Shown piece after piece: positions 1-41,627 of a DNA stretch of 41,627 bases. This DNA is from a virus: positions 1 through 41,627 of the IMG/VR virus record IMGVR_UViG_3300035701_000090; one strand, given 5' to 3'. The notes beneath the pieces were generated by a model. The model did no database searches. It saw only the letters and a list, made by a program, of their open reading frames with translations, and was not told the DNA's origin. Positions within the stretch are counted from its first letter, which is position 1; every line of letters begins with the position of its first letter. The position numbers and the translations under genes were made by a program.

Positions 1-1059
1 ACCAACAAGGTCTACTGCCTGGACTGTATTGACAAGGTTGACCCCGTTCTTGAGCGGAAGACTATAGCCGAGCGCAGGCGCCGCGAGAAAGAAGTCGCTG
101 ATCTTCTAGGGGATGAGTCCGAGCGTCTCCAGGTTATTGAGGTTATCTGTGCCGCACAGGAGAAACTGGGCTATCGGAAACCCACAAAGATAATCAAGCC
201 CTTCAAGGGAAGGAAGTTCCCCGACGAACATGCCGAATTACTGGCCTCCGACTGGCATGTCGGAGAGTTGGTACGAAAGGAAGAAACCGCCGGGCTCGCG
301 GAGTATAACTTTGATATCTTCTGCAAACGCCTGGACGTTCTGGCGAAGTCGATCTACGAGATAATCGACATTCAATCTAAGTCTTACAACGTGCCGGTTT
401 TAGACCTGTGGTTTCTCGGGGATATTATCAGTGGGGAGAATGTCTACCCGGGGCAACATGCCTACATCGACCTCTACACCGCGGACCAGCTTGTTTTAGC
501 CAAGGAAAAGGCGGCTGAGTTTCTGGTCAACCTCCGAGACGTCTTCGAGCGTATTGTAGTTCGCGGGGTGATCGGCAACCACGGACCCATCAGTAGAGAA
601 GGTGGCCGGCCGGCCGGACCCACCTGGAACAACTTTGACTGGCTCTTCTACCACATGCTCAAAGACCGCCTCCAGAACTACCCTGAGATCGAGTTTAAGA
701 TACCCCGCTCACCGTTCATGGTAGACAAAGTCTTAGGTTGGTCCTTCCTTGCGCAACACGGCGAGAAGGTGAGAATGTATCAGGGGCAAACCCCCTGGTA
801 CGGTTTAGATCGTGACGTCGCTCGGATGCGTGATATGCTCCACAGCATCGAGGAGGATTTCTACTATGCCCTCTACGCACACTTCCACACTCAGGAGCAG
901 GCGGAGCTCACGGCCGGGGAAAGGATCGTGAACGGCTCGATAGTGGGGGGAAGTCTTTTCGGTATCGGGCTCAGACGCGTCTCTCACCCCTCGCAAAGTT
1001 TCTTTGGCCTCTCGAAAAAGAAGGGGATCACCTGGCGGTATAACCTCTACCTCGACTAA
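1..1059 (+). CDS. Metallophosphoesterase domain (3' part of a gene that begins at 41391)
   Basis: Calcineurin-like phosphoesterase, a metal-dependent hydrolase of phosphate esters or nucleic acids. The frame is open from base 1, so the start lies outside the left edge. Counting from base 1, all the family motifs are present: D84-W-H86, G140-D141, G192-N-H194, H253-G and A-H294-F-H296. These are the usual metal ligands. The 3' end is complete. The frame is the same as that of the zinc-finger gene running off the right edge at 41627, so the two are probably one 431-residue gene in a circular genome. Phage phosphoesterases of this kind often carry an N-terminal zinc-finger or helix-turn-helix region. 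The substrate is unknown. It would be the last gene of the late operon, beside attP. Confidence 0.85.
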   Translation, partial: TNKVYCLDCIDKVDPVLERKTIAERRRREKEVADLLGDESERLQVIEVICAAQEKLGYRKPTKIIKPFKGRKFPDEHAELLASDWHVGELVRKEETAGLAEYNFDIFCKRLDVLAKSIYEIIDIQSKSYNVPVLDLWFLGDIISGENVYPGQHAYIDLYTADQLVLAKEKAAEFLVNLRDVFERIVVRGVIGNHGPISREGGRPAGPTWNNFDWLFYHMLKDRLQNYPEIEFKIPRSPFMVDKVLGWSFLAQHGEKVRMYQGQTPWYGLDRDVARMRDMLHSIEEDFYYALYAHFHTQEQAELTAGERIVNGSIVGGSLFGIGLRRVSHPSQSFFGLSKKKGITWRYNLYLD

Positions 1060-1108
1060 AAGTACGCTTTCCTAAAGACCTGGTGGCAGACGTTTATAAA
1101 ACTACACC
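1060..1108. other. Candidate attP for the serine integrase
   Basis: The short gap between the phosphoesterase stop and the integrase stop holds an imperfect dyad. CTG at 1080-1082 mirrors CAG at 1087-1089, TAAA at 1073-1076 mirrors TTTA at 1093-1096, and TTT at 1068-1070 mirrors AAA at 1099-1101. That is 10 of 15 symmetric positions around a GTGG centre at 1083-1086. Large serine integrases recombine at short sites of about 40-50 bp with imperfect dyad arms and a 2-base crossover, and attP usually adjoins the integrase gene. TG at 1084-1085 would be the crossover. The assignment rests on symmetry and position only. Confidence 0.4.
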
Positions 1109-2436
1109 TTCCACTTTATGTTTAGGCGTATCTCAGGCTTCAGTTTGCCCGGCTTGACCGTGATCTTATGGATGAATCCCTTCAAGGCTTCGCGCTTCTG
1201 GTCCGTATCGAGAATCCCCCACGCTTCTTCCGGCACTTCAACAGGCGGCAACTTCTGGTCGGCGTCCCTCAATTCCTCTTCGCGTTTCGCAGATCCATAT
1301 TGAGTGGTCAACTGCTCATTCAAGCGGTTGAACTGTTCCCTTGTGATGGTCGTGTCGGTTTTGGAAAACTCATTCCAGAGCTTTTCCTGCTTTCTTCTCA
1401 CCGCCTCCGCGCGGTTGCTCTTTGACAACCTAACGGGCTTCTGCCTTTCGATGGCCTTCTTGTATCTTTGCCTGTCCAGGTGCTCGAAGAATCTCTTTTC
1501 CACATACGGCTCGACAATATGAGTCCTAATCATCACCCCGGTACATTCGCCGGCCCGCCTCATAGCGTTACCGCAATAATAATTAGGCGGGTGGTGATAG
1601 AGAGTCGCTCCGCACTTGCCGCATTTCAGCAGTCCGGACAGCAGGTGCCGGCCGCCGGGGTTGTGCTTGTCCCGCGTGATGGTGGCCTGTACTTGTTCCC
1701 AAAGTCCACGCTCGATAACCGGCTCTACTGATAGGGATAAGACTTCGCCCTTGAAAACCCTTTCGCCTATGTAAGCCCTGTTAGACAAAATGCCCTTGAT
1801 CGTAGAGGCTTCGATTCTCCCGCCGTGCTTCCCGTTTACTCCTTCCTTGAAAAGCAGAGCGGCGATCTTCGAGTAACCGTAACCCGACCTTCTGTCCGCG
1901 AAAATCCTTCTCACGAGTTCGGCCTCATCTGCGTCGACTTCAAGCCCAGCCGCGCCATAGAAGTAACCGAGGGGCGCGTGACCCCCCGGCCACCTTTCCT
2001 CTTTGGCGAGCTGGACATGGACAGCGGCTATTCTTTCTGAAAGCCTGTCCCTCTCGAATTGAGATAGAGCAAGTATGACGTGGAACATCATTTTGCCCGA
2101 AGCCGTCGTGGTGTCGATGTCATCGTCTATCGCAACCACGTCCTTGCCGATAGAGTGCAAGTCCTCGATTCTGTTTATCGTCTCGCGCATACTCCTGCCG
2201 ATACGGGTAAACTCGGTAGCGACTATCACTTCGCAGTTATCTATTTGCTTGATGAGCGCATCCCACCCGGGGCGGTTGAAAGTGGAACCGGGAACGTCAA
2301 TGTCCTCGAAGGTCTCAAGAAGCAACCAGGACTTGAGTTTGCAGTATTCGGCTATGCGTTGCCTTTGTATCTCAGGGGAAAGCTTTTCTTTCTTCGGGTC
2401 ATGCGAGACGCGGATATAGCCGTGGGCGGTTTTCAT
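1102..2436 (-). CDS. int: Serine recombinase, phage integrase
   Basis: Site-specific DNA integrase of the large serine recombinase family, expected to cut and rejoin attP and host attB through a phosphoserine link. The N-terminal resolvase domain starts YIRVS with candidate catalytic Ser11 and has conserved arginines around residues 78-84 (TRIGRSMR). A recombinase domain follows at about 150-260. A zinc ribbon has C272, C275, C288 and C298. A charged, probably coiled-coil segment spans about 340-400. At 444 residues it is at the short end for this family. It is transcribed leftward. Its ATG directly abuts the stop of the upstream lipoprotein gene, so it probably shares a transcript with that gene and the repressor. 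No separate directionality factor was identified. Confidence 0.93.
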   Translation of the reverse strand: MKTAHGYIRVSHDPKKEKLSPEIQRQRIAEYCKLKSWLLLETFEDIDVPGSTFNRPGWDALIKQIDNCEVIVATEFTRIGRSMRETINRIEDLHSIGKDVVAIDDDIDTTTASGKMMFHVILALSQFERDRLSERIAAVHVQLAKEERWPGGHAPLGYFYGAAGLEVDADEAELVRRIFADRRSGYGYSKIAALLFKEGVNGKHGGRIEASTIKGILSNRAYIGERVFKGEVLSLSVEPVIERGLWEQVQATITRDKHNPGGRHLLSGLLKCGKCGATLYHHPPNYYCGNAMRRAGECTGVMIRTHIVEPYVEKRFFEHLDRQRYKKAIERQKPVRLSKSNRAEAVRRKQEKLWNEFSKTDTTITREQFNRLNEQLTTQYGSAKREEELRDADQKLPPVEVPEEAWGILDTDQKREALKGFIHKITVKPGKLKPEIRLNIKWKV

Positions 2437-2955
2437 TCAAATGCCGAGGTTTACAGACCCCTCTTGTGTTTCTGTTAAGGACCAGCCCTTGACTTGCAAC
2501 TTAAGGCCGGTGGCAGTCGGCAATACGTCAAACAAATAGTAACCGTTTATGGTGGCGCCGCCACCCATACCTTGCATGAGCAATTCCTGACCCCAGCTTT
2601 CAGGCGCGGCTACGTACTTTCCCGTGGCGGAGGTTGTTTTGTTGCCTTGCGAATCTATAACCGTAAGGTCGGGTGCGGTTTGGGTTTCCTTTGAGACATT
2701 CTGCAACGTGACGTGGACCGCGATATACATTCCATTAGGCGGAGAAGAACCTTCACCGAATGCCGGAGCCCTTTCAACGCCCGTCACGGTCCATATCGCG
2801 TCGCCGACCTGTATTGGTGCGTTAACCGCAACCTCTTGAGGCGCCGGTATTTTGCTTTCATTACTCGGATTAGTACTCCCACAGGCACTAAGGACGACTG
2901 CAACCAGAATTGACGAAATGACAAGCAGGCCAACAACCTTGATATTTGATTTCAT
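2437..2955 (-). CDS. Secreted lipoprotein, DUF4352-like
   Basis: The N-terminus is a typical lipoprotein signal: KSNIK, a hydrophobic stretch, then LSAC with lipidated Cys25. After a short Ser/Asn/Pro linker comes a single beta-rich domain. It has the pattern of DUF4352/telokin-like surface lipoproteins, with VGDAIWTVTGVE, then YIAVHVTLQNVSKET, then a buried FDV segment near the end. The protein would sit on the outer face of the host cytoplasmic membrane. A strong AGGGGGG ribosome binding site precedes ATG 2955. It lies between repressor and integrase on the strand transcribed in the lysogen, so it is probably made by the prophage and may alter the host surface or block superinfection. That role is inferred from position. 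Confidence 0.8.
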   Translation of the reverse strand: MKSNIKVVGLLVISSILVAVVLSACGSTNPSNESKIPAPQEVAVNAPIQVGDAIWTVTGVERAPAFGEGSSPPNGMYIAVHVTLQNVSKETQTAPDLTVIDSQGNKTTSATGKYVAAPESWGQELLMQGMGGGATINGYYLFDVLPTATGLKLQVKGWSLTETQEGSVNLGI

Positions 2956-2986
2956 GATTTATCCCCCCTCCAATCAGCCAAACAAA

Positions 2987-3370
2987 TTACGCTACAGGCC
3001 CCTCTTCCGCCTCCCCGTTGCCGCGCCTCCTCTCTTTTAATTGCTGTTCCTTAATCATGGACCCGATAAGACTCATGACGTGATTAGCGTTATCAGGCCC
3101 AACGCCATATTCGATGAGGACCTTCTCTAGGCCCTTTGGAGTCATCGGCTTCTTCTCTACCTTTCTTACCGGCTTGGGATTCTGTACCAGTTCATCAATC
3201 GTTATGCCGAAGGCGCGAGATATTTTAACGACCTTATCAATGCCGGGGTTGCTATCCGCTGACATGATGCTCTTGAGCGTCGCATACAAAACTTCAGATT
3301 CTTGGTGAAGTTTATAGAGCTTCCAGCCTTTTCTATCCAGTTCCCTTTGGATATCCGCCGCTATACCCAT
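2987..3370 (-). CDS. XRE-family transcriptional repressor
   Basis: Small DNA-binding protein with an N-terminal helix-turn-helix of the HTH_3 type. The pattern runs from IQRELDRKGWKLYKLHQES, through the recognition region, to KISRAFGITIDELVQ. The C-terminal half is charged and probably mediates self-association. No LexA/CI-type peptidase motif is seen. I chose ATG 3370, where the HTH fold begins. A TTG at 3415 would add 15 residues but has a poor ribosome site. The gene is divergent from the rightward early operon, and palindromes sharing TGGGATT lie at both its start and the early promoter. It is the likely immunity repressor. Confidence 0.75.
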   Translation of the reverse strand: MGIAADIQRELDRKGWKLYKLHQESEVLYATLKSIMSADSNPGIDKVVKISRAFGITIDELVQNPKPVRKVEKKPMTPKGLEKVLIEYGVGPDNANHVMSLIGSMIKEQQLKERRRGNGEAEEGPVA

Positions 3371-3371
3371 A

Positions 3372-3386
3372 GTGGGATTGTCCCAC
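3372..3386. promoter_or_regulatory. Operator-like inverted repeat at the repressor start
   Basis: Perfect 6-bp inverted repeat GTGGGA-TTG-TCCCAC immediately before the repressor ATG at 3370. It shares TGGGATT with a second palindrome in the early promoter spacer 75 bp away. Binding here could allow the repressor to regulate its own gene. No protein footprint is known. Confidence 0.4.
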
Positions 3387-3427
3387 AAATGGCTTAATTT
3401 TAGGCGAAATTCCAAGGCCTAAATATT

Positions 3428-3458
3428 TATATAAAAATGCTTGACTTTGGGATTTCAA
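3428..3458 (-). promoter_or_regulatory. Possible leftward promoter for repressor, lipoprotein and integrase
   Basis: On the minus strand TTGAAA (3458-3453) is followed after 19 bases by TATATA (3433-3428). The spacing is longer than ideal, so this is a weak call. It overlaps the rightward promoter and the CTTTG/CAAAG palindrome, as expected for a divergent switch. Confidence 0.3.
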
Positions 3459-3469
3459 AGGGGGATAAT
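3441..3469 (+). promoter_or_regulatory. Early rightward promoter with internal operator
   Basis: TTGACT at 3441-3446 and GATAAT at 3464-3469 are separated by 17 bases, a good sigma-70/sigma-A match. The spacer contains the dyad CTTTG-GGATTT-CAAAG at 3445-3460, where a repressor would occlude polymerase. It faces the early operon starting at 3492 and diverges from the repressor gene. Confidence 0.65.
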
Positions 3470-3491
3470 TGCCTATGGAGGCTGATGGAGA

Positions 3492-3773
3492 ATGATAGCA
3501 GGCTTAATGAGCAGTCGGAGACTAGCAGGGGAGCTAATCAAGGCCATAGACATCCTCTCCGATGATTTGGCCCCCGCGCGGAAACCCTATGAATTCACTC
3601 AGGCCTACCGCGATCTTTACGTCCTCGTCGGTGATGAAGAGCGTTGGGCTTCCATTTTCGATATCCAACCTGGCAATAAGTCTAATTTCATTCTTCACCA
3701 CCTTGGCCCATCTCGTGTCAAGTGGCTAAAGCAGTGGAGAGAAGACGAGGTACGGAAGGTCCTAGCCGAATGA
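3492..3773 (+). CDS. Hypothetical early protein, first gene of the rightward operon
   Basis: A 93-residue protein I do not recognise. It appears to be mostly helical, with no cysteine cluster and no membrane segment. The C-terminal WLKQWREDEVRK is strongly charged. The ribosome site is the TGGAGG about ten bases upstream of ATG 3492. As the first gene behind the repressor-controlled promoter it may have a regulatory or host-takeover role, but the sequence itself shows no DNA-binding fold. Its stop overlaps the next ATG (ATGA). Confidence 0.6.
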   Translation: MIAGLMSSRRLAGELIKAIDILSDDLAPARKPYEFTQAYRDLYVLVGDEERWASIFDIQPGNKSNFILHHLGPSRVKWLKQWREDEVRKVLAE

Positions 3774-3976
3774 GCGACGAGCAGTACGACCTACTAGCGG
3801 CGATCATCAGGGGTGCTCAACTGAGGAGGCCCACTGATGAACGACAGAGAGACGAAAAGGCTCAAGCGGATCATAGAAGGCTTGATGACGGTTCAGGTAA
3901 TAGCGCAGGACCTGGAGAGGCTGTCGCGGCGGCAGCAGGAAACGATGTTGGAAGTGCAGGGATTGTTGCGCGGTGA
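3770..3976 (+). CDS. Small hypothetical ORF, doubtful in its second half
   Basis: A 68-codon frame that begins in an ATGA overlap with the preceding gene. The first 25 residues (MSDEQYDLLAAIIRGAQLRR onward) look natural. The rest is Gly/Ala/Asp-rich low complexity and lies opposite the better-supported frame at 3837-4001. Either it is a real short gene with a disordered tail, or the second half is just the shadow of the next gene. Confidence 0.35.
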   Translation: MSDEQYDLLAAIIRGAQLRRPTDERQRDEKAQADHRRLDDGSGNSAGPGEAVAAAAGNDVGSAGIVAR

Positions 3977-4001
3977 TGACAGGGTAAAGGGGGAATCATG
4001 A
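3837..4001 (+). CDS. Small helical protein (54 aa)
   Basis: Short gene with a perfect AGGAGG seven bases before ATG 3837. Its stop overlaps the start of the annealing-protein gene (ATGA at 3998). The product (MNDRETKRLKRIIEGLMTVQ onward) is a single amphipathic helix or coiled coil with regular Leu/Ile spacing and an ARG/GLN-rich middle. It overlaps 3770-3976 in another frame and is the stronger of the two calls. The function is unknown. Confidence 0.6.
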   Translation: MNDRETKRLKRIIEGLMTVQVIAQDLERLSRRQQETMLEVQGLLRGDDRVKGES

Positions 4002-4819
4002 TGGAGGACTATCAGGAATTATCAAGGGTGGAACCGGAGACAATACCGGCAATCGCGGACGATGTTCTTCTTGCCACCGCGGACCAGGTGGAGAAGAGGA
4101 TTGCCGCGATTCAGAGAATCAAGCAGGCGGCGCTACGAGTTACCCGGTCTACGGATTGGATAGACCAGAACGGCAAGCCCTACTTACAAGTCTCGGGTGC
4201 GGAGAAGATCGCCAGGCTCTTCGGGATCTCCTGGAGGATAGACGAACCCGTACTCGAGAAAGAGGATGACGGGCATTTCTCCTATACCTACAAAGGTTAC
4301 TTCTCCATGGGGCCCTCGGAGATCGAGGCCATAGGAGTCAGGAGCTCGAGCGACCCCTTCTTCTCTCGGGCCCATAAAGAGGACATCCCCCCGAGTGAGA
4401 TCGACAAGGGGAACGTCAAGAAGGCCGCCTATACAAACTGCATAGGAAACGGCATAACAAGGCTTCTCGGCCTGCGGAACCTCTCAAATGAGGACGTCCA
4501 GGGCGCGGGTATCGACACGACAAAGAGCGCGAAGGTTGAATACCAGAAGCCCGAGATGTCAAAGGATGCTCAAGAAATGAGGGCCCAGATTCTGAAGATG
4601 CTCGAGGAGATAGCAGAAGGCGATCCGATGAAGGTCCTTGACTACCTCGAGATGGCAACGGAATTTGTGGGCAAGGATGGCAAGGAAGTCAGGGGCAAGC
4701 GCGACCTCTCCAAAGTGTCGGAAAAGCAACTGCCGGTGACTTACGGCAAGGTCAAAGAGTCCTATGAAACCTGGCTTGAGGAGCACCAACAGCCCGAACT
4801 AGGTGATGGCAATGCTTGA
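3998..4819 (+). CDS. Probable single-strand annealing / recombination protein
   Basis: A 273-residue protein of a type common in phage recombination modules. Residues about 20-170 form a compact domain with WIDQNGKPYLQVSGAEKIAR and a later GNVKKAAYTNCIGNGITRLL segment. A C-terminal helical region (about 190-260) carries a GKDGKEV motif seen in phage annealing and exonuclease-partner proteins. I cannot place it firmly in the RecT, Erf or Sak/Rad52 families. The gene overlaps the downstream PD-(D/E)XK nuclease, the usual arrangement of an annealing protein with its exonuclease. It would act on 3' single-stranded ends made by that nuclease. Confidence 0.55.
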   Translation: MMEDYQELSRVEPETIPAIADDVLLATADQVEKRIAAIQRIKQAALRVTRSTDWIDQNGKPYLQVSGAEKIARLFGISWRIDEPVLEKEDDGHFSYTYKGYFSMGPSEIEAIGVRSSSDPFFSRAHKEDIPPSEIDKGNVKKAAYTNCIGNGITRLLGLRNLSNEDVQGAGIDTTKSAKVEYQKPEMSKDAQEMRAQILKMLEEIAEGDPMKVLDYLEMATEFVGKDGKEVRGKRDLSKVSEKQLPVTYGKVKESYETWLEEHQQPELGDGNA

Positions 4820-5744
4820 GGACATTGCACAAAAAGTCATAGAGCATAAAGCCAAGGGGATAAAGAACTACCCGCACAACAGCAACCGGGCCTCAGAGGC
4901 CGGACACCCCTGCGAGAGGTACTTGGTTTTAGCCCGGACGCATTGGAATGAGAAACCGCTCCACGATGTCGGGCTCGAGTTCATCTTCCAGGGCGGGAAC
5001 ATGATCGAGAAGATGGCCTTCAGAGAGCTCGAGGACGCTGGCTACGAGATCGTCGAGCAACAGAAGCCTTTCGAGTGGAAGGAACTCGAACTAACCGGAA
5101 GGCTCGATGCGAAGTTGAGACTCAACGGAAGCCTTATCCCGCTCGAGATCAAGGGGCTCCAGCCCTGGGATGCGGAGAGGCTCAATACCATTGAGGACTT
5201 CTTCACCTCGAAGAAGACCTGGATCCGAAAATACCCCGCACAGTTAATGCTTTATATGTTGATGGACGGGGGGAGCGAAGAGGGTATCTTCTATATCAAG
5301 AACAAGCAGAACTACCGACCAAAGGCCATACCGATAATCCTCGATTATGAATACGCGGAGGGGGTCTGCAAGAAGCTCGAGCGGGTCAACCAGCATGTAA
5401 AGGAAGGAACGTTGCCGGACCAGGTCGATGATCCTGAGGTCTGTCAATTTTGCAGTTTCCTTCTCCAATGCCTCCCGGACATCAAAAGAGACTCCCTCGA
5501 GATGATCGAGGACCCCGAGCTCGAGGAGAAGCTGATCAGGCGAGAGGAATTAGCTCTAGCAAGAACAGAGTATGAAAGGCTGGATAAGGAAATCTCAAAG
5601 ATTGTGAAGGGCAAGGAAAAACTCATGGTCGGAGACTTCCTGATTACTGGCAAGGAAACTCCGCGGAAGGGCTATATGGTTGAGGATTCATCTTATTGGG
5701 CGAAGAAGATAGTCCGCCTGGTTCCGGGAGCAACCGATGAATGA
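4812..5744 (+). CDS. Cas4/RecB-like PD-(D/E)XK nuclease with Fe-S cysteines
   Basis: A nuclease of the RecB/Cas4 family. Numbered from ATG 4812 (AGGTGA lies six bases upstream), the nuclease core has D99 in GRLDAKL, E112-x-K114 in PLEIKG and Q144 in KYPAQLML. One cysteine near the N-terminus (C34, GHPCERY) and three near the end of the core (C211, C214, C220) match the four ligands of the 4Fe-4S cluster in Cas4 and AddB nucleases. A charged helical tail follows at about 225-310. It probably resects DNA ends for the annealing protein encoded just upstream, with which it overlaps by eight bases. GTG 4803 and ATG 4806 are alternative starts. Confidence 0.8.
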   Translation: MLEDIAQKVIEHKAKGIKNYPHNSNRASEAGHPCERYLVLARTHWNEKPLHDVGLEFIFQGGNMIEKMAFRELEDAGYEIVEQQKPFEWKELELTGRLDAKLRLNGSLIPLEIKGLQPWDAERLNTIEDFFTSKKTWIRKYPAQLMLYMLMDGGSEEGIFYIKNKQNYRPKAIPIILDYEYAEGVCKKLERVNQHVKEGTLPDQVDDPEVCQFCSFLLQCLPDIKRDSLEMIEDPELEEKLIRREELALARTEYERLDKEISKIVKGKEKLMVGDFLITGKETPRKGYMVEDSSYWAKKIVRLVPGATDE

Positions 5745-5994
5745 CGTAAGCCTCGATATGGCCCTCGGCCTCATGTCCCGGATAAAAGGCCGGCTCGGGT
5801 TTGTCCTTGCAGGCCGCCACCTGGATGACATGGACCGCAGACAGATCAACAAGGCGCTTACCTACCTGGATGAGATAAGTGAATACATCGGCAAGTTGAA
5901 GGCTGAGAGGAGAGAAGATGAAAAGAGACTCTCACTGGAACGGCAACCCACGGCCACGCAAGAAGACGGTCGTAACCGGACCTCCACCTGGTAA
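5737..5994 (+). CDS. Small helical hypothetical protein
   Basis: An 85-residue protein, helical and without cysteines, ending in a charged tail. Its ATG overlaps the nuclease stop by eight bases, so it is translationally coupled to it. The last 25 codons overlap the next small gene (5918-6037) in another frame and look disordered. No family was recognised. Confidence 0.6.
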   Translation: MNDVSLDMALGLMSRIKGRLGFVLAGRHLDDMDRRQINKALTYLDEISEYIGKLKAERREDEKRLSLERQPTATQEDGRNRTSTW

Positions 5995-6037
5995 GTCACT
6001 AGGGGTTTACGCGGTCTACGTCAAGAAGGCGAAATGA
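5918..6037 (+). CDS. 39-residue basic protein with a P-loop-like GPPPGKS
   Basis: A short frame with an AGGAGAG site upstream. It is Lys/Arg-rich at the start and contains TGPPPGKS, which resembles a Walker A loop but lies in a protein far too short for an ATPase. It ends in KKAK followed by TGA, which overlaps the next ATG. It may be a genuine micro-protein or a leftover fragment. The stop/start phrase GGCGAAATGA is shared with the next two junctions. Confidence 0.4.
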   Translation: MKRDSHWNGNPRPRKKTVVTGPPPGKSLGVYAVYVKKAK

Positions 6038-6195
6038 ACAAGGTCAAGAGAGGCTCACTCTACAAGAAGAACGGTCCCAAGGATAGGCTGTTTGTCTTCA
6101 CTCCTAATCCGTTGCTAGTCGAATACTACAAGCGGCTGGCCGCAGCCTCAGACTCGCAGAAGCAACTATTGAGGTCTTTTAAGAGGGCGAAATGA
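6034..6195 (+). CDS. 53-residue basic hypothetical protein
   Basis: The start overlaps the previous stop and the stop overlaps the next start (ATGA both times). The protein is basic and probably helical (LLVEYYKRLAAASDSQKQLL) and ends in KRAK. No family was recognised. The tight coupling and the repeated junction phrase support it as a real gene. Confidence 0.5.
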   Translation: MNKVKRGSLYKKNGPKDRLFVFTPNPLLVEYYKRLAAASDSQKQLLRSFKRAK

Positions 6196-6344
6196 GCTGG
6201 AAGCTACCTAAGGCGAAACCTAAAAAAATAAAAGAGCGCCCGCTGGCACCCGAGATTCCCGAAGGTGAGACGAATGAGACCGGGCGATATGTCTGGGTCA
6301 AATGGCGCTGGTGTTGGTGCAAGTATCCGAAGAAGGCGAAATGA
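6192..6344 (+). CDS. 50-residue Lys/Trp-rich hypothetical protein
   Basis: A very basic N-terminus (KLPKAKPKKIKERPL) is followed by an unusual aromatic patch, GRYVWVKWRWCWCKYPKK, ending KAK. The patch could bind nucleic acid or a membrane; that is a guess from composition. It is coupled by ATGA overlaps on both sides. Confidence 0.5.
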   Translation: MSWKLPKAKPKKIKERPLAPEIPEGETNETGRYVWVKWRWCWCKYPKKAK

Positions 6345-6526
6345 TCGACTGTCACGACGGCAATATTGCGGGGGGCGTTGATACTTCCTGTCACTGGTAC
6401 GGTTCGGACGGGTACTGTCAAGACGAGGACCATGACTGCCCCTTAGAGTGGCCCGAGTGCTGTTGGGGATGCAGGATTGCCGATCAGTGCAAGAGCGTCT
6501 GCGCGAATGTGGCGGTGGGCAAGTGA
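6341..6526 (+). CDS. Cys-rich small protein, zinc-binding candidate
   Basis: A 61-residue acidic protein with nine or more cysteines. A CxxxxxC spacing is followed by a dense PECCWGCRIADQCKSVC cluster. It probably binds zinc or has disulfides. There is no signal peptide, so zinc is more likely. It overlaps the previous stop (ATGA), and its own TGA overlaps the ATG of the methyltransferase gene (TGATG), so its translation feeds that gene. Confidence 0.55.
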   Translation: MIDCHDGNIAGGVDTSCHWYGSDGYCQDEDHDCPLEWPECCWGCRIADQCKSVCANVAVGK

Positions 6527-7428
6527 TGATCCCTTCTGATGCTCTTTTAATTCCTGGGAAGGACATAGAAAACCAACCCTGGTTTCAACAATTGGTCGAT
6601 GACTGCCAAACGATAATAATCGAGACTCAATTCACGGCGCGGTGGGCGCTCATCGAGGGCTGGCACGCTGTTGGTTCAAGGATTGCAAACGAACCTCATC
6701 TCAAAAAGCAGGGGGGCTCGAACCTTCTACAAACTTTGAAACGCGTTTCAAAGTTCTTAAATACAGGTGAACGCACATTATATAAGGCCGTCCAGTTCGC
6801 CCGGCAATACCCGGACCTCTCAATGCTGCCCGAGGGGAAGAACGTAACTTGGCGATATGTCTGCAATGAACTTTTGCCAGAAACGAAAAAACAATATGAG
6901 CTGCCTGCAGGGAAGTACCGCGTCATTTACGCCGACCCACCTTGGAAGTATTCAAGTTCTGGGCTAGATCAGTACGGCCCTGCGGAACGGCACTATGATT
7001 CTCTTAGCATCAAAGAACTCTGTGGTTATCAAGACAAGAACGGTAAGAAAATATCAGAACTTGCGGGTGAAGATGCTGTCTTATTTCTTTGGGTTACATC
7101 TGGCATATTAGCCGAGTGTTGGCCCGTAATTGACGCTTGGGGTTTCAACTACAAATCCTCATTCATTTGGGACAAGATCAAGCATAACTACGGACATTAC
7201 AATTCCGTGAGGCATGAACTTCTTTTGATATGTACCCGAGGTTCTTGCTTGCCGGATGAACCTAAACTTTTTGATTCGGTAGTCGAGTTTGAAAGATCAG
7301 AAGAACACAGCGAGAAGCCCGGTATATTCCGCGAAATGATAGACGTTCTTTACCCGATTGGCAGGCGCATTGAACTCTTCGCGCGTTCAAAAACAAAAGG
7401 ATGGGAGACTTTTGGAGACGAGTTATAA
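6526..7428 (+). CDS. MT-A70 family adenine N6-methyltransferase
   Basis: An S-adenosylmethionine-dependent DNA adenine methylase. The catalytic DPPW is at residues 137-140 (YADPPWKY). Downstream FLWVTSGILAECW and a GFNYKSSFIWDK segment match the MT-A70 fold. The first ~125 residues form a separate helical domain, probably for target DNA binding. The start is ATG 6526, in a TGATG overlap with the upstream gene. The 3' end overlaps the next gene, which may encode a nuclease. The gene looks richer in A/T than its neighbours, suggesting later acquisition. The likely role is protection of phage DNA from host restriction, or regulation. The recognition sequence is unknown. Confidence 0.9.
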   Translation: MIPSDALLIPGKDIENQPWFQQLVDDCQTIIIETQFTARWALIEGWHAVGSRIANEPHLKKQGGSNLLQTLKRVSKFLNTGERTLYKAVQFARQYPDLSMLPEGKNVTWRYVCNELLPETKKQYELPAGKYRVIYADPPWKYSSSGLDQYGPAERHYDSLSIKELCGYQDKNGKKISELAGEDAVLFLWVTSGILAECWPVIDAWGFNYKSSFIWDKIKHNYGHYNSVRHELLLICTRGSCLPDEPKLFDSVVEFERSEEHSEKPGIFREMIDVLYPIGRRIELFARSKTKGWETFGDEL

Positions 7429-7885
7429 AGAGGGATATTACAAACAAAAATTGGCCGCTGGTATTGAGTATCAAGACTTTGTTTGTCTTCACCTTCATAG
7501 TCTCGGAATAGTTCTACAAAATATGCAGAGCCAAAAGTATCAACTTAAGAAAGAGAACCTTCTTGGCCTCGAGATAAAGTTTGATGATCGTTTCCAAAAG
7601 ACGGGAAATCTATACATTGAAATATCTGAGAAGGCAGACCCAATAAATAAATGTTTTGTTCCATCGGGCATTTATAGGGATGATGGGAACTGGCTTTATG
7701 GCATAGGTGATCGCCGGGAATTTTTTATATTCGGGAAATCATTTCTGAGACAAATTGACTCTGCAATTGACAAGCGCAATTGGCCAGGCGTTGAAAGAAA
7801 ACAAATCCATACATCCAAAGGTTTTGTCATACCAGGACAGCAAGCCATCAAATGGTGTCTGCGCCATATCATCTGGGAGACGTAA
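7412..7885 (+). CDS. Possible PD-(D/E)XK-type nuclease overlapping the methylase
   Basis: A 158-residue protein if started at TTG 7412, which has GGGAG a few bases upstream. It has a LGLEIKFDD segment and then NLYIEISEKAD about 12 residues on, an arrangement resembling the acidic/Lys active site of restriction-endonuclease-like folds. A GWLYG/EFFIFGK-type beta region follows. I do not recognise an exact family, so the function is inferred. It overlaps the methylase gene by 17 bases and shares its A/T-rich character, so the pair may have been acquired together. A frame open from TTG 7358 gives a longer but less likely start. Confidence 0.6.
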   Translation: METSYKEGYYKQKLAAGIEYQDFVCLHLHSLGIVLQNMQSQKYQLKKENLLGLEIKFDDRFQKTGNLYIEISEKADPINKCFVPSGIYRDDGNWLYGIGDRREFFIFGKSFLRQIDSAIDKRNWPGVERKQIHTSKGFVIPGQQAIKWCLRHIIWET

Positions 7886-8757
7886 TGGCAAGCAAGCGCA
7901 TGGTCTCAAGGCGGTCGGCAATCTCGAAGAAGATCGCCCGTATATCGTGGCAGGCCGATGCCCTGTATCATCGGACCCTCGCCTTCCTCGATGATGCTGG
8001 TCGCATAACCGCTGATCCTGAGGACTACCGGGCACAGGTGATACCGAAAGGAAAGTACGGCAAGGCCGTCCCGCTTACAAGAATCGAGTCGATTATCCAG
8101 GAACTTTATCAGGCCGGTCTTATCGGTCTGTGCGAATGCCCGGGTGGCCGGTGCATGGAATACAAGGACTTCGGGAAGTTCAATATCATCAGGTCTGACA
8201 GAGAGAAACAAGTCGAGTGTAAGGAGCCTGTGGGATTTCACTGGATGTCATGGAATGACAAGACATGCGAGAGCGCGCCTATCTTAACTGAAGTTAACTT
8301 AACTAAACCTAACTTAACTGCGCAGGGCGCAGAAGGGTATTCACCCGAATTTGAATCCTTCTGGAAACTCTACCCACGGAAGATCGAGAAGCCCAAGGCT
8401 TTTAAATGTTGGCAGGCGCGGCTGAAGGAAGGCGAGAAACCGACCCGCCTCAAGGTTTGTGCGGATAACTATGCTGGCACTTGTATCGCGCTTAAAACTG
8501 AGCCGCAGTTTATCAAGCACCCGGCTACATTCCTTGGCCGTGATAGACCTTATGAGGATTACAGAGTCAGCGTGCCAGTTGAAATCGAAGAACCCGTCAA
8601 GACCGACATCAACGGCAACCCGTTAGTCCACATAGATCATGCAGACGGAACAGGCGAATGGATCACCGGCAAAGAATTCGACGAGCTCCGCGGTGCAGGG
8701 AAAGTCATTTACAAGGACGGAAAATGGATGCGAGTAGAGGGGGAATTATGCCAGTAG
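7885..8757 (+). CDS. Replication initiation / organiser protein
   Basis: A 290-residue protein in the pattern of phage replisome-organiser proteins. The N-terminal ~110 residues are winged-helix-like (WQADALYHRTLAFLDDAGRI, then VPLTRIESIIQELYQAGLIG). A low-complexity linker follows, then a C-terminal FWKLYPRKIEKPKAFKCW motif with KHPATFLGRDRPYEDY, found in many phage initiators. ATG 7885 follows GGGAGA and the upstream stop. The linker DNA contains TTAACT repeats (8284-8319), a candidate origin, as in phages where the initiator binds within its own gene. No phage helicase or polymerase is seen, so it probably recruits the host replisome. Confidence 0.75.
   Translation: MASKRMVSRRSAISKKIARISWQADALYHRTLAFLDDAGRITADPEDYRAQVIPKGKYGKAVPLTRIESIIQELYQAGLIGLCECPGGRCMEYKDFGKFNIIRSDREKQVECKEPVGFHWMSWNDKTCESAPILTEVNLTKPNLTAQGAEGYSPEFESFWKLYPRKIEKPKAFKCWQARLKEGEKPTRLKVCADNYAGTCIALKTEPQFIKHPATFLGRDRPYEDYRVSVPVEIEEPVKTDINGNPLVHIDHADGTGEWITGKEFDELRGAGKVIYKDGKWMRVEGELCQ
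8284..8319. repeat. TTAACT repeat cluster, candidate replication origin
   Basis: TTAACT occurs at 8284, 8294, 8299 and 8314, with CTAACT at 8309, so all copies fall on a 5-base register. The cluster is A/T-rich in a G/C-richer gene and encodes only a low-complexity linker between two protein domains. Iterons inside the initiator gene mark the origin in lambda-type and several Gram-positive phages. The period does not match the helix repeat exactly, and no separate DnaA box was identified. Confidence 0.5.
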
Positions 8758-9239
8758 CAGCAGTCACAGCCGACATAATCCTGCTACCCATTCTCATAGC
8801 GGCCATAGCCGTAACGTTTGCGATAATCGCTTATCTCGACCTCGTGGACGAGAGGAAGAAGCAGAGGAGAGCCGAGGAAGGAATGCAGTTGTATGCCGGG
8901 CTTTTCTTGCGGCTAACTGCACAGCTAATGCGAGAGGACGGTTACGAAATCGAGGTTGCCGAGGACGGGAAAGTGACTCTGATCCAAATGGGCGAAGCCC
9001 CCGGCAAGACCGGGGCAGCGAAAGGAAGTGTTTATCCGTGGAAAGCACCACAAAAAACAGGGCAAATGCCCGACGATAAGAAGGGCGAGATACCGGCTGA
9101 CCCTTTGCACAGCGACAGCGGTGATACTCGCCCTTCCGATAGTCTATCAGGGATGTCAGGTTCCGAGGCAAAAAAAGGAGGTAAAACCTCAGGTGAAGGC
9201 GGCGATCCATGTCCAGTTAGAACAGACAGCGACCGTTGA
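8748..9239 (+). CDS. Small membrane-anchored protein
   Basis: A strong AGGGGGAATT precedes ATG 8748. The N-terminus is one clear membrane helix (ILLPILIAAIAVTFAIIAYL), followed by charged DERKKQRRAEEG and a soluble helical part to about residue 80. The C-terminal ~70 residues are disordered and hydrophilic and overlap the start of the transglycosylase gene in another frame by 212 bases. It could be a spanin-like or regulatory membrane protein; no family was recognised. Confidence 0.6.
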   Translation: MPVAAVTADIILLPILIAAIAVTFAIIAYLDLVDERKKQRRAEEGMQLYAGLFLRLTAQLMREDGYEIEVAEDGKVTLIQMGEAPGKTGAAKGSVYPWKAPQKTGQMPDDKKGEIPADPLHSDSGDTRPSDSLSGMSGSEAKKGGKTSGEGGDPCPVRTDSDR

Positions 9240-9714
9240 GCGCGACCCTATGCTCAAGCTGAGTGACGAGATTCACGACTGGTACGCGCAGAACGCAATC
9301 GAGCTGGAGAAGAAGTGGCAAGCAGAGTTAACGAGGAAGCGTTTGATCTGGAAGATCGACACCTGGTTGAGGCAAAGAGGTAGTCCGATGGTCGGTTGCG
9401 GCGAATACTACGTCCAGGGTCAGGAGCGTACGGGGATTCCCGCTACCCTTTCTGTCGGTATTGCAGAGGCCGAAAGCTCAAGCGGTATGGCGTGCTTTGC
9501 CCCACACAACGCTTTCGGGATGCTTGCCTACCCTGGCGGCTGGGGTTCGTGGGAGGAGGCGATAGCCGCAAACTTCGACTGGCTTGTTCGGTACTACGGG
9601 ATTCCGCAGAGTATGTCGGCTTGCCCAGGATATTGCGAGGGTGATGGGACGATGGGGACGGTGGATGCGGTGATGCGAATGATTAACAGTCTGGATGCGA
9701 GCGGGGTTGATTGA
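9028..9714 (+). CDS. Membrane-anchored lysozyme-like lytic transglycosylase
   Basis: The C-terminal ~120 residues match the lysozyme-like/SLT fold: TGIPATLSVGIAEAESSSG with candidate catalytic Glu in AEAES, then CFAPHNAFGML and GGWGSWEEAI. A basic N-terminus (RGKHHKKQGK) precedes a hydrophobic segment (LTLCTATAVILALPIVYQGC), so the enzyme would be anchored with its domain outside. GTG 9028 has AAGGAAG close upstream. A shorter product from ATG 9250 would lose the anchor. Its place in the early/middle region, not the lysis cassette, suggests local peptidoglycan opening or remodelling. Four extra cysteines in the domain could form disulfides. Confidence 0.65.
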   Translation: MFIRGKHHKKQGKCPTIRRARYRLTLCTATAVILALPIVYQGCQVPRQKKEVKPQVKAAIHVQLEQTATVERDPMLKLSDEIHDWYAQNAIELEKKWQAELTRKRLIWKIDTWLRQRGSPMVGCGEYYVQGQERTGIPATLSVGIAEAESSSGMACFAPHNAFGMLAYPGGWGSWEEAIAANFDWLVRYYGIPQSMSACPGYCEGDGTMGTVDAVMRMINSLDASGVD

Positions 9715-9911
9715 TGAACGATTTACTCAACCAAAAGACCAATCTTGACACACTTTGCGGCAAGTGCGGAAAGACACTCTCCAGCGGGTCAATCTATTAT
9801 TTCGGCGAAGACATGGCGCGGAGACTCGGCACGCCAACGGGGATTATCTGTCCACGATGTCTGGGATTGTGGGCGAAAGAAGAAATGGATAAATACAAGT
9901 CGGGGCCGTGA
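9714..9911 (+). CDS. Zinc-ribbon small protein
   Basis: A 65-residue protein with two CxxC knuckles (LCGKCGK and IICPRCLG), a classic zinc ribbon. ATG 9714 overlaps the transglycosylase stop (TGATG). It is the first of the long series of small Cys-rich genes. Confidence 0.7.
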   Translation: MNDLLNQKTNLDTLCGKCGKTLSSGSIYYFGEDMARRLGTPTGIICPRCLGLWAKEEMDKYKSGP

Positions 9912-9925
9912 ATAAGGGGGTTAAG

Positions 9926-10120
9926 ATGGAAGGCAAGAGTGGTGGTCTAGGGTTCGCAAGTGTTTTGTTTATCGTGTTTTTGGTCTTGAAACTGACTCAT
10001 GTGATTGCTTGGTCCTGGCTATGGGTGACAAGCCCGCTATGGCTTGGCTTCGGGGTTGCTATTTTTGTAATAGCAATCGTGGTTTTGATAGGACTTATCG
10101 CCACAAGAGACAAGAAGTGA
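9926..10120 (+). CDS. Two-helix small membrane protein, 'transmembrane Fragile-X-F'-like
   Basis: A 64-residue protein with two membrane helices (ASVLFIVFLVLKLTHVIAW and FGVAIFVIAIVVLIGLIA) and a short WSWLWVTSPLW turn, ending RDKK. The pattern of LKLTxVIxWSWxWVxSPLW matches small phage proteins annotated as transmembrane Fragile-X-F. AAGGGGG precedes ATG 9926. The function of the family is unknown. Confidence 0.7.
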   Translation: MEGKSGGLGFASVLFIVFLVLKLTHVIAWSWLWVTSPLWLGFGVAIFVIAIVVLIGLIATRDKK

Positions 10121-10155
10121 CACCGCCCTACAACCCGAACCCGCAGGAGGACTGA

Positions 10156-10368
10156 ATGATGAATGACTGCGATGATTGCGCCGCGTTTGAGGGCGAGATT
10201 AGCGACCTGAACGCCCGTATAGCTGATCTCGAAGATGATCTGAATGTTTACCGCGCACAATACGAAAAGCTATCAGAGGCTGTTGGCGAAATCGCTTGCC
10301 CGATAAGTGAGGCGATAAGTTGTTTAGCGCAAGCAGATAAGGCGGCTGATAGGGCTCGGGGGATATAA
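10156..10368 (+). CDS. Coiled-coil small protein
   Basis: A 70-residue acidic protein preceded by a perfect AGGAGG. It opens with two cysteines (CDDC) and continues as a heptad-rich helix (ISDLNARIADLEDDLNVY). It is probably a dimerising coiled coil. No enzymatic motif is present. Confidence 0.65.
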   Translation: MMNDCDDCAAFEGEISDLNARIADLEDDLNVYRAQYEKLSEAVGEIACPISEAISCLAQADKAADRARGI

Positions 10369-10369
10369 G

Positions 10370-10540
10370 GTGAAACGCCAAGTCTGCTGTAGCGAATGTG
10401 GGCGACCCGTAGAGGTCCGCACCTACACCGGCCTTGAGCGCATCCTGTGCCCTGGTTGTAAGAAGATTGAGGAGGAGAAGTTGGAGCGGGTGGACTGCCG
10501 GGAGTGTAGGACGAGGGAGTGCGAGAGAGATGCAAGGTAA
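10370..10540 (+). CDS. Zinc-finger small protein
   Basis: A 56-residue protein starting at GTG 10370. It has CxxC knuckles at CSECGR, CPGCK and CRECRTREC, three potential zinc half-sites. The A/G-rich stretch before the GTG serves as ribosome site. The 3' end overlaps the next gene by 11 bases. Confidence 0.6.
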   Translation: MKRQVCCSECGRPVEVRTYTGLERILCPGCKKIEEEKLERVDCRECRTRECERDAR

Positions 10541-10655
10541 GTGTGACGGTTGTGGCCGAATCGGAACCGTCGTTTATATACCGATGGAAGGAATATATTG
10601 CCCGCTTTGCGAGGCGATTATACTAGTCGAGGGTGTGAGAAGTGAGGCCGGATAA
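10530..10655 (+). CDS. 41-residue zinc-ribbon protein
   Basis: A minimal zinc ribbon: CDGCGRIG, a short beta hairpin with a Tyr-Ile-Pro turn, then CPLCEA. GAGAGAG precedes ATG 10530. The 99 bases after it (10656-10754) contain only a 29-codon GTG frame and no convincing gene. Confidence 0.6.
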   Translation: MQGKCDGCGRIGTVVYIPMEGIYCPLCEAIILVEGVRSEAG

Positions 10656-10754
10656 GAGCCGAGGGAAGCGAGGCGTGGGACTAACAAAGGGTCCGGTGAG
10701 GGTGGCACTATCACAGTTAGTGGGTAGGCTCGATGTCCGGCGAAAGGGGGAGGG

Positions 10755-10955
10755 GTGGAGATAGAGAGTGGTGAGTTTGAGGGGACTTGCGAAGACTGCA
10801 AGAAGCCTGTCCCCAATCTCTCTGCGGTTTATATCGGTGACAAGGAATCGTGGCTCTGCTTCACCTGCCTCATCCTCCTCCGCGACCTAGCCCACGAAGC
10901 GACCTGCGAAAAAGACGTGACCGGCAAGTGCGAGTGTTGGGAGGGGGAGCGATGA
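10755..10955 (+). CDS. Zinc-ribbon protein with a KCECxEGER tail
   Basis: A 66-residue protein from GTG 10755, with AAAGGGGGAGG upstream. CEDCKK and CFTC form a zinc ribbon. The end, GKCECWEGER, is nearly identical to the 13-residue micro-ORFs at 11752 and 12136, and the DNA of the tail is shared as well. Its stop overlaps the next ATG. Confidence 0.6.
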   Translation: MEIESGEFEGTCEDCKKPVPNLSAVYIGDKESWLCFTCLILLRDLAHEATCEKDVTGKCECWEGER

Positions 10956-11266
10956 GCGAAAGATGTACTGATGGTGCAGACGATCTTCGGGACAGAGAAG
11001 AAGATGCTGCGCTCGAAGAAGCATCGCGGAGGCAAAGAGCGAAGGCGAAAGGGGGAGAGATGAGCGAGTGTCCGATAAAAGACGGCTGCAAGTTTTTGGA
11101 TGAGTGGTACTGTCCGTTCAAGACGGAGTTCAACTGCCCCGACCCCTGCTCCTACGCCCCCATCCTCAAACTCCTGGCAGAGGCGAGGGAAGTGGGGGAT
11201 ATTAAGTCAAACCAAAGAGCTTTCCCTGATGACCGGTGGGATATTTCATTCTGGATAAGGAGGTAG
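10952..11266 (+). CDS. Cys-rich protein with TraR/DksA-like N-terminal helix, or shorter from ATG 11060
   Basis: ATG 10952 (ATGA overlap) gives 104 residues. The first 35 (DGADDLRDREEDAALEEA region) resemble the helical N-terminus of TraR/DksA proteins, but the matching C4 zinc module is absent. A second start at ATG 11060 has an excellent AAAGGGGGAGAG and gives a 69-residue Cys-rich protein (CPIKDGC, WYCPF, NCPDPC). The tail PILKLLAEAREVG ... SFWIRR is a paralogue of the tail of 12174-12392, with 39 and 19 bases of near-identical DNA. Confidence 0.55.
   Translation: MSERCTDGADDLRDREEDAALEEASRRQRAKAKGGEMSECPIKDGCKFLDEWYCPFKTEFNCPDPCSYAPILKLLAEAREVGDIKSNQRAFPDDRWDISFWIRR
11161..11199 (+). repeat. 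39-base block, first copy (second at 12287-12325)
   Basis: This block encodes ILKLLAEA(R/K)EVG and recurs at 12287-12325 with one internal mismatch and one at the last base. A companion 19-base identical block lies at 11244-11262 and 12370-12388 (TTTCATTCTGGATAAGGAG). Genes between and around the blocks differ, so segments have been exchanged between neighbouring genes. Confidence 0.85.
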
Positions 11267-11269
11267 GGG

Positions 11270-11467
11270 ATGACTCTAGTCAAAACCATGAAATCGGATA
11301 TCACTCATGCCGACTTTCCCGACTTTCCCGGCTTATTGTTACCACTTTGCGGTCAGAGTTTCAGAATAGACGATTGGATATTGGTTAAAGAATGGACTGA
11401 TGAAGAACCCATCTGCAAAAAATGTCTCGCCATTCTGGAGAAGCGGGGGAGGGTGGAGAATGGATAA
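11270..11467 (+). CDS. Small protein ending CKKCLAILEKRGRVENG
   Basis: A 65-residue protein with AAGGAGG upstream of ATG 11270. The C-terminal CxxC (ICKKCLAILEKRGRVE) is almost identical to the end of the 13122-13331 product, while the N-terminal halves are only broadly similar. It probably binds zinc through C27 and the CKKC pair. The function is unknown. Confidence 0.6.
   Translation: MTLVKTMKSDITHADFPDFPGLLLPLCGQSFRIDDWILVKEWTDEEPICKKCLAILEKRGRVENG
11426..11457 (+). repeat. 32-base block, first copy (second at 13296-13327)
   Basis: The block encodes CLAILEK(R/Q)GRVE and recurs at 13296-13327 with one mismatch. The two copies are 1.9 kb apart at the 3' ends of otherwise diverged genes. 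Confidence 0.85.
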
Positions 11468-11759
11468 GTGCGAAGGATGCCCGATAGTGTTTGGAACCGA
11501 GCTGGTAGAAATAAAGGGATATGGGCATTGTGGCCGTTCGTTAAAGGGCGGAGCCTATCCCTGCCACCTCACCGCCGATCACCAACGCTTCATCTCGGCC
11601 ATGCTGCGGGGCGTGTTCGATTGCGGGCATTGTTGGCATGGGACTGTCGAGGGCAAGAACAAAACGGTTTATTGCGTCCTGGCGGGGGATGGGAATCATA
11701 TCCCCATTGGTTGTTTTTGTGACAGGTGGCAAGAACGCAAGGGGGAGGAAGATGGCTAA
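11460..11759 (+). CDS. Cys-rich protein with CHLT...FDCGHC and WQERKGEEDG tail
   Basis: A 99-residue protein with several candidate zinc ligands: CEGCP, HCGR, a PCHLT segment, GVFDCGHCWHG and CFCDRW. It ends in WQERKGEEDG. Paralogous to 11790-12143: the 36 bases encoding AMLRGVFDCGHC are identical (11598-11633 and 11979-12014) and the tail DNA is shared. GGTGGAG precedes ATG 11460, which overlaps the upstream gene. Confidence 0.65.
   Translation: MDKCEGCPIVFGTELVEIKGYGHCGRSLKGGAYPCHLTADHQRFISAMLRGVFDCGHCWHGTVEGKNKTVYCVLAGDGNHIPIGCFCDRWQERKGEEDG
11598..11633 (+). repeat. 36-base identical block, first copy (second at 11979-12014)
   Basis: An exact 36-base duplicate coding for AMLRGVFDCGHC in two neighbouring genes whose flanking sequences are clearly diverged. 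This points to recent exchange or strong constraint. Confidence 0.9.
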
Positions 11760-11785
11760 GAGCAAGTGCGATTGTTTTGAGGGGG
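11727..11785 (+). repeat. 59-base block, first copy (second at 12111-12169; partial third at 13625-13652)
   Basis: The block spans the end of one gene (WQERKGEEDG), a GGGGGAGGAAG ribosome site and the start of a 13-codon micro-ORF. The copy at 12111-12169 differs at one base. A 28-base third copy with one mismatch, at 13625-13652, launches a different gene. It acts like a movable stop/ribosome-site/start joint. Confidence 0.9.
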
Positions 11786-11793
11786 GAAGATGA
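11752..11793 (+). CDS. 13-residue micro-ORF, MAKSKCDC type
   Basis: ATG follows GGGGGAGGAAG, and the TGA overlaps the ATG of the next gene. The peptide MAKSKCDCFEGGR matches the tail of the 10755-10955 protein (KCECWEGER). It may be a coupling leader or the remnant of a zinc-ribbon gene after internal deletion. The close second copy at 12136 argues that it is kept or copied as a unit. Confidence 0.35.
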   Translation: MAKSKCDCFEGGR

Positions 11794-12143
11794 ACGAACA
11801 GGATGAGATCGACGCGATATCAGACTTGGCGAAGAATGTCATGAGGGCAGAACGGGAAGGGAAAATCGGTAAATGCCGAGGGTGCTTCGCAGAATCTTGG
11901 ATAACCTGCTTTGCAGAAGCGTTGGGAGTTGACCAAAAAGACTGCCACCTAACCCCCGATACCAAACGCTTCATCGGTGCCATGCTGCGGGGCGTGTTCG
12001 ATTGCGGGCATTGTAAGTTTGAGTCAGAAGGTGGCAGTTACTTTGATGGTTGCGAGTTCAGATATACAAGTGCTTCCATGATCGAGAAGAAAGATTGGTT
12101 CTGCCCAGAGTGGCAAGAACGCAAGGGGGAGGAAGATGGCTAA
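11790..12143 (+). CDS. Cys-rich protein paralogous to 11460-11759
   Basis: A 117-residue protein. A new helical N-terminus of ~27 residues (EIDAISDLAKNVMRAEREGK) is followed by CRGC, DCHLTPDTKRFI, GVFDCGHC and a WQERKGEEDG end. A good GGGGGGAAG precedes ATG 11790. The shared blocks are in the middle and at the end; the rest has diverged. Confidence 0.65.
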   Translation: MNEQDEIDAISDLAKNVMRAEREGKIGKCRGCFAESWITCFAEALGVDQKDCHLTPDTKRFIGAMLRGVFDCGHCKFESEGGSYFDGCEFRYTSASMIEKKDWFCPEWQERKGEEDG

Positions 12144-12177
12144 GAGCAAGTGCGAGTGTTTTGAGGGGGAGAGATGA
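12136..12177 (+). CDS. 13-residue micro-ORF, MAKSKCEC type (second copy)
   Basis: Same architecture as 11752-11793: strong ribosome site, MAKSKCECFEGER, TGA overlapping the next ATG at 12174. Its last 32 bases resemble 10924-10955 with three mismatches. Confidence 0.35.
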   Translation: MAKSKCECFEGER

Positions 12178-12392
12178 AACCTGAATGTGACTATTGCGGA
12201 AGTGAGGAAAAAGTCTTTCTACTTAGTGGGTATTCTTTCGAGTATTGCCCCAAATGTGACAAGGCAAAAATAGAGGCAATGCGACCCATCCTCAAACTCC
12301 TGGCAGAGGCGAAGGAAGTGGGGGGACTCTTTGTTTCGCGTTATGGAGGAGAAACGGGCAAAGATTGGGTTTCATTCTGGATAAGGAGCTAA
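12174..12392 (+). CDS. Zinc-ribbon protein with ILKLLAEAKEVG...SFWIRS tail
   Basis: A 72-residue protein. CDYCGS and CPKCDK form a zinc ribbon at the N-terminus. The C-terminal half is a paralogue of the 10952-11266 product. GAGGGGGAGAG precedes ATG 12174. Its stop overlaps the first possible ATG of the HNH gene (12392). Confidence 0.65.
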   Translation: MKPECDYCGSEEKVFLLSGYSFEYCPKCDKAKIEAMRPILKLLAEAKEVGGLFVSRYGGETGKDWVSFWIRS

Positions 12393-13138
12393 TGTTGTCG
12401 GCCTGTGGTATAATAAACCTAAGTAGTAAAGGAGTCGATGTGTCGCAGGGTTTTTTATATCCTGACAATAGCCGCCCAATGGGGGAAGAAGTTGGCCTTG
12501 CGGCTGGCTCCTTTACTACTACCCCAGAGGGCGGCTTTACGTTGAAGGCCGATATGAAAAGGTGTAGCAAGTGCTCTGGGGGGTTCCCCGCTACTGGTGA
12601 ATATTTTTATCGAACCAAAAGAACAAAAGACGGCCTTCATTCAACTTGCAAAGTCTGTTCTTCTAAATACGGTCGGTTACATTACGAGCGGAACCGCGAA
12701 AGATACAACAAGAATGCTCGCAGACATTATATAAAGAATCGCGACAAACGGATTAAATCTGCTTGCCTATGGCAAAAAGATAATAAAGAACATCTGAATG
12801 AATCTCGCGCTAACAATCCACGATATCGTGTTAGCCATGCGATTAGTGTGGGTATATGGCGGTCTCTTAAGTATAGCAAAAATGGACGGCGTTGGGAAAA
12901 ACTTGTTGGTTATACCGCTGATGACTTAATGGCACGTCTTGAATCTCTTTTTGCCGACGGGATGATTTGGGACAATTACGGAGAATGGCACATAGACCAT
13001 ATCAAACCAATCTCAAGTTTTAACTTCGAATCGAAACATGACCCTGAATTTAGAGAATGTTGGGGATTGCAGAACCTTCAACCATTATGGGCAAAAGAAA
13101 ATATAAGCAAGGGGGCAAGTCGTGAAGTATTTGATTGA
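12392..13138 (+). CDS. HNH homing-type endonuclease
   Basis: From ATG 12554 the product has an N-terminal zinc finger (CSKCSG, CKVCSS), a basic linker of repeated Arg/Asn/Tyr residues (YERNRERYNKNARRHYIKNR) and an HNH core (WHIDHIKPISSF, then GLQNLQPLWAKEN). This is the layout of free-standing phage HNH homing endonucleases. ATG 12392 has AAGGAG three bases upstream and would add 54 residues of no recognised domain that overlap the inverted repeat. Which start is used is undecided. The gene is visibly A/T-richer than its neighbours and sits inside the zinc-ribbon array, so it is probably an insertion. It would cleave homologous genomes lacking it. Confidence 0.85.
   Translation: MLSACGIINLSSKGVDVSQGFLYPDNSRPMGEEVGLAAGSFTTTPEGGFTLKADMKRCSKCSGGFPATGEYFYRTKRTKDGLHSTCKVCSSKYGRLHYERNRERYNKNARRHYIKNRDKRIKSACLWQKDNKEHLNESRANNPRYRVSHAISVGIWRSLKYSKNGRRWEKLVGYTADDLMARLESLFADGMIWDNYGEWHIDHIKPISSFNFESKHDPEFRECWGLQNLQPLWAKENISKGASREVFD
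12406..12414 (+). promoter_or_regulatory. Extended -10 promoter-like element
   Basis: TGGTATAAT is an exact extended -10 (TGnTATAAT). There is no good -35. The surrounding CCTGTGGTATA (12402-12412) recurs at the strong late promoter (15748-15758). It would start a transcript near 12421, just before the inverted repeat and HNH gene. Confidence 0.4.
12422..12520 (+). ncRNA. Potentially structured RNA leader upstream of the HNH gene
   Basis: A perfect 13-bp inverted repeat (AGTAGTAAAGGAG at 12422-12434, CTCCTTTACTACT at 12508-12520) brackets 73 bases. Inside and beyond are AGCCGCCC at 12470-12477, which can pair with GGGCGGCT at 12529-12536, and a competing GCGGCT. The segment follows an extended -10 element and ends about 30 bases before ATG 12554. 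The main stem would sequester AAAGGAG. It could be a regulatory leader or an element-associated RNA. The same bases are also an open frame extending the HNH protein upstream, so RNA function is not certain. Confidence 0.35.
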
Positions 13139-13331
13139 GGTTAGGCCGATAGTGAGCATAGACGAAACTTGGAAGCCACGAAGTAAGGTTCATGCAGAGA
13201 TTGGTTTTGGGCGTTATGCCGGAAGTCGCGTTCTTTGTGGGTCAGACCTTGAAAGACCAGAATTAACTGAAGCCCCCGTCACCTGCAAACGCTGCCTCGC
13301 CATTCTGGAGAAGCAGGGGAGGGTGGAATGA
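13122..13331 (+). CDS. Small protein ending CKRCLAILEKQGRVE
   Basis: A 69-residue protein from GTG 13122 with AAGGGGG upstream, overlapping the end of the HNH gene. It has a single Cys (VLCGSD) and a CKRC pair near the C-terminus, probably one zinc site. Paralogue of 11270-11467, especially over the shared 3' block. Confidence 0.6.
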   Translation: MKYLIEVRPIVSIDETWKPRSKVHAEIGFGRYAGSRVLCGSDLERPELTEAPVTCKRCLAILEKQGRVE

Positions 13332-13663
13332 GTGCCCCATGTGTAGGTTGCTGCGAAACCGATGTCACGGTTTGCAAAACTTGCGGGTCGTTTTACGACT
13401 ATAGACAAGCGGAGTGTGACCTTGATAGATGCGTAATGGATGAACCCGGTATCAGGATAGACAACAAGGCCATTCGTTTTACATATAAAAATGGCGGGAC
13501 GAATTGTTTTTGGGATGACCTGAAACCGCGATGGATTACGCGAGGCTACAAAAGACCCTTCTGGGGGATATTGAAATTCTACCGCCAGTTCAAGAAGGCA
13601 TTGCCGAAAACCCTTGAATACATGTGGCAAGAGCGCAAGGGGGAGGAAGATGAAGTGCGTTGA
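13328..13663 (+). CDS. Cys-rich protein with WQERKGEED tail
   Basis: A 111-residue protein. The N-terminal half has many cysteines (CVGCCE, CKTCGS, CDLDRC). The C-terminal half is basic and aromatic (YKRPFWGILKFYRQFKKALP). It ends in the WQERKGEED motif shared with two genes upstream. It overlaps the previous gene (ATGA). Confidence 0.65.
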   Translation: MSAPCVGCCETDVTVCKTCGSFYDYRQAECDLDRCVMDEPGIRIDNKAIRFTYKNGGTNCFWDDLKPRWITRGYKRPFWGILKFYRQFKKALPKTLEYMWQERKGEEDEVR

Positions 13664-13982
13664 AGAAGATTGCCCGCTATGGGTGCCGGAATTACAAGAC
13701 ATTGGCGGTTGCTCTTGGTTTCACACGGAGCCCTGCCACTTAACCCCTGCTGCTATGCGCATTGTCAAACTTCTAATCGAGTACGGCATATCAGACGAAG
13801 ACGCGGCGATAGTTGAGCAGGCGATAGCGGGGGAGGGGCGACTGAAACTGGAAAGACCCTTATGCCCCGTATGCCACGATACCGGTTTTACTAGTGAATA
13901 CAAAACTTACCCTTCGGGGGGTAGCGTCTCCACGAAATCATGTCCTCGTTGCAGAACCGGGCAAGACCAAGGCGGTGAGTAA
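13650..13982 (+). CDS. Zinc-ribbon protein with DnaJ-like CPVCHDTGF
   Basis: A 110-residue protein with a GGGGGAGGAAG site from the shared block. The N-terminal part has CVEEDC and a PCHLTP segment like the neighbours. A helical middle follows, then a C-terminal CPVCHDTGF ... CPRCRTG pair, a CxxCxxxG-type zinc site of the DnaJ central domain kind. It may bind protein or nucleic acid. Confidence 0.65.
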   Translation: MKCVEEDCPLWVPELQDIGGCSWFHTEPCHLTPAAMRIVKLLIEYGISDEDAAIVEQAIAGEGRLKLERPLCPVCHDTGFTSEYKTYPSGGSVSTKSCPRCRTGQDQGGE

Positions 13983-14236
13983 TGAGCTGGAAGGATGACA
14001 ACAAGGAAACGACAGACCGTCTTCTCGCCGAGCGTAAAGTCGAGTACCCCATCTGGATATTCATAGAACCCGGCGTCGACATTCGGAAGGCTCAAGAGCG
14101 GTGGAAGGGAACTGCTTTTTTCCAGGCGCAGGTTCTTTGCGCCCTTATGCGCGAGGCCCTTGAACCACTTGTGGGGTGGCGGAAGGTAGTAGTACGGGTT
14201 GTCGTGTGGATGAGCGGCAAGTTGAGAAGGCGGTGA
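13982..14236 (+). CDS. Hypothetical 84-residue protein
   Basis: ATG 13982 overlaps the previous stop by one base. The start (SWKDDNKETTDRLLAERKVE) is charged and helical. A hydrophobic C-terminal stretch (LVGWRKVVVRVVVWMSGKL) could touch a membrane. It has only one cysteine, unlike the neighbours. No family was recognised. Confidence 0.5.
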   Translation: MSWKDDNKETTDRLLAERKVEYPIWIFIEPGVDIRKAQERWKGTAFFQAQVLCALMREALEPLVGWRKVVVRVVVWMSGKLRRR

Positions 14237-14239
14237 TTG

Positions 14240-14389
14240 ATGAGCAAGCAATTACGTTGTGGCGATTGCTATCTTCTGTGGCAATGCTTAATCAACTACG
14301 ACCATGATCCTGACATGAATCCGTGGGATGAGGGTTGTAATGCCTTGGGGCCGGAACCGTTGGAGGAGGGGAAAGATGAAATGCTCTAA
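14240..14389 (+). CDS. 49-residue Cys-containing protein
   Basis: ATG 14240 follows the previous stop after three bases. CGDC, LWQC and EGCNAL supply four cysteines for one zinc site in a very small acidic protein. The 3' end overlaps the next gene. Confidence 0.5.
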   Translation: MSKQLRCGDCYLLWQCLINYDHDPDMNPWDEGCNALGPEPLEEGKDEML

Positions 14390-14576
14390 ATGCGGGGCTG
14401 ACATGAAGTATGTGAACGAGGACGGGAATGAGATAACTTGCGTAGCGATTAGAGTTAGTGACGAAAACACTTTGGGTCTATTCAAACGCCACGTTCCCAG
14501 CAGCTATGAATTCTGTAATGACTGCCTTCTCAACGCTTTGGGGATACCCGATGATGTTGACCAGGGGAGTGAGTGA
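14376..14576 (+). CDS. Zinc-ribbon small protein
   Basis: A 66-residue protein with GGAGGGGAAAG upstream of ATG 14376. CSKCGAD and FCNDCLLN make a zinc ribbon with a beta-rich loop between. The stop shares a base with the next ATG (TGATG). Confidence 0.65.
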   Translation: MKCSKCGADMKYVNEDGNEITCVAIRVSDENTLGLFKRHVPSSYEFCNDCLLNALGIPDDVDQGSE

Positions 14577-14743
14577 TGCTTAAAGACCTTAGAATCGAGA
14601 GAAAGAGCAGGGGCATTTACGAGGTTTCCTACGCTCCATATTCTGGTTTCAGGACCGGCTGGACAACGCTATGTCTGACGGACTGGTTTGCGAAACGCTC
14701 GATAAAAAGGTGGCTGAAATCCGAGGAAGCAAAAGATGTCTGA
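14576..14743 (+). CDS. 55-residue basic hypothetical protein
   Basis: Starts in a TGATG overlap. Beta-rich and aromatic (YEVSYAPYSGFRTGWTTL), with a basic Trp-containing helix at the end (KRSIKRWLKSEEAK). It overlaps the next start by eight bases. The product is plausible but of unknown function. Confidence 0.5.
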   Translation: MLKDLRIERKSRGIYEVSYAPYSGFRTGWTTLCLTDWFAKRSIKRWLKSEEAKDV

Positions 14744-14924
14744 CTTTTGCCGACCCGAACCCGACCCTGCAAAAGAGGCCACATCCTACAAAATGGCGCA
14801 GTGGAAGGGCCATGGTGACGCGCTGATAGAGCGAACCTGTATTGTCTGCGGCAAGAAGATGATGGTACCGAAACATCATACGGGGACAAAATACTGTGAG
14901 GAGCACAAGCCCGATGAACACTGA
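14736..14924 (+). CDS. Zinc-finger small protein
   Basis: A 62-residue protein with CIVCGKKM and a following HHTGTKYCEEH, which could supply a C3H or C2H2-type site. GGAAGC precedes ATG 14736. The pattern resembles short zinc fingers at the ends of phage regulatory proteins. Confidence 0.6.
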   Translation: MSDFCRPEPDPAKEATSYKMAQWKGHGDALIERTCIVCGKKMMVPKHHTGTKYCEEHKPDEH

Positions 14925-15069
14925 TGACCTAGCCCGTCTCATGATCTACCTCGCGGCTCTTGTTGTGTGGGCACTTTCTGGTCGTGACCGGGAGCTTTAC
15001 GAGGAAGTCAGAAACCAGGGCACGATGAATTGGGAGAAGATCAAGGAAGAGGCATTTGAAAAGCCTTGA
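14914..15069 (+). CDS. 51-residue protein with one hydrophobic helix
   Basis: Overlaps the previous gene by 11 bases. One hydrophobic segment (LMIYLAALVVWALSG) near the N-terminus could be a membrane helix; the rest is charged. GAGGAG lies about ten bases upstream. The function is unknown. Confidence 0.5.
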   Translation: MNTDDLARLMIYLAALVVWALSGRDRELYEEVRNQGTMNWEKIKEEAFEKP

Positions 15070-15358
15070 AGTCTTAGGTGAACTTGTCGATAGGATAACC
15101 TCGCAAAAGTATTCTCCACCTACCAGCGGATCTCTTATGTCCGTTCCTCAGAAGCACACCTATATCGAGGGCGAACCCAAGGTTTACAACAAGCGGGCCG
15201 AGCAAGAATTAAAGAACCTCGACGAAGATATCTGGAGGCTGATCGACTGCTATAATACTAGAGACCATTTCAACGGTCGGAGGCCGGGTCGGTGCCGGCA
15301 TAAGTGGTTGAAGTTCTGCTCACGTTGTGGGGAGAGATACGAGCCGGATAAATTTTAG
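15056..15358 (+). CDS. Hypothetical protein with C-terminal zinc ribbon
   Basis: TTG 15056 is preceded by AGGAAGAGG and overlaps the previous gene. The 100-residue product has a helical N-terminus, a middle of charged helices and a C-terminal CRHKWLKFCSRCGERY, giving C, H and a CxxC pair as zinc ligands. Confidence 0.6.
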   Translation: MKSLEVLGELVDRITSQKYSPPTSGSLMSVPQKHTYIEGEPKVYNKRAEQELKNLDEDIWRLIDCYNTRDHFNGRRPGRCRHKWLKFCSRCGERYEPDKF

Positions 15359-15368
15359 GGGGAAGAAT

Positions 15369-15734
15369 ATGAAGTCTCGGAGACGGTCGATAAGAGACTT
15401 GGCCACAAAGAAGATGATTGAGATAACGGAGGGAGGAGGCCCACCTAGAAGGCCAAGGCCAATAGTATATATCCAATTGCCAGGTGAGAAGGTTTGGCAT
15501 ATATATTATCATCCGATTCAGAGCCACTACTTGGATGTTAGCCTGGCGCTAGTTCATGTTTGGTGCGGGAATTACCAAGCCAAGAGATATGGTTTCGGGA
15601 AGGAATCTTATCTACTTGGTGAGGTTGTTGAGACTGAAAACATTTGCCAGGACTGTCTGACCGCGTTGGATGACTTCCATGAGAGAGTAAAGCGGGGAGG
15701 TTTCAGATACCCGCCTGAAAAAGCTTTTACTTGA
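15369..15734 (+). CDS. Basic protein, last gene of the small-protein array
   Basis: A 121-residue protein from ATG 15369 behind GGGGGAAG. The start is very basic (KSRRRSIRDLATKK). The centre is beta-rich (IVYIQLPGEKVWHIYYHP). A CQDC pair lies near the end. Its last codons overlap the -35 of the late promoter. As the nearest gene to the late leader it is a candidate late regulator, but only by position. Confidence 0.55.
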   Translation: MKSRRRSIRDLATKKMIEITEGGGPPRRPRPIVYIQLPGEKVWHIYYHPIQSHYLDVSLALVHVWCGNYQAKRYGFGKESYLLGEVVETENICQDCLTALDDFHERVKRGGFRYPPEKAFT

Positions 15735-15759
15735 TTTGTGAATTCACCTGTGGTATATA
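15731..15759 (+). promoter_or_regulatory. Late operon promoter
   Basis: TTGATT at 15731-15736 and TATATA at 15754-15759 are separated by exactly 17 bases, with a TGTGG just before the -10. Transcription would start near 15766 and run into the packaging and structural genes if the terminator 40 bases further on is overcome. Confidence 0.65.
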
Positions 15760-15765
15760 AGTATT

Positions 15766-15829
15766 GTCAGAAGTGTCTAGAAAGTTAATATGAGCATCAA
15801 ATGGGCCCACTAAATCGGTGGGTCTTTTT
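15766..15829 (+). ncRNA. Short leader RNA between late promoter and terminator
   Basis: A transcript from the promoter at 15731 would end at the terminator at 15804-15829, giving about 65 nt. No convincing reading frame lies in it. This matches leaders of antitermination-controlled late operons, but it could also be an independent small RNA. Confidence 0.4.
15804..15829 (+). terminator. Intrinsic terminator in the late leader
   Basis: GGCCCAC (15804-15810) pairs with GTGGGTC (15818-15824) with one G-U pair across a 7-base loop. Five T residues follow. It lies immediately downstream of the late promoter and ahead of all late genes. Confidence 0.75.
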
Positions 15830-15870
15830 CTATTCCCCCGGCACTTACCCCGGTGCCGCAAGCCGCCGGC

Positions 15871-16245
15871 ATGACCGGTGATCATCTCTTACCCAAGCCC
15901 TGTCGAGCACCGCCGCTGTTTAACTTGGCAGGGCTGACCCTTTATCCCGGGAGGGATTTTATAATAGCTGCCATTGTCGGAAGATGCGAAGTCCCCGGAT
16001 GCCCCAAGTTATCAGAACACAAACATCACATCTATACCCGTGGGCGATATTGTCAGGCGGCTATGGTAGTTGCTAACGAGTTCTACTGTTGCGCTGATCA
16101 CCATATATTATCAGGGGACTCATGGCATCAGAAGGGAAGAGAGAGATTCGCTAAAGCACATGGGCTTGGGGATAGAGTAGAGAAAGCAAGACAAGCGGTC
16201 CAGGGGAAGATGAACGAGAGGTACAGGAGAGTCGAGGTTGCCTAA
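15871..16245 (+). CDS. HNH endonuclease of the packaging module
   Basis: Zinc-binding CEVPGC, then HKHHIYTRG, NEFYCCADHH and SWHQKG give the metal and catalytic His/Asn positions of an HNH nuclease. HNH proteins beside terminase genes (HK97 gp74 type) stimulate terminase cutting and are linked to cos packaging. ATG 15871 is the first ATG, but it has no ribosome site and the first ~30 residues look non-native. GGAGGG at 15950-15955 is ideally placed for an unusual ATA start at 15964, which would begin right at the domain. GTG 15853 is a third option. Confidence 0.7.
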   Translation: MTGDHLLPKPCRAPPLFNLAGLTLYPGRDFIIAAIVGRCEVPGCPKLSEHKHHIYTRGRYCQAAMVVANEFYCCADHHILSGDSWHQKGRERFAKAHGLGDRVEKARQAVQGKMNERYRRVEVA

Positions 16246-16453
16246 GAAGCAGATAACGTTTATCGCATCCTTCCCGAATATCCAAACGGCAATCTGTCAA
16301 CACGGTAACGGTGATGGGTTCTTGGTGAAGTTAGACATCCCGCAATCGGAGCATTTATCGGTGATGAAGTTAGGTCTTTTGACTAGCTGCGCTTTTAAGG
16401 TTTCAGTGGAGGTACCAGAAGAACATGCCCGCGAAAAAGAGTTCATCGGCTAA
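16238..16453 (+). CDS. Small hypothetical protein before the small terminase
   Basis: A 71-residue protein from TTG 16238 with AGGAGAG upstream, overlapping the HNH gene by eight bases. Beta-rich (ITFIASFPNIQTAI, then FLVKLDIP). It overlaps the small terminase gene by 29 bases. Not recognised. Confidence 0.55.
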   Translation: MPKKQITFIASFPNIQTAICQHGNGDGFLVKLDIPQSEHLSVMKLGLLTSCAFKVSVEVPEEHAREKEFIG

Positions 16454-16781
16454 CAAGGTTGACACTAAAAAAAAGGCTCTTGACGGCTACGTTGAGACTG
16501 GCACTGTAACAGGCGCCTGCAGAGTTGCCCGGATAAGCCGAACAACATTTTACGAGTGGCTCAAGAAAGACCCGAAGTTTGCCAAGCAGTATGAGCACGC
16601 GAAAGAACAGGTAGGGGATCTGCTTGAGGAAGAGGCCCTCAAGCGAGCTTATGGTGGTGACCACACCTTAATCATATTTCTGTTGAAAGGCTTGAAGCCT
16701 GAGAAGTATGGAGACAAGCAGGCCCTCGAGCACGGCGGTAGCGTGACTATCATTCTCCCCGAGGGAATGGACAATGCCTAA
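16425..16781 (+). CDS. terS: Terminase small subunit
   Basis: A 118-residue protein. After a Lys/Ser-rich start comes a helix-turn-helix (ALDGYVETGTVTGACRVARI, then RTTFYEWLKKDPKF) of the kind that recognises the packaging site. A helical oligomerisation region follows (EQVGDLLEEEALKRA), then KGLKPEKYGDK, frequent in small terminases. The gene directly precedes and overlaps the large subunit. It selects phage DNA and presents it to the motor. Confidence 0.8.
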   Translation: MPAKKSSSANKVDTKKKALDGYVETGTVTGACRVARISRTTFYEWLKKDPKFAKQYEHAKEQVGDLLEEEALKRAYGGDHTLIIFLLKGLKPEKYGDKQALEHGGSVTIILPEGMDNA

Positions 16782-18036
16782 GGTTGATACCAGGTTTGAT
16801 ATACGGTCTGACATCAACCCGGCCTTCAGACCTATGTTCAACTCGGAGTCACGCGAACTGATTATCTATGGCGGTGCGGGTGCGGGCAAGTCCTACGCCG
16901 TGGCGCAGAAGATGATCAGCAAGGCACTCAAGCACAACAAAGGCCCCGAGCCCCGGCGCATCCTAATCGTAAGGAAGTACGGCCCTTCACTGAAGTTGAC
17001 ATGCTGGAAGCTGGTCAATGACCTGCTCCAGAAATACGGCATACCATATAAGGACAACAAGACAGAGTTAAGTATAAAGATCGGCAGGTCGGAACTGATA
17101 TTCATGCCGGTGGTAAATACGACCGAGGAAGCCGCCGATCGCCTGAAGTCCCTGACAGATATAACGGACATCTGGATAGAAGAAGCGACAGAGCTTTCCT
17201 TTGATGAATACCACCAGATACGCTTGAGGTTGCGCGGTGAAGAATTGAAAGAAGGTTATAGACAGGTTATCCTGACCTTCAACCCGATAGACCAGAACCA
17301 CTGGGTGCACTCACACTTCTTTGAGGGCAACAGGGGTGAGAAACAAAAGTACACCTACAAGGACAACGAGTTCATCGACGATGATTACGCTGCTGAGTTG
17401 GAGGACCTGAAGAATATAGATGAGGTTCTCTACCAGGTCTACACCCTCGGCAACTGGGGCGTGTTCGGGGCGATCATCTTTACCAGGTATGAGATTGAGG
17501 AGTTTGACTACCCGCTTGACTGGTATGACGAGATACTGGCCGGCTGTGACTTCGGGTACGAGCACCCGTTTGCCTGGACGCTGATAGGCTTGAAAGAGAA
17601 TCACGCCTATATCATCGACGAGCTCTATGAGCGGAAACTGGTCACCTCAGAGATTATCGGACTCATTCAGGAGAAGCAGTCAGAACATCATGGGTTGCCG
17701 GCTACGTTCTGTGACTCGGCAGAGCCAGCCAGAATAACTGAGATGGCGAACGCAGGTCTTCAGGTCTATCCCGCCGACAAGAATGTAACTGACGGGATAA
17801 ACGCGGTCAAGGGATTTCAACTGCACATTCACCCGCGGTGTGTGAATACGCTGAAAGAGATAAGGGGATACCAGCGCAAGAAGGACAGGCAGGGGAATGT
17901 GCTGGAGGAGCCGATCAAGGCCAACGATCACACAATGGATTCGATCAGGTACGGCCTCTATTCATACAAGCGGATGGTCGGGAAGCAAGAGCCGGTCCTG
18001 GAATATTACAGTCCGGTTGTAATTTCACCTTACTAA
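16774..18036 (+). CDS. terL: Terminase large subunit
   Basis: Packaging ATPase and nuclease. Walker A is GGAGAGKS with Lys39. Walker B is DIWIEEATE with D132 and the catalytic Glu136/137. The RNase H-like nuclease domain has acidic residues D259 (GCDFGYEHP), D314 (TFCDSAEP) and D389 (HTMDSIRY). At 420 residues it fits the Terminase_3/PBSX-like group. It overlaps the small subunit gene by eight bases. It pumps DNA into the prohead through the portal and cuts it. Confidence 0.95.
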   Translation: MPKVDTRFDIRSDINPAFRPMFNSESRELIIYGGAGAGKSYAVAQKMISKALKHNKGPEPRRILIVRKYGPSLKLTCWKLVNDLLQKYGIPYKDNKTELSIKIGRSELIFMPVVNTTEEAADRLKSLTDITDIWIEEATELSFDEYHQIRLRLRGEELKEGYRQVILTFNPIDQNHWVHSHFFEGNRGEKQKYTYKDNEFIDDDYAAELEDLKNIDEVLYQVYTLGNWGVFGAIIFTRYEIEEFDYPLDWYDEILAGCDFGYEHPFAWTLIGLKENHAYIIDELYERKLVTSEIIGLIQEKQSEHHGLPATFCDSAEPARITEMANAGLQVYPADKNVTDGINAVKGFQLHIHPRCVNTLKEIRGYQRKKDRQGNVLEEPIKANDHTMDSIRYGLYSYKRMVGKQEPVLEYYSPVVISPY

Positions 18037-18043
18037 GGAAGCC

Positions 18044-19549
18044 ATGAGGAAGAAGGAACAAGAACTAAGAGAGATGGTCGCTGAGAGGGATGACTCTCTC
18101 ACTGATCTCAGTGAGCGCCTTGCTGACCTCGAACTTGCTCTTGAGGATGTCAACTGGCTAAGGCTCGGCCTTGAATCCGAGGTCGAGTTCTCGAGACAGG
18201 GCCTCACGAAGATCACGCAGCTTGCCCGTTATGTGTACCTCAAGAACCCACTTATCCAGCGCGGGGTCAACGTCCAGGTCTACTACGTCTTCGGGCAGGG
18301 CATGAATATCAGCGCAAAGGACGAGGGGATAAACGAAGTCATTCAGTCTTTTCTTGACGACGAGAAGAACAAGGCCGAACTCACTTCTCACCAGGCGCGG
18401 ATGTATAAAGAAGCCGATTTACAGGTCGAGTCAAACATCTTCTTCACCTTCTTCACCGACTCGGGAAGGGTGAGGATAAGGACGATCCCTTTTGATGAAG
18501 TGAGCGAGATCGTCAAGAACCCCGAGGACTCAAAGGACCCCTGGTATTACAAAAGAGAGTGGGTTCAATCCTCACTCAACTTCGAGTCGGGGACCGGACA
18601 GTCTAAGTCCATGGTGGCATACTACCCTGACTGGAGGCACAATCCCACAGACAAGCCGAAGACGATAGACAATAAGGATGTCATGTGGGACAGCCCTGTC
18701 TACCACGTCAAGGTAGGGGGTCTATCAAGGATGAGCTTCGGCGTCTCGGAAGTCTACGCCGCGATTGATTGGGCGCGGGCTTATAAAGAATTCCTTGAGA
18801 ATTGGGCGACCATCGTCAAGGCTTATGCGCGCTTCGCCTGGAAAGTCTCAGGTGTCTCGGGCGCGGGGGTCGAAGCAGTTAAGAAGAAGTTTGAGAGTAC
18901 GCTTTCAACAGGGGTGGAGACTAACCCTCCACCTCTGACAGCCTCAACCCTTATCGAACCCGGAAGCTCGAAGATGGAACCCATAAGAACCGCGGGCGCC
19001 ACTACTACAGCGGATGATGGCAGGCAACTTAAGCTCATGGCCGCGATGGTGTTCGGAATGCCAGAGACCTTCTTCGGGGACGTCTCAGTCGGAACTCTCG
19101 CCACCGCCAAGTCTTTGGACCGACCGACGGAACTGAAGATGGTCTCGAGACAGACTTTATGGGCGGACATTCACAGGAACATCCTCAACTACGTTTTGGC
19201 CAGGGCGATCGAGGCAAAGACTTTGCAGGGTTCGGTTACAGAGGAGGACGACGGAACGCCTAGACTTGAATTTCCTGTAGGTGTCGACCCGACAGTTAAT
19301 ATAAAATTCCCGGCCATCCTTGAACACGATGTAACTGAATCCGTTACGTCGATTGTTGATGCGGCGACTCTTAAGGGTCAACCTCCTGCGGGTACTCTCG
19401 ATATGCCTACGGTCTCGAGGATGCTCTTAACGGCCTTGGGGGAGGACGACATAGACGAACTCATAGACAAGCTATATCCGGCGGGCGAGTCGGTGGCAGA
19501 GACGAAACTCATTGCCGCGGTCAAGGCTTTGGAGGAAGCAATTGCCTAG
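18044..19549 (+). CDS. Portal protein
   Basis: A 501-residue protein right after the large terminase. An N-terminal coiled coil (about 1-40, rich in Glu/Leu) is followed by a portal core: LARYVYLKNPLIQRGVNVQ, an acidic middle and VFGMPETFFGDVSVGTLATAKSLD, typical of portals. It forms the dodecameric ring at one capsid vertex. AAGGAAG precedes ATG 18044. Confidence 0.9.
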   Translation: MRKKEQELREMVAERDDSLTDLSERLADLELALEDVNWLRLGLESEVEFSRQGLTKITQLARYVYLKNPLIQRGVNVQVYYVFGQGMNISAKDEGINEVIQSFLDDEKNKAELTSHQARMYKEADLQVESNIFFTFFTDSGRVRIRTIPFDEVSEIVKNPEDSKDPWYYKREWVQSSLNFESGTGQSKSMVAYYPDWRHNPTDKPKTIDNKDVMWDSPVYHVKVGGLSRMSFGVSEVYAAIDWARAYKEFLENWATIVKAYARFAWKVSGVSGAGVEAVKKKFESTLSTGVETNPPPLTASTLIEPGSSKMEPIRTAGATTTADDGRQLKLMAAMVFGMPETFFGDVSVGTLATAKSLDRPTELKMVSRQTLWADIHRNILNYVLARAIEAKTLQGSVTEEDDGTPRLEFPVGVDPTVNIKFPAILEHDVTESVTSIVDAATLKGQPPAGTLDMPTVSRMLLTALGEDDIDELIDKLYPAGESVAETKLIAAVKALEEAIA

Positions 19550-20492
19550 GCATAGTGGCGGTCTGGTCAGGTCAGGAAAACCATTGGTGCTGGATGACAC
19601 GCATTATATACCAGTTCGTTACGCCCGTAGACTTAAAGAGATTGACCTAGAAAATCTGCCTCCAAGGATTGACATACATGTTATCGGCAGCAAGGACGAG
19701 CTACTTGGGGCCGTTAAAAACCTCAATGAAGCCGCAAAGAGACTGAAGCGTGAGAGGATTCTGGCCCCGATAAGCAAGAAGCTTGAGAAGAATATGCAGG
19801 CAGTCTTCCGCAAGCAGGGGAAACTCTTTGTCAAGGGATTGGAGAAGCACAAGGGCCTGTTCTCAGAGGCTGTGAAGGACGTGATAGACAGCGTCTCAGG
19901 ACTTGTCGAGGTTGATACGGTTGAGGACATGACCGGGGTTATTCATGCCGGGTCGAGTGCTGCTATGGAAGCGGGTATGTCTGCAGCTGCCGAGTGGAGC
20001 GCCGAGATTGCTTTCGGGATAAACAACCCCCGCGCAGTTCAATGGCTTGAGAGTCACGCCGCCGAGATGGTAACGAAGATAAACGAGACCACGAGGGATG
20101 AGATAGGCCGCCTCGTGAAGCAGGGCGTCGATGAGGGCTGGTCCTACAACAAGACCGCCCGCGAGATCTCAAGTCGCTTCGAGGAGTTCGCAATAGGAAA
20201 GCCCCAGCAGCACATAGAGAGCAGGGCGCACCTGGTCGCGGTGACTGAGAGCGCCAACGCATACGAGCAGGGCCAGCGTCAGGGCATTGACGCGCTTGTT
20301 CAGGCCGGTCTTGAGATAGAGCACTCGTGGGCGACCATGGGGGATGACTTGGTAACTGAGGAATGCCAAGAGAATGAGGACGCCGGGTGGATCCCGCTCG
20401 ACGAGTCGTTTCCCTCGGGTGATGACGAGCCGCCTCGTTTCCCGGGTTGCCGTTGCAATGCGCAGTACCAGAGGGTCGGAAGTGGGGAGTAA
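19542..20492 (+). CDS. Mu gpF-like minor head protein
   Basis: A 316-residue protein starting at TTG 19542 with GGAGGAAG upstream, overlapping the portal gene. The C-terminal half has the phage Mu gpF/SPP1 gp7-type signature: RAHLVAVTESANAYEQGQRQ, then HSWATMGDDLVTEECQENED and PRFPGCRCNAQ, with conserved cysteines. Such proteins enter the prohead with the portal and assist head assembly or DNA ejection. Confidence 0.85.
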   Translation: MPRHSGGLVRSGKPLVLDDTHYIPVRYARRLKEIDLENLPPRIDIHVIGSKDELLGAVKNLNEAAKRLKRERILAPISKKLEKNMQAVFRKQGKLFVKGLEKHKGLFSEAVKDVIDSVSGLVEVDTVEDMTGVIHAGSSAAMEAGMSAAAEWSAEIAFGINNPRAVQWLESHAAEMVTKINETTRDEIGRLVKQGVDEGWSYNKTAREISSRFEEFAIGKPQQHIESRAHLVAVTESANAYEQGQRQGIDALVQAGLEIEHSWATMGDDLVTEECQENEDAGWIPLDESFPSGDDEPPRFPGCRCNAQYQRVGSGE

Positions 20493-22216
20493 TGCCCTGG
20501 ACCTCAAGCGATTCATTGAAGCACATAAAAGGTTTAACCCCCAAGCAATCGGAGACGTGGGCGAAGATAGCAAATGACGCGAGGGACAGATGTCTTAAGG
20601 GCGGCGGGACTGAGAAGACCTGTGACGCCCAGGCGATAAGGATAGCGAACGGCGCAGTCAAGGAGGCAAACGTGGATAAGGAAGAATTGCTTGCGAAGTT
20701 AAAAGAAGCGGGGTTGTCGGAGGAAGCACTGGAGAAGGTTGAGCAAGTCCTCTCGGAGGCTGAATGGGACACGGCCTATATCAACAACTTAGACGATTCT
20801 GCCTTTCTCCATATTGCCGCTGGAGGCAAAAAGGACGATGACGGGAAGACTATCCCGCGTTCGCTTAGGTACTTCCCGGTCTATGATTCCAGCGGGAAGG
20901 TAGACCTGCCTCACCTTAGGAACGCCCTTGCACGTATCCCTCAGTCCACCATTGACCAGGCCGCGAAGGACACGGCAATCAAGAAGGCGCAGGCTTTAGC
21001 CAAGAAGAACCTGCCAAGCTACCAGGAGACCGAAAAACTGACAGCTGCCTTGAAGGAAAAGCTCGGCCTTGAGGATGACCCGATAATCAAGGAGTTCGAT
21101 GAAGACTACCTGATCTACGAGCATGGCAAGACATACAGGCTGGGCATATCAGAAGAGGGCGGGAAGATCATGGTGGGCGAGCCGACAGAGGTAGAAGCAA
21201 AGACGGTGTATGAACCCGTGGCCGATTCCTTGGGTGAGGAGTTCATTCCCCTGACTGAGAAGGCACTCGCCCAAGACGGGACGGCTGAGATCAAGATCAT
21301 ACAACCCGGGTGGGGAAGTTCAGGATTTTATAGCAAGGAGATGCTCACCCGTGACGCCTCGGTCTATAAGCCGGGTCTTCATCTCTACTGGGACCATCCG
21401 ACTGAGAGCGAGGACAAGGAAAGGCCGGAGCGTTCACTTAGGGACTTGGCCGCCCAGCTTACAACGGGCGGTGAATACAAGGAAGGACTTAACGGCCCTG
21501 GCGTCTATGCGAAGGCTAAGGTCTTCAGCCCCTATAGAGAGGCCTTAGAAGAGTTAGCGCCGCACATAGGAGTCTCACACCGTGCTCTAGGCAAGGCGGT
21601 CCAAGGGGAAGCCGAGGGCAAGAAGGGCCCGATCATCGAGAAGATAGTCGCAGCGAAGTCGGTTGACTTCGTGACCACGCCAGGCGCAGGAGGGAAGGTC
21701 GTTCAGCTATTCGAGGCCGCAAGGACGAAGGCACAGGAAGGCAAACAAGACAAGACAGAAGCCGAAAAGGAGGAGGCAAAACGAATGGAAGAAATTAAGG
21801 AACTACAGGAGGCGAAGAGCGAGCTTGAGAAGGAAAAGGGCACGCTCGAGCAGGAGAATGCGCGGCTCAAGGAGTCCGCGGTTCTGAAGGAAGCCCACGA
21901 TATCATGGCGGAGAAGGTGAACGCGTCAGAGTTGCCGGAGGTAACGAAGACCCGATTGGTGGACACTCTTGGCAAGAACCCCCCCGTAAAGGAAGGCGAA
22001 CTGGACAAGCCGGAGTTCGAGAAGGACATCGACGAGGCGATCAAGACCGAGACCGACTACATTGCCAAGATAACCGAGTCCGGGAAGATCAAGGGCATGG
22101 GATCATCCGAAAGCAAGGGAGCGCTCAAGGCAACCTTCAAGGCTGGGTTCCTACGGGAGGGCAAGTCCGAAGAAGACGCCGAGAAGATGGCCGAGATTGC
22201 AGTACAGGGGCGATAA
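20492..22216 (+). CDS. Head maturation protease fused to scaffold, with ChaB-like N-terminus
   Basis: A 574-residue multidomain protein. Residues 1-60 resemble ChaB-type domains (KGLTPKQSETWAKIANDARD, then AIRIANGAVKEAN). Residues about 90-175 hold a module with FLHIAAGG, IPRSLRYFPVYD and LPHLRNALARIPQ, seen in phage head proteins. Residues about 255-410 fit a prohead protease, with LHLYWDHP (candidate His), IGVSHRALGKA (candidate Ser) and KSVDFVTTPGAGG. Residues about 420-574 are a Lys/Glu-rich coiled coil plus helical tail, typical of scaffolds. The protein would guide assembly and then digest the scaffold. It precedes the decoration and capsid genes. Confidence 0.75.
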   Translation: MPWTSSDSLKHIKGLTPKQSETWAKIANDARDRCLKGGGTEKTCDAQAIRIANGAVKEANVDKEELLAKLKEAGLSEEALEKVEQVLSEAEWDTAYINNLDDSAFLHIAAGGKKDDDGKTIPRSLRYFPVYDSSGKVDLPHLRNALARIPQSTIDQAAKDTAIKKAQALAKKNLPSYQETEKLTAALKEKLGLEDDPIIKEFDEDYLIYEHGKTYRLGISEEGGKIMVGEPTEVEAKTVYEPVADSLGEEFIPLTEKALAQDGTAEIKIIQPGWGSSGFYSKEMLTRDASVYKPGLHLYWDHPTESEDKERPERSLRDLAAQLTTGGEYKEGLNGPGVYAKAKVFSPYREALEELAPHIGVSHRALGKAVQGEAEGKKGPIIEKIVAAKSVDFVTTPGAGGKVVQLFEAARTKAQEGKQDKTEAEKEEAKRMEEIKELQEAKSELEKEKGTLEQENARLKESAVLKEAHDIMAEKVNASELPEVTKTRLVDTLGKNPPVKEGELDKPEFEKDIDEAIKTETDYIAKITESGKIKGMGSSESKGALKATFKAGFLREGKSEEDAEKMAEIAVQGR

Positions 22217-22225
22217 GGAGAAGGC

Positions 22226-22681
22226 GTGGTTACAGACCGCTCAGCCTACGACGCAACCTATCAGCACGCCGGAGAAGAGTGCTCGTCCACCAACGAAGGT
22301 CGTTATGTGAGCATCTATGAGGACCTGCTTCTCCACCCATGGCATGACGATGACGATGACTTGATAGAGAAGGGCGACCCTTGCATGGCCTTCCCTAACC
22401 TCGTCGGGATCGCCATGAAGACGGCGGAAAGCACGGAAGACGTGATAACCCTGGACACCGAAGGTATCTGGTGGTTGAACGTCGAGGCCGGCAAGGGTTT
22501 CGGAGACGTCTATGTAGGGCAGATGCTCTACATCGACACATCGACCGCCGAGGTCAATGACGACTATGAACAGATACCATTCGGCCTGTCACTTGGACAC
22601 GTCGATGAGGGGAACACGACTCTCATAGCCGTCAAGGTCCATGCCTTTCAATGGGGCCTATGGTGGTGGTGGATACCATGA
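22226..22681 (+). CDS. DUF2190-like capsid decoration protein
   Basis: A 151-residue protein from GTG 22226 with AAGGAGAAGG upstream. It has a KGDPCMAFPNLVGIAM segment and IPFGLSLGHVD, typical of the beta-barrel DUF2190 family that decorates capsids. Its start (HAGEECSSTNEGRYVSIYED) is a clear relative of the next gene's. It ends in an unusual GLWWWWIP. Confidence 0.7.
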   Translation: MVTDRSAYDATYQHAGEECSSTNEGRYVSIYEDLLLHPWHDDDDDLIEKGDPCMAFPNLVGIAMKTAESTEDVITLDTEGIWWLNVEAGKGFGDVYVGQMLYIDTSTAEVNDDYEQIPFGLSLGHVDEGNTTLIAVKVHAFQWGLWWWWIP

Positions 22682-22714
22682 GAAGAGAAGCAATCTAGAG
22701 AGAAGGAGGAACAA

Positions 22715-23767
22715 ATGCCAGTACAGTATTTAGCAACAGGACACACGGCTGGAGAAGAGTGCTCCAGCACAGGTGAGGGTAGGCACCTGACCCTAGAGGA
22801 AAGCTATCTTATCCACCCGCTTCATGGTGACGGCCTTGTGGACAGTGGAGATCCGGTGCTGTTCGCAGTGGGTAGCACCTGGATGAATGGCGTCGGCGTA
22901 GCGTTTAACAGCGCAAGCGCCGCGACAGACTTGATCGCCATTGACACAGAAGGGATATTCTTCCTGAACGTCCTGGGCTGTGTCTCAGACGGCACCAACA
23001 ACGGTGCGGCAAGAGCAATGCACGCGGGCGATCCGGTATACATATCCAAATCTATCGACACCAACCAACTGAGCGGCCAGGACAACCCGGATGAGTGGGT
23101 GCCGTTCGGCTACCTATTGGGCGATGTGGCGGCGAGCTTGGTCACGCCGACCTTGGTGGCCGTCAAAGTGCACTGGGCGCCGAACTTCCTGGAGAGCATC
23201 AACCTGGGTTCGTTGACCCTCGTCAATGAGGTCGTAGTCAGTGACAACCTCGATATCCCTATAGCGACTCAAAGGGCTGTCGGAGAAGTCCAGGAGTCCT
23301 GGGGAATCGAGTTTGCATGGCTGAAAGGGTTTGTCGGCCTGGACGGACCGCTGCACGTCAATGAGGACATGAGCGGTATCTACATGAGGCTTGAGGACAA
23401 CAAGGCAGCGACAGGCGGCGACCTTTACGCTGGCCGGTTCCAGACTCATGCCAATAACGCAGCCGGGGTATGGACCCGACTCTACGGTATGTACCTGGCA
23501 ATCTCGAACGAAGCCTCTACTACCATCGCAGAATCGTTCGGCCTCTCGATCAACATGGGCGGTGGAGGGTGTCAGCCAGCGATGCAGTCGGCAATCCAGA
23601 TCATGGGGGATGGTTCCCTGGGACAGAAGCAGGGCTGGTTCCAAACCGAGATAGGGCGAGGTGCTGGTCTGGCGGCGCAAAACACCAATGTCAGTGCCAA
23701 GACCCATCAAATCCCCATCTACATCGACGGCACCCGCTACGCTATCCCCGTCATTCCCTGGGTGTAA
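22715..23767 (+). CDS. Decoration protein with extra C-terminal domain
   Basis: A 350-residue protein. Residues 1-150 match the previous gene product (HTAGEECSSTGEGRHLTLEE, SGDPVLFA, FGYLLGDV). Residues about 165-350 form a second beta-rich domain with a Gly-rich MGGGGCQPAMQS stretch, ending in a compact YIDGTRYAIPVIPWV. AAGGAGGAA precedes ATG 22715. It probably sits on the capsid surface, with the extra domain exposed. Confidence 0.7.
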   Translation: MPVQYLATGHTAGEECSSTGEGRHLTLEESYLIHPLHGDGLVDSGDPVLFAVGSTWMNGVGVAFNSASAATDLIAIDTEGIFFLNVLGCVSDGTNNGAARAMHAGDPVYISKSIDTNQLSGQDNPDEWVPFGYLLGDVAASLVTPTLVAVKVHWAPNFLESINLGSLTLVNEVVVSDNLDIPIATQRAVGEVQESWGIEFAWLKGFVGLDGPLHVNEDMSGIYMRLEDNKAATGGDLYAGRFQTHANNAAGVWTRLYGMYLAISNEASTTIAESFGLSINMGGGGCQPAMQSAIQIMGDGSLGQKQGWFQTEIGRGAGLAAQNTNVSAKTHQIPIYIDGTRYAIPVIPWV

Positions 23768-23770
23768 GAC

Positions 23771-23980
23771 ATGTTGAAGGAGCAGAACGCCGAGAGGCAT
23801 AGGCGAATCGAGCAGGAACTATCGCAGCTTTGCTACAGACGTCTGCTGCTCACACGCGAACTCGAGGCGGTCGATAAGCGCATCCCCATCTTGGAGGGAG
23901 CGATGACCGAGAACGAGGCCGCCGGGAAGGACGTGGAGACACAGGAGGCTATAGACAAATCGAAGGAGACTGAAGCCTAG
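23771..23980 (+). CDS. Coiled-coil small protein upstream of the capsid gene
   Basis: A 69-residue, highly charged helical protein (RRIEQELSQLCYRRLLLTRE). It is predicted to be an extended coiled coil. The ribosome site is weak, so it probably relies on reinitiation after the decoration gene three bases upstream. Its function in the head is unknown. Confidence 0.55.
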   Translation: MLKEQNAERHRRIEQELSQLCYRRLLLTRELEAVDKRIPILEGAMTENEAAGKDVETQEAIDKSKETEA

Positions 23981-24009
23981 CTAGTAATCGGACAACAACA
24001 CCCCAATGA

Positions 24010-24032
24010 GTCCCCCAACCGGGGGCTTTTTT
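24010..24032 (+). terminator. Terminator-like hairpin before the capsid gene
   Basis: CCCCC (24012-24016), loop AACC, GGGGG (24021-24025), then C and six T. Only 22 bases separate it from the capsid ATG, leaving no room for a promoter between. Confidence 0.75.
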
Positions 24033-24054
24033 AGTACCAAAAAAGGAGGACAAG

Positions 24055-25191
24055 ATGCCTGAGTTTCTGCAATTGATGGAAGGATGGGATGGGTACAGCC
24101 CCGTCCGCGGAGCGCAGTTGAATGAGGCGGCGATGGACCGCGCCTTGAACCTGCTACAGAACACCGACCGCCTTCGCCCCAAGATGTGGGAGGCCAAGCT
24201 GGAGGAGGCCATAACCACGTCCGACTTCCCGTACCTGTTCGGGGGGATACTCGACAGGGAGCTTCTGGCCCGGTACAAGATGGTCGTGCCGGACTGGAGG
24301 TCATACGTGAAGGTCGGGTCCTGTAAGGACTTCCGACAGAGGGAGCTCCACAAGGTGCAGGGGAATGAGACTCTTCTGCCCGAAGTCAAGGAGAAGGGTG
24401 AGTATCTAGTAGCACCGATGAGTGATGCCCACTACCACATACAGGTCTACAAAAGAGGAAGGCAGTTCGACATCTCTTGGGAGTCATTGATAAACGACGA
24501 CCTCGGAGCGTTCAACGATATCCCCGACCGATTCTCGAACGCCTGCATCTACACCGAAGCCTATGTAGCGACTAACCAGATAGCCGTGGCCGCCGGCCCG
24601 AACCCGCTTCTGTTCGGAGCGGCGATAACCGACGTAGACGGGCAGGCTGTCATCAACCAGGGCGCGCTTGCTCTGACGATCGCCAACCTGGAGACGACCC
24701 TGGGATTGATGGCGGCGCAGACAGACGTTCTGGGAAGGCCCTTGGGAATCCAGGGGAAGCACCTGGTAGTCCCGCCGAGGCAGGAGTTCACCGCTAGGGC
24801 GATCCTGACTTCCGCTCTGAAGCAGTGGACGGAGGTCGGAGCAGGCGGGGGAATACCCGTACCGACAACCAACATCATCCCGCAGTTAGGAATACAGCTC
24901 CACGTGAATCCCCTGCTCCCAGTCATTGACGCTTCGGGAAACCGGAGCGGAACGTGGTACGTTTTCGCGGATCCGGCGGACGGTGTGGCAATCGAGGTTG
25001 ACTACCTGAGAGGACACGAGACGCCGGAAATCTGCATGAAGAACTCCGACAAGGTCTCAGTCACAGGCGGAGCCCCGGTCAGTCCATTCGATGGGGACTT
25101 CGCGTCGGACAACGTGTTCTACCGCGTCCGTGACTGCATAGGCGGAGCACCGAGGGACCCGAGGTTCGCGTACGCGCAGGTAACCGCCTAA
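24055..25191 (+). CDS. Major capsid protein
   Basis: A 378-residue protein in the position and with the pattern of HK97-fold major head proteins of the Mu gpT-like group. It has a helical N-terminus, FPYLFGGILDRELLARYK, an E-loop region with HIQVYKRGRQFDISWESLIN and DRFSNACIYTEAY, and a C-terminal WYVFADPADGVAIEVDYLRG with FYRVRDCIGG. It has a very strong AAAAGGAGGACAAG ribosome site. No cleavable N-terminal delta domain is evident, consistent with a separate scaffold gene. Confidence 0.9.
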   Translation: MPEFLQLMEGWDGYSPVRGAQLNEAAMDRALNLLQNTDRLRPKMWEAKLEEAITTSDFPYLFGGILDRELLARYKMVVPDWRSYVKVGSCKDFRQRELHKVQGNETLLPEVKEKGEYLVAPMSDAHYHIQVYKRGRQFDISWESLINDDLGAFNDIPDRFSNACIYTEAYVATNQIAVAAGPNPLLFGAAITDVDGQAVINQGALALTIANLETTLGLMAAQTDVLGRPLGIQGKHLVVPPRQEFTARAILTSALKQWTEVGAGGGIPVPTTNIIPQLGIQLHVNPLLPVIDASGNRSGTWYVFADPADGVAIEVDYLRGHETPEICMKNSDKVSVTGGAPVSPFDGDFASDNVFYRVRDCIGGAPRDPRFAYAQVTA

Positions 25192-25205
25192 ACAAGAGGA
25201 AAGCA

Positions 25206-25234
25206 GGAGGGGGTCTCTACGGCCCCCTCCATTT
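25206..25234 (+). terminator. Terminator-like hairpin after the capsid gene
   Basis: GGAGGGGG (25206-25213) pairs perfectly with CCCCCTCC (25223-25230) around a 9-base loop. Only a short broken T run (ATTTCTT) follows, so it may be a weak terminator or a 3' stabiliser of capsid mRNA. Confidence 0.6.
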
Positions 25235-25245
25235 CTTGGAGGTGA

Positions 25246-25563
25246 ATGATGAGGATAAAGATGTTGAAGGACGTTGCGACGGTAGGTGAGTATCTCGAGA
25301 AGGGCAAGGTCTATGAGATTCAGGACTTGCTTGCAAAGGCCCTGATTGAGAGAGGCCAGGCAGAGGACGCGTTCAAGGTTCCCGTTCCCAGGGCTCCAAA
25401 GCTGGAGCCGGTTAAGCCGGTAATCATAGAAGCCGTTTCGGTTGAGGAGAAGCCCGAGGTCAAGCTGGAAGAGGTTAAGGTTGAGGAGGCCAAGCCTGTA
25501 GCTGAAAAGGTAGCCGAAAAGCCTGCCAAGAAAGCGGCTAAGAAGCCTGCTAAGAAGGCATAA
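25246..25563 (+). CDS. Head protein with Lys/Ala-rich histone-like tail
   Basis: A 105-residue protein. A folded N-terminus (MLKDVATVGEYLEKGKVYEI, DLLAKALIERGQAE) is common just after capsid genes. A Pro/Val/Glu repeat region follows, then a lysine-alanine tail (KKAAKKPAKKA) like histone H1. The tail may contact packaged DNA. The overlap TAATG couples it to the next gene. Confidence 0.65.
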   Translation: MMRIKMLKDVATVGEYLEKGKVYEIQDLLAKALIERGQAEDAFKVPVPRAPKLEPVKPVIIEAVSVEEKPEVKLEEVKVEEAKPVAEKVAEKPAKKAAKKPAKKA

Positions 25564-25934
25564 TGACCTACGACCCAACGACCGACGCGGGCAAGGTCCG
25601 ACTGCTCATAACGGATACCGATACCACCGACGAGATATTCACCGACGCCGAAATAAATGAGTTTCTTAACTCACTCGGCGGCGGGTCGATACTCCTAGGT
25701 GCCGCCTTTGCTATAGAGACAATCGCGCGCTCGGAAGTTCTGGTCCAGAAGGTCATCAAATTACTTGACCTTACGACCGATGGCTCGAAGGTGGCTGCTG
25801 AGTTACGGCTAAGCGCGGAGTCATTGAGGCAACAGGCCGCAGAGTCGGGCGATATCGACTGGGCGGAGAACCCCGTTGACGTCTTCTCACTCAGAGAGAA
25901 GATCGAGAAGGACGCGATGAGGGGATTGATTTGA
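25563..25934 (+). CDS. Head-tail connector (gp6-like)
   Basis: A 123-residue protein starting PTTDAGKVRLLITDTDTTDE with FTDAEINEFLN. This is the standard opening of adaptor proteins that bind under the portal in siphoviruses. The rest is helical. It forms part of the neck. Confidence 0.8.
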   Translation: MTYDPTTDAGKVRLLITDTDTTDEIFTDAEINEFLNSLGGGSILLGAAFAIETIARSEVLVQKVIKLLDLTTDGSKVAAELRLSAESLRQQAAESGDIDWAENPVDVFSLREKIEKDAMRGLI

Positions 25935-26290
25935 CGGAGCTTATACACCCTGATCTTCTTACGAGCCTCCACAACTTCTTCTCCTCTGAGTGCACGATTG
26001 AGGTCTCGGACGACTCATTCGACGATTACAAGGACGAGGTGAAGGACTGGGATCCGAAGGCCGGTCATATAGATATTCCCTGCGCGATAGCGGCGGCCGG
26101 TCGGAATGAGGTCAAGCGACCCGATATGACTTATGTACCGGCTACCCACCGCGTGACTCTCGCCGGTTACTACCCTCTGATAACGGAGAAGATGAGGGCC
26201 GTTGTCGAAGGTCTGACCCTGGACATTCTTCTGGTCGAGTTCGATAGCCATCAGAAGACCACGAGACTTTCCTGTGAGGTTGTGAGATGA
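25931..26290 (+). CDS. Head closure / stopper protein
   Basis: A 119-residue beta-rich protein starting at TTG 25931 inside the previous stop region. It has HRVTLAGYYPLI and a DSHQKTTRLSCEVV end, as in the head-tail stopper family. Position between adaptor and gp10-like protein supports the role. Confidence 0.65.
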   Translation: MTELIHPDLLTSLHNFFSSECTIEVSDDSFDDYKDEVKDWDPKAGHIDIPCAIAAAGRNEVKRPDMTYVPATHRVTLAGYYPLITEKMRAVVEGLTLDILLVEFDSHQKTTRLSCEVVR

Positions 26291-26715
26291 GCTTCCTTAA
26301 TCTAATGGGTGCTGCGTCTTTGATGAAGAAGCTCGAGCAGAAGACGGATGAGTATGCCAACAAGCTCGAGGCAGCTGTTACTTCTGCCGCTTTGATAGTC
26401 GAGAATGACGCAAAGGACAAGGCCCCCTACAAGACCGGGACTTTGAAGCGGTCGATAACCCACGAGACGAAAGAAAAGAGCCATGAGAGGGTTGTTGTGG
26501 CGGTGGGCACAAATTTAATTTATGCCGGAATATTGGAGTTTGGAGGTACGATAGAGTCCAAGAGCGGTGGATACCTCGTTTTCAAAACCGACGATGGGGA
26601 ATGGCATAGCGTTTCTTCGGTTCAGATACCGGCACGTCCGTACTTGAGGCCCGCGCTCGACCAGAATAAAGCGAAGATAGTCAAGGAAATCGGGGACGCT
26701 TTGAGGAGCCTCTAA
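26287..26715 (+). CDS. HK97 gp10-like neck/tail protein
   Basis: A 142-residue protein with the family hallmarks: VENDAKDKAPYKTGTLKRSI, then GTNLIYAGILEFGG and a C-terminal IPARPYLRPALDQNK. It probably joins the tail terminator and head completion proteins. It overlaps both neighbours (ATGA and TAATG). Confidence 0.85.
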   Translation: MSFLNLMGAASLMKKLEQKTDEYANKLEAAVTSAALIVENDAKDKAPYKTGTLKRSITHETKEKSHERVVVAVGTNLIYAGILEFGGTIESKSGGYLVFKTDDGEWHSVSSVQIPARPYLRPALDQNKAKIVKEIGDALRSL

Positions 26716-27089
26716 TGGAGAAGGCCATAGGACAATACCTGGAGGATAACGTAACCCTCGTCTCGGGAAGGGTCTACTCGATGAAGCTTCCCCAGGGCTG
26801 TACTCTACCGGCCTTAACTTTCTTCAGGGTTTCGACCATGCCCCTCTATTCACACGAGGGATTCTCACACTACACGGAGTGTCGTTTTCAGGTCTCATGC
26901 TGGGCCATGAAGCACGGCGACGTGAGGGAGATCGCGAGCGAGGTGAGAGACGTCCTTGAGGGATACAAGGGAATGATGGGAGCGACCTACGTCCACCGTT
27001 GTTTATGTGTCGGGGATATTGACCTGTTCGAGCCCGAGACAAGTATATTTCACGCGCCCCTAGATTTCATGGTGGCATTCGAGGAATAG
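26715..27089 (+). CDS. Tail terminator protein
   Basis: A 124-residue protein with the usual pattern (YLEDNVTLVSGRVYSMKLPQ, then PALTFFRVSTMPLYSHEG, CRFQVSCWA, VLEGYKG). It caps the tail tube end and binds the neck. It sits just before the major tail gene as expected. Confidence 0.75.
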   Translation: MEKAIGQYLEDNVTLVSGRVYSMKLPQGCTLPALTFFRVSTMPLYSHEGFSHYTECRFQVSCWAMKHGDVREIASEVRDVLEGYKGMMGATYVHRCLCVGDIDLFEPETSIFHAPLDFMVAFEE

Positions 27090-27112
27090 AAAGCAAAGAG
27101 AGATCGGGCAAG

Positions 27113-27137
27113 GCCTCGCAAGTTGCGGGGCTTTTTT
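27113..27137 (+). terminator. Terminator-like hairpin before the major tail gene
   Basis: GCCTCGC (27113-27119), loop AAGTT, GCGGGGC (27125-27131) with one G-U pair, then six T. Only 15 bases then lead to ATG 27153, room for its AAGGAGGAAAA ribosome site and nothing more. Confidence 0.8.
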
Positions 27138-27152
27138 ATTGAAGGAGGAAAA

Positions 27153-27896
27153 ATGCCAGTAACAGAAGCAATCGCAGCATACGGAGTAATACTCAAGAGA
27201 GGGGTCAATGGCGCGGGATACCCCGTCGCCGAGCTGAACAGCATCGGCGGGATAGAGATAACCTCCGACCTCGCGGACGTCACGTCTCACGAGTCCACGG
27301 GGGCATTCAGGGAGAAGGTCGCAACGCTCCTGGATGCCGGGTCCGTCCCGATGAAGGGCAACTTCATCGCCGGTGATGCAGACGGACAGAGGGGGCTCCT
27401 GACCGACCTGGAAGCAAGGCTTCCCCAGGACTTCGAGATCACATTCCCGCCGGCCATAGCCGCGACATTTGAGTTCTCGGCCCTGGTCAAGAAGTGGGCT
27501 ATCGGGGACATGAAAGCTGACGGGACGATGGACTTCGAGGCCGAGCTTGAGATCACCGGGCAGCCGCAACTCAACATCACCGCTTCAACCGGTCTCACGA
27601 CCCCATGGTTCTCGACCGACGTAGGCGACATCGTCCCAGCGCCCGCGGGTGCTACCTACAACTACGTCGTGGACATCCCAACTGGAGAGACAGAGATCAT
27701 TATCACGCCGACGGCGGCAGCCGGGGTCATAACGATAACCGCGAACGGTGTCTCACAGGTCGTAGGAACCGGGAACCCGTCAACCGCCATAACGCTGGGC
27801 ACGCCGGGTTCCGTGATCGAAGCGACGATCAGCGTCAAAGAGACCGGCAAGACCGCGAAGGTCTATACGCTGTGGCTGGCTAGGGCAACAGCATAA
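27153..27896 (+). CDS. Major tail (tube) protein with C-terminal beta-sandwich
   Basis: A 247-residue protein. Residues 1-160 are the tube domain (GGIEITSDLADVTSHESTGA, then GNFIAGDADGQRGLL). Residues about 165-247 form an extra Ig/cadherin-like domain (TGETEIIITPTAAAGVITIT and VKETGKTAKVYTLWLARA), which would decorate the outside of the tail. ATG 27153 with AAGGAGGAAAA is chosen over the earlier ATG at 27123, which lies in the hairpin. Confidence 0.85.
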   Translation: MPVTEAIAAYGVILKRGVNGAGYPVAELNSIGGIEITSDLADVTSHESTGAFREKVATLLDAGSVPMKGNFIAGDADGQRGLLTDLEARLPQDFEITFPPAIAATFEFSALVKKWAIGDMKADGTMDFEAELEITGQPQLNITASTGLTTPWFSTDVGDIVPAPAGATYNYVVDIPTGETEIIITPTAAAGVITITANGVSQVVGTGNPSTAITLGTPGSVIEATISVKETGKTAKVYTLWLARATA

Positions 27897-27905
27897 GGAG
27901 GAAAC

Positions 27906-28220
27906 ATGGGAGAGAACGCTCCTAAGGTGGAGATCATGCTCGACAAGACGAGGAACATGCAGTTCACGTTCGGCGTGGCAAAGAAGTTCAAGGAGTTAAC
28001 GGGCAAGGCGATCACCGACATAAACGAAGAGATGACGTTTGAGGAGGTCGCCACTCTCCTCTACCTTACGATCAGGGTGGAGGACCCCGAGTTAACCCAA
28101 GAGCAGGCCGACGACCTATTCCACGTCGGGCACATGTCAGAGTACACGGAAGCTCTACTCAAACTGATAAGCGCGTCTACGCCTAAGGAAGGCGAAGTCC
28201 CAAAAGAGCAGGAGACTTAG
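27906..28220 (+). CDS. Tail assembly chaperone G (unshifted form)
   Basis: A 104-residue protein with AAGGAGGAAAC before ATG 27906. The pattern (KVEIMLDKTRNMQFTFGVAK, AITDINEEMTFEEVATLLYL) is that of the first tail chaperone of siphoviruses. Near its end lies the slippery heptamer C-CCA-AAA in correct phase, after which a -1 shift enters the T frame. It acts with GT on the tape measure protein during tail assembly. Confidence 0.85.
   Translation: MGENAPKVEIMLDKTRNMQFTFGVAKKFKELTGKAITDINEEMTFEEVATLLYLTIRVEDPELTQEQADDLFHVGHMSEYTEALLKLISASTPKEGEVPKEQET
28199..28205 (+). other. -1 ribosomal frameshift slippery site CCCAAAA
   Basis: In the G frame the codons are GTC-CCA-AAA, so C-CCA-AAA matches X-XXY-YYZ exactly. 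Slipping back one base continues in the frame that stays open to 28546. The G stop is only 15 bases downstream of the heptamer. No clear downstream pseudoknot was resolved by eye. Confidence 0.8.
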
Positions 28221-28546
28221 ATTATCTGAGTCTCTGGGCGATAGGCAGATATGACCTTGGGCTTCCCGAGAGTGACTTCTGGAACCTTGCGCCGATAGAG
28301 TTTGACGTTCTCTGCAAGCAGCATCTCTCCCATGAGGAAGTCCAGGACTTCCGCTTCGCTCAAATAGCCTGCATCTTCGCCAATGCTTTCCGGGATGAAT
28401 CCAAACACAAGCAGCCTTTTGACGTGGATGATTTCATGCTCTCCCGGGTTTCAAAAGTAAGGGAACAAACTCCTGAAGACATGCTAACGATAGTCGAAGC
28501 TATAAATTCCGCTCTAGGCGGACAGGTGATTGAACATGGGAACTGA
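28205..28546 (+). CDS. Tail assembly chaperone T portion, expressed as G-T fusion
   Basis: The frame -1 to G is open through TGA 28544-28546. After the slip it reads RAGDLDYLSLWAIGRYDLGL, then FWNLAPIEFDVLC and a DVDDFMLSRV end. This matches second chaperones with an FW...P.EF motif. It has no good start of its own, so it is made as a 213-residue fusion (100 residues of G plus 113). It overlaps the tape measure start, the usual order. Confidence 0.8.
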   Translation, partial: RAGDLDYLSLWAIGRYDLGLPESDFWNLAPIEFDVLCKQHLSHEEVQDFRFAQIACIFANAFRDESKHKQPFDVDDFMLSRVSKVREQTPEDMLTIVEAINSALGGQVIEHGN

Positions 28547-31523
28547 AGAGATTGCAAAATTGATGGTAGGGGTCGGAGGTGATACCTCCGCGCTTGCCAC
28601 CTCATTTGCCGGGATAAGCCCTATGCTCGGGAAACTCGGTGGAATGTTCTCGCATTTCGGGGCGGTGATAATCCCGGCGGCTTTTGTTGCGGCGGGTATT
28701 GCTATCGCCGGTTTTGCAATCAAGGCTGCCAAATATGTAGGCAGTGGTTTCCGTATCATCAAGCAAAGGACCGGTGAGGTCGGCCCGGCTCTTGAGAAGT
28801 TGGGCGAGGATTATAGAAAGGTTTTAGGCCAGGTCCCCGAGCAGGCCAAGGTTGTCGGCGAGGCGATGGCTCTAATTCGCCAGAGGACAGGCGAGATAGG
28901 GAAGCCCCTGCAGGACATGACCAAGCAGCTCCTCGACCTCGCCCGTATCACGGATTCAGACGTGAAACCCCTGGTCGATGCTGCTACCGGGGCCTTCAAT
29001 GTCTGGAACATCGCCACGAAGGATCAAAGCGCCGCTCTCGATTACCTCTACAAGGTCTCAGCCGCAACCGGCGCAAACATCAACGCCCTGATTGAGACTA
29101 CTAGAAATGGCGCTCCTGTCGCGCAGATGCTCGGGTGGAGTTTTGAGAAGGTCGCCGCTTTCACCGGGCAGCTCACCAAAGAAGGTCTAGATGCTAATCG
29201 AGTCTTCATGGGGATGAAGATGTCCCTTGGGAAGTTGGCAAAGGCTGGCAAGGACCCACAGGTCGAGTTCCCCAAGATGATGAACGCCATCAAGGGCGCG
29301 AAGACTGAGACAGAAGCTCTGCAGATAGCCATTGAGCTGTTCGGTGCCCGCGTCGCTGGCCTGTTGGTAGCCCCCATCCGGCAAGGGAAACTTGGGGTCG
29401 ATGACTTCATGGACTCCCTTAAAAAGGGCGGCCCCACCATAGATGATACTGCCAAGAGGACCTACACGCTCGGAGACATGATAGACCAGTTGAAGAATAT
29501 CTGGAACCTCGCCCTTGAACCCCTGGGGAAACCCATTCTACAAGGTCTGAAGTCTGCGGTCGAGTGGGGCATTCGGAATATGCCCGCGTTCCAGAAGGCT
29601 ATCAAAGACAGTATGAAGGTGGTCAAAGACTGGGGTGAGGGCGTAAAGCAAATGGGGGATTGGTTCGACAAGGCGGCGGTCAAATTCCATCTCTCGAATC
29701 TATATCTGGAAGAGGCGTTTGCCGGAGGTAAAACAAAGCTAAATATACAAAGTACAATCGCCGATCTCCAATTGCAGCTCGATACCATGAATGGAACAAC
29801 TAAAGAGCATATGGGGGAATTCAAGAATCTCTGGGATAGAGGCTTGGATGACGTGGCCAAAGCATTTATTGCGAAGACCCCGGCGTTAAAGGGTGCGGCC
29901 CGCAATTTGACAGGCGCAATACTTGCGAATGTCCGCTTGGAAGATTTAGCCGACGTTACGGGTGCGCAGATAGACAGGATGGCGGCGAAGATAGCTCAAG
30001 ATACCGGGCTGCCCGTTGAGGCGGTACGGGAACTTCTCAGGCAAATGCAGGCTGCCATGTTAAAAGGTGAGCTTCATCCGATAATCGGGGACATACGGGG
30101 AGACTCGGTGGGAAAAGCCCGTGAAGTAATAGTCAGCATGCAGCAGTTCTTAAATGATAATCCTCTCAGTATCTGGGCGAAGATTCTAACGCAATCTGCC
30201 GCTAGGATATGGGACCATGCTGCCGATGCCGGAGCCTATCTTGCCAATGAAATCGCGTCAGGGGGCAATGCGGTCGGGGCATTTATAAATATAGGCGCGG
30301 GGATAGGTGGTGCAGGCATGGGCGAACTCACCACCGATGTCAACAAACTCCAAGCTGCCTGGGACGCTATGAACAAAACCGTCATCGGCGGTTTCAACGT
30401 CGGCGCGATAAACAAACAATTTACCGAGATGCGTGATGCCATCGGGGCGGTCGCCCAAGAGCAGACTGGGAGCAGCGAAGCGGCTGCTGAGGCCGCTAAT
30501 ACATGGAGTAATCTGCGAAATGAACTGGACGCCGCCAATGCGAAACTGAATGAGACGGGCAAAGTCCTTGAGGCGTCTGAAGCTCAATGTAACCTATGGC
30601 AGCATCAGATAGACCTCAACAGTCAAGCCATCACTCGCTTCCAGCACGCAAACGAAATTGCGCAGGAGTCGATAAATCGCCTATCGAGCATCAAGATCAC
30701 CGGAGAGGCGGAGGCCGATGAGAAGTCATTCCAGACCACCCAGGCGATAAACAAGCTCAAGCTCCAGATTCTCCAGGCTGAACAGGCCCATAACTATGCC
30801 CTTGCCTCCAAGCTCAAATTGCAGGTAAACGAGCTGGAGAAGCAAAAAGAGATTGATGATCTCGCAGCCTCCATTACCTACGACCCGCAACGTCGCGAAA
30901 TAGAAGCCGCGCTTGATCCGCTCCACGACCAATCCGAGACTCTCCAAAATATTCTCGCCGGTATCAGGGACCAGGAAGGTTTGATAAAAGCCAACAATGC
31001 TCAAATGGATATCCTCAACGCGCAGAACTGGGACCTTGAGCAAAAGATAATCGCCGAGCGCGACCGTGTTTGGGAGATGAAAATCGAGTATGAGAATACC
31101 AGAAAAGAAGTGGAGAATCTCGGAGCGGCGATAAATGATATGGGGGCAAACGCCGTCGCCCGGTGGCATGAGATAACAGCGGCTATCGAGGCCCATAATG
31201 CAGCATTGGCGAGGGCAGGTGGGGGCGCGGCGACCCCTCATCACGCAGGCGGCCTTGTCATGCACACCGGCGGCGAAGTCTTAGCCATACTCAAGAGAAA
31301 AGAATTCGTCATGCAGGAACCCGCTGTTGAGAAGTACGGGACAGGATTCATGAATGCGGTTAACAGCGGTTCCTTACCTGGAGGTAGCCCTATAACCGTC
31401 GGCGACATCCACCTGCACTCAGTCTCCCCCGAGTACGACGTCCAGCAGTTCTACAAATTGTTGAATGACACCGCCCGCAGGGGAGCGCATCTTGGAAGAG
31501 TTTTGAAGGGGGCGAAGGCGTGA
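28536..31523 (+). CDS. Tail tape measure protein
   Basis: A 995-residue protein from ATG 28536. Near the N-terminus is a hydrophobic region (FGAVIIPAAFVAAGIAIAGF). The core resembles TP901-type tape measures (MTKQLLDLARITDSDVKPL, LGWSFEKVAAFTGQLTKEGL, LFGARVAGLL). About residues 650-880 are long coiled coil. The C-terminus has HHAGGLVMHTGGEVLAILK and EFVMQEPAVEKYG, a common tape measure ending. It sets tail length, here a fairly short tail of very roughly 130-150 nm by the usual residue-to-length ratio. Confidence 0.9.
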   Translation: MGTEEIAKLMVGVGGDTSALATSFAGISPMLGKLGGMFSHFGAVIIPAAFVAAGIAIAGFAIKAAKYVGSGFRIIKQRTGEVGPALEKLGEDYRKVLGQVPEQAKVVGEAMALIRQRTGEIGKPLQDMTKQLLDLARITDSDVKPLVDAATGAFNVWNIATKDQSAALDYLYKVSAATGANINALIETTRNGAPVAQMLGWSFEKVAAFTGQLTKEGLDANRVFMGMKMSLGKLAKAGKDPQVEFPKMMNAIKGAKTETEALQIAIELFGARVAGLLVAPIRQGKLGVDDFMDSLKKGGPTIDDTAKRTYTLGDMIDQLKNIWNLALEPLGKPILQGLKSAVEWGIRNMPAFQKAIKDSMKVVKDWGEGVKQMGDWFDKAAVKFHLSNLYLEEAFAGGKTKLNIQSTIADLQLQLDTMNGTTKEHMGEFKNLWDRGLDDVAKAFIAKTPALKGAARNLTGAILANVRLEDLADVTGAQIDRMAAKIAQDTGLPVEAVRELLRQMQAAMLKGELHPIIGDIRGDSVGKAREVIVSMQQFLNDNPLSIWAKILTQSAARIWDHAADAGAYLANEIASGGNAVGAFINIGAGIGGAGMGELTTDVNKLQAAWDAMNKTVIGGFNVGAINKQFTEMRDAIGAVAQEQTGSSEAAAEAANTWSNLRNELDAANAKLNETGKVLEASEAQCNLWQHQIDLNSQAITRFQHANEIAQESINRLSSIKITGEAEADEKSFQTTQAINKLKLQILQAEQAHNYALASKLKLQVNELEKQKEIDDLAASITYDPQRREIEAALDPLHDQSETLQNILAGIRDQEGLIKANNAQMDILNAQNWDLEQKIIAERDRVWEMKIEYENTRKEVENLGAAINDMGANAVARWHEITAAIEAHNAALARAGGGAATPHHAGGLVMHTGGEVLAILKRKEFVMQEPAVEKYGTGFMNAVNSGSLPGGSPITVGDIHLHSVSPEYDVQQFYKLLNDTARRGAHLGRVLKGAKA

Positions 31524-31825
31524 GCAGCGTACCCGCGGTCTATGCCGTAACACCGAACAGAGGCATACCCGGTCAAGAGATAGAGATAACCGGCATATAC
31601 CTTGGACCGGATGAATTCGAGGCTTCCGTGACGATAAATAGTGTGGAGTGCGAGGTTGTCAACTGGTCCGATACCTCAATCACCTGCAAAATCCCCAAGA
31701 CCACAAGCGGCGATCTTATAGTCACCAACAAGGCCAACAACGTGAAGGGCTACGGCGCAACCGGTGACGGTGCAACCGATGATACCGATGACATACAAGA
31801 GGCCGCAGATGACCTCCCCCTGTGA
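31520..31825 (+). CDS. IPT/TIG-domain protein ending in a beta-helix start motif
   Basis: A 101-residue protein from GTG 31520, overlapping the tape measure stop. Residues 1-75 are an IPT/TIG Ig-like domain (VYAVTPNRGIPGQEIEITG, then DTSITCKIPKTTSGDLIVTN). The end, VKGYGATGDGATDDTDDIQE, is the standard opening of Pectate_lyase_3 beta-helix proteins, then it stops. The next gene begins with its own version of the same motif. It may be a truncated or split fibre gene. Confidence 0.65.
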   Translation: MSSVPAVYAVTPNRGIPGQEIEITGIYLGPDEFEASVTINSVECEVVNWSDTSITCKIPKTTSGDLIVTNKANNVKGYGATGDGATDDTDDIQEAADDLPL

Positions 31826-31828
31826 GGA

Positions 31829-33442
31829 ATGATGGAGAAATACAAAGACAGGATAGGAAACATCTACTTCTTCACCCCCACGCCCAAGCATGAGTACAAC
31901 GTCAAGAAGTTCGGCGCCGAAGGTGACGGGAGGACCGTTGACGTAGTCGCTATCCAAAGGGCTATCAATGCGATAAGGGGAAGCACGCTCTACTTCCCTG
32001 AAGGTATTTACATCGTCAAGGCCGGTGCCCCCGAAACCGACGCGATTCTCCACCTCGCCAAAACGGGTTTGAAAATCTGCGGGGACGGTCCCGGTGTCAG
32101 CACCATCAAGGTTGCCGATGCTTGCCCGACCTACGCTTGGCTACTTGGCCCCGATACGGCTGGAACCGACCTTTCAGGCCTCGAAATCTGCGACCTTACC
32201 TTTGACCATAACATAGCCAATAACCCGATAACCAATGAGGCTGAAATCATAGCGTGGCCGGAATATTCATGTGGCACTTATGAAGGCTCTGGCGTCTCGA
32301 TACATGACCTCGAGGTGATAAACGCTTCCTCGATGAATAATATCGTGGTTAACGGCACTGGCTCAAACCACCTGTTTCAAAATATCACCTGTTCGGTTAT
32401 CGGTGACGACCCGAACCACATAGAGCATGACGCGAGTTTCATCTATGTCGATTCTTCCGACTACTCGATAAAGAACTGTGATTTGTCTTGTGCCAGCCCC
32501 GGTTTGCTAGGTGAGAGATGTGCGATAGAAACGCACGGCACGGATTATACGGTAGAGAATAATACTACCTTGAACTTCGAGGTAGGCATGAATATAACCG
32601 GCGTGTCAGACGTAACCGCCGAGAACGTCTTGGTCAACAATAACGATATATCGGGTTGCTACCTGGGGATTGTCCTGTGGTCTAACCAGTACGGCGGCCA
32701 TGTCGCGGGATACGGCATAGACGGATGCGCCGTCACTTATAACACGATAGACATAGAGCCTTGCGGCGGTGTAGGTGATACGAAAGTTCGAGGCGGCATA
32801 ATCATAGATTACAACAGCGACCTCGACCTTAACGACATCACTATAGACCATAACGACATAACGGATACGCTCGAAACCGTGGCGGGCGGCAGCAATGATG
32901 TCTCTCTCGGCATCGGCTGGTACTCGACCACGGGCAACAAACTATCCAATTCCCTTATCACAAATAATACCCTGACCAACTTCCCGAATGCCGCCATTCG
33001 CCTGTCCAGTTGTGATTTGGATACGGTTGCCATAACGGGTAATACGTTCACGGATTGCGGCTCGACAATGGCGGCAATGGTGGACCCGTATAGGACGCCA
33101 ATATTTATCGGTGTTGTCAACTCGGATACCCTTACTATATCTAACAACGCTTTCGTGGACGATATCGCGGTAACGAGAATCCCCTATTTCATGTACTTAA
33201 CGGCGGCGACCACCTCTGATGATTTCGTGATAGACGGTAATACGTTCTCGATTACGGGCGACAAGGTTGTTTTCGTGAGGCACATCGAAGTTGACGGTGC
33301 GGTTTCGCGTCCGACAATCACCGGCACGATAGATGATTTCGTGCCTCCATGGGGGAACGTCAAACACCCCGTAACCCTGATACACGACCTCGGAACCGAA
33401 TGGACGGTGGACGTGGACGAAGTGACCTGGAGCCAGGTATGA
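31829..33442 (+). CDS. Parallel beta-helix tail spike/fibre (Pectate_lyase_3-like)
   Basis: A 537-residue protein. The N-terminal VKKFGAEGDGRTVDVVAIQR with LYFPEGIYIV is the Pectate_lyase_3 signature. Residues about 70-480 show regular beta-helix rungs rich in Asn, Asp, Ile and Val (NNIVVNGTGSNHLFQNITC, IDHNDITDTLETV). Such proteins often bind or cut host surface polysaccharide, but no catalytic residues can be assigned by eye. It lies between the tape measure and Dit, an unusual place for a spike. Confidence 0.75.
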   Translation: MMEKYKDRIGNIYFFTPTPKHEYNVKKFGAEGDGRTVDVVAIQRAINAIRGSTLYFPEGIYIVKAGAPETDAILHLAKTGLKICGDGPGVSTIKVADACPTYAWLLGPDTAGTDLSGLEICDLTFDHNIANNPITNEAEIIAWPEYSCGTYEGSGVSIHDLEVINASSMNNIVVNGTGSNHLFQNITCSVIGDDPNHIEHDASFIYVDSSDYSIKNCDLSCASPGLLGERCAIETHGTDYTVENNTTLNFEVGMNITGVSDVTAENVLVNNNDISGCYLGIVLWSNQYGGHVAGYGIDGCAVTYNTIDIEPCGGVGDTKVRGGIIIDYNSDLDLNDITIDHNDITDTLETVAGGSNDVSLGIGWYSTTGNKLSNSLITNNTLTNFPNAAIRLSSCDLDTVAITGNTFTDCGSTMAAMVDPYRTPIFIGVVNSDTLTISNNAFVDDIAVTRIPYFMYLTAATTSDDFVIDGNTFSITGDKVVFVRHIEVDGAVSRPTITGTIDDFVPPWGNVKHPVTLIHDLGTEWTVDVDEVTWSQV

Positions 33443-33452
33443 GGAGCGTGAG

Positions 33453-36281
33453 ATGAGCGGTTCGTCAGAGGGTTATCCGTTTACCATTGTCGCAGACAGG
33501 ACGGTTCTCCTGTTCGTCGACAAGGACTTCATGATGTCCGACGGCTCGAGCGGTGAAATCCTACTGGACATCAATGACGGCACCGATTACGCCCTCATGC
33601 TGAACAAGTTCACCCCCCGTCCCGCGGACCAGAGACAGTCTACCTCGGACTCCGCGTTCAAGGATGGCACGACCTACAACCCTATCGGGAAGCTGGAGGA
33701 CGTAATCCTTCCCTTCTCTATCAAGGTCATCGGCGATGAAATCGTAAGCGCGAAGGACAAGCTCGATGTCCTTCTTAATGAATCTCGCAAGGATACGGTC
33801 TACGTCGTCTACGCTCCTGATAGTTTCGCGCCTATAACCTTCTATTCGGCGCACCCCGTTGTGAGTTTCGACACGGACTCTTTTTGGTATCGTGAGTTTC
33901 AGAACACGAACATGGCGATTGTCAACTTCGAGCTCATAGCAAGTTGCGGCTTCGGGACCGTCGAGGAATTGACGCCACTTGAGAACCTCGCGCCTAACCC
34001 ATCCTTCGAGAACTGGACAGGCGCGACGATAGACGATTGGACCATCACCGTCGGCGGGGCCTCGGCGATTACCAAAGAAGTCGGGACCGTTTTCGACGGT
34101 GCCGCGTCGGTGAAGATGGTCCGCAACGGCGGTGCCTGTTACATCACAACAACGGGTTATATCACGATCGACCCCGACGACCCGTGGTGCTATGACGGTT
34201 ATGTCTATTCTACCGCCGCGCTTGATTGTTCCTTCCATGTCCGCTGCTATGACTCCGCAAATAATTTCCTGGCTGACGTATCTTTCGGCGCTTATACACG
34301 TGGAGCGACGGCATGGACCCGCGAAATTATGTACCGCTACCATGCCGGGGGTATCCCCAATTATTACATAGCCCCTTCAGATTGGCCTGCCGGGACAGCG
34401 AAAATAAGACTGATAGTTTACCTCGCGGAGGACGGCACGGTCTACCTCGATAAGGTCATCTTCGCCAACGTCAAGTATATCTCCGATTACGCGATGGACG
34501 GCGTTCTTGGCTTGAGAATCTTCCCCGAGGACATCAAGGGCGACCTACCCGCCTTGTGCGATTTCTACATCTCTAACCCGTTTACGTCGCCCGCGTGGAA
34601 GGCACAGGATAGCGGGGTTAATGACGACCTCCATGGTGTTGACGCGCTGGACGCTTCTCATGTTTGGGGTGTTGGTGAAATCGGTACTATCGTATTCTGC
34701 GATGGCGTAACCTGGGCAGAACAAGTATCAGGAACCACAAATTATCTCTCTGGAATTAGTGCCTTTGACTCCACGCATATTTGGGCCGTCGGACAGGGAA
34801 GAATATTATTCAGTGATGATAGTTCTACTTGGGCAGTTCAAGATGCGACAGCTGACCAGATGCATTATGGAGTCCATGCTATCGCCGCAGATAATATACT
34901 CGCAGTTGGACACTCGGAACCTTGGGTTTGGCCGAATATTGAATATAGGAAAATATATAAAAGTTCGGATGGAACCACTTGGGTACTTGTTTATACCGGA
35001 CCCGCCGGAACTCTAAACGCCGTCCACGCCTCCGACGCCACTCATATTATCGCAGTAGGCGATACCGGGACAATCCTCACAAGCACAGACGGCACCACTT
35101 GGACACAAAGGCTATGGGGGAATGTGCCGTATATGGTGACTCACGACCTGTTTGGCGTTTATGTCCTTGACGCTACCCATGCTTGGGTCGTTGGCGAGGA
35201 CGGCGTGATACTGTTCAGCGCAAACGCCGGGGTGACATGGACTCAGCAAACGAGCGGGACTACGAAAACCCTTCGCAGCGTTTATGCCTATGACGAAAAC
35301 AACGTCTGGGTTTCGGGCGATGATGGGACTCTGCTTTTCTACAACGGCACGGTCTGGACTTTGCAAAATAGCGGGACTAGCAAAGGCCTGAACGGCATAT
35401 CAGGCTTGGACGATGAGAATGTTTGGGCTGTCGGCGAAGAAGGGATAATCCTCAAGGGTATCTATTCCGCTGGAGCCCTCGCGATAACCGACCTCATCAT
35501 CGGGCAGAGATGCGGATACCACGAGGACTGTCAACCAGTGGTCGAATGTTCAGAGGGGGACATTCAATACGACCCCTACAGACGTTGGGGAACCTACCGG
35601 GAACTCGACGCGACGGAGACTAACGAGTTCCTTTTCAACCTCGCCTCTCATGCTCTTTTGTACCCTGGGAGTTACGCCATTGGCGCCGGGCTTACGTTCT
35701 CTGGCGCGACTGCCTTTGACAAGGGGACGATACACAAATTTTTGGAGACTTTGGACGGAACGCCGATAACAAGTCAGTACCAGGAAGACGAGATAGACCT
35801 CGGGGATCCGGACGGGAATTGGAAAGAAGTCCTTTTACAGGATGAGATGTGGGATGACACACCAGTCCCGAACTACCTGACCAGTGATGACGCGGTCCTG
35901 GGAAACATGAACCAGGTTGTAGAACTTATTGCCCACGCCTCACTCTCCGCGGTGAAACTGTTGTCGGACTATCTGCTCATAATGCCCACTGAATGTTTTG
36001 TGAACATCGGCACGATAGAGTCCAACTACCTCATCATCGACAGCACCGTGGGCGCGGTGTTTGATTCTCTTGACGGCAGTCCGTCAACTGCAATGGTCCA
36101 CTCGCCTACTGAGTGCCCCTATACGCCCCGGTTCACTATGGACCCGCAGGGCACAAATTTTACCTTGGTCGCTATAAACGATGTGTACGATGACCAGAGG
36201 GTGGGGATGGTAAACCTAACCATAAGGTATAGGTCTAGATGGAAGTTGTATGCTTCCGAGAAGCCTGAAGATGAAACATGA
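33453..36281 (+). CDS. Evolved distal tail protein (Dit) with CBM-like domain and seven-bladed propeller
   Basis: A 942-residue protein. Residues 1-170 and about 690-942 together resemble a Dit/Sipho_tail protein. Between them are two insertions. At about 178-345 is a jelly-roll carbohydrate-binding-like module (NLAPNPSFENWTGATIDDWT). At about 380-669 are seven repeats of roughly 40 residues with the pattern xVWAVGxxGTILxSxDGxTWT, a seven-bladed propeller of Ycf48/BNR type. Both could bind host glycans. Part of the propeller DNA (about 34730-34980) looks A/T-richer than the rest. GAGGAG precedes ATG 33453. Confidence 0.8.
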   Translation: MSGSSEGYPFTIVADRTVLLFVDKDFMMSDGSSGEILLDINDGTDYALMLNKFTPRPADQRQSTSDSAFKDGTTYNPIGKLEDVILPFSIKVIGDEIVSAKDKLDVLLNESRKDTVYVVYAPDSFAPITFYSAHPVVSFDTDSFWYREFQNTNMAIVNFELIASCGFGTVEELTPLENLAPNPSFENWTGATIDDWTITVGGASAITKEVGTVFDGAASVKMVRNGGACYITTTGYITIDPDDPWCYDGYVYSTAALDCSFHVRCYDSANNFLADVSFGAYTRGATAWTREIMYRYHAGGIPNYYIAPSDWPAGTAKIRLIVYLAEDGTVYLDKVIFANVKYISDYAMDGVLGLRIFPEDIKGDLPALCDFYISNPFTSPAWKAQDSGVNDDLHGVDALDASHVWGVGEIGTIVFCDGVTWAEQVSGTTNYLSGISAFDSTHIWAVGQGRILFSDDSSTWAVQDATADQMHYGVHAIAADNILAVGHSEPWVWPNIEYRKIYKSSDGTTWVLVYTGPAGTLNAVHASDATHIIAVGDTGTILTSTDGTTWTQRLWGNVPYMVTHDLFGVYVLDATHAWVVGEDGVILFSANAGVTWTQQTSGTTKTLRSVYAYDENNVWVSGDDGTLLFYNGTVWTLQNSGTSKGLNGISGLDDENVWAVGEEGIILKGIYSAGALAITDLIIGQRCGYHEDCQPVVECSEGDIQYDPYRRWGTYRELDATETNEFLFNLASHALLYPGSYAIGAGLTFSGATAFDKGTIHKFLETLDGTPITSQYQEDEIDLGDPDGNWKEVLLQDEMWDDTPVPNYLTSDDAVLGNMNQVVELIAHASLSAVKLLSDYLLIMPTECFVNIGTIESNYLIIDSTVGAVFDSLDGSPSTAMVHSPTECPYTPRFTMDPQGTNFTLVAINDVYDDQRVGMVNLTIRYRSRWKLYASEKPEDET

Positions 36282-37381
36282 TAACGCATCAACTATGGAC
36301 CCCCGACGGGGCGGATAAATATCCCTCGATAGAGTCGGAGATTGAAGGACTGCATTTTGGGACCATGGCGGGGATAGGATTCTCCGTGTGCTCATGGAAA
36401 GTTAAGCGGTCGCCCAGGTACTACTACCCCGATTTAAGGCCGACGACCTTGGTGAAGATAAAAGAAGGCAGGAAGATCGCGTGGGAGGGCGAGATCATCA
36501 ACCCGGGTATAGAGATTCAGGATGCCTTTGAGATGCCCGTCGAGTGCGACGGCACGGGATATAGACTTGCTACGCGCTGGAATGAGACCTCTTTAGGACA
36601 AGGTGACCGCGGTTCAGACTGGATAATTGCCGAGCTCCTCGCCGATACAGACCTCGACTATATAGAGGGCCGGGTAGACACAGATGATTACGAGTTCCCG
36701 ACAGGGATAGACTTCACCCCGCGGGTTTACTATTCGGACGCGTTAGACAGGATAAACAAGGCCAACGGGTGGTTCTATGGAGTCTGGGAGGACAGGAAGT
36801 TCTACTTCCATCCCTTCGCAAGTCAAGCCGAGTATGAGGTCGAGATAGAGGACGCGAAGTTCTCGCTCAACTTCTCGATAGAAGAGATTGAGAATTACCT
36901 CGGCGTCTCCTATACAGAAGACGGGAGCATCTACGCCTACTTCAAATGGCCGGCCACGGGGCCGGACCCTAACTCGAAAGCATTGTACAGAAGAAGGGAC
37001 GGCGTACTGGCCTTCCCCGGTCCGGTTGCCTTAGCGGAGGCGGAACAGTCGGCGACCGTCGCCTTGGCAGAGAGAAAACGATTGAGGCCGAAGACCTCTT
37101 TCAAGGTCACGAAGGTCACCGACATAGCAACCGGATTGGAGGTTCCAAAGGCTCTTGTAAGGGCGGGCCCTATCATCCATATAAAAAACCTCTACCCTGC
37201 AAAGATGAGCCGGGCGGACCAACAGATAGTCAACGAACTTTCCACATTTGAATTGATGCAGACGGATTGCGAGCTGGTGGATGCTAAGACGGGCGCAGTG
37301 GACCTTACTATAAGCCCGGGGACTATGGGACAGATGTTTGAAACTATGATGGCGAGGATAGAGGCCAGGCAGGTGAGATAA
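36278..37381 (+). CDS. Tail-associated (Tal) / baseplate hub protein
   Basis: A 367-residue protein right after Dit, overlapping it by four bases. The start has WEGEIINPGIEIQDAFEMPV and VECDGTGYRLATRW, similar to gp27-like hub proteins. The rest is beta-rich and ends in a helix. It should close the tail tip. There is no peptidase domain, unlike longer Tal proteins. Confidence 0.7.
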   Translation: MITHQLWTPDGADKYPSIESEIEGLHFGTMAGIGFSVCSWKVKRSPRYYYPDLRPTTLVKIKEGRKIAWEGEIINPGIEIQDAFEMPVECDGTGYRLATRWNETSLGQGDRGSDWIIAELLADTDLDYIEGRVDTDDYEFPTGIDFTPRVYYSDALDRINKANGWFYGVWEDRKFYFHPFASQAEYEVEIEDAKFSLNFSIEEIENYLGVSYTEDGSIYAYFKWPATGPDPNSKALYRRRDGVLAFPGPVALAEAEQSATVALAERKRLRPKTSFKVTKVTDIATGLEVPKALVRAGPIIHIKNLYPAKMSRADQQIVNELSTFELMQTDCELVDAKTGAVDLTISPGTMGQMFETMMARIEARQVR

Positions 37382-38262
37382 TGAAGGCAAGCGACATAAC
37401 GGAATACGACAAGCCGCTTATGGGTGTCGGTGTAGGTCCGCCCCCAGCGGGTCACCACGTTTCACACGAGAACGGCGGTGCCGACGAAGTCTCAGTTGCC
37501 GGGCTCTCGGGCCTCTTGGCCGACGACCAGAACCCGACGGCGCATCATGGCGATCACGAGAATGGCGGCGGGGATGAGATAAGCCTCGTAGGTCTTTCAG
37601 GACTTTTAGCCGATGCTCAAACGCCCAAAGCCCACAACCTCATAGACACGACGGGCCACCCCGCAGCAGGTCTGACAGCCGGGCATTTTCTCAAGGCCAC
37701 GGCAGCCACAACTTATGCGTTCGGCGCACATGGTCTATCGGCTGGAGACGTGGGCGCGGCACCAGCAGCCGAAGGTGTTACCAATGGCAACGCTCACGAC
37801 CACGTTGGCGGTGACGGGAATCAGATAAACCATACCGGCCTGTCAAACATCGGAACTCTTACTCACGCGCAGATAGACGCGTTGCTACCGGCGACTAAGA
37901 CACTCTCCATAACCTACATCATCGACGGCGGCGGCAGCGTGATAACCACGGGCGTTAAGGGATTTCTTGAGATACCGTTCGCCTGCACCTTGACGGCCTA
38001 CACGATTATGGCAGATGTCTCAGGCTCGATAATGATTGATATTTGGCGTGATTCGTACGCGAATTTTCCACCGACTGATGCAGACGCTATGCCCGGCGCA
38101 GGTAAGGAACCGACACTAGCAGCGGCACAAGCTTCTCAAGACCTGAATATAGCCGACTGGACAACCGTGGCGGTAAGCGCAGGCGACATCCTCGCGTTCA
38201 ACGTTGACAGTGTAGCGACCGTGACAAGAGTAACGCTCGCGCTTAGAGCTACAAAGACTTAG
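37381..38262 (+). CDS. Tail fibre with His/Gly repeats and C-terminal head domain
   Basis: A 293-residue protein. Residues 27-87 contain two copies of a repeat with HENGGxDExxxxGLSGLLAD, followed by more Gly/His/Ala-rich shaft (LSAGDVGAAPAAEGVTNGNA). The C-terminal ~110 residues are beta-rich and probably the receptor-binding head. His-containing shafts of this type often bind metal ions along a trimer axis. Confidence 0.7.
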   Translation: MKASDITEYDKPLMGVGVGPPPAGHHVSHENGGADEVSVAGLSGLLADDQNPTAHHGDHENGGGDEISLVGLSGLLADAQTPKAHNLIDTTGHPAAGLTAGHFLKATAATTYAFGAHGLSAGDVGAAPAAEGVTNGNAHDHVGGDGNQINHTGLSNIGTLTHAQIDALLPATKTLSITYIIDGGGSVITTGVKGFLEIPFACTLTAYTIMADVSGSIMIDIWRDSYANFPPTDADAMPGAGKEPTLAAAQASQDLNIADWTTVAVSAGDILAFNVDSVATVTRVTLALRATKT

Positions 38263-38270
38263 GAGGAACT

Positions 38271-38627
38271 ATGGCAGACCTTGCAGACACACCAACTCAC
38301 GGAATCCCCAAAGCAGTAGATGCTTTTGAACTTGCGGCGGCAAGCGCGGTGGTTTACACGGTGCCGGCGGGTACGGCCACGAAGGTCGAGGTAATTTCAC
38401 TCACAAATACAGGCGCAACCGCAGTAACCGCCACCATACACTTCTGTCCCAACGGGGCGGGAGAAGGTAACGCAAATATGATAGAGCATGCAATCAACAT
38501 ACCGAGTGATGGCGTAGCGTTGATACGAAAGTACGACCTCACTTTGAACGCTACCGATACTATCGAGGCTTTCGCGAGTGCGGCAAACCAGGTGACTTGC
38601 CGCATATCGATTTTGGAGTGGAGTTAA
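38271..38627 (+). CDS. Small beta-sandwich tail protein
   Basis: A 118-residue beta-rich protein with GGAGGAACT before ATG 38271. The pattern (VVYTVPAGTATKVEVISLTN, ATIHFCPNGAGE, NATDTIEAFASAANQVTC) is common in phage tail-tip or decoration proteins next to fibres. Its role in the virion is inferred from position. Confidence 0.6.
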   Translation: MADLADTPTHGIPKAVDAFELAAASAVVYTVPAGTATKVEVISLTNTGATAVTATIHFCPNGAGEGNANMIEHAINIPSDGVALIRKYDLTLNATDTIEAFASAANQVTCRISILEWS

Positions 38628-39512
38628 GTGGCGGTAGACCTTCTTCCCAAACGCGATACTCTGGAGATCATCGTCCCACAAAACGCTACAAGCATCGGCC
38701 TGACTTACCACACCGTTGCCTGGACCTGGCCTGCGTGGACACAGGTTCATGCCGGTCTGGCCTTCCCGTTTGTCCTTTGTGGTATGTATGTCAACTATAT
38801 GCAGGCCGCCGCTGCCACAGCATTCCCGATAACTCAGGTTCAAATCGGAACAGGTGCGGCCTTGAGTGAGGTAGCAATAGCGACGTCGGGCTCAAGTTGC
38901 TTGTTCGTGAACTCTACCGGGACAACCGTTTATGCAATGTATTCCGAGACGGCGTTCTTCGGGCCGCTACTTATCCCGGCTTCTACTAGGATAGCGGCAA
39001 GGCAAACCGGAAGTGTCGCCAATGTCCCACGGTGTAGATTGTACCTGTTCGGCTATGACGCTCGATACTGGCCGCCGGTCCTCGAACACCAGACCCCCGA
39101 ACGATACATGAGGGGTTTGTCTATCAAAACATCTGAGTGTTACCCCTCGGGAAACGTGACCTCGATAACAGCCGGGAACCCTGCCTGGACGTTCGGCGCA
39201 TGGACGGAGTTTATCGCCGCCGCCACTAATCCGACGCTCATAACCGGGATAGCGATGGTCGCGGCTAATATCGTAAGCAACAACCCCTGCCAGATGCAAA
39301 TCGGCCTTGGCGCAAATCCCAATGAAGTGGCACACTCACAGGTCGGGTTCCCGAGCGAGGCCACTGTCATTACCACGGCTACGGCTGGTGGAATTTCGTA
39401 TCTTCCCCGGCCTCTGTATGTCAAAGCGGGCGAGAGGGTATGTGTGAGAGCGGAGTCAAGTGTGCTAAGCAAGGTCTATGAGATATTTTTGCTAGGGCAT
39501 GAGCTGAAATGA
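38628..39512 (+). CDS. Two-domain tail/fibre protein with internal duplication
   Basis: A 294-residue protein from GTG 38628, directly after the previous stop. Its two halves are alike: WTWPAWTQVHAG...ITQVQIGTGAALSEVA in the first and WTFGAWTEFIAA...CQMQIGLGANPNEVA in the second. It is probably two beta-sandwich domains side by side, a receptor-binding or tip protein. Confidence 0.65.
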   Translation: MAVDLLPKRDTLEIIVPQNATSIGLTYHTVAWTWPAWTQVHAGLAFPFVLCGMYVNYMQAAAATAFPITQVQIGTGAALSEVAIATSGSSCLFVNSTGTTVYAMYSETAFFGPLLIPASTRIAARQTGSVANVPRCRLYLFGYDARYWPPVLEHQTPERYMRGLSIKTSECYPSGNVTSITAGNPAWTFGAWTEFIAAATNPTLITGIAMVAANIVSNNPCQMQIGLGANPNEVAHSQVGFPSEATVITTATAGGISYLPRPLYVKAGERVCVRAESSVLSKVYEIFLLGHELK

Positions 39513-39670
39513 CAGGACTGAAGATTGCCTATTTACCAAAGATAGAACTGGTAGTGGTACAGGATACCAGCAAAGCAGTGACGATCGAGACGTTGCCGCA
39601 GTTCAAACTTGTGGTGATAGTGCCGGACGTGACGGCGGCTACAAGGACGTTTGGATTCGTTTTCGGATAG
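39509..39670 (+). CDS. 53-residue beta-rich protein
   Basis: Overlaps the previous stop (ATGA). It consists of alternating hydrophobic beta strands (IELVVVQDTSKAVTIETLPQ, FKLVVIVPDV). It is perhaps a small structural subunit of the tail tip. Not recognised. Confidence 0.55.
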   Translation: MTGLKIAYLPKIELVVVQDTSKAVTIETLPQFKLVVIVPDVTAATRTFGFVFG

Positions 39671-39679
39671 GAGACAAAG

Positions 39680-39964
39680 ATGAGCGAACTCGCAAAAATG
39701 ATAACCGATACATCCATAGGAGCGGTCGCGGTCGCAGCTCTTATAATCATACTCTTTTACCTGTTGCGAGACGCCCGCGCTGTCCGCAAGGATAACAAAG
39801 AGATGTTCGGCAAATTGGTAGAGCTATCCGATAAGTTCACGGGCGCGGTCGATAATCACATGGATACGAATACTCGCGCTACGGAATTAAACACTGAGAC
39901 GCTACATAAACTGGCAGATGTCATAGCGCGATTATGTCGAATGTGGGATAACGGGAAGAAGTAA
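39680..39964 (+). CDS. Holin-like membrane protein with coiled coil
   Basis: A 94-residue protein with GGAGACAAAG before ATG 39680. One membrane helix (IGAVAVAALIIILFYLLRD) is followed by a basic segment and a coiled coil. This layout matches small phage-lysis proteins of the haemolysin XhlA/BhlA kind. It lies just before the endolysin. Confidence 0.65.
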   Translation: MSELAKMITDTSIGAVAVAALIIILFYLLRDARAVRKDNKEMFGKLVELSDKFTGAVDNHMDTNTRATELNTETLHKLADVIARLCRMWDNGKK

Positions 39965-39965
39965 T

Positions 39966-39985
39966 GCCCCTTCGGGGGCTTTTTT
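39966..39985 (+). terminator. Terminator with UUCG tetraloop before the endolysin gene
   Basis: GCCCC (39966-39970), TTCG, GGGGC (39975-39979), then six T. It is a perfect stem with a very stable tetraloop. Twelve bases separate it from the endolysin ATG at 39998. Confidence 0.85.
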
Positions 39986-39997
39986 AGTGGAGAAATT

Positions 39998-40819
39998 ATG
40001 ACCGCAGCTCAAGACGTATTGAATGTAGCCCGGAACCTCATCGGGATACACGAAACACCGGACGGTTCAAACATCGCCCACCCGATAACAGATTGGGCGG
40101 CACAGTACGGATATTCCTCAGGTGATGCTTGGTGTTCATGGACAGTTTCCTATGAGTTCTATCATGCCGAAGGTGGTCCAGCACTTATTTATAATCACCC
40201 GTCAGGATATAGCGGTGACTTCAGGACGATGGGAAAACAGCACGGCCTGATGGTTTCCGGCCCCGTGCCGGGTGCTATCGACGTGATGGACTTCGACGGG
40301 AAACCCGATTTTACCGACCATGTTGGCATCGTCGAATCCGTGAACGCTGACGGCAGTTGGGTAAACATCGAGGGGAATCACAATAATCAGGTGATGCGCG
40401 TCATCCGAAGACCAGGTGGCGGTTCACACTGGTTTATCCTGCCGAAGTATGCAGAAGTATCGGAACACAAACCTAACCCAAGGGAGGAAACAATGCTGTA
40501 CTCAGGAGCGGATTATCAGGTGGATAGCAAGTCGTTCATTTACCCGGACTGCTGGCGCGGTGTTTGCGACTACTACATCATCACTGATGCGAGCGCGGGG
40601 AAGGCGCTCAACGTATGCTTCAGACTTATCGGGCATGACGGCGGGGATGAAACAACTGAGCCGCAGAATGTACCAGGACCAGACGGCAAGGTGATTAAGT
40701 CTCACAACCTTCAGGACATTCTCAAGCAGGAGCGCATGAAGAAGGTCAAGGGGAGTATCAAGTTGATTGCAACGGCTGAGTCACCCTGTAAGTTTGCACT
40801 CAGAGAGGATCGCAGGTGA
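39998..40819 (+). CDS. CHAP-domain endolysin
   Basis: A 273-residue peptidoglycan hydrolase. Residues 1-150 are a CHAP amidase/endopeptidase: catalytic Cys46 (GDAWCSWTV), His108 (TDHVGIVE) and Glu125/Asn127 (NIEGNH). Residues about 165-273 form a second domain (YSGADYQVDSKSFIYPDCWR onward) that may bind the wall; I do not recognise it. There is no signal peptide, so export through holin pores is expected. Such enzymes are typical of phages of Gram-positive-type hosts. Confidence 0.85.
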   Translation: MTAAQDVLNVARNLIGIHETPDGSNIAHPITDWAAQYGYSSGDAWCSWTVSYEFYHAEGGPALIYNHPSGYSGDFRTMGKQHGLMVSGPVPGAIDVMDFDGKPDFTDHVGIVESVNADGSWVNIEGNHNNQVMRVIRRPGGGSHWFILPKYAEVSEHKPNPREETMLYSGADYQVDSKSFIYPDCWRGVCDYYIITDASAGKALNVCFRLIGHDGGDETTEPQNVPGPDGKVIKSHNLQDILKQERMKKVKGSIKLIATAESPCKFALREDRR

Positions 40820-40832
40820 GGTGGAAAGCTGG

Positions 40833-41003
40833 ATGCTGGACCGGATGATTAGAGACGATATGAAGAGGATATCTGATATCTTCAACCACGACTTGCGCGC
40901 AGTTGAGATGTATGACTTCCATCACACTCGTATTGCCCGTTGGTGTTTCAGGAAGGCCCAGTGGTTTATAGAAAAAGGGCAAAGACGACTTGAGAGAGGT
41001 TAA
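40833..41003 (+). CDS. Small basic hypothetical protein in the lysis cassette
   Basis: A 56-residue helical protein (RMIRDDMKRISDIFNHDLRA, then ARWCFRKAQWFIEKGQRRL) with several aromatic and basic residues. GAGGTGG is the probable ribosome site before ATG 40833. GTG 40821 is an alternative. The function is unknown. Confidence 0.5.
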   Translation: MLDRMIRDDMKRISDIFNHDLRAVEMYDFHHTRIARWCFRKAQWFIEKGQRRLERG

Positions 41004-41012
41004 TAAGCAACC

Positions 41013-41039
41013 AAGCCGCCGCTTCGGCGGGGCTTTTTT
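41013..41039 (+). terminator. Terminator before the holin gene
   Basis: AAGCC and CCG (41013-41021) pair with CGG and GGCTT further on, with a bulged G. The core CCGCCG/CGGCGG is perfect with a CTT loop. Six T follow from 41034. The holin ATG is 35 bases downstream. Confidence 0.75.
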
Positions 41040-41073
41040 ATTGGACTCAAGAGAATCGAAAGGTGGTGAGATC

Positions 41074-41394
41074 ATGAGCAACGTACAAGCAGCGGCCTTG
41101 ATAGTAGGCATACTAATGCCTTTAGTGGTGACATTCCTGAAACAGGACGGTCTGTCGAAGACATGGAACACCGTCATCACGGTATTAGCCTGTGGCGCGG
41201 CGGGCGCGATCACGGTATGGGCGACTGGCGGGTTTGACCACCTCAAACTGGCAAACCTGATAGGTGTCATAGCAGTCGTCTATGTCGCAAGCCAGGCGGC
41301 CTATCAGGCTTATTGGAAGGGTACTGGCACCGAGGCACTGATTAACATTAAGTCGAGCATCATCAAGACCTCGAACCCGGAGACATTGGTATGA
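41074..41394 (+). CDS. Holin
   Basis: A 106-residue protein with AAAGGTGGTGAG upstream of ATG 41074. It has three membrane helices: AAALIVGILMPLVVTFL, VITVLACGAAGAITVWA and LIGVIAVVYVASQAAYQAY. Size and topology match class I holins. It would open the membrane for the CHAP endolysin. Its stop overlaps the start of the zinc-finger phosphoesterase gene (ATGA). Confidence 0.75.
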   Translation: MSNVQAAALIVGILMPLVVTFLKQDGLSKTWNTVITVLACGAAGAITVWATGGFDHLKLANLIGVIAVVYVASQAAYQAYWKGTGTEALINIKSSIIKTSNPETLV

Positions 41395-41627
41395 TCTGTA
41401 AGAATCCGGACTGCCTCAAGGAATTTCAGCCAAGCGGAAACAAGACGCACTGTACCCCTAAATGTGCTCGAATTCATTACAATGCCCGCCGCCGGAAGCC
41501 GCAGATAACAAAGACTTGTCGGCATTGCGGTTCCGAGTTCCAGACGTCTAACAAGGTGCAGGTCTATTGTTCCGGGTATTGCAAGGCCGATCACGACGCA
41601 GAGGCTATCAAGCTCAACGTGAAGAAA
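41391..41627 (+). CDS. Zinc-finger N-terminus of the metallophosphoesterase gene (continues at base 1)
   Basis: 79 codons, open at the right edge. Cys pairs CKNPDC, CTPKC, CRHCGSEF and CSGYCKAD make two zinc fingers of the kind found at the N-termini of phage nucleases and phosphoesterases. The frame runs on without a stop into bases 1-1059, where TNKVYCLDC completes the region, giving a 431-residue product. It overlaps the holin stop by four bases (ATGA), so it is coupled to the lysis genes. Confidence 0.8.
   Translation, partial: MICKNPDCLKEFQPSGNKTHCTPKCARIHYNARRRKPQITKTCRHCGSEFQTSNKVQVYCSGYCKADHDAEAIKLNVKK

Follow-up and report, generated by a model that had tools for sequence, protein, structure and literature searches.

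How does a run of small phage genes come to carry short stretches of nearly identical DNA around gene middles that no longer resemble each other? The question is raised by a locus in a 41,627-nucleotide stretch of viral DNA (the window; IMG/VR record IMGVR_UViG_3300035701_000090), where about two dozen tightly overlapping small ORFs (~23) and an HNH gene lie together and are translationally coupled. This array is best read as an accessory small-gene zone of a temperate phage, with replication genes on one side and the terminase on the other. The initial annotation described mostly zinc-ribbon genes, and paired cysteine (zinc-ribbon-like) motifs are indeed common: CxxC is present in 17 of 23 array genes (28 motifs in total, with at least two in 10 of the 17), compared with 1 of 34 genes elsewhere. 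The ORF at 12554-13138, however, encodes an HNH/endonuclease-VII-type protein. Scans with Pfam and PHROG gave no convincing family match for any array gene except this one, and the best matches to zinc-ribbon families lay under the curated cut-off (for example, Zn_ribbon_Nudix at 20.6 versus 25.6 bits). Comparison of the terminase with reference genomes found distant Clostridia relatives only, so the host assignment is uncertain.

The repeated blocks exist and greatly exceed chance expectation. Every repeat pair named in the initial annotation is present, with exact matches of 46 bp (11726/12110), 36 bp (11598/11979), 28 bp (11159/12285), 19 bp (11244/12370, 11426/13296, and 13634 with both 11736 and 12120) and 15 bp (10924/12146). 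Ten exact pairs of at least 14 bp were observed against a mean of 0.1 in sequences simulated from the region with a first-order Markov model, and gapless HSP scores of 15.5-61.5 exceed the null maximum of 14.5 (30 simulations). Other phage loci (279 kb) hold just two repeats of at least 19 bp spaced 100-3000 bp apart. Significant repeats are confined to 10739-13652 (~10.74-13.65 kb), a shorter extent than the 9714-15734 first claimed; small genes without shared blocks occupy 9714-10738 and 13653-15734. Block identity is 81-98%, and there is no meaningful alignment between blocks, as originally described; the failure of gene middles to align between near-identical blocks indicates that cores were replaced. 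Synonymous change is nearly absent in the blocks, and the 46-bp identity spans a stop/start overlap; both argue against selection on the proteins as the cause of block identity, and such selection is rejected as its sole cause. The blocks have a GC content of 57% versus 48% for the intervening sequence, a contrast that may come partly from G-rich RBS sequence.

These blocks are the remains of duplication. A unit of ~1.2 kb, A-B-C-DE, recurs in tandem between 10.92 and ~13.98 kb (Table 1), and its DE gene is duplicated once more inside the unit, forming a nested tandem duplication of 0.38 kb (384 bp). With an insertion set aside, the offsets of blocks A, B, C, and E are 1222, 1126, 1141, and 1169 bp; a range this narrow has a P of about 8e-5 under random placement, and among 24 orders the observed pairing ranks first. 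The blocks had been thought to occur in changing order, but A, B, C, and E are collinear and keep the same order in both units, and shuffling within the array is rejected. Block A1 has 91% identity to 12146-12177 and 81% to 11762-11798, and the D1E1 and D2E2 blocks are offset by 381 (11561-11633) and 384 (11726-11794). The mini-ORF at 11752-11793 has a near-identical copy at 12136-12177 and is possibly a relic. The true start of B1 may be an in-frame ATG at 11060, which is preceded by a duplicated RBS, and B2 joins a zinc-ribbon-like N-terminus (CDYC..CPKC) to the shared ILKLLAEA..SFWIR tail. Cys residues are similarly spaced in the D1 and D2 cores, D3 may be a third, weak relative of this family, and AlphaFold prediction for three D-family sequences gave a mean pLDDT of 42.

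Table 1. Features of the small-gene array and its borders, in window coordinates.
Feature	Position	Strand	Remarks
Small genes upstream of duplicated part	9714..10764	+	six ORFs, several with CxxC; only short RBS matches shared
Block A1, KCECWEGER joint	10924..10955	+	C-terminus of gene 10755-10955, RBS, start of gene 10952
Gene B1, 104 aa	10952..11266	+	blocks 11159-11198 and 11244-11265 match B2, offset 1126
Gene C1, 65 aa	11270..11467	+	ends CKKCLAILEKRGRVENG; block 11410-11457, 88% to 13280-13327
Gene D1E1, 99 aa, Cys-rich	11460..11759	+	blocks 11561-11633 (89%) and 11726-11794 (96%) match D2E2
13-codon mini-ORF MAKSKCDCFEGGR	11752..11793	+	A-type joint between D1E1 and D2E2; own RBS GGGGGAGG
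Gene D2E2, 117 aa, Cys-rich	11790..12143	+	nested tandem duplicate of D1E1
13-codon mini-ORF MAKSKCECFEGER	12136..12177	+	block A3
Gene B2, 72 aa	12174..12392	+	offset 1126 from B1
Structured leader of HNH gene	12393..12553	+	outer stem covers putative RBS
HNH/endonuclease-VII-type gene, 194 aa	12554..13138	+	PHROG 1035 endonuclease VII, E = 7e-24
Gene C2, 69 aa	13122..13331	+	ends CKRCLAILEKQGRVE; offset to C1 1870 (1141 without the insertion)
Gene X-E3, 111 aa	13328..13663	+	unrelated core, WQERKGEED tail; 13620-13652 94% to 11722-11754
Gene D3, 110 aa	13650..13982	+	PCHLTP motif, other C-terminus; 36% over aligned positions
Small genes downstream of duplicated part	13982..15734	+	14736-14924 and 15369-15734 common with L026
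Terminator-like hairpin	15803..15825	+	directly past last array gene; pattern scan

The location of the blocks relative to the genes is informative. Short blocks have stayed near-identical, two thirds of them ending at the next start codon, while gene middles are unrecognizably different. For eight of the 12 block copies, the end is no more than 5 nt from a start codon, a result that 20,000 random draws never equalled. Two block types, B (11159-11198) and D, sit within genes, away from these joints. The four joint types (A, B, C, and E; 22-69 bp) have distinct sequences, alike only as purine-rich RBSs, and code wholly or partly for the C-terminus of the preceding gene. The shared gene ends that had been called interchangeable 3' modules do exist; since most block copies end at the start of the next gene, they are mostly RBS/start joints that are translated as the C-terminal end of the gene before. 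No unit border interrupts a reading frame, a stop/start overlap, or an RBS.

One RBS/start joint of the second unit (B2/C2) is occupied by a 729-bp insertion, 12393-13121, made up of a structured leader and the HNH/endonuclease-VII-type gene. The predicted fold of 12393-12556 has an energy of -66.5 kcal/mol (z = -4.75), and an Rfam search with the leader, 12393-12553, gave no match. Relatives of the gene were found in 134 phage records. With both an HNH/endonuclease-VII-type domain and an intergenic position, it looks like an ordinary free-standing homing-type gene. T4-like phages have free-standing homing endonucleases with RBS-sequestering hairpins (PMC2988022), and the array gene is like them in lying between genes with strong predicted RNA structure on its RBS; it differs in being an endonuclease-VII-type relative, with putative activity and homing.

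Several searches were directed at relatives. In IMG/VR, neither the WQERKGEED nor the ILKLLAEA block was found as an exact DNA pattern, nor was AMLRGVFDC in degenerate form, and scanning with profiles of the D and B families gave no confirmed relative. Searches of phage GenBank with the array genes as DNA and protein returned nothing meaningful, the sole DNA match being the HNH gene, and the left-flank gene (9028-9714) used as an anchor found no relative. No relative with the duplicated part (10.7-13.7 kb) was found, so the history of the duplication is read from one genome. Other parts of the window do have relatives, and none of identical gene order and content was found. In phage L026, the head genes have 76-84% nucleotide identity and only two of 23 array genes are in common, 14736-14924 (88% aa) and 15369-15734 (80% aa), in the same order with different neighbours; the start of homology coincides exactly with a start codon and with an RBS. 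The terminase region of L026 is very different from that of the window, and a large portion of the left part may therefore have been swapped in a single step, not gene by gene. Two sister phages, L005 and L007, are 95-98% identical elsewhere and have gained or lost genes at joints. In them, the joint ATTAGCCATGGGTGAAAAATGA precedes three unrelated genes, a two-gene indel is bounded by copies of GGGTGAAAAATGA, AATGAC start codons mark the end of a three-gene indel, and between near-identical flanks a diverged homologue takes the place of one Cys-rich gene. Different genes thus lie between the same boundaries in this pair, whose joints differ from those of the window. These sequence comparisons support gene-level mosaicism.

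We consider that the small-gene zone has probably been diversified by duplication combined with recombination at translational joints. The proposal of recombination at conserved joints in the initial annotation is borne out by blocks that are near-identical even at synonymous sites and over gene borders, by unrelated cores, and by agreement with L026 and L005/L007. Homologous or annealing-type recombination at the joints, both inside the genome and between it and other phages, would swap cores and gain or lose whole genes, yet leave the translation joint of the next gene usable. The phage encodes a Cas4-type exonuclease, and such exonucleases often come paired with annealing proteins. None was identified in the genome; from its position only, 3998-4819 is a candidate.

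Tandem duplication followed by divergence alone, with cores evolving fast under relaxed or diversifying selection and tails held by their RBS role, would make exchange between phages unnecessary. The collinear order and constant offsets agree with this, as do the overlap of blocks with RBS/start sites that are themselves constrained and the similar Cys spacing of D1 and D2, which suggests that some cores may be distant homologues. However, RBS constraint covers ~12 nt, too little for identities of 28, 36, and 46 bp nearly without synonymous change. Furthermore, the B1/B2 and D1/X cores are unequal in length and unalignable, the WQERKGEED tail occurs on an unrelated core too, and swaps are directly visible in the sister phages; divergence without exchange is rather unlikely. 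An assembly chimera of two related metagenomic phage strains, giving an artificial tandem of diverged units, is the least probable of the explanations considered, with only a slight chance of being correct. This is one metagenomic record, and the two units do resemble alleles with different cores, but frames, stop/start overlaps, and RBSs are unbroken at every unit border, the nested duplication of 384 bp and the HNH insert each require an event of their own, and the sister phages independently show the same joint behaviour.

Other explanations give the joints a dedicated role. Repeated joints, core swaps, an HNH-type gene at an array joint, and the Cas4-type exonuclease could point to an integron-like cassette-exchange system, in which a specific enzyme (HNH/endonuclease-VII-type or an annealing protein) swaps small genes at conserved landing sites. 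This is very unlikely: the A, B, C, and E joints differ and offer no single consensus site, relatives have other joint sequences, and the HNH gene, which has relatives in many phages, resembles a free-standing homing-type gene of the ordinary kind. L005/L007 were rearranged at joint edges, and the L005 array ORFs examined included no recognisable HNH-type gene. An integron-like array was rejected, as the joints are without a common recombination site; the sole integrase detected is a serine recombinase that lies ~7 kb away from the array, close to the repressor. It is also unlikely that RBS/start joints are kept as standing landing sites, where an incoming core would find a C-terminus and an RBS already in place and be translated immediately, giving a self-renewing store of small accessory proteins built by joint duplication and stimulated by the resident HNH endonuclease.

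Several described systems resemble this pattern in part. In mycobacteriophage LRRHood, four genes lie between 29-bp direct repeats; the repeat coincides with the end of one gene and precedes another gene (PMC3029335). As in this boundary-sequence mosaicism, also described in lambdoid phages, short conserved gene-end sequences flank exchanged or lost small genes, and the edges of exchanged segments carry conserved sequence (8 of 12 block copies; GGGTGAAAAATGA and AATGAC in L005/L007; the L026 edges). Unlike LRRHood, the array has several different recurring joints that carry the RBS of the next gene, a tandem-duplicated unit, and some blocks inside genes. The SAS of cluster K mycobacteriophages is a 13-bp consensus just upstream of the starts of unrelated small genes; in ESAS, 17-bp imperfect inverted repeats precede it. 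The authors suggested that repeated sequences like SAS could serve as recombination targets (PMC3203893). The array joints are likewise repeated sequence directly before the starts of unrelated small genes, but there are four of them, of 22-69 bp, and no single consensus. A search of the whole window for inverted repeats with a minimum length of 26, above the 17 bp of ESAS, found one pair, 20 kb apart. Relaxed homologous recombination by phage annealing proteins, in which the longest perfect stretches included 49, 41, and 11 bp (PMC3945230), explains mosaics through short, imperfect homology, although the annealing protein of the window is a candidate only. The SPO1 host-takeover module is a 26-gene cluster of potentially cytotoxic host-directed proteins (PMC6873191). 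The present array, in contrast, is in a temperate phage, adjoins the terminase, and is Cys-rich, and a functional likeness between the two is a guess.

The pattern is within known phage mosaicism, and not the undescribed system first suggested; the array is best read as a well-resolved example of the ordinary process, close to described boundary-sequence mosaicism. The joints at which phage mosaics recombined can seldom be seen, since in most cases the two partners have diverged. In this genome several are visible, and together with matching events in sister phages they indicate that the joint is often an RBS and start codon; this offers a simple explanation for how small genes stay expressible after a swap. 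A host-interaction role for the array proteins is a guess; they may be dispensable host-interaction factors, whose variety changing hosts or defences would maintain. If the proteins do act on hosts, zones of this type would be good places to search for new anti-defence or takeover proteins.

The complete 41,627-base IMG/VR record most likely represents a temperate tailed phage, since it carries an integrase, a repressor-like gene, a terminase, a portal and head genes. The closest isolated-phage match of its terminase is Thermoanaerobacterium phage THSA-485A (41.5%). An MT-A70-type adenine methyltransferase gene is located at 6448-7428 (Pfam PF05063, E = 2e-17), and homology searches with 3998-4819, just ahead of the Cas4-type exonuclease gene and by position a candidate annealing-protein gene, gave no informative match.

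Positions of the principal genes and of the array genes common to a related phage locus (L026)
Feature	Position	Strand	Remark
Serine integrase	1102-2436	minus	
Repressor-like HTH gene	2987-3415	minus	weak match, score under cut-off
Cas4-type exonuclease	4803-5744		
Replication protein	7852-8757		
Small-gene zone	9714-15734		after replication protein, before possible HNH-like gene
Array gene common to L026	14736-14924		88% amino acid identity
Array gene common to L026	15369-15734		80% amino acid identity
Possible HNH-like gene	15853-16245		
Small terminase subunit	16425-16781		then large terminase, portal, head genes

Cysteine makes up 5.65% of residues in the array genes compared with 1.15% in the rest of the genome, and CxxC motifs are present in 17 of 23 array genes compared with 1 of 34 elsewhere; apart from an HNH-type gene, Pfam and PHROG scans gave the array genes no convincing family score. 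Every repeat pair named in the initial annotation was found. Ten exactly matching pairs 14 bp or longer occur across the zone, with 0.1 expected in simulated sequence, and all ten listed gapless HSPs score above the simulated maximum of 14.5. The repeats are real and far above chance, with the significant ones confined to 10739-13652.

This region can be written as repeated blocks (numerals denote copies) in the order A1-B1-C1-D1E1-D2E2(A3)-B2-insert-C2-XE3-D3. Offsets from first to second copies are 1222 for A, 1126 for both B blocks, 1870 for C and 1898 for E. The insert (12393-13121, 729 bp) contains only the HNH-type gene and its leader, and removing it brings the C and E offsets to 1141 and 1169. 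Random placement of second copies in the segment would bring four offsets into a 96-bp range with P ~8e-5; of the 24 possible pairings, the observed one is the tightest. The ‘changing order’ proposed initially is not borne out, as the blocks are collinear at near-constant offsets once the insert is set aside; judged from sequence, the arrangement is a tandem segmental duplication with no shuffle. The D and E offsets (381 and 384 bp) identify a second, nested duplication, which explains the third A copy (838 = 1222 - 384). An 18-bp stretch of the RBS/start region of gene B1 (10952-11266) recurs inside the gene, 108 bp downstream (10942-10959 / 11050-11067), at an in-frame second start at 11060; B1 is perhaps a fused gene pair.

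Blocks A, B (second part), C and E finish no more than 5 nt from where the next gene begins; eight of 12 block copies do so, a count that none of 20,000 random placements reached. The DNA of these joints includes a ribosome-binding site (GGGGGAGGAAGATG and AAGGAGGTAGGGGATG are examples). The C-termini RKGEEDG, CEGER and RGRVE are therefore largely purine-rich RBS read as protein, and the proposed ‘interchangeable 3' modules’ are mostly such joints. Two 13-codon ORFs, MAKSKC(D/E)CFEG(G/E)R, resemble relics, each a joint that would have persisted after loss of its gene.

Block copies are 81-98% identical, nearly without synonymous difference, and one 46-bp identity crosses a stop/start overlap into the following reading frame. 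The gene cores between blocks are of unequal length and seem to align no better than chance. Genes B1 and B2 share ILKLLAEAxEVG and SFWIR and differ in their Cys-rich N-termini, and the WQERKGEED tail is carried by D1, D2 and the unrelated core X. The GC content of the blocks (57%) compared with the intervening sequence (48%) hints weakly at different origins. Not every core need be foreign, because Cys spacing is similar in D1 and D2, whose cores may be distant relatives.

Identity of 76% over the portal and up to 84% over capsid genes (nucleotide level) identifies L026 as a true relative, with only two of the 23 array genes present in its small-gene zone. Their order is kept and their neighbours differ; homology begins exactly at the start codon of one (14736-14924) and 12 nt 5' of the start of the other (15369-15734). 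A check of L026 for repeated blocks of its own found none worth note. The large terminases of L026 (5233-6492) and its paired locus L025 (278-1522) differ in their N-terminal part and look identical in their C-terminal part, which suggests intragenic recombination. Sister phages L005 and L007 have 95-98% identity across most of the length they share and differ in the equivalent zone. There, a 22-bp joint, ATTAGCCATGGGTGAAAAATGA, stands ahead of three unrelated genes; L007 lacks two L005 genes, with copies of GGGTGAAAAATGA flanking the gap; L005 lacks three L007 genes, with AATGAC start codons at both ends; and a diverged homologue substitutes for one Cys-rich gene between near-identical flanks. 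A 374-aa ORF in the L007 zone (1731-2855), by eye TnpB-type (IS605/IS607)-like, is absent from L005. The differences at joints in both comparisons indicate that RBS/start-joint recombination is a property of such small-gene zones. The large tandem duplication occurs only in the window among the phage loci compared.

Most likely, unequal recombination between joints would have produced the duplication, homologous or annealing recombination at joints would then replace cores and add or remove genes, and translation would act as a filter keeping joints intact. Phage annealing proteins build mosaics from short imperfect homology (PMC3945230). By analogy, the HNH-type gene could be an additional source of local breaks, such as those made by homing endonucleases in T4-like phages (PMC2988022). 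Its 164-nt leader (12393-12556) has an unusually stable predicted fold (-66.5 kcal/mol, z = -4.75), in which AGUAGUAAAGGAGUC pairs almost perfectly with GGCUCCUUUACUACU to form a long stem and the putative RBS is covered by an outer stem; this RBS-covering stem resembles the homing-endonuclease hairpins described in PMC2988022. An Rfam search with the leader returned no family.

The suggestion of an undescribed system is not supported, as boundary sequences, repeats ahead of start codons and relaxed recombination have all been described previously (PMC3029335, PMC3203893, PMC3945230). By analogy with gene clusters such as the SPO1 module (PMC6873191), the array proteins may plausibly interact with the host. 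The present analysis adds a clear intragenomic case, the nature of the joints, and the finding of the same type of event in both comparisons with relatives.
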